Shown here piece by piece: positions 1 to 64,000 of a DNA stretch of 64,000 nucleotides. The stretch's first letter is position 1. Every line of letters begins with the position of its first letter. Source of the stretch: Liolophura sinensis (Eukaryota > Mollusca > Polyplacophora > Chitonida > Chitonidae). Made by a program: the position numbers and the translations under genes. The DNA is taken from the NCBI RefSeq assembly GCF_032854445.1, contig NC_088301.1, positions 34,643,187-34,707,186 on the forward strand, written 5' to 3'. The notes beneath the pieces are model-generated. The model ran no database searches and was not told where the DNA came from. It saw only the letters and a program-made list of their open reading frames with translations.

Positions 1-1725
1 CCTGGACAAGGCGGACTTAATGCCGCCATTTGGCTGACCATTAGCGCCGGCAACGAGGAGAGAAAAATCACTGTGTTTCCGCTGTCTCCTACGCCCTCAG
101 ATGTTACACGCTTTAACGTAGGTTCGTGTTTCTTCGTAAAAACCGTAAATCAAAGAATCTAAACGAAGATAATTGGAACAGGTGACATGACAATAATTTT
201 CTTTAAAAAAAAAAACAACAGAAGCACACATGCAAGATACGCCTATAAAGATCTTTAAAGCAATTAGTGCACTACATGTATTCCTTTTGCAGGTCTCGTT
301 GAACAGACATGAAATGTGTGCTGACGATATGACGTGACGCATTTGTCTTAACTAATTACCCCAGTGACAAAATCTTTGCCTTTATTATCATCTGAACTGA
401 AGTAAAATTGTTCCTATGGATCCCAAAGAGTGCTTTTGTTGTTTGATAAAAAAACTTAACTCGCATTCAGCGTTTCAAGGTGAGGTCATTTATACACCCA
501 AGCACGTGTGAGCTATTATGGCATAGACTAGCGAGGCTCCGGTCTCTTCAAAGGACAGCAAAATCTTTTTGGGGTCGCATGTTTTCAGCATCGATTTTTG
601 GATTCTAGTGTGGTTTAAGGGTTTTGCTGGCGAGATTTCTTCTTCAAGGAAAATAAATTGCTTGTCTCAGATTCTTTGCAGCTGGTTAGCACGCTATCAA
701 GCCGAAACTCATCCGTGGGGACAAGGTGGCGGGGACCAAACTAAGCCAAAACAGAATTTATTCCAGTTTCCAAAGAACCACTGGATGCTCCCCCATGTAT
801 TACCACGTGCACCAAGATGTTACAGTCCTGTGTGACGAATTTCAACAAGGCCTTCTGGAAATTACTAATCAAACGTTTTAAAAACACGACGAAACACACA
901 GAGCTTCACAATCAGCTGATATATTTAATTCAGTATTCCTCCGACGATACAAATTCCTTTGATCAGTTCTTTAAAAAATAAGAACATAAAGTATTAAAGG
1001 TTATTGTTTTAGTGCCATGCATGAATACAAAGGTATTTTCCAATTCATCAGCCAGGAAATGCTTTAGTCAGTTGCGAAAAAGCAATCCTTACAATTAGGT
1101 CAATCAAGTAGCTTTCGAGTCTACTGCAATGACGTCACATTTACTAGGTGGTGAGATTCCACTTTTTATGTTTTAAGAAATTAAAATTTGGGTTCATTAA
1201 GAAAGGGAATTATTTTCCGGAGACTAATGTTATGGGATCGTTTTATTACCACCATACTCGTGGAAACAAAACGTAAATGAGATAATATACTGTTGTGTTT
1301 ATATTAGTGTGTGCAAAAACATCTGAATAGACCCAAAGTAAGCTAGATTAAATCTATCTGAGCTGATCAGACGACCCCTAACCCAAACATCTTTCAAGCC
1401 ATGTGATTAATCATCTATCAGTCAGGAGTGAATAAACAAGCGACTGGAATTTTTCTCACACATCGGCCTACTTTGAGCATAATACTTTGAGCACGAAGTA
1501 TTTATTTCGATCTTACACACCATGCACACGTGTCCTAAGATAATTCCATAGAACTACTGCTTATCACAATGTTAACAGATACAACTGAAATAGCATTCTG
1601 CTCGAAGCAGAAAATAACCGAATTTCCCGAAATTTTTATTCCGGCATGTCCTCATATCCAGTCTTGCATTTCGTGGTCTGAAGCTTCTAGTATGGACTAT
1701 GGATAAACCGTTAAAAAGTTTAAAA
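1..1725. other. No supported gene
   Basis: Short open frames occur on both strands, but none shows a recognisable domain, a coherent set of splice junctions or a repeat. I see nothing in this stretch that can be annotated with support. Confidence 0.5.
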
Positions 1726-1932
1726 GTCAGTAAGCGCGATGTCAGTAAGCGCGATGACATGAGGGTATTTCGGTTGGCTTCTTATTGGTTTTCTTCTTGT
1801 GTCTTTAATTCAACTTGGGGTTCGAAATTTTCCTATTCAGTAAGCGCGATGGCATGAGGGTATTTCGGTTGGCTTCTCATTGGTTTTCTTCTTGTGTCTT
1901 TAGTCCAGCTTGGGGTTCGAAATTTTCCTAGT
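1726..1932. repeat. Tandem duplication, about 95-bp unit x2
   Basis: Two near-identical units lie head to tail, one from about 1743 and one from about 1838. Each begins CAGTAAGCGCGATG and ends GGGTTCGAAATTTTCCTA, with only a few substitutions between them. The first 15 bases of the unit are present a third time just upstream (1726-1740). No coding potential is seen. It looks like a recent local duplication. Confidence 0.85.
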
Positions 1933-2409
1933 TCCCTGGTGGTGGCACTGATGTAGGCCTATAGGAATCGGAACATCCACCGTTAAACAGCATACGTTTG
2001 TTTTCTTAGCTGTAAAGGCGTGTCGACATAGGTCATGTGTGGCAGTGAGTCCCAGAAAAGCCCTGGGCTTTGGTACTTTCTCATGTATTTTAAACTTCTT
2101 AACGGTTCAGTTATACCTCATATTATGAAATTTGCGAGAGTAATCGATTACGATCACCAAACGATTAGGCCTAAAGGTGAGAAGTTCTGGCATGACTCAG
2201 AGTAGGCACGGTTGAATATAATACTACATATGAAACAATATGTACAAGCAAAATAGACGTTCAAGTCAAACAAAGTGCACAGTAGATTCAAACTATAATT
2301 GCAAAGGAATTCGCACCAGCAATTCAATGTATTATAAATGATTCATTCGAAATGCCATTTACCAGAATGGTATATGATAAGAATGAATTTAAGAAAAATG
2401 AAAATAATA

Positions 2410-2675
2410 TCCCCCTCATATTTATTTCTTATTTGATCGGTGTTTTACGCCGTGTTCAAGAATATTTCACTTCTACGGCGGCGGCCAGCATTATAGTGGG
2501 AGGAAACCGGACAGAGCCCGAGGGATCATCCGCAGGTTGCTCGTAAACCTTCCCACGCACAGCCGAAGAGGAAGCCAGCATATGCTGGACTTAAACTCAC
2601 AGCGACCGCCTTGGTGTGATGCTCTTTCTTCATTGTTCTGCAATGGCATGCTAACCACCTCGGCCACGGAGCTAC
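2410..2675 (-). mobile_element. tRNA-derived SINE, family 1 (near full length)
   Basis: Read on the minus strand, a tRNA-like head (GCTCCGTGGCCGAGGTGGTT as A-box region, then GAGTTTAAGTCC as B box) is followed by a central domain and a tail with CCCACTATAATGCTGGCCGC and GAAATATTCTTGAACACGGC, ending in an A/T-rich ATCAAATAA repeat. The same tail recurs at least eight times in this window. The long spacing between the boxes suggests a class II (Leu/Ser-like) tRNA ancestor. Confidence 0.8.
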
Positions 2676-5600
2676 AAGTGAATTGGGGGTACAGGTTGAT
2701 ATTCTGCCCATTTTGCAAGTGTCCACTACAAAACCTGCCAGCGTCACAAGCTTTCAACGCTTTTAGCGCAGGAAATGGGGGGTGGCGGATGGGGGTGGAT
2801 GGTGATTGATAACACAAAGTGAACTCCATGTAAGAATAACTACCCACATAGTTAAAAACTGAATGAGTTGAAATGTCCAGCATAATTAAAGCATTAGGGT
2901 ACAAGTTAAAGATACTGTGGACATTTTGTCAATGAAGTAGACTGGTAGAACAACTGTTAGTTAGGAGCAGGGGAAGCATTACACAAAAATAGACTCAGTT
3001 TGGGACGTACCTATGGCCGTATACGTACGAATGAACGCCAATCATTCGCAAAACTTGGCGACCAGCATAAAGAGGTTAATACAAGTAATAAAAAGTAATA
3101 ACCTTTCTGCTATGGCGTTGAAATGGCACAGAAAGACAACAACGATGGTGTTTTGTCCGAGCGTACAAGATACGCCAGTGTCCTAAAACCGAAATTATGA
3201 CCAAAAGGATGATAAACCCCAAACAAGTAAGAGAACCATTTTAAACCTAGTCTTAATTGCAACAATTACGTTGATCTCTCGTTCAGTGACTATCTAAAAC
3301 TTTTGAAAATTTCAGACAAAATTTATCACCAATGCCGCCTGAAATAACAACCGTTAGAAGCAATATTTCAGACGTTTGCCTAATCGTAAATCTCTGTTAA
3401 CTCCGTGGAATTAGCCGTATCCCTTTCTAATACGTGACAAAGATGGATAGACATTTGTCAGACCACGCATCTGTAAGACTGGCTCTTTATGGGAACGTAC
3501 AACATTCAGGACATCTTAGCTTCTCCTCCAGAACACCATCACCAGAAATTTTTATACGTTTGATACTCCTGATCCACCAACAACGCTAAACTTCGGGAAA
3601 CCCAAATAAATAATTGCCGTATAATACATGTACCATAGTCATGCATATTTGTATAATACATGCGTGTCGTGGTATAGTGAAGATTCTCTTACCTCACTGA
3701 TGAAAGGTCCAATTGTTAACTTTACAAATCTCCCAGCCATAGTAACTGTGTAAATTGATATGTGATGATATATTTGAAATTTTTGTATTTTTACTCTACA
3801 TTTAGATCAAGAAATAAAGGCTGCTTTCACAACGTAATAATAGGAAAGAACGAAATCTAAAAAATCTAAAATCAGTTATACAGGAAATGACAGTTTATTG
3901 TCTGAAGCCCTAGAGAAATATTTTTTGGGGTATTTTTCGGAAAAAACAACACAAGGTTCTTTTGCCAATGGAGATCGGAAATTCAGGTGCCGATGGGTTA
4001 TGGCGAAACACAGGCTTTTAGTCGAATTAGCCAGCGAAGGCCTTTTTAATTATTTTAAGTGTTAATTCTGATTTCGGCCAAACTTTACATCCAATACATA
4101 CAGCTAGTCTTTATGTATGTAAGATTTGTACAGCTGCCAAATGTGCTTTATTGTTATACGCGTTTCCAAACCAAACACAAGAAAAGGTAAATCGAAACAC
4201 GAAACAGGCTTTATCTTCACTTATTATTCGCAGTTATTCCACGATCATCATAAGAGGAAAGAAGCACCGCATGTTTTGTTCAACTAACTATGGAACTCAG
4301 CTTGGCAGAAATGATGAGTCAAAAAAAATGGCGCCGCCCAGTTTCTGACGGACAACCTAAAATGCAGAACTAGGGCACGTCTGACCGACGGACTACCCCT
4401 GGTCACTAGTTTATGACCACTCTGTTTATCCACGCCCTTCTCTAAGCGACATTTATATCACTTAATCATGTGCGCTTTCGGGTTGAAGCCGTGAGATGCG
4501 AGGAGATAAAAACCGGGCTCTCTCTAATGGCAATAGAGATTGTACGATGTTACTCCCATCGCAGGTCAGTTTATCGGCATTTAAGAGCGCCTGTGTTTTT
4601 ATCCCGCTTTTATAAGGATATAAACTCAGAATGGGCTGGACTAAATTCTTCGTATGAAATTGCTCCATGGATTATAAAGCATTTGGCGAGTACAAATGCG
4701 GGGCTGCTTGATGTTCTTCTCTTGCCGTAAAAATGTGAACACTTAGGGGGATAAGATCATTTTTACCTCTCCCAAACTCTCCTCTTGAGCAACATTATGT
4801 AGTGGACTAATTGTAATATAGACATTTCGCTAGATCGCGGCCTCTTCTTAATACTACATGTCACAATGAGATTCCCTGCTTTGTGGTGGAAAGGAGTTCG
4901 TGCAGATGATTGAAATCCGTTAAAAAACGAGGCATGGAGGCATCTATTAACCGCGACTGTGGGCATAAACCCCGTTGAAAGATCTAATCAAACGGAAGCA
5001 CTTTAAATGCGAAGCACTTACTGACCGGAATAACAAATGCAGTGAATCTACAATCACTGTATCGTATTATCAGAGATACAGACTTGGTTTTAACCAATGT
5101 GTTTTCGTCATTTTCCAAATTCCAAAACATCTAATAATGCTATATCACGCCATCTTAGAAATACTCACGAGATCAGCATGGCGGAAGAATTAACGACTAT
5201 AAAAATGCACGACAGGTGGGTATATTCGTGAGAGGACTTGTGCAGCCTAATGTCCTATACTTCCTTACTTTATAATATACGTTATATTTGTTTGATGTTT
5301 TGTGTTGAACGGTGTCTGTTAGGAGATTAGTCTCCTAACAATGGAACGTCCATTACAAATGAAACTTGGTAGTATTGCCCGTTATGACGCCTACATGTCG
5401 GTTCTTCTATTACATAAACTTTTTTAAAAAATCTCAGAAAGGAAGCTTATTTTTAAAAGATGCTATATTACTCGGCTAGCGCTGTGTAACACCAGCGTTT
5501 ATATCACAAATATAACACATTATAGGCGAGTTTGCTTCGATATGCTAAAAAACAAGTCTCGATCCTTCCTAAACTGCATTGGAATTCCCAGCAAGATCCG

Positions 5601-5790
5601 TGCAGAAAGAGATGACTTTGTTCCCTGGTAGAAGGGAGACAACTACATTTGGTAGCATTGTCAGTATCATAATAGAGCGCACTTGTCGGATGTATTAATG
5701 CTCAGGCTTAAATACTCGAAACGTAAAAATATAAATATCATCCTTTTGTTCTTAGGTTTCAAAGCAGAACGTTTAACTGAGCAGTAGAAG
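2676..5790. other. No supported gene
   Basis: About 3.1 kb of AT-rich sequence with only short, unstructured open frames on both strands. No domain, splice pattern, RNA gene or repeat array is recognised. Confidence 0.5.
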
Positions 5791-5794
5791 TTTA

Positions 5795-6050
5795 ACTGTT
5801 CCTTCATGCGCCTCCGTGGAGGAGTCGTCAGTGCGCTCCTTCAATGGGATGTGCAAAGAGGACGTAAGAGTGTTTCTTCACGCGACTGTGGAGGGGCTGT
5901 AAAGTGTTCATTCATGGGGCGGTGGAGAGCAGGGGTAAAAGTCTCCGTTCACGGGGCTTCATATGGGACGTAGGAGCGTTTCTTCACGGGGCTGTGGATG
6001 GGTAGTAAAAGTGTTGTTTCACGTGGAATCTGTGGAGAGAGAGGGCGGGT
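5795..6050. repeat. Degenerate minisatellite, about 45-bp period
   Basis: Diverged units carry recurring words of the type GTAAAAGTGTTCCTTCACGG followed by GGCTGTGGA-like sequence. They resemble the better-conserved 43-bp array that starts about 230 bp downstream (shared TAAAAGTGTTCCTTC), so they are probably an older part of the same array. Confidence 0.6.
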
Positions 6051-6274
6051 GGGGGGTATAAAAATGTAAACAACAAACAACAACAATAAACACACAGGTT
6101 TTCCGGGGAAACGCTATGTTCTCGAGAAGCTGACATTGAAGATAACGGTGGAGAATTAAGACAAAGTCACAAGTGCCCTAAGTGGATATGGTAAGGCATG
6201 TAGGTAAATCGATATAGTATTTTCAGTGTTTGCATAATAAAGAAAAGTGGGATACTAACTTCATGTAATGATGT

Positions 6275-7170
6275 AAAAGTGTTCCTTCGGGAAACCGGGC
6301 TTTGATGGGAAACACATACACTTGTATGTCAGAGAACACAGGGTTGTAAAAGAGCAGATATATAGGTCTTCTGAGGCAACGCAGAGCTGTCATAAAGCAG
6401 AAATAAAGTGTTGTAAGGGAACACGGGTTTCTGAGGGAGAAAACATAGAAGTGTTCAAAGAGAACACTGGACTATGAGAAAAATGTCCCTGGGGAACTCG
6501 TGACTCTAAGAGACATAAAGATGTTCCTAGGGAACTCAGGACTCTAGGAGAGCAGACATAAAGATGTTCCTAGGGAACTCAGGACTCTAGGAGAGCAGAC
6601 ATAAAGGGGTTCCTAGGGAACTCGGGACTCTAGGAGAGCAGACATAAAGGGGTTCCTAGGGAACTCGGGACTCTAAGGGAATAAACGTAAAGATGTTCTT
6701 AGGGAACTCGTGACTGTAAGAGAGCACACATAAAGGGGTTCCTAATTGTAAGGGTACCACTGTCGAAGAGTAAAGATGAGAAATAACTGGCTTGTTTAAC
6801 TCTCAGATAGGCGATAGGCTTTACACAAGATCAAACAAAGAAACACGAGGACGCGTGAATAAGTTCAATACATATATTTTAACAAATTAGACAGATAATA
6901 CAACTGACAATAATATACGAAACAATACAAATAATTACAGATAGATTTATATATTTATCGTACAGCGTCCAAATCCGGATGGAATATTCCGACTTGAGTA
7001 AATAACTGCTCTAAGAGAGCAGACATAGAGATGTTCCTAGGGAACCGGAACTCTAAGAGAGCAGACATAAAGGTGTTCCCAGGGAAAGCGGGTGTCTGAG
7101 AGAGAAGACATAAAGGTGTTCCTAGGGAAGGTGAATGTCTGACAAAGCAGACATAAAGGTGTTCCTGAGA
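6275..7170. repeat. 43-bp minisatellite in two blocks
   Basis: The unit contains ACATAAAGATGTTCCTAGGG then AACTCAGGACTCTAGGAGAG, about 43 bp. The best copies lie at about 6500-6745. A second block at about 7010-7170 is separated from the first by about 260 bp of unrelated AT-rich sequence. Copies diverge towards the edges. The short open frames across it are repeat artefacts rather than genes. Confidence 0.8.
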
Positions 7171-9604
7171 AACACAAGGCATACAACAAGGGATCTAATG
7201 GAGTACACGTGCATCAAAGTGTTTGGGAATCCGAGGAGGAATAAAAGTATAGAATACAGAGCAAAGACAAAGGTGTCCAATGGATGGAAAGTTTCGGAAA
7301 TAACGTCATCCATGAACTTACTGGAACACGAGACCAACTTAACTCTCATACCCTCATTAGGGCTCCTCCCCCTTAAGAGTTCTTTTGACAGCAATCATCG
7401 TTTACGTTACTACAGCAAGCTGCTTAATACCCAGACTGATCTATGGGGCCTTGCGAAGACTGTAGTTTAAAGACATTTTCACACCACAAAAGCGTTTATA
7501 CCCTTATATATTAGGACACATCCCTCACTTCATGTTAAGAAGCGATGTATGTATCCTTCAAAGTCCATGGTACTGCAGTCATTAAAGTATCACGCCGAAG
7601 ACACCAGATATGACACATTATACGGACACCGGGGTAGTTCTGTTTCCCTGCTTTGATCTCTTATTGCTGAGCGCCAAGCGAGGAACAAAAAGTACCAGTT
7701 TGGAAGTCTTCGACATAATCTGACATGGGTTTCATCGCAGGTCTTCCGACTGTGAAGCAGACGGTGTGACATGATGAATGTTCAAGGTTGAGGAAGCATA
7801 TCTGTACATTGATGAAATGTCCAGTTTACACCACCATCTCAAACATGAAGCGATGCTATTGTGGAACACAGTGGTTCCACAAATGAATATCGAATGAATA
7901 CATCCTTTATTTAGTATGATCTAGTTATTACTTTTGTGGTCGCCTTAGTCAATCGATGTAGGAACAGTTTTGATTTGCTTTCTGTGCAAATGAAAACTCA
8001 GAGTGCTTGCTCTTTTCCTTCATTGTGCGCATAGAGCGCTTGACTGTTTGTCGTAGCCCGTTATCTGGCCTTTCCTAGGTTAATGTTCGAGCTACAATAA
8101 ATACTTTTTTTTATAGATTTCTGAATGACGGAATCTCTGACTTGTAGGGCAAAACTCTTGTCTTACACAGAAAGACACATTGTCAATCACCTCAGATGTA
8201 ATCTTCACTGCAGTGGAACAGGTGTCCACAAAAGAAATTTGCAGCAGTGTATCCTTTCTGTTGGCTACTAGAGTACCAGCAGTAAAGCAAAAATACCGGC
8301 ACAATAAATTACTCCGGCATCTAAAAACAATTTATTCTAGTTTCTTTTCAGTGGTTCTCAGTGTTAGGCCCATTACACAAACGCATATTACTCATCAGTC
8401 TCAAGTTAAAGTCCAGTCTATCCCTTTTCATTTTTACTAATTGATTTTTTCTTTTTTCTATATCATGAACACAATATGCGCCAGGCTGTACTTGAAATTG
8501 CAGAACTCTAATAGCCTGGACAATGGCAACGCTGTTGGCGAACAACTTTTCACTACGACTTTCTGTTGTTTTGTACCACAAATATAATATAGACATACAT
8601 CTATACAGGCATATACACTTCTTTGTTACGTTCTTTTTTTCTTCCTCATTTCACTTCAACTCAAGTAGTTACTGTTGCTTCCTTACTGTGAAGAATCAGA
8701 AATCAATGCTCTAAAGTAAATGCCAAATGCCCCAACCTTGGCAACACGCGGCATTTTCTCTACAATTTAACCTCTTCAACGAACAAATATCAGTGAACAT
8801 TCAGCTTTATTTTATCTCAAGATAAATTACATACACAAAGAGCAAGCATACATTTCTATGGCAAGATAATCAAACAAAGTATCACAAACTATATTATATT
8901 AATAAATGATACATGTACATGTATTATTTACATACACTATTAAATGATAAAGTTCCCACACAGAATAATACAAAAAGTATCACTACGCTATCACAAACCT
9001 TCGGAATAAATATCAATTTCACACCCCGTATGAAGTACTCCAAAAAAAAGTAGCATGGCTTACTTGAGGAAACCTATGGAATAAATCTCAAACACCGTGT
9101 AGGCCTGGGGCGCTCGCCATAAATGAAAAATACTTTCACACAGGCACAAACATGCCATCCAAATCTCAAAAATTGTAGTACATCGGGAAAAAATACATTT
9201 GTACATATAATTGTACAATTGTGAGAAAAAGGATCTGTACCACGGTCTGTACAAAGCACATGCACTGATTAAACAAGAAGTAGCACTATGCGCATGCGGA
9301 GTAAATTTCAAATATCACAGCCAGTATATAGAGCAAAGGAAATAAATCAAAAAGTACTGTTAGGCTATACCTGGACAAACGTAAGCACCAAATCTCCAAT
9401 GTCAGTCCGTTTACAGCAAATGCCCCAAAATTTAACCGTCTGTTTTTTCCGTGAAGATGAACATATTTACATCACCCTTGATGTACCAAGAAGAAATTGT
9501 GGTTAAAGATGATAATTCTTTCACACATATTAACACTGCCGCATATAAAAAAAAATATTGAACCGCCTGCCCAAAACGCAAGATGTTCATAGATTGTCTT
9601 CTTT
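7171..9604. other. Gene-free flank; includes downstream flank of the unknown minus-strand gene
   Basis: No domain-bearing open frame was found. The right-hand part lies just downstream of the stop codon of the minus-strand repeat gene and should contain its 3' UTR. I could not assign a polyadenylation site with confidence. Confidence 0.45.
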
Positions 9605-12600
9605 TTACTCTTCATCACTTTTAGCACCACAACACCAACAGAAGAGCCGCCTTGCACATCTCAATTTCTGTTTTCTGTCCTTTCTGGCCCATTCTGTAAT
9701 AGAAAAAATCATATATCAGACAGGCTTAAAATGAGGTTTTGTTTATTACTATACATTGATAATCAAGAAATTCGTGAGTTTTCGCAGATGGCCACTTAGT
9801 TTTGCAGAAACTTTACAACAACAAGTTATAACAACGTTATAATAACTTTTAGCACAATTATTTAAGTTTGTAAAACGTGCATTTAAAAACCTATTTAATG
9901 TTTACATCAATTCATTGGTTATCAACGCTGGTTAAATAGGTTATCAACGCATATTATTATGCTAGTTTTGTCCGACTTCGGCTCTATCCAGCCAAAGAAA
10001 GCGTACTAATAACGGAACGGACCTGCGGTAATTAATTCAAACTCTTTTTCGGAATGTGGGAGATCTGACTCTGTCTTCTTTTCTCTTTGTACGCCTAAGT
10101 CCTAAAACAGAAGTACAGACATCCATTAGAAACAGACACCAGTCAACAAAACCCCTTTCTTATTATACAAAGGTACATCAAACCCTGAGAATGATACATT
10201 TTATTGTCTATGTATAACAAAAGAGTCAGAAGGGATTTAATATGTTAGTCTTTACCTGTGTTTTGCTGGGTTTCTCGCCTTCACCTTTCACCTTGTGGTC
10301 TTCTACTCTCTTCAGGCGTCTGCTTGATCCAAAAAATCTTTTAATCTGAAAAAAAAAGCAATTTGAAAATGTGACAAAAAGATCACTGGACTCAGAAAGT
10401 GCATTGTAACGTGATATAAAGACAGTAGCATGGTACACTCTGGTAAATCAGATAAAATTACATTTATAGGTCCAAGAAAATTATTTTATCGGAATGTTTA
10501 AAATAATTCACCTTGAATAGTCTTCTGATACCAGATGGTTTGGTCTGGCTTTTTTTGATGCTATCATCTTTTCCTCTGTCGGTTAGTCTGACAAGTGGCT
10601 CTTTTCCCGACTTTGTGCTTGTCTGGTATCCATCTGTGTTTTTCTGGAAAAGATTTCCCTGAGGCTGTTCAGCAAGCATTGCCTGTGGTTGGTCAGTATT
10701 TTGAGTCGGACGTTGGTCAACCTGTCTGGATTGCAAATGTCTGTCTGATCGTTGTCCACAAACCTCCTCTACCTGTCGATTGGTGAATCTCTGACGTTGA
10801 TCAAAAAATTTTGCCTCTTGGTGAGCAAGGTTTACCTGGGGTTCATCAGCAAGCTTCATCTGTGGTTGGTCAGCAGGATTTGCCTGTGGTTGGTCAGCAG
10901 GATTTGCCTGGGATTGGTCAGCAGGATTTGCCTGGGATCGGTGAGCAGAATTTGCCTGTGGTTGGTCAGCAGGATTTGCCTGTGGTTGGTCAGCAGAATT
11001 TGCCTGGGGTTGATCAGCAGGATTTGCCTGGGATTGGTCTGCAAGATTTGCCTGTGATGTGTCAGCAGGATTTGCCTGGGGTTGATCAGCAGGATTTGCC
11101 TTGGATTGGTCTGCAAGATTTGCCTGTGATGTGTCAGCAGGATTTGCCTGGGATTGGTCATCAGAATTTACCTGTCGTTGGTTAACAGGATTTGCCTTTG
11201 GTTGATCAGCACGCTTCGGCTGTGCTTGGTCAGCAAGCTTTGCCTCTGGTTGATCAGCAAGCTTTGATTGTGGTTGGTCAGCAAGCTTTTCCTGTGGTTG
11301 GTCATCACACTTTGTCTGACGTTCTTCAGCAAGCATTGCCTGTAGTAGGATAGCAGGCTTTGCCTTTGGCTGGTCAGCAAGCTTTGTATGTGGTTGGTCA
11401 TCACACTTTGTCTGACGTTCTTCAGCCGGCTTTGCCTGTGATTGGCCAGCAAGATTGTCTTGTGGCTGTTCAGCAAGCTTTGCCTGCGGGTGTCCATCTC
11501 GATGAGCTGATTGTTCTCCATGACTATGTTCTCCCTGTGGCCTGGCTTTTTTTGACTTTTTGACAGGAATTTCATTTTTCTCAAGGAGTCCGTCGCCGTT
11601 GTGGGAAAGGTACCCGGAATCCATGGAGGTTAGAAGCTGAATATCCAACTTTTGAACCTTTCGGAAGATTTGCGCTATCAGGGTGCCTATACAGAGAACT
11701 GCAATAAGATATACTCAAAGTCAAAACCGCAGGACTCCGGTAAACAGATCCCAGCGATAAAACCTAAATTTTGGTCAGTCAGACGTTATTGTATCTCTAA
11801 TTTTACTCTTCAAAATCAGTGTTGGAGATCAAATGTCCTTTTCTAGACAACGTTAACAATCACATATAAATACATGTTAGCAACAACCAAGCGTTAACTC
11901 ACCCCTCAAGACTTGACACAAACCTTCAACATTCCTGGCTCTCCTGTATGGTTCCATTGAACGACCTTTTAATGATCCGCTACCAGACACAGCACAGATT
12001 GATGCGGCGGCTTTCAAGTGACTGAAGCTCAACTGCAAGTGTAGAAAAAACAAGAAAAAGATAGATTAAAGAAAATAAATCTTCAGTTTCAGCGACACAA
12101 CGATTTTTTTCGTGGTTGAATTGCTTAGTATAAAACACTTACCTCCTCACTTATGTCGTCTAGTTCGAGGTTGTGGGATGTCTTTGTACAAGCACTGAGA
12201 ATAACGGGTCTTGACCCTTGAATGATACCTTGAACATAGTCCCTGGCTGAGTGAGCTACAGCAGACATACAAAACACAACACTGTAGAATACTGCTGGCG
12301 ATTTTCAAAGTTTTCAGAACTCTCCATTAAGCATATAAGGAACATTACATATGTTTGTTAGAATTTATGGAAGCGTTTTAGGTAAAAGTGTGTGATTTAA
12401 TTTAAAACTGGTGTTAACAATGGAACATCGTGTAGGTTACAATATGTGAATTCTGCTGGTTATTCATGATGCGCTTGTGATACTCACAGTAAATGATCAT
12501 GGGTGATTTGGGCGTCCACAACTTTGCGTCCTCTGGTCTTTCCTGTCGAGCAAATAGGGTATAATTGAGTATATTTGTTATCACAGAAAGCATGAAAAAC

Positions 12601-15600
12601 ATATGTGTTTCTTATGGAAAAAGTTTTCGCAAAAATTAAAGAATTATGAAAGTGCCATTCTAGTCTTAATAATGATGCCATGCATTACCTTATAAATATA
12701 GAGACATGCTGCAATCCACATGCGCTGTACGAATAAAAATGTCAGGAAGATGACATAATTAAAAAGTGGAATAAGTTCCTAAAGTTTACCATTCCATTAT
12801 CCTCTTCTAGATCCATTCTGTAAACTCGACTTCCCTTGGGTATCTCCGTGAAGGTGAACTCCGTTTTGACGGTGTACCTCATGAACTTAGCTAAAAATCC
12901 AATACATACAGGGTTTTATTAATTTCTACAAGGCAGAATAATATTCGCCATTTAAGACAATGAGGTGATACGTGAGACAAATATGCTGATGTTGAACTTT
13001 AGTCTAATATATTGCAATTAACATCACTGCATGTTTTGTTTATTCTGTTTTTTACCTAACTCTGTTTATGCCATGGTGCTGATGAGGCATGTAATTTGCT
13101 ACTTTTCAAACATTTACATGAACAGCGCAGACGTAAATTGACAAGAGGCCGGATTTCACAAGCTAGGTTAATATATACTGATATTTAAGACGATTTAAGG
13201 GAAACTGACCTACATACATTATTTGAAAGGGGTAACCAAACTCACATTTGCACTTATTTTTCTCTCGGGAAATTGATGGCCGGAGATTCGTTGTAGACCT
13301 GGAACAGGACAAGATGGAGGTTGGCACTGTATCTGTGGTGGGAACTCCATCCACGGAACCGTCTGGTTTATAACAAGGAGTATGTGGGGAAGCCTGGGTG
13401 CCGCCTTGGGGCTTAGCTGAGGGTAACCATGGCACAGAAACTTTAGCACGTCCTGGAACGTTACACGGGACAAAAATATGGATTAGTGCTCAAAACAAAA
13501 TGACCGTTATCATATTAAAAAGACCAATTCGAACAGTGAAGTGATATTTAAACACGTTTTATCTCTGCTGACAGTTCTAATAAGACCTTACAAAGATATG
13601 GCACATTGTTATATAAGTGCCGGTACGTCAGATGATAGACGATGACAGCTTAGCACGGTTGAAATCATGTAGTCATATTAAGGGCTTATAGGGCTGTTAT
13701 TAAATCGAAATGCTTAGAAATAAATGAAATTATTTACCACCAATCTTCGGAAAATCAGTCGTCAACTGTACCTGACCCAACTCCTTCAAATAAAAGAAAA
13801 TATTGATATGTAATAATAGGTACACACGTACTTATTTCTAGCCTTAACCGTGTAATCTTGCCAGCCAGGTGTCTATGCTGTTATATTTTAAAATTGTAAA
13901 ATGACAAACATACGTGTATCTGCATAATCTAAATTGTGCATAAAGGCCAATTGTTTTTTTTTTTTCTTCACAACCTCATATATATATATATATATATGGA
14001 AGCTAGGTGGACTCTAATCTAACATTGTATGGCGAAATTTTACTAGCCTCCCTGTATCGTGCATGCAGATTAACATACATTCATCTGTTCAAATTGGAAC
14101 CCACCTGATGTAGTATAAATCTATCATATATACCTTGGGTTGGTTTACTTTGGTCTCCATATCAGTCTGCTTCCTGGCTTTGTGTATCGGGAATGTCCCC
14201 AGATTTTTCCTCCGCGTGTTCCTCATGTATAGACTGACCAGGTATGCTAAAAAAGCACAAAAATGCATTCAATTATGTTCGAATTTCAAAACCCATCAAG
14301 AGTATATAACTCGTTACTGTAAAAGCTGACCAGAGTTTTTTTTAAATTTTTTATTTTTAAATAATGATAAATTGTCAGATGGCTTTTATTATCTAAACCA
14401 CATTGATTTTTTAAAGAAAGAACCAAACTATACCAAAGGTACATGTGTATCGATAAAGTACCCCTCAGAAAGATCTAAAAATCTTAACTTCGTATTTTTG
14501 TGATATTGCAAAACCGAGATATCATAGATCATGGTTAACAAAATCTCCCACAATGAGAAAATCGAAAGAGCCAAAATATTATCAGTTTTAACCAATCAGG
14601 CGTAAGTTATTTCTATAACCAGAGGACGCAGATGTTACCTGAACCCTGCAAAATGTCTACTCGAGGTACGAGTGAAGCGACTTTTTTGACGTGTTGCCGG
14701 TTGCTCTAACAAGGCACCTGGCCTCGTAACAATTCCTGGTTAAAGCTGATTATAGAATTGCTAAGCATCACATAAAAAATGTCTTTGGTCGTTAAGAACC
14801 CAGCACTCTTCCTAAATAACTCAGGTCACATTATTTGTTATCTTTTCTTTTAACTAAAACATCCACCATGTTGGTGCCACACGCACCCCACCCACTCGCC
14901 CCTCCTCAAGGATCAATAAAATCCGCAAATCATCCTTTGTTATATGTAAAGTTTTGTACTCACGCATTCTGTTTTTGTCCACGTGATCTTCAAGCAAACT
15001 TACTCCGTAATATACTTCTGTGATCCAGTCGCTTCTCTGTAGGCAAGCGAATTTTTCATACGTATAAAATTAAAGGAAACAAAGAAATGACAAATCACGC
15101 AGAGTTATCCTTTTCAATTCTGTATATAAATGTAAAACGGCACAGTTAAAACTCGACAGCCATATAATCTTTTTGAATGTGACTATCGACTGTTTGTAGT
15201 GGATTAGAGACAAGCATGTTGTAGAAAGCTGTATACCTGAGCGTGGCGTCGGGTATTCCCCTTGAAGACGACACTCCTTGGCAATATGCCGTCCTGATTA
15301 CGGATCCTGCCCTGTAATACAGGACTTAGCTTGCTCTGCTGGTCACGCCGAAGAAACCACAGCAGAGGTCCATCACATACAGTCTGGTTTATCAAAATCA
15401 GGCACTTTGGGCGATCTGTAATATCAAAAGTAGCATCAACTTATATTAAATTACATTTTACACTTTTTTTATATAATATAGTAAAGTTGGTTCCTGTGTA
15501 ATGTAAAAAGCGACAAGCATACCAAGTATACAGCGCAAACATTCATTCTTTCTTAAACTGGTATCTTTTAACAAAAGCATTAGATAAGAAATCTGTTAAA

Positions 15601-16350
15601 TATGTAAAAAAGATAATCATGTCAATGTAATCAAATCTGGCCTCATGACAATATACTCACCTATTTCTTTCGACATGTCATTGTTCTGAGTAACTCTAGA
15701 AACCGTATCAGCTTGTTCTGCTGACATTTTGAAACTTCTGAAAGAAAATATGTCAGTCTATATATGTAGGAATCTATATACTCTGTTTCTGACACTAATA
15801 AATGCCCACAGTGAAGATGTCAACAAATAAAGAATACGTTCTAATCTGTTGATGACAATGCCAAATGCAGATCATGTAACGGTAAAAAAGACGAGTGTAC
15901 ATATAACTTTAAATATGGGCTACCTTATCTGTAAATGTGAACATGAGCTGGTCATCGCTGATGATTAAGAAATTTGTGATGGCTTACGAAATGTTGGCAT
16001 ACCTTTGTGTTATACACAGTTATGTAGTATAAAGCAATACCTTGTAGTCAATTTGTTGTTGAGAAGTAATTGCGTAGTTTCCTGATACAACCAGATAAAA
16101 AGAAGTAAAAGTCGCTTAAGTTACAGTTGCAAATATGTTCCACCTATTTGAAACCATACAACAGTAAACTCATCTATCATATGCAGTTTTGCAATAATCT
16201 TTGCTTAAACACAAACTTACCAGTCTCTCTCAGTAAAAGTGATGTCTTTTCCCTCGGGGGATTGAGAATCACTGTACGCGACGTTGCCACGGACAATCGC
16301 TCTGTGTACGTCATCAACGGAAATGACGTAACTGTAAAGCCGGAAACGGT
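9605..16350 (-). CDS. Unrecognised 14-exon gene: octapeptide-repeat protein with Cys-rich basic tail
   Basis: Predicted coding exons in order: 15727-15661 (ATG), 15415-15237, 14705-14639, 14246-14134, 13783-13741, 13452-13246, 12890-12790, 12542-12488, 12255-12143, 12032-11903, 11686-10512, 10345-10256, 10101-10023, 9693-9605 (TAA). All have GT-AG borders and every phase matches, giving 835 residues. The 67-bp third exon was chosen to restore phase and is the weakest call. A non-coding first exon ends at 16221. Residues about 1-140 are shared with the inverted duplicate. About 225-370 is a compact region without repeats and contains the word GSGSLKGRSMEPYRRARN. About 424-655 is about 29 copies of an 8-residue unit, consensus QPQANPAD or QPQxKLAD. 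The C-terminus is basic and ends in RRLFCWCCGAKSDEE, which could be lipidated (inference). There is no signal peptide or membrane segment. I do not recognise the family. Confidence 0.7.
10800..11495 (-). repeat. 24-bp minisatellite coding for the 8-residue repeats
   Basis: About 29 tandem 24-bp units lie inside the large exon (11686-10512) of the unknown gene. Because 24 is a multiple of three, several frames on both strands stay open. The minus-strand frame reading QPQANPAD is the one that joins in phase with exons on both sides. The most uniform copies are at about 10860-11190. Units towards the N-terminal side vary more (ERQTKCDD, QPQSKLAD). Confidence 0.9.
13979..13998. repeat. (TA)n microsatellite
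   Basis: An uninterrupted TA run of about 20 bp, lying between two exons of the unknown minus-strand gene. Confidence 0.9.
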
Positions 16351-16684
16351 TTTTAACGCTAGCTTATGTTATGACACAGCTATTTCAAAAGGAAAATGAG
16401 ATATATCTTAAATACATATCGCTGTGGAGACATTATTAGAAAACAACCAGGAATACTGCCACATCGATCGGTGTGATGTGATACCCCGAAACCTGGATGT
16501 GATCCACGTTGTTTCCAAACGTTATTTAGACTACAAACGTAACGTTATTCGGCTATCCCCGGCTTCTCTGTGACGTCATTTCCATTGACGACTGACACAG
16601 ATCGACTGTCCGAGGCAACGTCTGGCTGAGTGAATCTCAATACCCGATGGGGAAAGAAATCACTTTTGCTGAGAGATACAGGTT
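16220..16684. promoter_or_regulatory. Near-palindromic bidirectional promoter / paired 5' exons
   Basis: Two arms of about 130 bp, 16221-16350 and about 16550-16681, are imperfect reverse complements around a spacer of about 200 bp. Each arm ends in a splice donor pointing outward: GAGACTG|gtaagt for the minus gene (exon edge 16221) and GATACAG|gttaag for the plus gene (exon edge 16681). Both arms carry a CRE-like core: TGACGTCATTTCC at about 16571 on the plus arm, and TTACGTCATTTCC in the minus-strand reading of the other arm. The arrangement is what an inverted duplication of the gene's 5' end would leave. Confidence 0.65.
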
Positions 16685-16734
16685 AAGTCTAAGGTCTAAG
16701 CGGCTTTGTGTTATATTATACATTACCTCGCCGT

Positions 16735-16875
16735 GACTTGCAGATCAATGGCGTATCGATGGCGTAGGGTCACGTGTTCGAACCCAACTCTCCCGGCTTT
16801 GGGACTTTAAGTGAGAAACTTTGTCAGGTACATTGCCAAGGTAGGTGGGTTATTCCTGGCTCTCCGGTGTCCGCA
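16735..16875 (+). mobile_element. tRNA-derived SINE fragment, family 3
   Basis: A B-box-like GTGTTCGAACCC is followed by a body with GTCAGGTACATTGCCAAGG and GGTGGGTTATTC. The body resembles the copy at about 43370-43560. It lies in the first intron of the plus-strand duplicate. Confidence 0.55.
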
Positions 16876-18059
16876 ACTTAACCCTTTTATCCCGATCGTT
16901 GTCACATATGTGAACAAGTCCTGAGTTGTAAAGTTACCACCAAATAAAAAAATAAATTGAGCCACTGTATTTACACAAATGTTCTATCATCACAAATTCC
17001 ATTGTCATCATCAACTTTCAGCTAGTGAATTCCCATCTAAACATAAAGTATATTCCATGCACACGTGTCACGTTATCAGCAGTTGCATACACCCATCTTT
17101 CTGATCCTTTGACGATATGGATCGTGTGTCCGCAAGAGATGTGTGCATGTTTATATTTGTTAATGTTATTTATCGGTCTCGGCAACGTGATTATGTACTA
17201 CATATTTTCTTTCAGAAGTTTCACAATGTCAACAGAACAATCTGATACGATTTCTACTGTTAGCGGAAAGAGTGAAAAGTCGAATGGCACAAGTAAGTTT
17301 ACTATCACGAGATTTGAGAGTACATTTATCACAAATTAATCATCAGTCGCGATTGTCTTTCACCGAGTAATCACGATTGAAATTGAGTGAGTAGTGTTCT
17401 ACCAACTGTGGTATCGGGATCGGTCCATTGAAATTGACTGTGTACATATAACTGTGTTCAACTGAACACCAAAGCAATCATTCAATCTATTCCAGTTTAA
17501 CCATGGAGTCTCATTAACAGGCAGAATCAAGCTGTAACTGAAGCAAAAGTGGGCAATGGTAATGGTTTTCTGTAACAAATTTTTAGTCTAAACATCATTA
17601 TCAAAGATAAGGGCTGCTCTAGTAGAATAAGGAGTTGAGCTGTATACATTCAGACTCGTACTTTTCAATAGGCCGGACGCAGATACCAAACCAGGTATTT
17701 GGGTCCATTTAACTAAATTCTTTACTCACACCAAATGTAGTCATCCACCGGAATAATTCGGAATATTTGCCCCAAAGTGTAACAGAGTGTAAAAATCCAC
17801 TGAAACGTAAGTTATGTTATGTTATTTTGATGTAAATATTACAGATCGACCGAAGTGCCTGGTTTTGATTAACCATACTGTATGTGATGGACCTCTACTC
17901 AGGTTTCTTCGGCATGACCATCAACACAAGGGACGAGTCAAAAACCAAAACGGCATATTACCCAGGAGTGTTGTCTTCAGGGAGAATACCCGCCGCAACG
18001 CAGAAGTACAGCTTTCTTCAGCATGTTTCTCCCTTATGCACTACACGCTATGATGATGT

Positions 18060-19185
18060 CTTTCTTATCATGCTCTAAACCAATCTCGCACGGCGTCCTC
18101 CAAGGATCTGTTACTATTTTTGATCTACATTCATGACATAACTGCAACCAGCATAGTAAAATTTATTTTGTTTGCCGATGATACTAGTATCCATACCTCT
18201 TCTAAGAGTCAAAGTAGTGCAATAGACATAACGGCAATGGATTAACTAAAGTTCATCAGTGGCTCTCAGCCAACCACCTATCACTTAATATCGCCAAAAA
18301 TAAGTACATACTAATAGCACCTATCATTAGGGGACACACAAATGCAAGCCTCATTTTATCAAACAACAGTGAAATTATCTCTATTTCAGAATTTAAATTC
18401 CTTGGAAATGTATTTAACAAGCTTTCTCGGGTCTCTCATATAACGCATATCTGCAAACAATATCCAGGAACATAGGAATCAAAAGCCACATAAAATGTTC
18501 ACTCAAGAAAATGCTTTGCTTACATTATACTATTCCCTGATAAGTAAATTCTTTATGGGGAAATACCTGTCTGAGTCATCTCAAGCCTCTAGAAATTCTA
18601 CATAAACGATCGATTCGCATCATCATCTTATATTTATGTTTCATCCCTATCGACTGCCATACTCTATCCGACTGTTCTTTCCACAACAATCACATACCCA
18701 CGCCTGCTCAACCAGGTCCCAGACATCCAACGTACACAAAGCATTTTGGAAAGTATTTCTTCCTACCACACACTCAGGGTATCCGTGAGTGGAACAAAAC
18801 TGCCAAACAACTTAAAAAATCTATTTCAAATTTTAAATCAAGACTCAAAGACTTTAAAATTGACAGATTATAAGCCACCTGACACCTATCATACTTTACA
18901 AAGAACATATATGGCCTTTTGTATTTATTTGCGTGTTATTTCTATTTTGTGGTTTCTTGTGGATCTATTTTCTTTCTATTCTTTATTTGTTCTATTGTCG
19001 TTTTCAAATCTCTTATGGTACATATATGACTACCTCCACGGAAAAATTAATTTTGTGTAACTATTGGGATAGGACAGGTCCATAAGGACTTAATTCCCGC
19101 CCTCAAACTTCGAAAGATGCTTGCCTTCTCATGTACTGAACTATACGATGATCAAATAAAATGAAACAAAATAAACACAATATTC
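18060..19185 (+). mobile_element. Degenerate non-LTR retrotransposon (LINE) RT fragment
   Basis: In shifting frames, RT motifs HGVLQGS (about 18088) and FADDTSIH (about 18171) appear in the normal order. They are followed near the end by GIREWNKTAKQLKKSISNFK and a TAA at about 18871, the typical C-terminal end of jockey/CR1-like LINE polyproteins. Several frameshifts and stops make it non-functional. It lies in an intron of the plus-strand paralogue, after the point where similarity to the minus copy breaks off. Confidence 0.75.
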
Positions 19186-19479
19186 AATATAAAAAGGTAC
19201 TGAAGAGTTCTATTAATAAAAGAGTAAGTCCGTTCAATGCGTATCGCTGTCCATTTCCGTTAAGGACTCGTGTATAAAACACGCCCGTGTCCGCGGAGAA
19301 ATGCTGCATGGATCACAGAGGTTTATTATTATAAACATAAAACCCAAATTGACTCCATGTACATTATGGTGCACATAGGATGGTCCGAAGCTCGTATACT
19401 GGACCCTTATGCGGTGGGTAAGACAAATGTGTTAGTGGGTGTGGTTCAGGTCCTTAAGTATTTAAAATGATTTGCAGTT

Positions 19480-19568
19480 TCGGATGATCGTGGGTTTCTT
19501 CCGGGCTCTGCCCGGTTTCCTCCCACCATAATGCTGGCAGCCCTCGTATAAGTGAAATACTCTTGAGT
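19480..19568 (+). mobile_element. SINE family 1, 3'-tail fragment
   Basis: Contains CCCGGTTTCCTCCCACCATA, then ATGCTGGCAGCC and AAGTGAAATACTCTTGAG. This is the tail of the family seen complete at 2.4 and 32.1 kb. The tRNA head is missing. The copy lies about 95 bp upstream of a paralogue exon. Confidence 0.75.
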
Positions 19569-20430
19569 TCTTTCATTTCTCGAGAAAACAATGGTGTTAT
19601 ACAGTACTTGATGGTTTTTAAAATTCGAACATGATTGAGTGCATTTTTGAGTTGTTCCAGCATACTTGATCAGTCTATACATGAGGATCACGCAGAGGAA
19701 AAACCTAGAGATATTTCAAATCGACAAGGCCAGGAAGCAGAGCAATTTGGAGATCAAAGTAAACCCACCCAAGGTAAATATGCAAGATTTATACTACAGC
19801 ATTTTAATGTGATGGTCATTATATAATGTCACTTTGTTCAGTCATGCAAGGTGGGGTCATACTCCGAGAAGACAAAACTACGTGTAATCAACAGGTATTG
19901 ACAATAAGAGCAGTAAATTAATGCCTTACAACATTAAACCAGAGGCAAAATTCACAAAACTCTCAGGTATAAGATAATGAAGAGAAGGCAAATGAAATTT
20001 ACTTTTGTGCACAATTTACATTTTATACGGATTAACCATGTGTTCGTCAGTTCGTCAGACGCTGCAACAAAGTGGAAAACTACAGGAGACAGGTGAAGTC
20101 TAGAAATCCAGCAAGACACAGGTGAAGACTAACAGATTAAATTCCCGAGTAAAGAGAAGATAAGACGTCTGTGACCATATGTTAAACTTCTACTCGAAAA
20201 ACGCATTCCTCTTACTGTTGTGAATTATTATACAGTCATTATCACATCATAGATGGAAGTAAAATACATAGACTTGATGGGAGCTCTGTGTCTCCAATTA
20301 CATTTTTACACTGTACAATGCGAATTTTTGTATTTTATTTTATTTCCTTCATTTTTGGGTGGAGGCTACCAGAGTGATTGCATTTTATTAAACCATCTTC
20401 ATGTACCTGACAATCCTCTTGACTAAGTTG

Positions 20431-20765
20431 ACCCGCCCGGATAGCATAGTTGGTAGAGCGTCCGCTTCGAAAACGGTAGATCCAGGATCAATCCTGGGTC
20501 GAGTTAAGGTCTTTTTAAGACCTTAAAAGAGGAAGTTGTAGCTTTCTCGCATGGCGTTGAGCATGAAGGGGTTAGTGCAACGACTGGTGACCCGTATCAG
20601 TATAATGGCTCGGGTGGGGCAGCTTATCTTCGATAAGTCTTCTCAGTGAAGAAGCACTAGATAAACAAGGAGGCACATTACCTACACCCTAAGGATTCTG
20701 TCGTCGTCATATGACTGAAAAATTGTTGAGTACGACATTAAACTCCAAGCACTCACTCATTCACT
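20431..20765 (+). mobile_element. tRNA-derived SINE, family 2 (full length)
   Basis: The head GCCCGGATAGCATAGTTGGT with AGAGCGTCCGCTTCGAAAAC and B box GGATCAATCC looks like a tRNA. A body of about 200 bp follows, then a tail with CGTCATATGACTGAAAAATT and GAGTACGACATTAAACTCC. A reverse-strand copy with the same head, body and tail lies at 57505-57870, and a diverged copy at about 22830-23070. Confidence 0.85.
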
Positions 20766-20811
20766 CTTGACTAAGTTACACTCTAAGAAGTGAGGTACTT
20801 CAGCGCGCGAA

Positions 20812-20882
20812 CTCATTGGTCAGGGGCCTGACAATCGCCGAATGCCAGCGCTCTAACCATCTTAGCTATCGAGTACCCTAAA
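20812..20882 (-). mobile_element. tRNA-like SINE head remnant
   Basis: On the minus strand, TAGCTAAGATGGTTAGAGCG resembles an A box and GAGTTCGCGCGC a B box. The stems do not fold into a convincing tRNA, so I take it as a SINE head rather than a functional tRNA gene. Confidence 0.5.
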
Positions 20883-21338
20883 GTATCACTCAGTTCAAGG
20901 AAACGGAAGAAAAATACAAAAGAAGACAGATTCTTGCCAAAGTCCGATCATAAGTTTGGATCAAATACAACTGGTCAGTTCTCTTTCACATTTTATATTT
21001 CTCACTGTAATACAGTGTGCTGATTGGATACAGAGGCACAACTAGCATATCTTGCACCAAGATTTCAAATGTATGTCCACTCTTTGGGTAATTTTGGGTA
21101 AATTTGGGTAACAAAAAAAAAGATACCATTTATTACTAGACAAGGACTTGCAGGCATGGAAATTGCTCTAAAAGTTGCAAACTTAGGGGCAGAACAAAAT
21201 GGTCATCCGCTGTACGAACTCATTTTGATCTGATATATAGTCGCTTGCCGCACAGAAACCTGCAGGAAAGAGCGACAACAGAAATCGAGACGGGCAAGTC
21301 GACTCTTCAGTTGGTGTGGTGGTGCTAAAAGGAATTAA

Positions 21339-21960
21339 GAATAGAAAGAAGAATACCGTTGGAAATAAGCTACGGGAAAACAGCTTTGTTTGCCGCATAG
21401 CTAATGTTAAGGAAACTGTTGTGATCTTCAACCGCATTTTTCTCTTGCTGAATACAGGAGGTTGATGTTTTGTTCATTCGTTTAGCTGCCAACTGACGTT
21501 TCATTTGCGCAGACCTATTCATGGAACACACCAAAGATTAAATCATATTAAAAGCATTTCTAGCATATATACAGACTGTGATATTGCAGATGTACATTCC
21601 CAGGATTCCTTAACGAGTAAGTTTTGTATAGCCTCTAAATTTGAGGATTTATCTGAGTTTTATTCCACATACCCCTCCATGCTATCTATTTTGTTTATTT
21701 CATACCAACAATATTGGAGTTTTCTCCGCATGTTTGTGTTATGTCACCTGCTTTTTACGGACTGCATTGATATTTCTATCATTTACTGAACATGTAGACT
21801 TTTGTATTTCCATTTTTGTTACTCTATTTCTTAATTTGTACATGTACAAGTAAATGGACCGTGAGACAAAATAAACAAATTCACACAGATAAACGAGACT
21901 GCTGAAATTGTAGAAAAATATCCCTCGAGTTAGAAATCGAGGCATCCTTTACAAAAAATG
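21339..21960. other. No supported gene
   Basis: AT-rich sequence downstream of the paralogue's terminal exon. No domain, repeat array or RNA gene is recognised. Confidence 0.45.
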
Positions 21961-21964
21961 CTGG

Positions 21965-22092
21965 CTTCCTCTCCGGCCGTACGTGGGAAGGTCTGTCAGC
22001 AACCTGGGAATGGTCGTGGTCAAAATGCTGACCGTGAAATATTCTTGAGTACGGCGTAAAACAAAAATCCACTAAATAAATAAATAAATATA
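21965..22092 (+). mobile_element. SINE family 1, internally deleted
   Basis: Carries the central CCGGCCGTACGTGGGAAGG and CTGTCAGCAACCTG, then jumps to GAAATATTCTTGAGTACGGC and a (AAAT)n tail. Most of the CCTCCCACCATAATGCTGG segment is deleted. Confidence 0.75.
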
Positions 22093-22829
22093 GCAGAAAA
22101 GCATGCAGCGTTGACGTGGTAACGTGGAACGAATAGTTCAACAGTGATATGAAATTCGTCACTGGAATATTGTGCTAATGGTAATCATTAACGGTTTGCA
22201 GGTTATCATTTTTCTGGTCTCTCGAATCTCTTTGCATTAACATTATTGTGATACTGTTGACGTATGATAAGGCACCTTCGTCGTTCGCATGCACCTTATG
22301 GAAAGACAGACCAAAAGAAAGGAAATCATTGTATACGCTTATATATAAGTTTAGATACATAATTTTTTATAGAAAAATCTTTATACATCCGTCTTTATAT
22401 GTTCATACCTACTGTCAGCCTCATATAAAATTGCCTGCAAGCTGAGAGACTGATTTAATGATACATCGATTCATAGATGACCCACTCTGATCCTTCTTAA
22501 GCCAACAAGATTATACATACGTTTATAACAGGCCTATTTCATTTCATCTATATAATATGCAGACTGTGGAATAATATATTTTAAAAAGACATACCTTAAC
22601 ACTTGCCTCGGTTATTTTATAAATTATTTTTTTAACATACATACTGCTTGCATGGAATGTTCGGATTTTCTAAATTTACAGAAATAAGACCACTCGGAAA
22701 TATGCCTGGGCCGCTTCAATACCAGTGTACAGTATTATACAAGTGAAATAAGCGAACACAATACCATCTTGGCGGAACTATACACAAATAACTAACTCTA
22801 AATAGGTTGACCAACTTGCTGTTTCCTCG
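22093..22829. other. No supported gene
   Basis: AT-rich sequence downstream of the esterase exons. A final esterase exon with the catalytic His could be expected on the minus strand here, but I did not find one. Confidence 0.4.
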
Positions 22830-23070
22830 CTTGGCTCCCAGCACTGAGAGGTTACAGAGCAAGGAAACATGACTGGTTAAACGGGTGTTAGTATAATGTG
22901 ACTGAGTGGGGTGTCATGTCTAATATCTTTGGCATGATACTTCAGTAGCGGCGGCACTTTGGCGTCATGGACTTGCCTGTTACAAGAAGAAACAGTATAC
23001 ACACACCAAATGACATCTCGTCGTCATATGAATGAAAAATTGTACGACGTTAAACGCCAAGCATACATAC
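22830..23070 (+). mobile_element. SINE family 2, diverged copy
   Basis: The body has AGTATAATGTGACTGAGTGG and the tail has CGTCGTCATATGAATGAAAA followed by GTACGACGTTAAACGCCAAG. The same order is seen in the full-length copies at 20.4 and 57.5 kb. The tRNA head is not clear. Confidence 0.65.
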
Positions 23071-23399
23071 AAACATAGTTATACGACGGCGGTCGGTTTA
23101 CACACTGTATACCTTGGTAAAATAATTTCCGAGAAACATCTCGTCGGGCAGCTTAGGCTCCTTTATCATTCTCATTAAACCTTATATGCCTATAATCTGT
23201 CTTAGTTTTCCAGACACGTCGGTACATTTCAGATATTGTATTTATACTAACAATAACAGTTACATAGCCTTGTTGTTATGGCGAGAGTTAAAAGAAATTT
23301 TTGCAAAGGAGCTTTAACATATATGCCTAAAAATGTTTATGAAGAAAAAAGTTAAGAAGTATTATACCATACATACAACACATGGTCTGTTTGGTTTAC

Positions 23400-26432
<3,033 letters not shown>

Positions 26433-26459
26433 CTGTGTGCAAAGATGATACAACCTAGC

Positions 26460-28930
26460 TAGCATCTATTTGATGTTATAGGTTCTGTTGGCTTCACTGC
26501 TTCTAATGGAATAACATAGTCTAGAAGGAGTACTGTTTCTATTGGTTCGAATAATTCAACTTTCAACTGGCCTTATTTCTTGTATTGGCCTTACTGCTTC
26601 CACTGTTCTACAACTATATGCAGAAACTGTTAAGGAGTAATCCTCACCAGGCCCGATATTTCTCATCCACTAAACAGTATAATGATGATCTGCTGGCTTT
26701 AAACAATCCATATATAGCAAAGGCTGTGAAAGATATTTACCCACCTTCGCTGGATTTAAAGGAAACCAGAGACTCTTCAGATGGTACATCTTATCTGGAC
26801 CTATATTTGTACAAACTTTCCTTACTTGGACAGCAATATGCCGAAGGGTCCTCCATATGGCGTGTACACATCTCGCCTTGTAGCATTTGTTAGATCCAGT
26901 GTGTTGTGTGGCGATTTCAGTCAACGTCACGAGTTATTACTGCAAAAACCAGTGTGTCAAGGTTATTCCATCAAACGCCGTTACTCCGTTTCCTAAGTTT
27001 CACAATGAGTACAGTTCTCTTGTATGTAAATATGGACAGAGCCTCTAGAATCTGTGGAGCTCTGCTTCATGATTGTGTCATGATTGTGTAATTCCGCTTA
27101 ACCCGGGGCTTGAGGCGACATATTTATCGTGTTGAATTATATCGTCACGTTGGATATATGAACAGTTCCAAACAAAGCACAACTGAGATACATGAGATAC
27201 ACGATTTGAATACTGATTTCACTCTTTCGCATGCCCTGCGTCTTTCCTAAATCATTGAAAACTGTTGACCGTTTCTCTTTCCGTCATATTTTCCTACTTT
27301 ATATACTTTCTTAGTTCTTTGGTAATTTGTGTTAAACGTCGTTTTTTGGAATTGTCCTCGTGATTATTAACCCGTAACATCCTCATTGGTTGACGGCTGG
27401 TATAGGAATGTCTCTTTCGACGCATGGATCCACAGGTCTCGCTGCTTGTATTGGTCCTACTGCTTCCACTGGACTCGCTGCTTGTAGTGGCCCTACTGCT
27501 TCCACTGGTCTCGCTTCTTATATAGGTCCTCCTGCCTCCACTGGTCTCGTTGTTTGTATTGGCCCTACTACTTCCATTGGTCTCACTGCTTGCAGCGCCC
27601 CTACTGCTACCACTGGTCTCGCTTCTTATATAGGTCCTCCTGCTTCTAATGGTCTTGCTATTGTATTGGCTCTACTGCTTCCACTGGACTCGCTGCTGGT
27701 ATTGGCCCTACTGCTTCCACTGGTCTCGTTGCTCGTATTGGCCCTACTGCTTCCACTGGCCCCGCTGCTTGCATTGGCCCTACTGCCTCCAATGGTCCCG
27801 CTGCTTGTATTGGCCCTACTGCCTCCACTGGTCTCGTTGCTTGTATTGGCCCTACTACTTCCATTGGTCTCACTGCTTGCAGCGCCCCTACTGCTACCAC
27901 TGGTCTCGCTTCTTATATAGGTCCTCCTGCTTCTAATGGTCTTGCTATTGTATTGGCTCTACGGCTTCCACTGGACTCGCTGCTGGTATTGGCCCTACTG
28001 CTTCCACTGGGTTCGTTGCTTGTAATGGTCCTACTGCTTCCACTGGTCTCGCTGCTAACATCGTAACTTCTGCCTCCACTGGTCTCGCTTCTTATGTTGG
28101 CCTTACTGCTTCTGCTGTTCTCGCTGCTTGTATTGGCCGTACTGTCTCCAATGGTCCCGCTGCTTGTATTGGCAGTACTGCTTCCATTAGTCTCGCTGCT
28201 TGCAGTGGCCCTACTGCTACCATTGGTCTCGCTTCTTATATAGGTCCTCCTGCTTCTAATGGTCTTGCTATTGTATTGGCCCTACTGCTTCCATTGGGCT
28301 CGCTGCTGGTATTGGCCCTACTACTTCCACTGGACTCGCTGCTTGTAGTGGCCCTACTGCTTCCACTGGTCTCGCTTCTTATATAGGTCCTGCTTCTAAT
28401 GCTCTTGCTTTTGTATTGGGCCTACTGCTTCCACTGGTCTCGTTGCTCGTATTGGCCCTATTACTTCCACTGGTCCCGCTGCTTGTATTGACCCTACTGC
28501 TTTCACTGGACTCGCTGCTTGTATTGGCTCTACAGCTTCCACTGATCTCGCTGCTTGCATTGGCCCTATTGTTTCCATTGTATACTGTTTTTGTTGGTTC
28601 CAAAGCTTCAACTGCATGTGTGGGCCTTGCTGCATCAATTGATCTCAATGCTTCTGTTGCCTTTAATGGTCTCACAGCTCCAGACAGCTTTACTGCCTCT
28701 ACTTGTCTTAGTGTTCTAACTGCTCTAACTTCTTACATTCAGTCTCTGCTTACTGTTCTATTCCGCCTAACTGCTTCTGTTAGTCTAACTCTTCGTATCG
28801 ACCCCATGGCTTCCCTTGTTCTCACTGTTTCACATCCTTAGCTCTTGCTTCTCAGCCTGTTAATTCTCACTTCTTCTATTCATCTCAATGCTTTGGTCTT
28901 ACTGCCACTGTTGGTCTTCACTATTCCTAC
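26460..28930. repeat. 36-bp minisatellite, about 40 or more copies
   Basis: The unit is about ACTGCTTCCACTGGTCTCGC plus TGCTTGTATTGGCCCT. The core from about 27400 to 28600 is fairly uniform and both edges decay gradually. Degenerate units reappear at 26460-26620 beyond an inserted RT fragment. A variant block (CAGCGCCCCTACTGCTACCA, then a TATATAGGTCCTCCTGCTTC-type unit) recurs at about 27594, 27881 and 28204, showing higher-order duplication of 8-9 units. Because 36 is a multiple of three, frames stay open on both strands with 12-residue repeats (e.g. TASTGLAACIGP or GPIQATRPVEAV). No flanking exon joins them, so I do not call a protein. Confidence 0.85.
26620..27015 (+). mobile_element. Degenerate retroelement RT fragment inside the minisatellite
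   Basis: The first frame reads SSTKQYNDDLLALNNPYI, IYPPSLDLKETRDSSDGTSY and LDLYLY. After a small deletion a second frame reads NFPYLDSNMPKGPPYGVYTS. The order matches the RT family with a YIDDVLSLNN-type catalytic box, which is common in invertebrate genomes and which I take to be Penelope-like or related (from memory, not verified). The catalytic box is altered to YNDD and frames are broken. Minisatellite sequence lies on both sides. Confidence 0.65.
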
Positions 28931-29720
28931 AAAAAAGCCTATATATAGGCCTAGATTTAGCATTGCGGCAAGGGATGCGAATAATAATGACAAATTTAAA
29001 TACGAGGATTATGTAAATTTTAGGGCACACCCAAAAATCTATTGATAGACATCTCTTTGGTGACATACTGACTGATCCCTCTCAGTGTACCACATTTCGT
29101 TTTGACCAGGACATCCAGAGACTGAGAGGACACGCTATGGTAGATGTAGAGGAAGTACACACCCGGCACAGATATCCCTCCAAGAATCCTTTTAAACCCC
29201 TTTTTAAACTGCTAAGATTTTATTATATTAGATAAAAATCGATCTGATTGATCAGTGCTACCCTCACAGAACAAGGAAACACCCTTAATACAACAAACTA
29301 CCATTCTTTATGGGCTACAGTCCAACATCACATGAAATGTAGAAATAAATGAAGCCAAGAGGACATTAAAAGTAGGTTAAACTGAAAAATTTATTCAATA
29401 TCAATCCTATAGATTTCACTGACCACCCATCCTTTGGCAGTTCCTTTACAAGTATCATCATTTTAGGTGCAAGAATGTTTGAAAATCTAACTATGAACAT
29501 AGCCTAATTGTATCAGGATAACACTTTACCCGAGTTAATTACTTAGAACTGGATATCAAAATTTGGCAGAGGATAATTTATGCCAAGACATCTATAGGGC
29601 AACTGCCTAAAAGGTAATCAAATACAATAAATTCCATGGCAACCACTTGGTAGTTTATAATAATAAAAAAAAACACTGATTGACAATATCACTAATAGTT
29701 GTTTTATCTTTGGGAAGACT
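28931..29720. other. No supported gene; 3' flank of ATPAF1
   Basis: The right part is the 3' flank of ATPAF1 (minus). An AATAAA on the minus strand at 29395-29390, about 325 bp past the stop, is a candidate polyadenylation signal. On the plus strand, 29090-29215 reads FDQDIQRLRGHAMVDVEEVH in an open frame that looks protein-like, but I cannot assign it or connect it to other exons. Confidence 0.4.
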
Positions 29721-31598
29721 TCATGCAAAGAGCTCAACTTTCTGTCTGATTTTCTTGTATTCTTCTATCACGTCCATATGGTTGAAACTGGTAGGAGAAT
29801 TGTTGAAAGCTGCCAGTAGATGGCGTCTTTCGCCGGAGTCAGTTCCATAAAACAGTGCCATCTGTTTGACAAGGTTAACTGCTTCCATCTGATTCTGAAA
29901 GAAAAATGCAAATTCCTGCATAGTCTCATGAAATTAGCCTTGGTAACAAAAAGGTCACATTTAAAACTGAAAAAATTTTTTTAATGAATTTCCATTAACA
30001 GGACATTTTACTCTTATGAATAAAATGTCTGGAAAGAACTAATGCATCAACCACTTACATAAATTACTCTAAATGACCTAAAAATTTGTCCATGACTAAG
30101 CTGCTCATTTTTCAAGATTCTGGGAGTTTTAATGAGTTTAGAAAGGTGCTTTGAGAGGTGTTTGGATGGTAGAATGATATCCTAGTGTGAAAATGTATAT
30201 TTTAGCACCAAAAGTAATATCTCATGAGATTTATTTACCTCCAAAAATGCTCTTTTGTTGACGAAATTTTAGGTCACTTAGGTTGTACACATTTTAGTAA
30301 CTACAGTGACTATAGTCTCTAAGTAATTTATAAGCTTAACAAATGGTGACCAGTGTAAGTAGCCTGATCATAATACACACTAACAAAGAAATGATATAAT
30401 CCATTCATAAGAAACATAAAATCAGCTTGACATAACATTAAAATGTGGAATTATTTGTAATATTTTCCATATTTTCATATGATGTCAATTTTAACAAAAA
30501 TAGGGAACAGCTCATTCCTGCTTTGTTAAGGATGCTTGCCATTCAATTGTTATATCACCCAAAACACTGGTTCATTCTCATTCTCATAAAACCCATATCC
30601 CCTGTTCCCACTGTTGTAGTGGGAACAGGGGAACAAATCTCATGTAGCAAAGTCCATCAGAAACTTTCCACAGGTCTTTGGTTTACTCTGGTTTCCTCAA
30701 ACTATAAACCTGTCTGTCATTGTATAAGTGAAAAAATCTTGAAAATGGTATTAAAAAATCAAACAAATACATAAATAAAAAAAACTATGTTTAGCTAATC
30801 TATCCAGAAATTAACATTTCTTACATATTTTTACCATAACACATTTTTAGTGACACTTTGATTTACCAAGAATTTCTCATCAAATTTTCCTGCCATCAAA
30901 ACAATCCCTTTTGTGTCCTTAAAATCTGTGAAGTGAGCTATAGTTAATGATGCCTGTGCATTCTCCTTAAGCATCTGAAATAAACGGAAGCAGATGAAAT
31001 GAAAATAAAATATCTGAGAAACAATATAGTTTAGTTCATATAACACATTAGTGAAAAATTAACTATAGGAAATTTTATAGTTATTTAAGCGTGTAACCAG
31101 TATGTATGTATTAACAAGATTCATGAATACACAGTTAAAATATCTTACCAATGCTTCTAATCAAAATTAGAATGTTCCTTCCACGATAACCTAACAAAAT
31201 TAGTGCTCTTATTAAAGAAAAAAAAACATTTTGGATTATTAACTGTATGAATTTTACCACTCCCTTGTGGTGCTTTTTTTTTTTTTTTTTTTTTTGGCAA
31301 CAGTTTCAGGGGAAAGAACTCTGGAAGGGTTCAGATTATCAACGTAAGACATTATTTTTAAACTGAAATAAGATATAACAAAGGTAACACATTTAGCCAC
31401 ATTTTAATTCATTGGAGACGAAGATACATCTGTAAAACTGTATCATGAAATTCTCCAGTACATACCTGGAACATCTGCAACGATGTGAAGTAAACATTGT
31501 TTTCTGAAAACTGGGAGAGAATGAACTCATAGCCATCAGCTCGGGGCAAAGCATAGATAAACTGAAACAAAATTGAAATTAAAACACTACAGAGAACG

Positions 31599-31631
<33 letters not shown>

Positions 31632-34600
31632 GCTTATATGAGCAATTTAATTCTAATAGATGTAGTTTTTGTTTAATGTATAAAGAGAAAAACAAATCAT
31701 TTAAAAGACAATTTTGTAATTTGTTTAATTCAGAGTAATTCTTCAGCCGAAACAATTTTGAACTAAAACTCTCTACCTTATTGTTGCCAGGTTGCATTTC
31801 ACAGCTTGACACATGCTGGATAATTTGTACTTATCACTGTTTCCTGGATTAACACAAATAGAGGGGAAATCTCTCAAAACTACCAAATTTCCAACCAGAA
31901 CTCTTGCTTACAAAATTAAGTACATGTACATTTATTTTTTTTCTCCAAAATCTCCATGCACATATATACTTGTATATACACAAGAATCAATACCTGAAAT
32001 ATAACTAAGATTTTAGCAGAAACTCAACCAAAGAAAATCTTATTTCAAAGATTTTTTTTTTTTTTTTTGATTGGTGTTTTATGCTGTACTCAAGAATATT
32101 TCACTTATACGACGGCGGCCAGCATTATGGTGGGTGGAAACCGGGCAGAGCCCAGGGGAAACCCACGACCATCCGCAGGTTGCTGACAGACCTTCTCACG
32201 TACGGCCGGAGAGAAAGCCAGCATGAGCTGGACTTGAACTCACAGCGACCGCATTGGTGAGAGACTCCTGGGTCATTACGCTGCGCTAGCGCTTTAACCG
32301 ACTGAGCCACGGAGGCCCCTTATTTCAAAGAGTATGTGTATTTGTTAATGAAGTGTTTGATACCTGTATATAATATTTCCTACATACATTATCAGATAAT
32401 TATAAACTGGTATCCACTTACTGTTGGAAATTCTCCAGCATTTGACATCATTGCATCAAAATCAGATTTCTGTAAATTGAATAGAACAAAAGAAGTACAA
32501 AGGTCATCCTATAAAAAGAGAGAACTGCTTTACCTTAAAAAAATATCAGCAGAAAAAGTTATCAAAACAAAGAAGAGTCTCGAAAGGTGTAATTCACTAT
32601 GTGCATAAATTATTGGCTTTGGTTTGTAACAGAATACGTATTTATATATTCCTGGGGTAATCTCTGTATGTCTCACCTTAATAACAGAAAATACACCATC
32701 TTTATGCAAATGGTGTTGCTTCCAGATCTGAAATATATAACACAATTTTCATTATTTATTTATTTATTTTACACTGGTTCTTGGACACCTAAAATATTTT
32801 CCCTTATACCACAGATAGCTGTCAGATGTATGAGAGGATGAACTTCAGTAATTCAAAACAAGGTAAAAGTGACTGTAGGCACACATATGATTTCAAGCTC
32901 ATGTCAAGCTATGGAGCACCGGTGTGAATTACAAATCATGAAATGTAATATTAAACAGATCTGATGCAGATGATTAAGATAACACTTTTGAATAATACAG
33001 GTTACTTCTGCTACCATCATTCAGACATTCAAACTTTCACAGTGCTTTGATTATTGTTACATAATAATGCTTGAAAAAGTGTTTCCTTGTTGATTTTTCT
33101 TGTACTCACAGAAGTACTCTGCATTGGGCATTATACACATATAATTCTTATAGCAAATACACAGTCATGTTGGAGAGAAAGTCCATACTGTAAATTCCAG
33201 TTCTAGGTAAAATGAAGACACTCCACGATTGGCTGCCTGTAATGGTGACATAAAACTTCAAAAAATATACCTTTTAATTTTATTTATTTGATTGATGTTT
33301 ATGCCTTGCTCAAGAGTATTTCACTTATATGACTACAGCCAGCATTATGGTGGGAGGAAACCTGGCAGAGGCTTCTACATAATTTTAAATGCACATTTTT
33401 CCTTTAATAAATTTCTCTCACCTCTTCAACTTCTTCAGCAGACTTGTCTTGAACCATCTCCACTTTCATAATCTCATTAAGAGTCTGTTGTTTGTGAAAA
33501 CAAAATGACAACTAAAATCAACACAAAAAATAATTAAATGTCTCTGGTACCTGTAGGGTAATCAGACATCTATAAGCATCCACCAATGAATAAAAACACC
33601 AGCGGCTGGTTCCACAAAGAAATTTCTAATTTAAGTCAAAATTTAAAACATTGTCACAATGTTTAGTCTTCAGTAATGAAAGAAGAAATTTTAACACATT
33701 TGTCTTAAGATAACACTGATGAGGTGGTCAAACATAAATTTACAATTAAGGCTCCAAAACAAGCTCTAAAATCACATTTCAAACTTTGGACTTAAGTCAA
33801 AGCTGGCTTTGTGGAATAGGCCATTGAGCATTTGTTTATTTCATTAAGATTTTCCTCTATACTTTCATTCCATTTGAAAGTACGTTGAAATCAATATCTT
33901 CACTTTTTTTCCCTAAGAATTACACTGAAAGTCACCTTTTCAATGTTGTAATGAAATAATCAAATCTGTGCAGCATACTATTATATATCCAAAGTATTTC
34001 TAGCTCATTTATTACTGGCTATGGATAGGCAGTGTGCTCATTTCATTAAATTCATTAAGTGCTGCAGCCCCTGACTACCAAAATCACACCATGTTTTCCT
34101 CCTGAGCTCTGGTCACCATACATGTACATGTACTTAAAGTTATGCAATTGTTGGTGTGCCTAAGCACATTCAATATTGGGAAAATGAATTCTCGGTTGAT
34201 GATTTTCAGAACTGTAAGATTTACAGGTTTTCATCTAAACACTGGCTAAGGCTTCACCTTTGGGGGCCATGAACCTGTCTTCCCTGTAAGTGGTTTAGGG
34301 GGCTCTGAGAGCTCCTTTTTTCTGGATTCTTCAGCTTCTTTTAGCTTCTTCTCAAGTTCTTCCAGCTTCCTTTCATATTCTTCTGGATTTTCCCTGACAA
34401 AAAATGAACGATGTCTTATAGCACTTTTGATGGCCTAATTTTCAAGTAACAGACATTGCACTCCTTTGAATTATTTGATCAGTAAACTGATTGACTGTTG
34501 TTTAACACCATTTTTTGCAATAAGGGTCAGTTTCATCAGTGGAATAAACCAAAGTGTTCAGGGAAGACCACCAAAATCTAGCAAGTTATTAACTTTTCGA

Positions 34601-35653
34601 CATATTCAATGTGCAATGTAAAGATCTGCACTCCATATTGGTGATAACACACAAAAGTCCTCAGTGAACATGAGGCTTTGCAACAAGTGCTGCTGACAAC
34701 TTATTGTTACTAAATCCCCCATAAACAGAATCTATGAACAGTGGAATTCTGGGAATCTATGAACAGTGGAATTCTGAGAATCTATGAACAGTGGAATTCT
34801 GGGAATATATGAACAGTGGAAATCTGGGAATCTATGAACAGTGGAATTCTGGGAATCTATGAATAGTGGAATTCTGGGAATCTATGAACAGTAGATTTCT
34901 GGGAATCTATGAACAGGAGATTTCTAGGAATCTAAAAGTTCCCTGTCCAGGATTGAACCTGTACCTAATTGCCTTGCTGTTATAAGTCATGTACCTTACT
35001 CACTGAGCTAAATCCTGCACCTTGAATAATCTGAAGGAGTACATCCCACAAACTAATGCTTACTTTAATGAGTAAATATTAAGATGAAGACATTACTAAG
35101 ATTTATGTTCTCTTTCAATCCCTTGTTTTATATTTTTTCAATGAGTCACAATCTACATGTATATCTTTACACGAATATAGCCCTGACAACATAGCTTATA
35201 TTTTGTGGCTACTCTCATTACTAACTCGCTCAAGAAATTAAGTATTTTAATATAGCAGACTTTTTTTCCCCTGCATACCATATTTTGACGTCATAAATGT
35301 GCATATATTATCAGAAAGATGAAAGCATGGTTGAATCTCAAGTAAACATATCATACTGTGCACCTTGCACCAAAAGTAAGTTTTACATACTTAGCAAGGT
35401 CTTTGAGCTTCTCACTGTATTTGGCAAAGTACGGATTTTTTGTGACATCAAATTCCTTGTCTTTCTGAAACTGCTGCAGAAATGCTGCAGTTGTGGAAAG
35501 TTCCTGTTTCCACGATGACTGAGGTAGAGACATCAGGTGGGGACGGTGTGATCTTGTTACAGTGAGAAAGCAGAAGTGTTTATTCTGGGCTCGTTGCAAA
35601 CACTGGTTACAGTGAACCTGGAACAAACCCTTCTGCAAGTTTCCATAAATGAT
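29721..35653 (-). CDS. ATPAF1: ATP synthase mitochondrial F1 complex assembly factor 1 (5' exon missing)
   Basis: The family (yeast Atp11) is a mitochondrial matrix chaperone that binds the F1 beta subunit during F1-ATPase assembly. Eight exons: 35653-35391, 34393-34258, 33484-33422, 32727-32677, 32469-32422, 31561-31466, 30974-30867, 29894-29721 (TGA). All have GT-AG borders and matching phases, giving 312 residues. Landmarks in order: NPYFAKYSEKLKDLAK, a Lys/Glu-rich coiled segment (EERKKEL-like), LNEIMKVEMVQDKSAEEVEE, IWKQHH, FIYALPRADGYEFILSQF, HFTDFKDTKGIVLMAGKFDE and a C-terminal helix region. These line up with vertebrate ATPAF1 as I remember it. The first listed exon has no in-frame ATG before the conserved part, so an upstream exon with the start and most of the targeting peptide lies to the right, not identified. 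The residues before LPQSSWKQ are basic and fit a mitochondrial presequence. Confidence 0.9.
30599..30631. repeat. Perfect 14-bp hairpin
   Basis: CCCCTGTTCCCACT, a 5-base loop GTTGT, then AGTGGGAACAGGGG. The arms match perfectly. It lies in the last intron of ATPAF1, beside a degenerate SINE tail. Confidence 0.9.
30665..30785 (+). mobile_element. Degenerate SINE family 1 tail
   Basis: GGTTTACTCTGGTTTCCTCA, then ATTGTATAAGTGAAAAAATC and an ATTAAAAAATCAAACAAATAC end follow the layout of the family 1 tail, but with many substitutions. Confidence 0.5.
31600..31626. repeat. (TA)n microsatellite
   Basis: A TA run of about 27 bp in an ATPAF1 intron. A run of about 22 T lies nearby at 31274-31295. 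Confidence 0.9.
32050..32320 (-). mobile_element. SINE family 1 (full length, best copy)
   Basis: On the minus strand the head GCCTCCGTGGCTCAGTCGGT with TAAAGCGCTAGC, a class II tRNA-like variable region and B box GAGTTCAAGTCC are followed by CGTACGTGAGAAGGTCTGTC, CCCACCATAATGCTGGCCGC, CTTGAGTACAGCATAAAACA and a poly-A (T on plus) end. It lies in an ATPAF1 intron and is the reference copy for the fragments elsewhere. Confidence 0.9.
33278..33378 (-). mobile_element. SINE family 1, 3'-tail fragment
   Basis: Reverse-strand tail: ATTTGATTGATGTTTATGCC, then CAGCCAGCATTATGGTGGGA on plus. Head and central parts are absent. Located in an ATPAF1 intron. Confidence 0.75.
34728..34935. repeat. 25-bp minisatellite, about 8 copies
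   Basis: The unit is GAATCTATGAACAGTGGAAT plus TCTGG. Most copies differ at one to three positions; the last two diverge more. It sits in the largest ATPAF1 intron and directly abuts a tRNA-like segment. Confidence 0.95.
34936..35022 (-). mobile_element. tRNA-like SINE head or tRNA pseudogene
   Basis: On the minus strand, GGATTTAGCTCAGTGAGTAA resembles an A box and GGTTCAATCCTGGACAGG a B box. The spacing is roughly tRNA-like, but the acceptor and anticodon stems do not pair well. I treat it as SINE-derived. Confidence 0.5.
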
Positions 35654-38600
35654 CTGTAAAACCAGAAATATAAACTTTAAATTGGATTTGGGCATACTTC
35701 TTGATTGCTTACAACATGTATCACACTGGTCCGTCCAGATGGATTTGGTGTACTATTTTTGACTAACCAATGTTACGTTTTAGATAATGGCCTCGTTGCC
35801 TATAGATATTCGGACTATCTCTCTTTGCAAATAGCTCTCCGCTGTCCAGCGGGGAGTACAGTCCGGCACAAAGTCTGGTTCCCCCAAACGTATTCTGAAT
35901 AACTTGAAATGACAAAGCTATCTGCCTTACTAGTGGTCATTTAAATATATTAACACAGTCGCAGTTTGGGATGTCTATCATGGCATATGACAGGGTTAAT
36001 CCTTGTGACATCCCAACGCTAGGATTTGAGGTCACAATGTACAGCCCAATCTACTAAGCCAGATAAATTAAGCCCTGGTACAGGCTGGTCAGGTTGAGAA
36101 AAATATATATATATAATATAACATAATGATTTTGATTTTACTCTTCAGGCCTTCATGTTTTAGAACTACTTGTGTACTTGATGGTGGTTTAGTACACTCT
36201 ACAGATAGTTGTGGACAGGTCCCCTGTCGGAAATGAAAAATTATTCCAAACCCCTGATTTATACTGCGCCCCACTGGGAATTTCATGGTTAGATCCGTCA
36301 GGAAACTTTTAGACACTTTTGTTTGACACCATGTAGTTGGTTTATATGAAAGTCAAACAGTACGGGTCGCTTTATTGGCCATGATTCTGGTACAGATCAT
36401 TTGAATGGCCACGATGCTGACTGATAGCCGATGATAGCAAGTGTTGCATAAATGAGCCTACTTGTGCCTTCACAACTCTAGAGGTAAACCCGACATGGTT
36501 TCATACATTGGATAGAAGATTACAAGTTTGTAATTTATTTACAATTTTATGAAGTCTGTTTACTCAGAATAAATCATTTTTTTAAACGAAACATATCGTG
36601 ACACCACTTTTGCCGTATCGTGTATAGTAATGTTGGGCAAGGAATCGCTATTATGAACTGGTCCAAAATCTGTACTATGTAAGGAACATTTATATATGCT
36701 AGCGAATACGCGAGTGACTTGCGGGAAAAGATCGTTGCCGTATTTGGGCAATTTTCACACCGTAACTCTCACAAATGCACGGCTCGAAATAAGAGTTGCC
36801 CAACTCCGAAACTAACTTGGTCCCCGACGTACATCATTTGCAGCAAGAATAACTGCATGCATGTACCGCCTCAGGTAATCTCAGAAATTGTTAACAACAG
36901 ATCTCAACGTTTAATTTAACTTAAACACAGGTATGACATATCACAATCAAGTCACTGTGACACTACCACTGACGGACTGACTAATGATTTGAAGTTGTGC
37001 TCTCTTTGATAAACATACAAGTAGTTTTGCTACATATTTTAATTCGCCGTCTCCTAGTGTCAATCAATATCAACAGATAGTTACCCTAAATTGTCGCATT
37101 TCAAATCCTCTGACTTCCCCACATGTGGACTTGTTTTCACCGCAACATGGTGAGCATCATTACCCACACAGGTCATTCCGAGTTTCACCCACTCGTACGT
37201 TTACCCAAGTAAGCTAGCAGACTGTATAAAATGTACGAGTTATCTCATTCGTTGACACCGCTGTGCGGAGAATGATGACCATAACTAGCAGACGATTTAT
37301 TTTTTCACATGTTTTTGTGCACGTCTTCTGCACATTTGTGCATATTCACATTGTGAGCTGCCTCATGGGTGCAACTGCACATAGATTGATTATTGAACAC
37401 AGGCGTAATGGATGTGTCTTACAGTGTGGCAGTTTTAGTTTATGGATTCAAGTTTAAACGAAAGCAGGTGTTGTACTATACCAACGTGTCTTCTTTTCAC
37501 TGCATGAACTGACTCTTAATTTATTGCCATGTGCAGATCAAAAAAGTACAGCAGCCTACATGTAGGCCTAGCAGTGTAGGCCTAGCAGTGTAACCCTGTA
37601 CTAATTTTTGTGGAATACCTAAGAATACTTTCTACATATATGCAACTGTCGTCAACTATCTCTAGGCTGACGTACCGGATGTATATATAGAGTGTAGTTC
37701 CAGACACATGTTCAAGACTATGCATCTTCATAGTGTTGTTGTATAGTTCAAGATAAAACTGACCTTGGATAGTTCATAAATTGTTAGTAAAAAATTTTGC
37801 ATAATGTTTAGGAGCCCCATTGTTTGAATGTTTTAAAAAATATACAGTCTTCTGACTTGTCTAAAGCAGATTGTGATTGCTATAGCATGCATATATGTGT
37901 GTAGTATCGTCTGGCAGAGAGAAACCCTGTGGAGACAATCACAGCTCTCTTCGGAGGCCCTTAATAGCATAGACCCATTTTACAGTATTCTTTAATTCTG
38001 TGTTTTCAGGTAAGAAATCCTGTTGACATGTAAGTAAACAACTGGTTGGTGCAGCGTGACTGGATAGATATAGATTGTCGGGTGGCCCAGTATCTAATCA
38101 TTATGGAGTTTCGCCAATAATAGACATCATACCATTACATGCATACTTTATGCATTATGAATTATTTGGATTACTTCCATTCTTCTACAGCGAAGTTACA
38201 TATGAGATGTACAAAACTTGGACTCTACACAAAACAAATCATAACTACTCTAACAACTGATAGGACAACTCTCATAAGTTTAAAACAGTCACAGTCTTTT
38301 AAAAACATCCTCTTTTCAGTCCTAATTCATTAGTGTTAAGAGATGAGACTTTCAACAGCATTTAAACTCAAGTTTAGAAACCTATACTTTGGAGAACCTG
38401 TAACATTTTATTTTGTTTTGTTTTATTTATATGTAAATATGTTTACTTGAGGTTTATAGAATGTGTCAGCGTAAGTGGTTTAGTATAATCATGTAAGGAT
38501 GCATAGTATAAAGTGGGAGACAAATTAATTTGTTTAATTTCACCTTATTTGAATACATATTAATGTATTAAGGGAAAGAATATATATATACAACTGTACA

Positions 38601-38763
38601 ACTGTATAGTACAGATCCGTAAAAGTGAAATTGTAAATAGAAAAAAAAGTAACACCAAAACTTTCACATTTTCAGTCACATGTTTTTTTTAAGAGTCATT
38701 TGCACGACCTAGAAAAGATCCCATGTGCACAACTTAAAAAAAGCCTTGATAGCACAAGGCAAT
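35654..38763. other. Upstream region of ATPAF1; no supported gene
   Basis: The missing ATPAF1 first exon and promoter are probably here. CpG-containing sequence at about 36.70-36.85 kb is a possible site, but I could not place a start codon in the right phase with a donor. Short open frames on both strands show no domain. Confidence 0.4.
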
Positions 38764-38764
38764 T

Positions 38765-38873
38765 GACCAATAGAAATGCACCATTATGTTGTGCGCACTA
38801 GTTAACAAAGATCTCATGCACACAACTTAACAAAGATCTTGTTCGCCAACATAATTGTGCATTTCTATTGGTC
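38765..38873. repeat. Inverted repeat, 27-bp arms with CCAAT-like cores
   Basis: Arm 38765-38791 (GACCAATAGAAATGCACC...) is the reverse complement of arm 38847-38873 with one mismatch. The 55-bp spacer holds direct repeats of CACAACTTAACAAAGATCT type. It could be a small MITE-like element or a structured non-coding site. Confidence 0.8.
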
Positions 38874-40693
38874 ACTTATCTCTTGAGCTTGACTCATTCA
38901 GACACTTTGAAAGTTTTTTGTGTGTTTTTTCGTTGTAATTTTCTTCCTATTAAATATTTTGTATAACCTTGTCATTAATACGGCTCTGTTGTATAGTTAC
39001 AGCTGTGTGTAGTAACTTTTTATTGGACATTATGTTGCTGCTATAGCATTATAGGAAAAGTCCTAATAAGTCACATTTCCTTTCTTTAATCCACCCCCCA
39101 GCCAACCCCCCCCCCCCCCCTTTTTTTTTTATTTACGCATTCATCACACCCCACCATAACCCCCATTCACAGAGGCTTTGTTAACCAGCTCTTTGCATAT
39201 GTATGAAAGGCTAACTAGCCCTCCATATGCTGTCTGTGTGGTCTCTTGTTATTGGTATGGTAGCTTTATGGGTTACAGTCTGCAAGGCCGCCATACCTTT
39301 TTGTAATCAATAATTAAACTGCACCATCTGCTGGCTTTATTGAACTCTTGTATAAACAGGTCTAACAGCTTCTCCTAGGCAGTACCTAGGTAGATTCAAT
39401 CAATACTTTAAGGTGCCAGGCACATGCAGCTGGGTCTGACACACACATGGGTGTTTCTGACAATCCATCATATTTTACCTTGACTGACTCATATGTTGTG
39501 TTCTTTAGGTTTTTATCCCCTTCTAGATTATGGTAGTTCATTAAACAGACCTGTGTTTTCCTGTACGTAGCTTTTGCTTATTTTAATGTAGGGTACCTAT
39601 TAGATTGATCAGCCTTAGACCTACATATATGTGATGGAGTGACTTGAAGGTAAGACTTAACAATTTTAAGTTAAATGCCATATGATGTATAACTGGATAG
39701 ACATACTTTAGAACACCAGTGAAAACAACACTAAAGCAGACCATCGAGCAGTTATGGCTTACTGATATTGTAATTCAACAGAGAAGTCTTCCATGCTTTT
39801 GGTACATTTTGGTAAAGCTGAAAAACAAAATTGCTATGTTTATAGGTCTATTTACCTTATTTTATTTGTATTTAATGCTCTAATCAAGAAGTTGGCAGAG
39901 TGCAGTGGCAACCCAACAATGCTCTAATATATGTATTACTTGACGAGCATCCTTACAGTGCATGTACATTTGCAAAGCTGACTGAAGCAGCCAAACCATT
40001 AAGAATCCTATGTATCCTATCTTGGAACTTTTCTGGTCAACATTTTTTGTCTCAAGTTGTATTTACACATGTAGTGACTTACACAAAAACTGACAATGTC
40101 GGCAATTTTTGTAATGTTACAGTCTTAGTCCCAGGTTAAAGTATGTAATATTTCATTAAGCTATTTTGGCATTTTTATATATGTTATTCATAGTAATCTT
40201 CATATGTCGATGTTTAACTTTTTTGTGCAGGCTTTGTATAATATGTAATAGATTATATTACTATTGCAGCAGACATTGAAAAAAATAATTTTTCCTGCTT
40301 GCTAATATGAGAAATGTTTAATTTTTTTATTCACCTATACCAGTAATGATAAAAGTAATAATAATAATAACAATTTATTTGAGACATAGGTGAAGTTATA
40401 TCTACTGGTATTATATATTAGGGAAAAAACAAGGAAAGGTATCACAAAATGCAGTCATAGAGAATGTGAAAATACAAATGAGATAGTGTTCATGAAAGCC
40501 TTCATTGAATATATAATTTTTCAGAATTTTTTTCACAAAGTTCATTTGAAATTTTTTTTTTTTTCAGGAGACACATTGAAAGTTATCTCACAAACTGATC
40601 TAAGTTAAACTTGCTGTGATGGGAGCTATGCTGTAATAGTGTCATCATGCCTGATAAGCATACTACAGATGTAGTGCAAGTAGGACAGAAAAG
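38874..40693. other. No supported gene; upstream of the EGF/LamG gene
   Basis: AT-rich, with a C15-T10 run at 39106-39130. The promoter and 5' UTR of the large plus-strand gene should be near the right end. No distinct motif was identified. Confidence 0.4.
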
Positions 40694-43600
40694 ATGATAT
40701 TCCACAATACTGACATCAGGTTGTGTTGGATTGCCCTCCTCGTTATCTTCATTTGTCCACAACAGACAGAAACGCAGGGGCTTTCAGGTAAGAAATTATG
40801 CACATTTTATTTACGAGTACATATATTTAAGCACCATGACTTTTATTTGGTGGGAACATATTCACTTTCACTATATTATTCTGGGATTCATAGATCTGTA
40901 TGCCTAGTTGTAGTACTCTATGTGTTGTCAGTTTATGACTTAGTAAGTCAGACAGCAGTTTCGTGTGTTGATCAGTACACAGGGACAGACTGGGGGACAA
41001 ACAAAAGTCCTTTTTTTTTTGCCTATGCTGCAAAGTTGCAAATATTGGGAACAGCTGAACCTGCTCAGTTGCAGATTTTTGGGTGCATATTTCAAAATTA
41101 TCAACTTGAAACTATGTAAAGTTTCAGATGTCGTGAAGATCTACATAAATTGCTCAAACTTTGCTGAATGATGTGTAACACCTGAGGGTGACAATGCTTT
41201 AACATGGGGACATGTGAAGCTGTTTATCTCCAATAAGACCTGGAGGTTTCATGCTCGTTTGAAACTGCTATTTGGCTTATATTGTATTGTCACTGATGTA
41301 TTTTGCTTTAAATGTTGTGAAATGCTTGTTGGATGTTTGGCTTTCAGTGTTCACTCTTAACGGTTAGATATACATACATGTAGCATCTACCATTATATTT
41401 ACTTAAAATGCATTTAGGTGTAATTCACTATACGTGTAGTTTGCGGGATTAATGGTGGGAAATAGGGACTGATATTGAAATTGAATGACATTAGCAGTAG
41501 TTGTTGAAACAGTTTGTAGCTCAGTGTTTCATGTGTGAGGTACTGTTTTCTGGTCATATGTTCTTGTGGTCATCTTCATTCTGGAGATCAGACTTGGTCA
41601 GTCAGAAAAGATGTTTGTCTGCTGATATCATGGTTAGCATTGTTCATCACCACTGTTCATGATATCTGTCAATGTCTTTCTTGTGTTATTCTCTGAATCT
41701 GTTGTGTTCTGGATTCACACAGTGAAGCAGTCTTTTACTTTTAGAACTGCATTGTCTTTAGAACTTGTTTTTCTTTTAAATAATGATTCTAAAGCATCAT
41801 ATTGATGTGTGAATGAAGTTTTTTGCCAGTCACTTTGGCTATGAAAAGCGCATTCTATTACACCTGCATCACCTTGTAAAAAACTGTTTGTGATGTATGT
41901 GTCCTACCTCTCTGTGTCTGTATGTGTTTTAACTTATCCTGTACAGATCTTATTTGATGACTATGAGAACTTAAGAGCGATTGAGTCCAACTGTTATTGT
42001 TTTACTGACATTGTTGCGATTTATTGAGTACATGTACATTGTCCTGTAACAGAGTTGTATATCAACATACTGAGTGCAACAAAGATAAGATAGGCTGTGT
42101 ATATGAGAAAAATGAGATTTCATATTCTGACACATCCAGTTGTGCAATGTAATCAAAATTTTGTAGATTGTTTGTTAAAAGAATCTTAAAGACTTATTTT
42201 GAGGTTAAGTAAGCTTCACAAATGCTGAAGTTTCTACTTCAACTTGCAGAAATTTGCCTACGCTGTTTTTTTTTATTGGTTTGGACATATTTATTTATTT
42301 TTCGCTCATTTCTTTTTTTTCTTAGACAAGGTCTAGTTTTTGCAAAACTGTTGTTTTTTTTAATGTATAGAAACTAGACTTAGTTGCACAAATCTTTTCC
42401 TGTAACCAAGACTTTGTTACAGCCCTTCCATCGATGTGTCCTGATGGATCTGTGTTTTGTGGTGACCTTCACAATTTTTTCAACTGTGTCTCCTCCAACC
42501 AGCTGTGTGACAACATCCCGCACTGTCCCCAGGGCACAGATGAGACTGACGCCACCTGTAGAATTGGTCAGTGATTTACCTGTACACAGACCTTCAGAAT
42601 CTTTAACATGTTCATGGCTCGTAAATTTGTCAACAGGGTTCCCACAGGTACAAAAATCCTTGAAAGTACTTGAATTTCATGGATAGATTTTCAAAACATT
42701 GAAAGCCCTTGAAAAAGAGTTTATTTATTTTTAATATGTCCTAGAAGGTACTTGATTTTTCGATATTAGATATCATATTGCATTTTGTTTGATGAACTAC
42801 TAAAATAGAATTTGTTAATGTTCGCAAAAAGTATGTGCTTAAACTGAATGGTCTTTTAAAATACATAAGATATTAAGTCCTTGAAAGTCCTGGAGAAACA
42901 TATTCTTTCTCAGTTGGGAACCCTGTGTTAAAAGTAGACAAAAAAGTACTCTGCAGGTTATCTTACAAAAGGGTTGTTATATCTTAAATTTTAATTTAAT
43001 TTAAGCTTTTAGGCAGGTTACATGTTAAATATGAGGTATGTTTGTGTGATTGTTATTTGTTGGAAATGACTTGGCATCTACCAACATTCATGTAAAACCT
43101 GAGCTTTTTATGGAATTCAAATCTCTGCATCACCTGTGTGAAAGTTTGCCAGTTACTTTCCTAAGAGCGGTGGTTTGCTTTGGGTACTCAGGTTTTCCTC
43201 GACTTATGACCGATATCATCTCAGTGAAATTCATGTATTCTTTACTACACTTTCAGTTGCAACTAAATCAAGCAATGAATCGCCCTTAAACATAAGAACC
43301 CATTAATAGGAAAGTTATATCCTAAATATAGATGAGGTCTTTACTATCTTGGACTAAAGTCCAGCTTTGCTACAGCGGTCAGGCCCTTCACCAGTGAGGT
43401 CACACATTTCAATCCAGGTCTTGATGTTCTGCTGCAGATTAAAGTCAGGTACATGGCCAAGGCTGGTGGATTACTCTGGGCACTCATAAACATGAGGCCT
43501 GCGATATGAATGAAAAATTCAGTATAGCATTGGGAACTATTGAAATAAATAATTAAATATATCCATACAAGGATATAAGAAGATAAATATAGTAACCTAT

Positions 43601-46600
43601 TAAATGTCATTTTCTGCATGATTTTCAATGAAAATTCTCTTTTTATGTTACATGTACATGTATAAAACATTGTTTAGGGCAGTTTTTCATCACATCTCAT
43701 AATACTTGTAATTGTTTCTAAGATGCCGTAAACTTTTGTCTCTGATGGCAATTTGAATAAATGTTACGGTGAAATACATCCACAGTTGTGCCTGGCAGTA
43801 TGTGTAGCATAAGACAATTTACAATGTATTAAGCTGTGTCTGAAGTGGTTACAATACCTGTAAAGTCTGACAAGATGGTTTCAAGGCATAGTGTGGTGGC
43901 TGGGAAAAGCACAGGAGGTTGTTTGTTCAGCACAACTTTTATAGAAGATGGACCGCTGATAACCATTGTCAGATCTTTCCTGACTGTACTGTTCATTTGG
44001 TCTTTGTTAAATATGAAGAAAATTACAATGAAGTATTGTGAACACATAAACATTCATGATATTTGCCAGGGGTTATGGACAATTTTAGCCTCTAAATCAG
44101 ATTTATTTTTGATACTATGGTATGGTTGCTCATTTTGTGTATGGTTTGCTTTGCTGGTTGGAATTGTGCATTTTCAGTGTATCTGTTTGTGCAGATTCAA
44201 GCGTTGTGCAACTTTCAGAATTCATAGCTTTCATATAATGGTTCAGATAGTATTTTGATTAATTCTCATTGGCTATAGAAACCCATGAAAGCTGGTTAGT
44301 ATATAATCTGTAAGAACATTTGTCTATACATTTTATTTTCAATATGCAATGTGATGATTTGTTATTATCCTGATTATAATGGATGCATCTTCAGAAGTAA
44401 GCACATACCTGCCAATCAAAACATATTCTGTTCTGATAATGAGATCTCTTATCATCTGTAGCATTATTTTCCAGGTGATCCATGTGTACCTGAACCATGT
44501 CAAAATGGGGGTATTTGTTACGCATTTGGCCCAATCCCCAACAGATCTGTGGCATACTCTCTGTGTAGGTGTGTTAATGGTTACACGGGAGACAGGTGTG
44601 AAAAAGCGACAGTCACACCTAAGCCCACTGACACCCATAGTGGAACTTCAACACATGCGACCACAACAGGTGAAACATCCAGTACAATGGTTGAAGGCAC
44701 AGCTTCAAGCATCAGCCTCTCTAGAACTATTATCTCCGAGCCATCAGTTGTGACTACATCAGACATCCATCCCTCAAGTACATATTCTGGTCCCGAGACA
44801 GTCCTGGCTACCATGAGCCACAGCACTTACACTGAGTCAGGCTCTCTGTCAAGGACATTTATCACAGAGTCATCAATTGCATTGCAGCCAACAAGAGCTT
44901 CATCAACATCTTTTATGTCAACACCTTCCAGCTATAGTGATTCAAGATTTCTCTCAAGAACATCCATTTTTGAGCCATCCTTGTCAGACATCGTTAGTCC
45001 ATCAGACACCTTGACACCATCACTGTCTGTGACTGAGACTTTGTCTTCAGCAGATTTGTCAAGAACTGTTGTAACGGAGCCTTCATTACAACCGTCTGGA
45101 TCAGATATCCTGTCTTCAAGAATGTCCAGCAGCTTCATGAGTGCAACTACCAACTTTGTCATTAGCACGGATTCAGTTTCCAGAACAGTCATTACTGAGT
45201 CTTCCATTCTGCCTACCAACAGTTTTGTGAACAATACTGCTTTTGCCACATCTACACCAGGGGAGACAACTGCCATCACATCTTCAGCATTGGTATCAAG
45301 GGAGACAATTCCTTCCACAACATTTGTGCCAGAGGCTACAAAGGCTTTAAGCACTGTTTCTCCAACATCAGCATCGTTGTCCAGAGTAACAACTCCAACC
45401 ATCCTTCCAACACACATAGTCTCAGAGCCCACCCGGACATTTAGTAGTTTAATAACTCCACATTCAGATTTGTCACTGTCATTTACAGTTGTTCCTTCAG
45501 AGGCAACAAGTTCCCCAACAAGTCTGCCATCAGAATCAAAACTTGTGACAACTGATGAAGTTCACACAACCACACAGACACCAGATTCCACACTGACTGG
45601 TTCATTATCTTTTACTACTGATCAAAAGCTGGACCAAAGCACTCTGCCAGATGAACCAACAATAACATTGACTATCTCACATACGCAAGTTGAACCACCA
45701 ACAATTCACAGCAGTTTGTTATCAAGAAGTCATGAGATCCTGACAAATCAAACTACTGAAGAAATTAGTGGCACAACAATCAAACAGACAGAAACACAAA
45801 TATCTTCTCTGCTCAGTGCAATAACTTCATTAACATCTCTTGGTATTGTTGAACCCACTCAGAGTAGCTCAGAGATTTCAGTTGTACCGTCTACTACCAG
45901 CTCATTGGAAACAGTTCCGGTCTCTCTTAACTCTTTTTCACTTGAACCCAGTGTCTCTATTGTGTCTGTAATAGTCGTGTCACCTGAGTTTTCTCCAGGT
46001 GGAGAAGATCTTGTTACTACCTCTGGGATTAATCCAACATCTAGCACCCAAGAAACCATTATTACAACAGTAGTTCCCCCTGTTGTCACCCCATTACCAC
46101 CAGTTGATCTGTCCTTGTGCAAGCCCAGTCCGTGTGTAAATGGAGCATGCTTTCCTCTCAGAGGAGGCAGGTTCCACTGCTCATGTCTACCAGGTAAGAA
46201 TACTCTTGTGTTGTGTTGTATCAGTTTTACCTATGTAAGTTCTAATATTTGTTATATGGCTGTGTGATTTTTTGCTGTGAAAACAAAGTGCTAAATTTCC
46301 TTTTGTACAAATATTTGAATTTGTGCCACCAGTATGTAATGTTGTTCATAAAATGTATATTACTTATCTCCAATCTAGTGATGGCCTTCATTCTGTATTT
46401 TGTTAAGTGTAACCATGTGTTTGAAGCTGTCAGCTGCCTAATGGATGGCCTAGGATTTCTAGGCATTTGAATAGATTATATACTTCCAGAATTGAGTGGG
46501 GTATGTTTTGGCACATAAGTCGTAAATTTAATATAACCCACATGAAATAACACAGTCATCATTTCATTTCATTTTCGTTTATTCACCATAAAACTGAAAA

Positions 46601-49600
46601 ATAAATACATAGATATAGGTCTGAAGTACAATTTGCAGGAATAAAGTTCACAGGAGCTTCTTCTATCCCATGGAAAGTAGAATAAGAGAGTATAAGGGAA
46701 TATTTGCATGCCATGATAATATTACACTGTCATATCACTAAGTATTTATGTTTTAATATTCCTGTAGCAGATAGAAGATCTTTACATCTCACCTTGTTTA
46801 TAAAACACCAAAAGACCAAACTCAATAAGCATTTGCCCATATCTAAGCTCTGTTAATCTCTTCTTATTTTCTTCCACAGTCATGATTAACTGGTATTGTC
46901 TCTAAAGACCCTAGGAAACAGAAATTGATGCTTTCACTGATTTACATTTATGAACCAGGGTGAAAATTTACATAAGAATTTTTTGTTTTTTGCACAAGGG
47001 TACAGTGGAGACCGTTGCCAGAGCATCCAGAACATATGTCTCACAGAACCATGCCTTAATAAGGGATCATGTGTGGTGAGCTTACAGCTTTTCTTCCATT
47101 ACTTCACTGTTTCATTTCTGGAAGCATTTACCAGCTTTGATGCAGACAACTTAACCCAACAAAGCTTAACCCTGTATACACATTGTTTTTGTGTATCAGT
47201 GTATTATGCCTCTATTTTGCAATTGTAGTTTTGCTGGTCAACTCTTAAGATTTGCTTTTATAGCATGTTTTCTACTGTATATTTAGCTCTGAGATTGGTT
47301 GATCTTGATCCTGGCTGAGCATCCGTATTTCTGGAAGCTAAGCAGGAAAGAGTTTTTATTTGTTTATGTATTTGTTTGATTGGTGTTTTAAGCCATGTTC
47401 ACTTACACGACCATGGCCTGGGAAGAATGAAACGGACCTATTTATTCTATGTATAAACTGTAGATGAGAGATTACTTATGGTCTATCATAAAATCAAACT
47501 GACATAAACAAAACCTGGCTAAACATATCTATATACCAAAGAGGAAGTACTTGGGACTTTTGCTTCACTCAGAAGTGACCAGTTTTTAATGTGTTCCCAT
47601 TAAGTTTTTAACTCTTCAATAAAAAGATTGAAATATGCTTTGAAACCTTTCTATTTTTCTTACAGATACAGGCGCAGGGCAGTTTTTGTATTTGCCAACA
47701 GGGATACACAGGCCGCCAATGTGAGCAGGACATTGATGAATGCCAGTCCTCCCCATGTCTGAACAATGGCACATGCCAGGATCATGTGGCATCCTTCAGC
47801 TGCTTATGTCCCAAGGGATTTACAGGTCAGTACTTATCACCAATATCAGTTACACAGAAAGGAGTGGATCATTTAGAAAACTGGCATCACAGAATCCACA
47901 TAAATCTAAGTTCACATAAGATAAAGACGGACAAAAAGTTATCTTGTAAGTTGAAAGTGGAAATAGTGTTTTCATGTTAGTTACAAAGAGCACATTCTTC
48001 TAAAGATCACACATTATTTAATTTTCCCATCAAAAATATATGTATGTACCGGTATGTAATAAAAATATTGTTTCTGTCATAATTTTTCATAAGTAAGTAA
48101 ATTACTTATTCTGCCTAATTATGAGAGATTTTTTGTTGTTAGTAAGGTATTTGGGGTTGTTTGGAAGGTAAGATGATATACTGACTACTCGGAAAAAGTA
48201 ATATTTTATTATCTATGTTTGCCTCTAAAATCTACTTTTTAAGAAGAATTATTTGGGCAAGTACAGTGTATGGATAATAAAAATGAATATACAAGCCTTA
48301 ACTTTTCTGTTCATTACAGGTTCCAGGTGTCAATTGAATGTAGATGACTGTCAGAGATCACTATGCATGTTTGGTGGACACTGTGAAGATGGTGATGACA
48401 GTTTTACCTGTGTTTGTCCAGACAATAGGGCAGGCCAGTTCTGTGAAAGAGAACAACTCTGTCTGCAAGGTGCCCCAAGACTGAATATAATTTTTTAATA
48501 ATCCTCAAATGCCTCAGAATTACATTATTGTAGTGTGTTTTGTTACATTTGTTACCTAGCCCAAACCAGGAATTTGATTATTATGATTGAATACCACAAG
48601 GTTGCAAAACAAAAGGTTTCAGTAATATTAAATATATAAAGCTTATTTTATTCTGTGTCCGAATGATCGAAACTTCCATCTTATACTGTTTGTTTTTCAG
48701 GTGATCCCTGTGAACATAATGGTGTGTGTCTGCCAAATCCAACTCCAGGGGGCACTCCAACATGTTTCTGCCTTCCAGGGTTTACGGGCTTAAGATGTGA
48801 AACTAACATCAATGAGTGTTTGTCAGGACCATGTCTTAATGGAGGTAACATGCACGTATACTGAATTAGTATTGAATGAATAACCATAAGTTAAATGTTA
48901 CTCTAACTGAGATGTTGGTTTGATACATAAAACTTGGCACCTAAACATTCCATGAATTACTGTTAATACCTATTGCAAATTACATTTTTAAAGAACCCAA
49001 GTGTTCTAGCCAAATTCGTTTATGTTAATGTACAGGAACATGTTTAGACAGAGTAGCAGGTTTCACCTGTGAGTGTGCCCCAGGGTATGGAGGTGAGACG
49101 TGTTCAGAAACGAGGGACCCCTGTCTCACCCAAGCTTGCCAGAATGGAGCCTACTGCTGCAGTAAGGGAAAAGTGTCCTGTGCCCCAAACCTGAAGGCAG
49201 GGTACTATGAGTGCTACTGTGTCAATGGTTTTACAGGTAACAGCTCAGAAAAATCCAACATTTATACCGTCCAGATCTGTGTCTTTTTAGCAGTTCCTTA
49301 ATACATTGGGGACTATAGGTTTTATACGAATGTCACTCCATCACAAAAAACGCTTCTCTTTTTGACACTTTTTTTTTATTAAATTTAATCTTGTACAAAG
49401 GAGAATAATTTTTTATTTTTCATTTAGGAAAATATACTCAATCACAACTTGTAATGTATGAGTTAAAATGTTTGAATATGTGTGAATCAGCAAAACTGAG
49501 TGTGATTTGTTATTTCAGGTAATCACTGTGAGGTTCGCCCCAGCCCATGTTACACTCATCCCTGTGAGAACGATGGGATATGTCAGGAGACTGGCACATC

Positions 49601-52600
49601 ATATCGATGTACCTGTCCCCTGGTGTTCGCAGGTGTGAATTGTCAGTTGGCCATACCATGTGCCAGTCAGCCTTGCCTTCATGGAGGAACGTGCTCAGCT
49701 GAGGGGTTTACTGGTAACTACACATGTCTGTGTCCCCAAGGATACGATGGTACATTTTGTGAGAATCCATCAGCATGTGGGGAGATCACCTGCAGGAATG
49801 GTGGAACATGCGTCATAACAAATGGTGTCCCCTCATGTAACTGCCCTGTCAATTTCAGCGGAAGGACGTGTGAAATTATCCTCCCATGTTCTACAGCACC
49901 ATGCGGGCAGAATGGACAGTGCATCAACATGAATGGGACATTGTATTGGTGTGATTGCTTTCCAGGCTTCACAGGAGTGAACTGTCAGACTCCCTTTGGG
50001 TGCTCCACTTTTCCCTGTGTCAATGGTACGTGTATAACTGAAGCAACATCTTTCAAGTGTAAATGTGATCTTGGATATACAGGAATACTGTGTGACACAA
50101 AACTTCCATGTGCAGATGGTCCCTGCTTGAATGGTGGCACCTGTGAAAATAATGGGTCCCAATTCAGATGCAACTGCCCACCTTTATACACTGGGAACAG
50201 GTGTGGCACACACCTACCTTGCTCAGGTAGGCCTTGTTTGAACAGTGGAACGTGCCTTCCTGACAGTAGCCAAGGTTATCAGTGCGAGTGCCCTCAGAGC
50301 TACTCTGGTAGAAACTGTGAGACATTTTTGGCCTGTTCCTCATCACCATGCTTTAATAATGGAGTTTGCGTCAATACCGGTAGTGGTACTTATCATTGTG
50401 TGTGTCTCAACCCATTCTCAGGTGTTCGATGTGAGATCAGATTGAATTGTCTCAACCAGTCCTGTCTGAATGGTGGTCAGTGTGAACTTTCAGTGTCTGG
50501 GGAATATAAGTGCATTTGTCCTACTTCATACACAGGAGACAGATGTGAAACATTCCTGTCTTGCGCAAACAATTTGTGCCTTAATGGAGCTACTTGTATT
50601 CCAGATGTTGTGTCCTACACGTGCAGTTGCGCTACAGGGTACACAGGTTTTTTGTGTGGCAATGCGTTTTCCTGCATGGCAAACCCGTGCAGGAATGGGG
50701 CCGTCTGCCATGACATCCCTGGGAATTATGTATGCGAATGTCACCAGCAGTTCACGGGACGGCTCTGTGAGACAGCCCTTCCTTGTCTAAACAAGCCATG
50801 TGTTAACGGAGGCACGTGTGAGAATATCGAATCAAGCTACAGGTGCAAATGCCCAGGTAATTATACTGGTGTTAACTGTGAAACTGTTGATCTATGCAGA
50901 AGTTCACCTTGTCTGAATGGTGGCCAGTGCAGCAGCTTCCAAAATGAGTTCAGCTGTCGCTGTGTGGGTCTCTTCACAGGTGTGAGGTGTGACGAGTTTG
51001 ATGCTTGTCTAAGCAACCCATGTTTTAATGGAGCAACATGCTTTAAAAATGGAACAGGGTTTACCTGTCAGTGTCTACCCAGCTATACAGGTCCTCAGTG
51101 TGGAACCCTTCTCTTTTGTCTTGCCAATCCCTGTTTTAATGGAGGAAGCTGTACGGAGACCAATGCTGGCTTCTCTTGCTCATGCCCAGACAACCACACA
51201 GGTCGCCAGTGTGAGACTCTTGCGCCTTGCGGAAATAACCCTTGCCAAAATAATGCATCATGTGTCATAAATGATGGAAACTACGCTTGTCAGTGTCGTG
51301 CGCACTATGAAGGCAGGAACTGCGAAAAGGTGCTACCTTGTGCCAGCTCACCTTGCATTAGAGGAACATGCTACAATGCAAACAGTAGCACCTTTGTATG
51401 TGCTTGTGAGACAGGATTTACTGGTCTCACTTGTGACACATCTATCCCAGGCTGTAACAGTGCCACCTGTGTCAATGGCCAATGCCAGGATCAAGGGGGA
51501 CAAATTGCATGTGTGTGCTCTGCTGGCTTCACAGGTAAGCTGCCAGTACACTTTCATAAGGTTTTGAGACTTAAATTACACTTTAATACAGTATATATCA
51601 GTGTTTATATATCTGAAATATAATGTAATACAACAATAAATCAAGGTGTCCTAGCCCCTGTTTTCAGTATTTGGTACTTAATTTTCACTAGATAATGTCA
51701 TATACTGTAATATAATTTTTTTTACATTGAGTATTTATTGCCTCACTGTTTTACGTACTGCTTTATTTTCAACAGGACCTACTTGTGAAGACCAGTTACA
51801 GTCATGTGCTAGCAGTCCTTGCCTTAATAATGGAACCTGTGAGAACAGAGATTTGTTGTTCTCCTGCCAGTGTCCTGTGCCATTCACAGGGACTCGCTGT
51901 GAGAGTAGATTGCAACCATGTGACAGTGGGCCATGCTTCAATGGGGGCACCTGTCAGAACACAGCCTCTTCCTATCAATGCCTCTGTCCATCGGCATTTA
52001 CAGGTTGGAAAATTTTAATAATCTTGCTATTATCTGTTTTTTTTCTTTATTTGTTTGTGAAAATTCCATAATTATTTTACTGATAAAACAGCTGTTAATC
52101 ATATATATTTGTGTGCGGTGAATAAAAAAAGCAAAAACCATGAAACCAAGAAAATTGTAACTGACATGTGGCAAAGTACTCTTTGTGATCTAAATTTGAT
52201 ATGTAAAAGCGCTTATTCAGAAATTAATCAAACATCACAGTTTCCTCCCACCATAATGCTGACCGCCGTCGTATGAGTGAAATATTCTTCAGTACGGCAT
52301 AAAACACCAAACAAATAAATAAATAAATCAAACATCAGTAATCCGAAGTGAGCCTAAATGGGAGGGGGCGGGGAAAGGGGAATGTCAGAATCAAACATTA
52401 TGTAATACCTGAAAAATGATAAACTTTAGGCGAAATCCAGCACATGATGATTCATCATTCCAACACAGTCAGACGGCTGAGAAGGATATAAAGGGGTGGA
52501 AAGCACTACAAATGTCATTGAACTTGTATTGAAAGTCATGGAAGTGATCAAGTATTGTGTGAACTCTTGTTTGATCAAGAAGTTTGTCACCATATTCACA

Positions 52601-54785
52601 GAGCTGTGGAAATGAGGTGGCCTTAATCAAAGATCTGGATTTAAACATTTTCTCATTTCCCAGTGTCTGGTGATCACTAACATAACATTTTCTTTACCAC
52701 CAGAAGTATAAGTTTACGCTCAGATGAATAAGGTCATAAATCAATAAATTATTTCATTAGGTTGATGCTTTTTGTTTCAGGTGGTCGTTGCGAGACTCGT
52801 GTTCTGCCCTGTGATGTGACAGCATGTCAAAATGGTGGTACATGCATGAACATAGGAGACTCCTTCAGATGCCAGTGTGTCCCTGGTTTTACAGGTACGA
52901 TGTCACCATACACTTTCATTAATAAGATACATGTCAGTTTGCCTTTAAGCGGCCCTGGCTAATGAACTATTAACATAAATGCAATGTTAAGTGCAATATT
53001 TGTTCATGCAAATTCTGGTTTAGCTTAGAAGTGATCTCTGAATGTTCATTTCCAAGCTGTTGGTGCAGCTACATAGTACACACCATGAAGTTTTTGCTAC
53101 ATCCTAATGCTGATTGTATTCCAGGTCCTCTGTGCGAGACAGTGGTAGACGCATGTGTTGACAGACCTTGCCAGAATGCAGGTGTCTGTGAGCCTGTTGG
53201 TGCAGATTTTACTGCATTTGTCAACCGCCACATACAGGTGAGTCACTACAAGTAGGGACCAGTCTACATGGTTTGCATTCATTTTTCTTTTTATTTGAGT
53301 ACATACAATTTAAAGAATTCCAATTGGGCAGAGAGGAAAGTGAGTTTGAACAATTGAACCAATGTTCCCATTGTAAGTATCTGAAAGCCCTTATTTTTAT
53401 TCTTTATTTTATTTTTTGTTAAGTCCACATTATGGACTTGGAAATAATTGAACTGGAATTGGATAAAGCTGAATTTGCTGCTTATATAAGATTTTATATA
53501 TATATACGTAAAATTCACCTGTTGCTTGTTACAGGTCGGCTATGTGACACTGTGATCACAAGCTGTGACCCAAATCCATGTAAGGCGGGGGGCACCTGCC
53601 AGAGAGACAGCTATGGAGTTTTCTGTGAATGTCCTGCTGGATACTTTGGGCTCTACTGTCAATTTGCACAAAGTAGGTACTAGTATAGCAAATGTCCATT
53701 CTGCTCCATTCCAAAGAGCCATTTCTGAGGCGTATTTTATGCATGTTAATAAGCTCTCTATTTTGGGCATATTTTTTGTCAATGCTTGGGAATGTTTGGA
53801 AATGAGGTCATTGATGAACATACTTGAAACGCTGGATGAACATACTTGAAACACGGCCCAGCTCAGCACCCTCTCCCCCTAACAAAGTTGTTTTGACAGC
53901 TTTCACTGTTGATATCACCACAGCAGGCTGCTTAATTTCCTCCCTGACTGCTGGGGTGTTACTGCTTTAAAAGCCATTTCCGCACGCCAAGAAGAAAGCC
54001 GAGAAATTTTTTGTACATTTACGTTAGGCCACATCCTGAACTCCATATTAAGAAATGAAAACCAAGCATTTCATGTATTCTTTAAGTCCAGTTCTGAGAG
54101 CTTATTTAAGTCAACACCAGAGAAACATCTGAATTGGGCCTAAAATTTGGACAATCACAAAGTTACACATCATGCCTGATCACCTCAGAAAGATGTTCAA
54201 ATGTTTGCTTGAAAGTTAGGAAGGTACTTTTAGAAGGCACTCAGAGTATTAATTATTTCATGACCTTTATTCGGCTCTGAAAATTTTTTTTTTCAAGCAG
54301 ATCATAAAGCATATATAGTAGGTTTGTCCAGAAAATAGTCTTTCCTGGAGAATTTAATCAAGTCTAGTGTCGCGAGTCCAGTTTAGAGAGTGACGTCAGC
54401 ACAGAAAAGTCCTAACTTCTAGAATATTATTATTATTACATATGACTACATGACATTTATTGATATAGAGTGCTAGAATCATTTTCAGGTGTCCCCTTAG
54501 TCATGTTACGTAATTTACATGTTTGGCCAGGTGGAGTGTGCTTCCCAAACCCCTGTGGAGGAGCTGACTGTTGGGTGCAGGGTGGGCAGGCTCTGTGTGA
54601 TTGTCGTACAGGAGCCAAGGTACATACTTTTATACCCAGAATTGTTCATGTCTGTATTAAGAAAAACATAGCTAGAATTTTCTGAATCCAGATATACTCA
54701 TTTTGCTAGTGATATACCTTACCTTATTATATTTTCTGTCTGGCATGTGGAAACCGGAAAACGGAACCTTTCTATGATCTGATCC

Positions 54786-54820
<35 letters not shown>

Positions 54821-57800
54821 CTGGCTTGTCAAATTTTATGAAACTTAATTATTTAAATATAATATATGTTTATATTGAAAGCTCATGTCAAAATATGAAG
54901 CCTTCATCTTCATCAGTTTTTATTTGTGTTGCATGACTCCTCCATGCAGGCTCCTCCATGTGATGAGGCCATCGTAAGCTGTAACCCTAATCCGTGTAAC
55001 CTGGGATCATGTTTGCGTAGTCTTGACACCGGAGCTATTGAATGTTCCTGTCCCCCTGGATATGTGGGTAACCTGTGTCAGATATTCGACCCATGTGAGG
55101 GTAAGAGACACTCATTCATTCATAGCTCATTATGAGTGCAGATAACCATTCAAACTAACAGTAGAATTTCTCTTCTACTCCAGACCAGAGAGCCTGGACA
55201 GGTGCAGTGCAGTCTTTATTTCATGCCAATGATAGATCTCACATACATCAAACAGAACAATAATCGTTAAAACGTCTTCATTTATTATCATGTTCATTGC
55301 AATATAGAACATATTATCAATTGCAGTTAATTATTTTTGGCATGGTTTTGATTTTCATCCTGCAAAATCAGAGAAAGTAAGAGGTGAAATAGTCTCTTAA
55401 GTTATTCTCATTCTCAGTTTTTGTGTGATTGATGTTAACAGGAAAAACAAAAGTCATTAAAAAGGAATATTCTCTTCCAAAATGGTCTGTGCCATAATTT
55501 GTTGGCAATTTCAAGGTTGTCAGAATATCATAGCAAATGACCAAAAAGTTGCAACACATATCAGAGAAGTTCAGTACAGATTTTATTATTTTTCCTAGAA
55601 ATGAAATCAAGATTAAAACTACTATTAACTGATTTTGGACAGACCTTTTTTTAATGTGCATGTGAATATCTTTACTATGTCAGTTGTATGAAGTAGACCT
55701 AAGGCCATTTTTGAATAAGTTAAGGTTTGTCATTTTCTTTTTCACTGCCTTGACACGTTACCTCTGTTTTATAAATACATGTTATTCAAACATATAATAA
55801 TTTTTACCTGTGTTTAACTTGTCTCATTTGCATTTATCACTGATTGTTACGTATGTATAATAGAACATTTTTTCTTTCCTTGAATTCTTTCATTCTTTAC
55901 ACTTTATTACATGTTAGTTACATACTACCAGATATATTTTGTTTTATCAGAGTTATTTTTTTTTTCAATATCTTAATTACCATTGCACTTTTTTTTACAG
56001 CATGTATATCACATTTTTATCTCTCTTTTGCTTTATTACTTATTATTACGAGTTTATAATATGGATAGGTATGATATCAACCAACTGGATGTTGTGGCTT
56101 TACAATTGTTGATATTCTTTAGTTAGGGGGCAAATCAGTAACTAGTATTTTAGTAGTACAGTGCTCCATCTAAACAAATATGAATTATTGTTTGTGCATT
56201 GTAACCAGACTTCAGTGCTTTTCAAAATGTAATGGGTGTAAAAATTTTAGAAAGCCATCTTCATCTTGAAAAGACTTGCATGTACCATCATTTGTTGTTA
56301 AATTTACCTCTGCCAAAATCAAATTTCCAGAGTTTTTTTTTTTTTAAAGAATTCAGCTTTGTTGAAAAATCAAAATTTAGATTGTATTAAAATAATACCT
56401 TTACAAATTGGAAGTAAAAAGTATATTTAGCAAATTTTTCTCTAGTTAATAATGCTGAAAACCTGTGGTCTTGTGCTCAACCTCTGGTGTCAGTTGATGG
56501 TGATCATGACAATTTTTTTTTTTTTAACCTCACATATATGTTTTGCACATCGCACCCTTTGAGCCATTTAAGTTGTTGTTGTTTTAACTGGCACTATGCT
56601 CTTGGAGGGTTGTCAGATACATGTATTCTGTCAGCTATTAACTCAAGGTGGATAGTCTTTGCAGAAAAAAAAATCTATTTTCGACAAAGTTTTAGGTAAA
56701 TTTAAATGGAATTTAATAATTTAACCATTGAACAGGAGAGTTCAAATATTGGTAAGAATATCTTCATGACTATTGCCATGTGGAATCATTATACTTTGGA
56801 GCTGTGCTGTTTCAAACATATATTCACTTGACATATTCCTTAAATAACTCAAGCTGTTTAAACAAGTAGATATATAGAAAGTTTAGGTTTTCTCAAGTGG
56901 CACATGTCGCATTCATCCACCTAATCATATATAGATGAATTAAGAGTTGTTTGTGAATTGTGATTAATTTCTTATCAGACAACTTAAGTGGTTTTATGAA
57001 AAGTATCATTTATGTGCTTCTAGAAAAGCATTTTTACATGATAAATTCCAGGTGATACACAGTAACTTAAAAATCTGTGTGATGCTCCAATATGAGTGTG
57101 ATCCATTTGTGACTGTATGTGTGCCACAGGTTATACCAGTGATATATGCCTGACCAATGTGGATGACTGTGCCCAGGATAGACCTTGTCATAATGGGGGG
57201 AACCTGCCAAGACCTTCTTAATGGATTACAGGTAACAGACTAAAATTTAACACAGTGTTGTTTGGGTTACAGAAAGTCACCTCTAATTTCATGGAATTCT
57301 TCACCCACAAATCACCATTCTGTATATATGAACTGAAGTACAGAAGGGTGTTTGTACATGTAATCACTAAAAAAAACATGTGAAGTTCTATGTATGTGCA
57401 AATTAATGTTAATCACATAAAATTTTTACATGCTTTTTCAACAGCTTTGGTACACCAGGGTGATATTAGTTGGTGAAAAATTTCATGAAATTATAGATGG
57501 TTTAGCGAGTGAGTGAGTGCTTGGGGTTTAACGTCGTACTCAACAATTTTTCAGTCATATGACGACGAAGGAATCATCAGGGTGCATGTACGTGTAATGT
57601 GCCTCCTTGTTGGGGGACGCGGATTTCCACCGCTCTTTTATTTAGTGCTGCTTCACTGAGACGACTTATCGAAGGCAAGTAAGCCGCCCCGCCCGAGCCT
57701 TTATACTGATACAGGTCAACCAGTCGTTGCACTATCCCCTTCATGCTGAACGCCAAACGAGGAAGTTACAACTTCCTCTTTTAAAGTCTTAGGTGTGACT

Positions 57801-60800
57801 CGATCAAGGATTAATCCTGGATCTACCGTTCCCGAAGCGGACGCTCTACCAACTGTGCTATCCGGGCCGGTAGATGGTTTAGTGTACACTATATAAACAA
57901 ATCAGAGCAGTAGTATTGGCTACCCATGGTAGTTACATCGAAATGTGTAATTATATACATATGGTTAGAGCTATGATGAGTGCAGCATTCTAAATAGATT
58001 TACTGGCAGACCTGGAACAAAAAAACATGCATGTAATGCAAAGTGAAGAAAAAGGAAGACAGTGAAGAATCTTCTGATTATGGGTATATGCTCTAGTGCT
58101 CGGTTTCCTCCCACCATAATGTGGTGCCATCATATAAGTGAAATATTCTTGAGTATGGGGTAAAACACCAATCAAATAAATAAATGAATATTATGGATGT
58201 CTGAATGATGGCACTCTCATTCTTAGCTGTTTGGGGTGACTAAATTGATATAGTTGGCATAAAATTCATGTAAGCCAAAATCATGTTATTGTAATTTCCA
58301 TAGTTATCGGATAAGATGACAGATGCATGAACACTATCGTTGTCATTTTGAAGAAAATTCACATTGAAGAGAGGGATTTTGCACTACATTTACTCGAACT
58401 GTTTCCCATATACTGTATTTCACCTGAAGTTTGGCCTATAAAAAATGTCTCTCCAGAAGGACATAAAAGTTTTAAAATTCTTGAGAAAACACTTTGTTTT
58501 CTGATAGATTAATCAAACTTCAAAAAAAACTCTTTAAGTGATCCTAAAGGGTGGAGGAATCAATCAAAATCAAGCGAAATGTGTCACTTTAAATAGTGCT
58601 AATCATTAGGTGAAATATAATAGTAGGTTAGTATAAAGTATGTATATATGTATATGTAATCTGAAGTATTTTTATATAATACAGTTTGAATATCCATAAT
58701 GCACAAGAATGTGACAGTTTAACAGGGTAACCAGTGTTATGTCACTTAATAGTTCTTCTTATTCTTTATTTTGTCCTACATACCTGACATCCTGTAGCGT
58801 TGTGACGTCAGCACCATCATGTTCTTTGCATTGCGGTTCATGTGTAATGACACGGCATTCTTTTTGACATCCCCTTATGAAGACATTTCAATGCAGTGAG
58901 CTCAGATCTCAGGCCTGCATATTATTTGCTTACAACAGTGACATCGTTTGTCTCTCAGCACAAAATATGAAGAAGGCGTATTTTACATAGAGATAATTTC
59001 TTACTATAAGTATATATAATACCAGATGTTGATTGTATTTTCAGATGTCGTTGTTTACCTGGATACACAGGTGTGACTTGTGATACAGTCATCCTCAGTG
59101 TTTAGGGAGTTAATTGTAATGATAGAGGGATCTGCGTGGCTGATGGGTCAGGCTATGTGTGTGACTGTGAGGTGGGGTTCAGAGGGACAAACTGTGAGAA
59201 CACCACTTGTGGGGAAGGGACATGTCAGAACGGTGGGATCTGTCACCTGGGAGGCTGTCTCTGTAAGCTGGGCTATACAGGTGACATATGTTTAACTGGT
59301 GAGTATACTGGTAGGTGGTGCGGTTAGGAATTTAGGCCACACTAATTTTATGTCTTTAACAGGAATAAGTGCTGGAATAGGCCACATTCCCCACAAATTA
59401 GGTGATCTTTGAGTATTAATCTTATTTTTATTTGTTCCCCCAACTCTGAAAAAAAAGATTCATTCTGCCTGTTAAACATTTAAACAATGTTTCCAAAAAA
59501 TGTATCAGTGAGAGTTTTCACATTCAGTGATTTGTTACATGAAACTGGAATAAATCAACATACACAGCTAATGAGCATGTTTTTATTTTCTAGAAAGTTT
59601 CATCTTATCAAATGGGAGTTTCTCAGGACGAAGTTATGCAGCTTTTGCAAGAAATAGTATTATACAGTGAGTATAAAGTTTTCCTTAAGCATACATATAA
59701 ATATTCGGGGAATGTTTGGAAAATTAATACATTGAGCATAAAGGCTATTAAATCACTCGCCCAAACTGAATGAGTTGGAATTAGACCACAGTGTTAGTTT
59801 TTGTACCTGAATTCTTCTGTTTGCAGAAGTGACCTGTTGGAGAGTATTAGGCTTGTGGTGATCCCAGATACACATGCAGATGGTCTGTTATTTTGGCTTG
59901 GGCAGGTATGAAAATTTAGTCATTCTTTCATGAAAACAACCTTGTCTTCTTCCACTCAAAGACAGGGATTGGGACAAGAAATTGAAACCATTTAAAGTAG
60001 ATATCACACAAAACATTTTGTCTGCATCATTAACCAGGACACAGATTCATTACTTTGTTGTGTTTCTCCAGAAGCTTGAAATGTTTCACTGGACTAATAA
60101 TATTTGTCTTTTGAATATTGTCAAGCAGTCTTTGTTTTTATGCGCAATCTGACCTTGCTTTCATTCGTACACCAAAATCCTGGCTTAAAAGTCTATGTTT
60201 TTTTTTAATGTGGAATGCCATCAAGTCAGTTTAAAAATAAAATAGGAGCAATGATAATTCCCCTTATGTTATGTTATTCATTGTTATTTATAGGACAGTG
60301 AAAATTTGGCAATGGGTGTCATAAATAGACGCGTTTCTCTCAGGTAAGACAGAATCAACACAAACCATTAAATAATAACCCAAATCACCTTCACATAGGT
60401 GAGAGTGCCCTTACCTTTCTAGTTTTAGTCAAAAATTTTTTAATCCTGTAGTATGTGTTCCATTTCCTTACGATATCCAGCCCTGAATGGCAACTTGTGG
60501 CTGTTATCAAAAGGGGCATTGTGAAAGTTTGAAAGTGTGTATTACCTGGAAAATTATCATGTCATGCTATTATAGTACTCTCAGATTTCTTAATCTTACT
60601 ACCATAATTCTTCCACCTTTTCAACTACATATGCAACTGATACTTCCAAACATTCTGGAAGGGGTATAGAGAAATAATTTGCTCAGTTTTATGAAGATAG
60701 CATCTTTAGTGAAGCAAGTAAATCATTTTAGCTTCATTTTCTTAATAATCGTGTGCAAAAATTCTACAGAAAAAAGTGCTTGAGGTTGAAGATTTACTCT

Positions 60801-63027
60801 ATACACATATGTTTACAAAAGTGTAGTGTGGTGACATGTTAAGAAGAATACTGAACCATAGGTCATTTCACATTGTTGAATATGAGATTTATAATTACAT
60901 CTTTGACCTAATATCCAAATAGAGTATATGACAAATAATAGATATTGCACAGTGAAGCTTGAATGCCATGAGCATTGTTCTCAAAACAGATGAACAAGAT
61001 AAGTCATCCCAGGGTTAGTGTGACATCACTAAAAAGAATATTTTTGCATTTTTAGCTTCACTGAGCAATATCCTGTATTTAATTGCACAATAAAGGATGC
61101 ACCTTCAGCAGTAATTCATTTTTTTTTTTTTTAACGTGTCCAGGGCAAACTTGGGAGGAGGAGGGTTGGTTCTCCAGGCTCTGGCTTTTGAGGTCACCAG
61201 AGGTCAGTCTTACACCATCCTGGTGACGAGGTAAGTTGTGCAGTTTTTATAAAATTATGTGTATTGTAGGAATCCCTGGTGTTGAGGCAGAACACCTTGG
61301 CTTGGGATGCAGTGGTAACAATATACAGTGAAATACACCAAACTACATGCATTAACAAAGTTTTCCTGTCGTTAATAATGGGTGCAAACATAAACCAGAG
61401 TAAATTTGGCATTTATGGTAAATCTCTATATAAACGTGAACGTTTTTGCACACTTGCATTGAGTAAATCTGTGAATATTTTATGACATGTTGTATGAAGC
61501 ACATTATCACTTTATTATTTCAGACAAGGCCGGAACTTAACGTTGACGATGGCCTCAGAGGGGATCCAAAACACTTATCAGGCTATGCTACCAGGGACAG
61601 ACGATCAGCTGAATGTGCCTGGAAACAGCTCACTTTATTTAGGTAAACTAACTGAAGACTTACAGTAATTGTCTCTCAGGCCACGCCAATTTTAATTGTT
61701 GTTTTATGGGCAGAATGAATCTTTTTTCAATATCGTCAGAGGGTACAAAAATACAAAAACTTGAAAACCATCTAATATGTGGATAATGTGCATTATCCTG
61801 GCAATTTTTCAAGACATTTATTACATGATTGGAAATCATAAAAACATGGAGATAGGACAAAAAAAAAGAGGATTTTCAGTGTTATTTCATTTTTAATTTG
61901 TCTGTAAAAAGTGCAGGCATAACTTATGTCGTCTACTGATCATCAGCATCCAATAATAAGGAAAGCAGTGTTAAACAAAATGTTATGGGTGGTATCTTGA
62001 AAAGTATAGTGGGTATTGAGCTCAAGATTTGCACACATGTAGAGCATGATAAGATAAGGGGATACTCCATCATTCATTTGATGTGTACGCATTAAATTCT
62101 ATAAATTACCAGAATCCTGACTTAGTGTATGGTGTGTAAGAATCAGTGTTAAACAAAATGTAAGGGGTGGTATTTCAAAAAGTACTGCAAGTGCTGAACT
62201 CGGGGTTTAAATTTCCAAATTCATTACTTCAGGAGCTGAAGTTTTGCATGCAAGTGTCTCTACAGGCAAGTTGTTTGGTTGCCTTGCTACCAAATATAAG
62301 TTGGATTTGACTCGCCTGTAGAACACAAAATAAAATAGATGTTGCCTCACTCTCCATCACATATCTACCTATGGAAGGGCGGTAAATGCTGGGGAGTGAG
62401 TGTGCAGCAGTAAGTTTGTACAAATATTGCAGCTATAATCACTGCAAAATACAATCTGTCTGAGAGGTACTGTGTACAAGTAAGTGACTATAATTGTGTA
62501 CTTCTAAATTCTCATTTTGGCAGTGCGTGTAAACCTGTTATGTCATTCCTTTCACACTTGTCAGTATGAAATGCCATTTGTAAAACAAAACATAGCTACA
62601 TGAAGTAAACATTCATTTTACAGTTTAAAATTTCAAAAGCATTTTAAAAGCCAAACTCCAACCATGCCAGCGAAAATGACAGCCAGCCATGTAAGAGCTA
62701 TTAATAGTTTTATTTTTCTGGATCATTTATTATAACAAGCTTAGAAAATCTACATTTGTGAATTTTCAGTAATAAGCCGAGTTAGACATCTGATCAGTTG
62801 TTTCTTGTTTTTAATTCAAAATTTTTGTGTTCAAACATATTTTCATCTCTTTCTGCCTGGCAGGTGGTGTCCCTGACAACATGTTTGCAGTAACAGGTGG
62901 ACTGTACCAGTCTGGGTTTGTGGGCTGTATCAGCTCTGTCTCCATGGGAGGGAGACTAGTCACAAACATACAGGCCTCTGCTAAAGATGGGTTGGGCATT
63001 CTGACATGCCCAAGCAGTCTCACGTGA
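40694..63027 (+). CDS. Secreted mosaic protein: LDLa, mucin-like, about 30 EGF, laminin G
   Basis: Coding exons: 40694-40787, 42423-42566, 44475-46193, 46999-47075, 47666-47825, 48320-48469, 48701-48844, 49036-49236, 49519-51534, 51776-52003, 52781-52894, 53125-53237, 53535-53672, 54531-54619, 54950-55100, 57130-57231, 59045-59298, 59594-59666, 59827-59905, 60294-60343, 61144-61230, 61524-61642, 62864-63027 (TGA). Nearly all EGF exons are phase 1-1. The start gives a signal peptide (core [12 protein letters not shown]). No membrane segment is seen, so secretion or matrix location is inferred. Domain order recalls perlecan, agrin, crumbs or eyes-shut parts but matches none exactly. Predicted length is about 2150 residues. 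Frame breaks occur in the exons at 53.1, 57.1 and 59.0 kb. The EGF started at the end of the 54950 exon (FDPCEG) lacks a following exon, so one may be missed between 55.1 and 57.1 kb. Confidence 0.85.
42423..42566 (+). other. LDL-receptor class A module exon
   Basis: Six cysteines in LDLa spacing: [38 protein letters not shown]. The exon joins the signal-peptide exon in phase 1 and the next EGF exon in phase 1. The acidic calcium cage is incomplete: positions usually Asp are His (IPHC) and Gln (CPQG), while TDE is kept. Ligand or calcium binding may be altered (inference). Confidence 0.8.
43370..43560 (+). mobile_element. SINE family 3, degenerate
   Basis: Contains GTCAGGTACATGGCCAAGGC and GGTGGATTACTCTGGGCAC, matching the body at 16.8 kb. 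The tail ATATGAATGAAAAATTCAGT and a short (AAAT)n end resemble the family 2 tail. Located in an intron of the EGF gene. Confidence 0.55.
44475..46193 (+). other. EGF + mucin-like Ser/Thr-rich exon + start of next EGF
   Basis: A single 1719-bp exon. It opens with an EGF ([12 protein letters not shown] to GYTGDRCEK), then has about 500 residues rich in Ser, Thr and Pro, typical of heavy O-glycosylation. It ends with the first five cysteines of another EGF ([16 protein letters not shown], then FHCSCLPG). In the N-terminal half a loose motif LSRTxITEPS recurs about every 35-50 residues ([50 protein letters not shown]). Confidence 0.85.
47365..47420 (-). mobile_element. SINE family 1 tail fragment
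   Basis: Plus-strand TTTGATTGGTGTTTTAAGCC followed by TTCACTTACACGACCATGGC is the reversed tail of family 1, about 55 bp, in an intron of the EGF gene. Confidence 0.6.
49519..51534 (+). other. Single 2-kb exon encoding 18 consecutive EGF modules
   Basis: Eighteen EGF units of about 37 residues in a row, each with six cysteines (the last is completed by the next exon). Units typically begin ETxLPC or similar rather than DIDEC, so most lack the calcium-binding EGF signature. Conserved words include PCLNGGTC and GYTGxxC. The flanking modules are one or two per exon. Exon phase is 1-1, so it can be inserted or lost without a frameshift. No stop or frame break in 2016 bp. Confidence 0.9.
52238..52330 (+). 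mobile_element. SINE family 1 tail
   Basis: GTTTCCTCCCACCATAATGC, GAAATATTCTTCAGTACGGC and an (AAAT)n end, in an intron of the EGF gene. Head missing. Confidence 0.8.
54789..54817. repeat. (TA)n microsatellite
   Basis: A TA run of about 29 bp in an intron of the EGF gene. Confidence 0.9.
57505..57870 (-). mobile_element. tRNA-derived SINE, family 2 (full length)
   Basis: Reverse complement of the 20.4-kb element. The tail (GTTTAACGTCGTACTCAACA on plus) is at the left and the tRNA-like head (CTACCAACTGTGCTATCCGG on plus) at the right. Head, body and tail all align by eye. It lies in an intron of the EGF gene. Confidence 0.9.
58085..58192 (+). mobile_element. SINE family 1 tail
   Basis: GGTTTCCTCCCACCATAATG, then ATATAAGTGAAATATTCTTG and ACACCAATCAAATAAATAAA. 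Head absent. Confidence 0.8.
59594..63027 (+). other. Laminin G domain, split over six exons
   Basis: About 190 residues at the C-terminus: [63 protein letters not shown], then [18 protein letters not shown] and ILTCPSSLT before TGA. The GFVGCI strand plus a last cysteine (LTC) is the usual disulphide at the end of LamG domains. Exons 59594-59666, 59827-59905, 60294-60343, 61144-61230, 61524-61642 and 62864-63027 join with matching phases. Confidence 0.85.
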
Positions 63028-64000
63028 AATGGTGAAATTTGTATCCCAGGTCAAATTATTTTATGGAGAGCTTTGAGGTTGGATTTATTCTTGTCCTATG
63101 AGATGAACAGTGATATGTTAGTTGAACATGGAATGAAAACTTTTAGTCATCATGTACTGCATGAAAGAAAAACTTCATGACATGTATACAGATTTCATTT
63201 TAGGAATTAAGTTTGCTTTTGGAGAGATTTTATATAACTATGCGTGCAATTTTATTATTGTTTTGCTTTGTATTATATATTTATTTATTTATTTATCTTT
63301 CTGGAAAGAAGTAAGTTGGTGCCAAGTGCTGTTTGTTACCCAAAAAATTTAATTACAGATTTGAGATTTGTATGGTTTAAATATTTGTTTGTTTTTTTTC
63401 AGTTGAATCAAAGGGTTTTATTAAAAACAGATTTTGTAAAATGGTTTCCTTATATGCAAAATGTTATCAAATTAGTGTAAATAATATGAAGTAAGTATAC
63501 AAAATTTAATTTTAAATATTTGGAGCATTTTTTTATTATCCACGATGTTTGACATATAGATTTTATAATGTCATTCTTCAGATATAATGTCTTTATTCGT
63601 TCCTGTTTACAGTTTCTAAATAGCCAATTAGCTTTGATGAGTTTTCTTGCGTATTCCTATATTGGATGGTATCATTCAAGGCTAATTACTGCACACATTT
63701 TCATTGTTTGCCTTCACTGTTAAAATTCAGAGGCAGCTATTATCCTTTTGTCCCATTCTCATCATCATATCCCAAGTGTTTGTGTACAAAAATATAAGGA
63801 CTCGTGTACATATTATCTTGAGTAACAACTACACCAAAGGTAAATAATGTTCATCATTGTGTTGCAAAGTTCACCCCCTTTTATTGAGGATTATCCAGTT
63901 TCCTTCTCTCCAGCTCTTGTCCACAATTTAACTTGGTCAGCATGACCAACATTTTACCTACTTTGGTAGCTCATTTTTGTTTTCTTCTCAGCAGGTCTCC
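63028..64000. other. 3' flank of the EGF/LamG gene
   Basis: Probably 3' UTR and intergenic sequence. Short AT-rich open frames show no domain, and no clear polyadenylation site was chosen. Confidence 0.5.

Follow-up and report, generated by a model that had tools for sequence, protein, structure and literature searches.

A head-to-head inverted duplication of an orphan gene in the chiton Liolophura sinensis, with one arm decayed

Within a 64,000-nucleotide stretch of the Liolophura sinensis genome (NC_088301.1, positions 34,643,187 to 34,707,186, hereafter the window), exons of a minus-strand gene recur in reverse orientation on the plus strand, raising the question of how the two sets of exons arose and what has become of each. 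The reading we consider highly probable is an inverted duplication in which the minus copy stayed whole and the plus copy decayed to a non-processed pseudogene, or nearly so. The minus copy (the intact arm) is a predicted gene model assembled by hand, the upstream end of its first exon being a manual choice, in which GT follows each of exons E1-E14 and AG precedes each of E2-E15:

9605-16331, minus strand: intact arm, 15 exons (a 5' exon and 14 coding exons) with GT-AG junctions and one open frame of 843 aa
16221-16331, minus strand: E1
15661-15737, minus strand: E2
15237-15415, minus strand: E3
14964-15036, minus strand: E4
14134-14246, minus strand: E5
13738-13783, minus strand: E6
13246-13452, minus strand: E7
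12790-12890, minus strand: E8
12488-12542, minus strand: E9
12143-12255, minus strand: E10
11903-12032, minus strand: E11
10512-11698, minus strand: E12, the octapeptide repeat exon
10256-10345, minus strand: E13
10023-10101, minus strand: E14
9605-9693, minus strand: E15

The array in E12 (10818-11486) holds 27.9 copies of a 24-bp unit with an approximate consensus of P-Q-A-N/K-P/L-A-D-Q.

The original prediction proposed a head-to-head inverted duplication mirrored near 16450, and both the arrangement and the mirror point are borne out. Self-BLAST of the whole window returned five inverted pairs (E 2e-53 to 5e-17) centred near 16450, namely 16215-16343/16688-16559 (79% identity), 15642-15753/17311-17200 (78%), 15195-15424/18045-17836 (74%), 14106-14310/19801-19596 (82.5%) and 9597-9686/21352-21263 (81%). 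A permissive arm-to-arm search placed 10 of its 16 rows, all collinear, on a single anti-diagonal, while the other six lay off it at E 2.7 or worse. This search added blocks at E4 (E 0.05), intron 5 (2e-5), E13 (1e-16) and E14 (7e-6), as well as a weak match on the 3' side (0.14). As a control, five other stretches of the window of about 6 kb each were compared with the plus arm on both strands. Three of these ten comparisons gave no match at E 0.01; the remaining seven matched the plus arm mainly at repeats (19481-19568, 20431-20765 and 21958-22103) and also at three weaker places (16776-16956, 17398-17451 and 19134-19224), and none of the ten matched a shared exon block. The two arms have in common the 5' exon and traces of seven coding exons (E2-E5 and E13-E15), so the predicted sharing is real, but its count of five exons besides the 5' exon was low, with E4 recognised weakly. 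Homology outside the exons extends to blocks in introns 1-5, 13 and 14 and in the 3' flank. Because the arms share introns and 3' sequence, the duplication occurred at the DNA level rather than by retroposition; the presence of introns in both arms also means that parent and copy cannot be told apart. The parts of the plus arm, and the spacer between the arms, are as follows:

16344-16558, no strand: unique spacer of 215 bp, putative shared (bidirectional) promoter region, the promoter role being inferred
16559 to at least 21477, plus strand: plus arm, anti-parallel copy, by collinear homology to the intact arm
16559-16681, plus strand: E1 copy with an upstream part, 123 ungapped columns against 16221-16343 in the arm-to-arm alignment
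17216-17292, plus strand: E2 copy, open in alignment, start codon at 17226, AG and GT present
17845-18005, plus strand: E3 copy, open in alignment, with an in-frame shortening of 18 nt, AG and GT present
19272-19328, plus strand: E4 remnant (E 0.05, collinear), aligned with acceptor AG changed to GG, frameshifted, 3' half unrecognisable
19661-19773, plus strand: E5 copy, open in alignment, AG and GT present
19968-20052, plus strand: intron 5 remnant, matching 13980-13899 (E 2e-5)
20052-20056, plus strand: deletion junction in the arm-to-arm alignment, joining intron 5 (13899) through 3 nt to mid-E13 (10322), E6-E12 missing
20056-20145, plus strand: 3' part of the E13 copy, running into the first part of intron 13 (E 1e-16), acceptor lost, 1-nt loss in alignment
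20912-20981, plus strand: E14 remnant (E 7e-6), 4-nt gap in alignment
21256-21338, plus strand: E15 copy, open in alignment, ending at a stop two codons before that of the intact arm

Beyond the E15 copy, homology continues to 21477 and weakly to 21595. By homology, the first exons of the two arms lie head-to-head about 215 bp apart, and the longest self-inverted word in the spacer is 10 bp.

The decay of one arm, as predicted, is apparent when the intact 843-aa frame is set beside the deletion and the splice and frame lesions of the plus arm. According to the prediction, the plus arm kept its first two coding exons and its last. E2, E3 and E15 are indeed open, but E5, which the prediction omitted, is open too; open exons thus make up four of the seven coding exons still recognisable. 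The loss of seven exons, including the octapeptide exon, was also correctly called: E6-E12 are absent, as are the E13 acceptor and the first 23 nt of E13. This loss, which corresponds to some 3.58 kb in the intact arm, resolves to a single junction at 20052/20056 carrying a tandem 8-bp unit present twice, and it looks like one deletion.

Two repeats interrupt the plus arm, as judged from their copies elsewhere in the genome:

about 18048-19175, plus strand: LINE-like insertion in intron 3, 5'-truncated and multi-copy, its frames read by eye
20429-20766, plus strand: SINE-like dispersed repeat between the E13 and E14 copies

The first of these, lying between E3 and E4 and about 1.1 kb long, accounts for the jump in exon spacing, in agreement with the original prediction. 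It has 28 other matches in the genome (70-93% identity) with varied starts, six of which end at query positions 1155-1159 (about window 19174-19178) while the others stop short of it, the pattern of a dispersed multi-copy element with a common 3' end and variable 5' truncation. Its frames also contain motifs that look reverse transcriptase-like by eye, although decayed pieces of this element and of three other copies gave no reverse transcriptase match in Pfam. This copy pattern and the reading by eye point to a LINE-like element. The SINE-like repeat has 40 other scored matches (72-84% identity) among 5918 first-look candidates. ARAGORN found no tRNA gene in the window, which leaves a tRNA origin of the SINE without support. 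Two further segments, 7565-7693 and 22814-22962, resemble each other (66%, E 3e-10) in an order and orientation that would extend the duplication. They were rejected as an arm extension because each is a dispersed repeat for which 39 other matches were scored (387 and 2998 candidates, respectively).

A clear order of events had been proposed, from inverted duplication through LINE and SINE insertion to internal deletion, and this part of the prediction finds no support. The intact arm lacks the LINE, the SINE and the deletion, so all three would postdate the duplication; the LINE relic, SINE and deletion junction do not overlap, however, so their positions give no order among them. That the SINE is younger than the duplication is only suggested by the 72-84% identity of its copies set against a Jukes-Cantor (JC) distance of 0.33 for the noncoding blocks shared by the arms (506 of 689 columns identical). 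Over the 139 codons of E2, E3, E5 and E15, dS between the arms is 0.549 and dN 0.206, and a dS of about 0.55 argues for an old duplication. The pairwise dN/dS of 0.37 (bootstrap 0.23-0.63) is uneven by exon, at 1.44 for E2 alone and 0.19 for E3.

We hypothesize that a chiton gene was copied in inverted orientation with a breakpoint just upstream of its first exon, which would have left two copies head-to-head with some 215 bp between them. The minus-strand copy would have remained whole. Into the plus-strand copy, a LINE-like element and SINE-like repeats would later have inserted; a single deletion of about 3.58 kb would have removed E6-E12 and the beginning of E13, and splice-site and frame lesions would have accumulated. 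It is these insertions, the deletion and the lesions that would make the plus copy a non-processed pseudogene or nearly so. A promoter may be common to both arms, and the plus copy probably worked as a gene for a time and presumably yields no useful protein today. The pair resembles other inverted tandem duplicates with a non-processed pseudogene in having adjacent anti-parallel copies, introns present, and one copy whole and one lesioned. It differs from the usual pair in nothing of kind, although the deletion is resolved unusually well for such an age.

Open frames at this divergence could instead point to a plus arm that is a living reduced gene, or a transcribed regulatory RNA from the shared promoter, with a short E2+E3 or E2/E3-E15 product. 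We judge this unlikely. In its favour, E2, E3, E5 and E15 are open, and a substitution-only neutral simulation gives a probability of 0.09 to 0.02 that all four stay stop-free at branch lengths of 0.15-0.3, for exons chosen after they were seen to be open. The pairwise dN/dS, overall and in E3, would also fit, but constraint acting only on the intact arm should already bring the ratio under 1. Private amino-acid changes in E3, six in the plus arm against two in the intact arm, lean towards decay, but the excess is not significant (two-sided sign test 0.29). The 5' exon block has no gap in 123 columns against 24 gap openings in 689 noncoding columns (Poisson about 0.016), a rough figure because gap counts differ greatly between blocks (11 of the 24 fall in intron 1), and the block itself came from a search favouring ungapped matches. 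Chains can be drawn on paper, among them an open E2-E3-E15 of 145 aa and an in-frame E2-E15 of 49 aa; of nine tried, however, five stop at 77-93 residues (E3-E5 joins at 78 aa), one is the 49-aa chain, and three, of 116-145 aa, read through E15 without a stop but in a foreign frame. The E4 acceptor is mutated, that of E13 is deleted, and the frames of E13 and E14 are broken. Also improbable is a more specific proposal, that the plus arm was kept under the putative shared promoter and cut by the one deletion to a short gene for a small protein or RNA with the first half of the family's domain (E2-E3, perhaps E15); if true, its product could tune the intact neighbour. The most probable reading of the plus arm is a duplicate undergoing ordinary decay.

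The head-to-head arrangement itself could have come from two dispersed duplicates joined by a later rearrangement, as the age of the duplication and the loss of any palindromic centre would allow. We regard this as very unlikely, since both arms begin at one and the same position within the gene, separated by 215 bp, and the searches turned up no further copy of the pair apart from the family member on scaffold C1 described below. Least probable is an assembly artefact, whether of haplotype copies or a false join. The published assembly, issued under the name L. japonica, was built on 14X HiFi data, and the heterozygosity given there is 1.24% (PMC11068029), far below the divergence of about 20% or more between arms that also carry different insertions; the window contains no run of N.

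Relatives were sought in the same genome and in domain and structure databases. Scaffold C1 carries a third member of the family on its minus strand (59312245-59320922). Its exons E2-E5, E8 and E10-E12 stand in the same order, it too has a long tail exon with repeats, and identity across the middle region is 39%. No head-to-head partner was found on C1, the fetched locus reaching about 650 bp upstream of the E2 region. Own-genome search identities to the intact arm are 75% for the plus arm and 65% for the C1 member, and in E3 they are 74% and 50% (alignment A1, with the C1 member compared over a longer stretch). On these pairwise identities, the C1 member is more distant from the arms than they are from one another. 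The first 446 aa of the 843-aa protein have no Pfam match, and members of alignments A1 and A2 gave weak single matches (E 0.16 and 0.15). A match of the octapeptide exon to Fibrinogen_BP, at 24.6 bits against a cut-off of 50, was set aside as a low-complexity likeness. PDB searches with the single protein and with the N-terminal profile found no sequence relative, and four matches to the middle profile (E 0.081-1) are unconvincing. The only likeness to TIR-domain proteins is a pattern of hydrophobic runs seen by eye in the N-terminal domain; a TIR domain there or in the middle region was rejected when profiles were compared with those of 12 TIR loci from this genome (probability 0.1% and 0.4%, respectively, against 99.8% for two TIR subsets compared with each other), and the Pfam scan was likewise without TIR. 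Judged by the searches made, the gene is a member of a small orphan family with no Pfam or PDB relative, and a limited, broad literature search found no publication on the locus.

The duplication event is ordinary, the orphan family is of modest note, and nothing known is overturned. The locus offers a well-resolved decay of an inverted duplicate, with a breakpoint by the first exon, a single readable deletion junction, later repeats, and frames still partly open despite a dS of about 0.55. The tail repeats of the two chromosomal members have unlike unit lengths, 63 bp (21 aa) in the C1 member against 24 bp (8 aa) in the C7 gene described here, a feature that could aid annotators of chiton genomes.

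The inverted gene duplication at this locus is real and old. Its arms stand head-to-head, one of them is decaying, and the gene belongs to a small orphan family. The components of the locus are as follows.

16331 to 9605, minus strand: intact arm, a predicted gene with a 5' exon (E1) and 14 coding exons (E2-E15)
16344-16558: 215-bp spacer
16559 to at least 21477, plus strand: decaying arm, exons named after their intact counterparts
Both arms, upstream half of the homology: 5' exon; intron 1 with E2; E3; E4 (E 0.05); E5; part of intron 5
Both arms, downstream half: E13; E14; E15 plus 3' flank as far as 9457/21477; a weaker stretch reaching 9301/21595
About 18048-19175, plus arm: LINE-like insertion, 28 other matches at 70-93% identity
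20429-20766, plus arm: SINE-like repeat, 40 other scored matches at 72-84%, among 5918 candidates

The intact gene was modeled by hand from the sequence and reading frame, with the upstream end of E1 hand-set. The model gives a single 843-aa frame closed by a stop, with GT following each of E1-E14 and AG preceding each of E2-E15. E12 holds a 24-bp tandem array (27.9 copies) whose octapeptides look approximately like P-Q-A-N/K-P/L-A-D-Q.

The inverted duplication named in the original prediction is borne out: BLAST over the whole window recovered five inverted pairs around approximately 16450, and 10 of the 16 rows of a permissive arm-to-arm search fell on one anti-diagonal, the six others all having E values of 2.7 or worse. 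Of ten control comparisons, three gave no match at all; the rest hit repeats plus three additional weak sites, and none hit a shared exon. Retroposition is excluded by the introns common to both arms. An additional pair (7565-7693/22814-22962) agrees in order with an inverted duplication; extension that far was rejected because both members are dispersed repeats, and the duplication is thus taken to end near 9301-9457/21477-21595.

In the intact arm, intron 5 is alignable up to 13899 and homology resumes in mid-E13 from 10322; the corresponding plus-arm matches stop at 20052 and start at 20056. The plus arm therefore lacks E6-E12 together with the acceptor and initial 23 nt of E13. The loss is equivalent to 3,576 intact-arm bases and reads as a single deletion. 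The joint carries an 8-bp unit twice in tandem, and a tandem short unit at a joint is a frequent trace of end-joining repair. Elsewhere in this arm, E4 is shifted and has the acceptor GG instead of AG, 1 nt is missing from E13, and a 4-nt gap interrupts E14; E3 falls 18 nt short of its counterpart and stays in frame. The predicted history holds in outline, although its order (duplication, LINE and SINE insertion, internal deletion) was over-specific: neither repeat overlaps the deletion, so their positions set no order of events. Six of the 28 LINE-like matches end at a common 3' place; the LINE-like identity is putative, read by eye from the frames, and a Pfam search of the decayed pieces tried gave no confirmation of a reverse transcriptase.

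E2, E3, E5, and E15 are open in the plus arm, and their 139 codons give, arm against arm, dS 0.549, dN 0.206, and dN/dS 0.37 (bootstrap 0.23-0.63; E2 1.44, E3 0.19, E5 0.30, E15 0.58). Constraint acting just on the intact arm would already bring this pairwise ratio below 1. JC is 0.33 for the pooled noncoding blocks, 73% of whose columns (506/689) are identical, and 0.24 for the 5' exon. In a substitution-only neutral simulation all four exons were stop-free with P = 0.09, 0.05, and 0.02 at branch lengths of 0.15, 0.2, and 0.3, which only hints at constraint on the plus arm during part of its history because the four were picked from seven for being open. With the related gene on scaffold C1 as outgroup, E3 shows six changes private to the plus arm and two private to the intact arm (five columns ambiguous), an excess that is not significant (0.29). 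Of nine plus-arm splice chains tried, none carries the original frame through all of E3, E5, and E15. Five terminate after 77-93 residues, E2-E15 stays in the original frame and yields 49 aa, and E2-E3-E15, E2-E5-E15, and E2-E14-E15 read across E15 in a foreign frame and terminate at 21465, with lengths of 116-145 aa.

Across its 123 columns the 5' block is free of gaps, compared with 24 gap openings over 689 noncoding columns (chance roughly 0.016). This hints slightly that the plus-arm start region is retained, perhaps through a promoter common to both arms. The plus arm contains TGACGTCA at 16571 and the intact arm TGACGT words, which may be CRE-like sites.

Own-genome protein searches, which score best candidates only and may let distant members escape, placed the family at the two arms and one C1 locus (59312245-59320922, minus strand). 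One gave 16 matches (13 in the arms, three on C1), another 13 (eight on C1, five in the arms), and another four, all in the arms. In the C1 region examined (59303601-59321600), exon order equals that of the window's gene wherever matchable, and the tail exon has a 983-aa open frame. Its tail repeat is 63 bp/21 aa, in contrast to 24 bp/8 aa in the corresponding exon of the window's gene; one family thus has two members with unlike repeats. The conserved parts showed no convincing likeness to Pfam families or PDB chains, and a guessed TIR identity was rejected. The same genome has 103 TIR (PF01582) matches at E 0.001 or better, several clustered on scaffolds C13, C11, and C4.

The window occupies scaffold C7, 34643187-34707186, in an assembly of 609,464,459 bases in 632 contigs. 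For its chiton assembly, the Hong Kong Biodiversity Genomics Consortium gives 632 scaffolds and 609,495,693 bases (longest 96,433,062, N50 37,343,639; PMC11068029), and the authors' correction names the species Liolophura sinensis, not L. japonica (PMC12441733).

Elsewhere in the window, a 36-bp tandem array (27429-28577, 32 copies; higher-order unit 287 bp, four copies) sits inside plus-strand open frames 27378-27920 and 28260-28841 and is perhaps the repeat exon of another gene. Long plus-strand frames at 44462-46267 (601 aa) and 49506-51623 (705 aa) both have EGF domains, the latter with 18 EGF stretches, and a 25-bp tandem array lies at 34728-34934 (8.3 copies, 93% matches).
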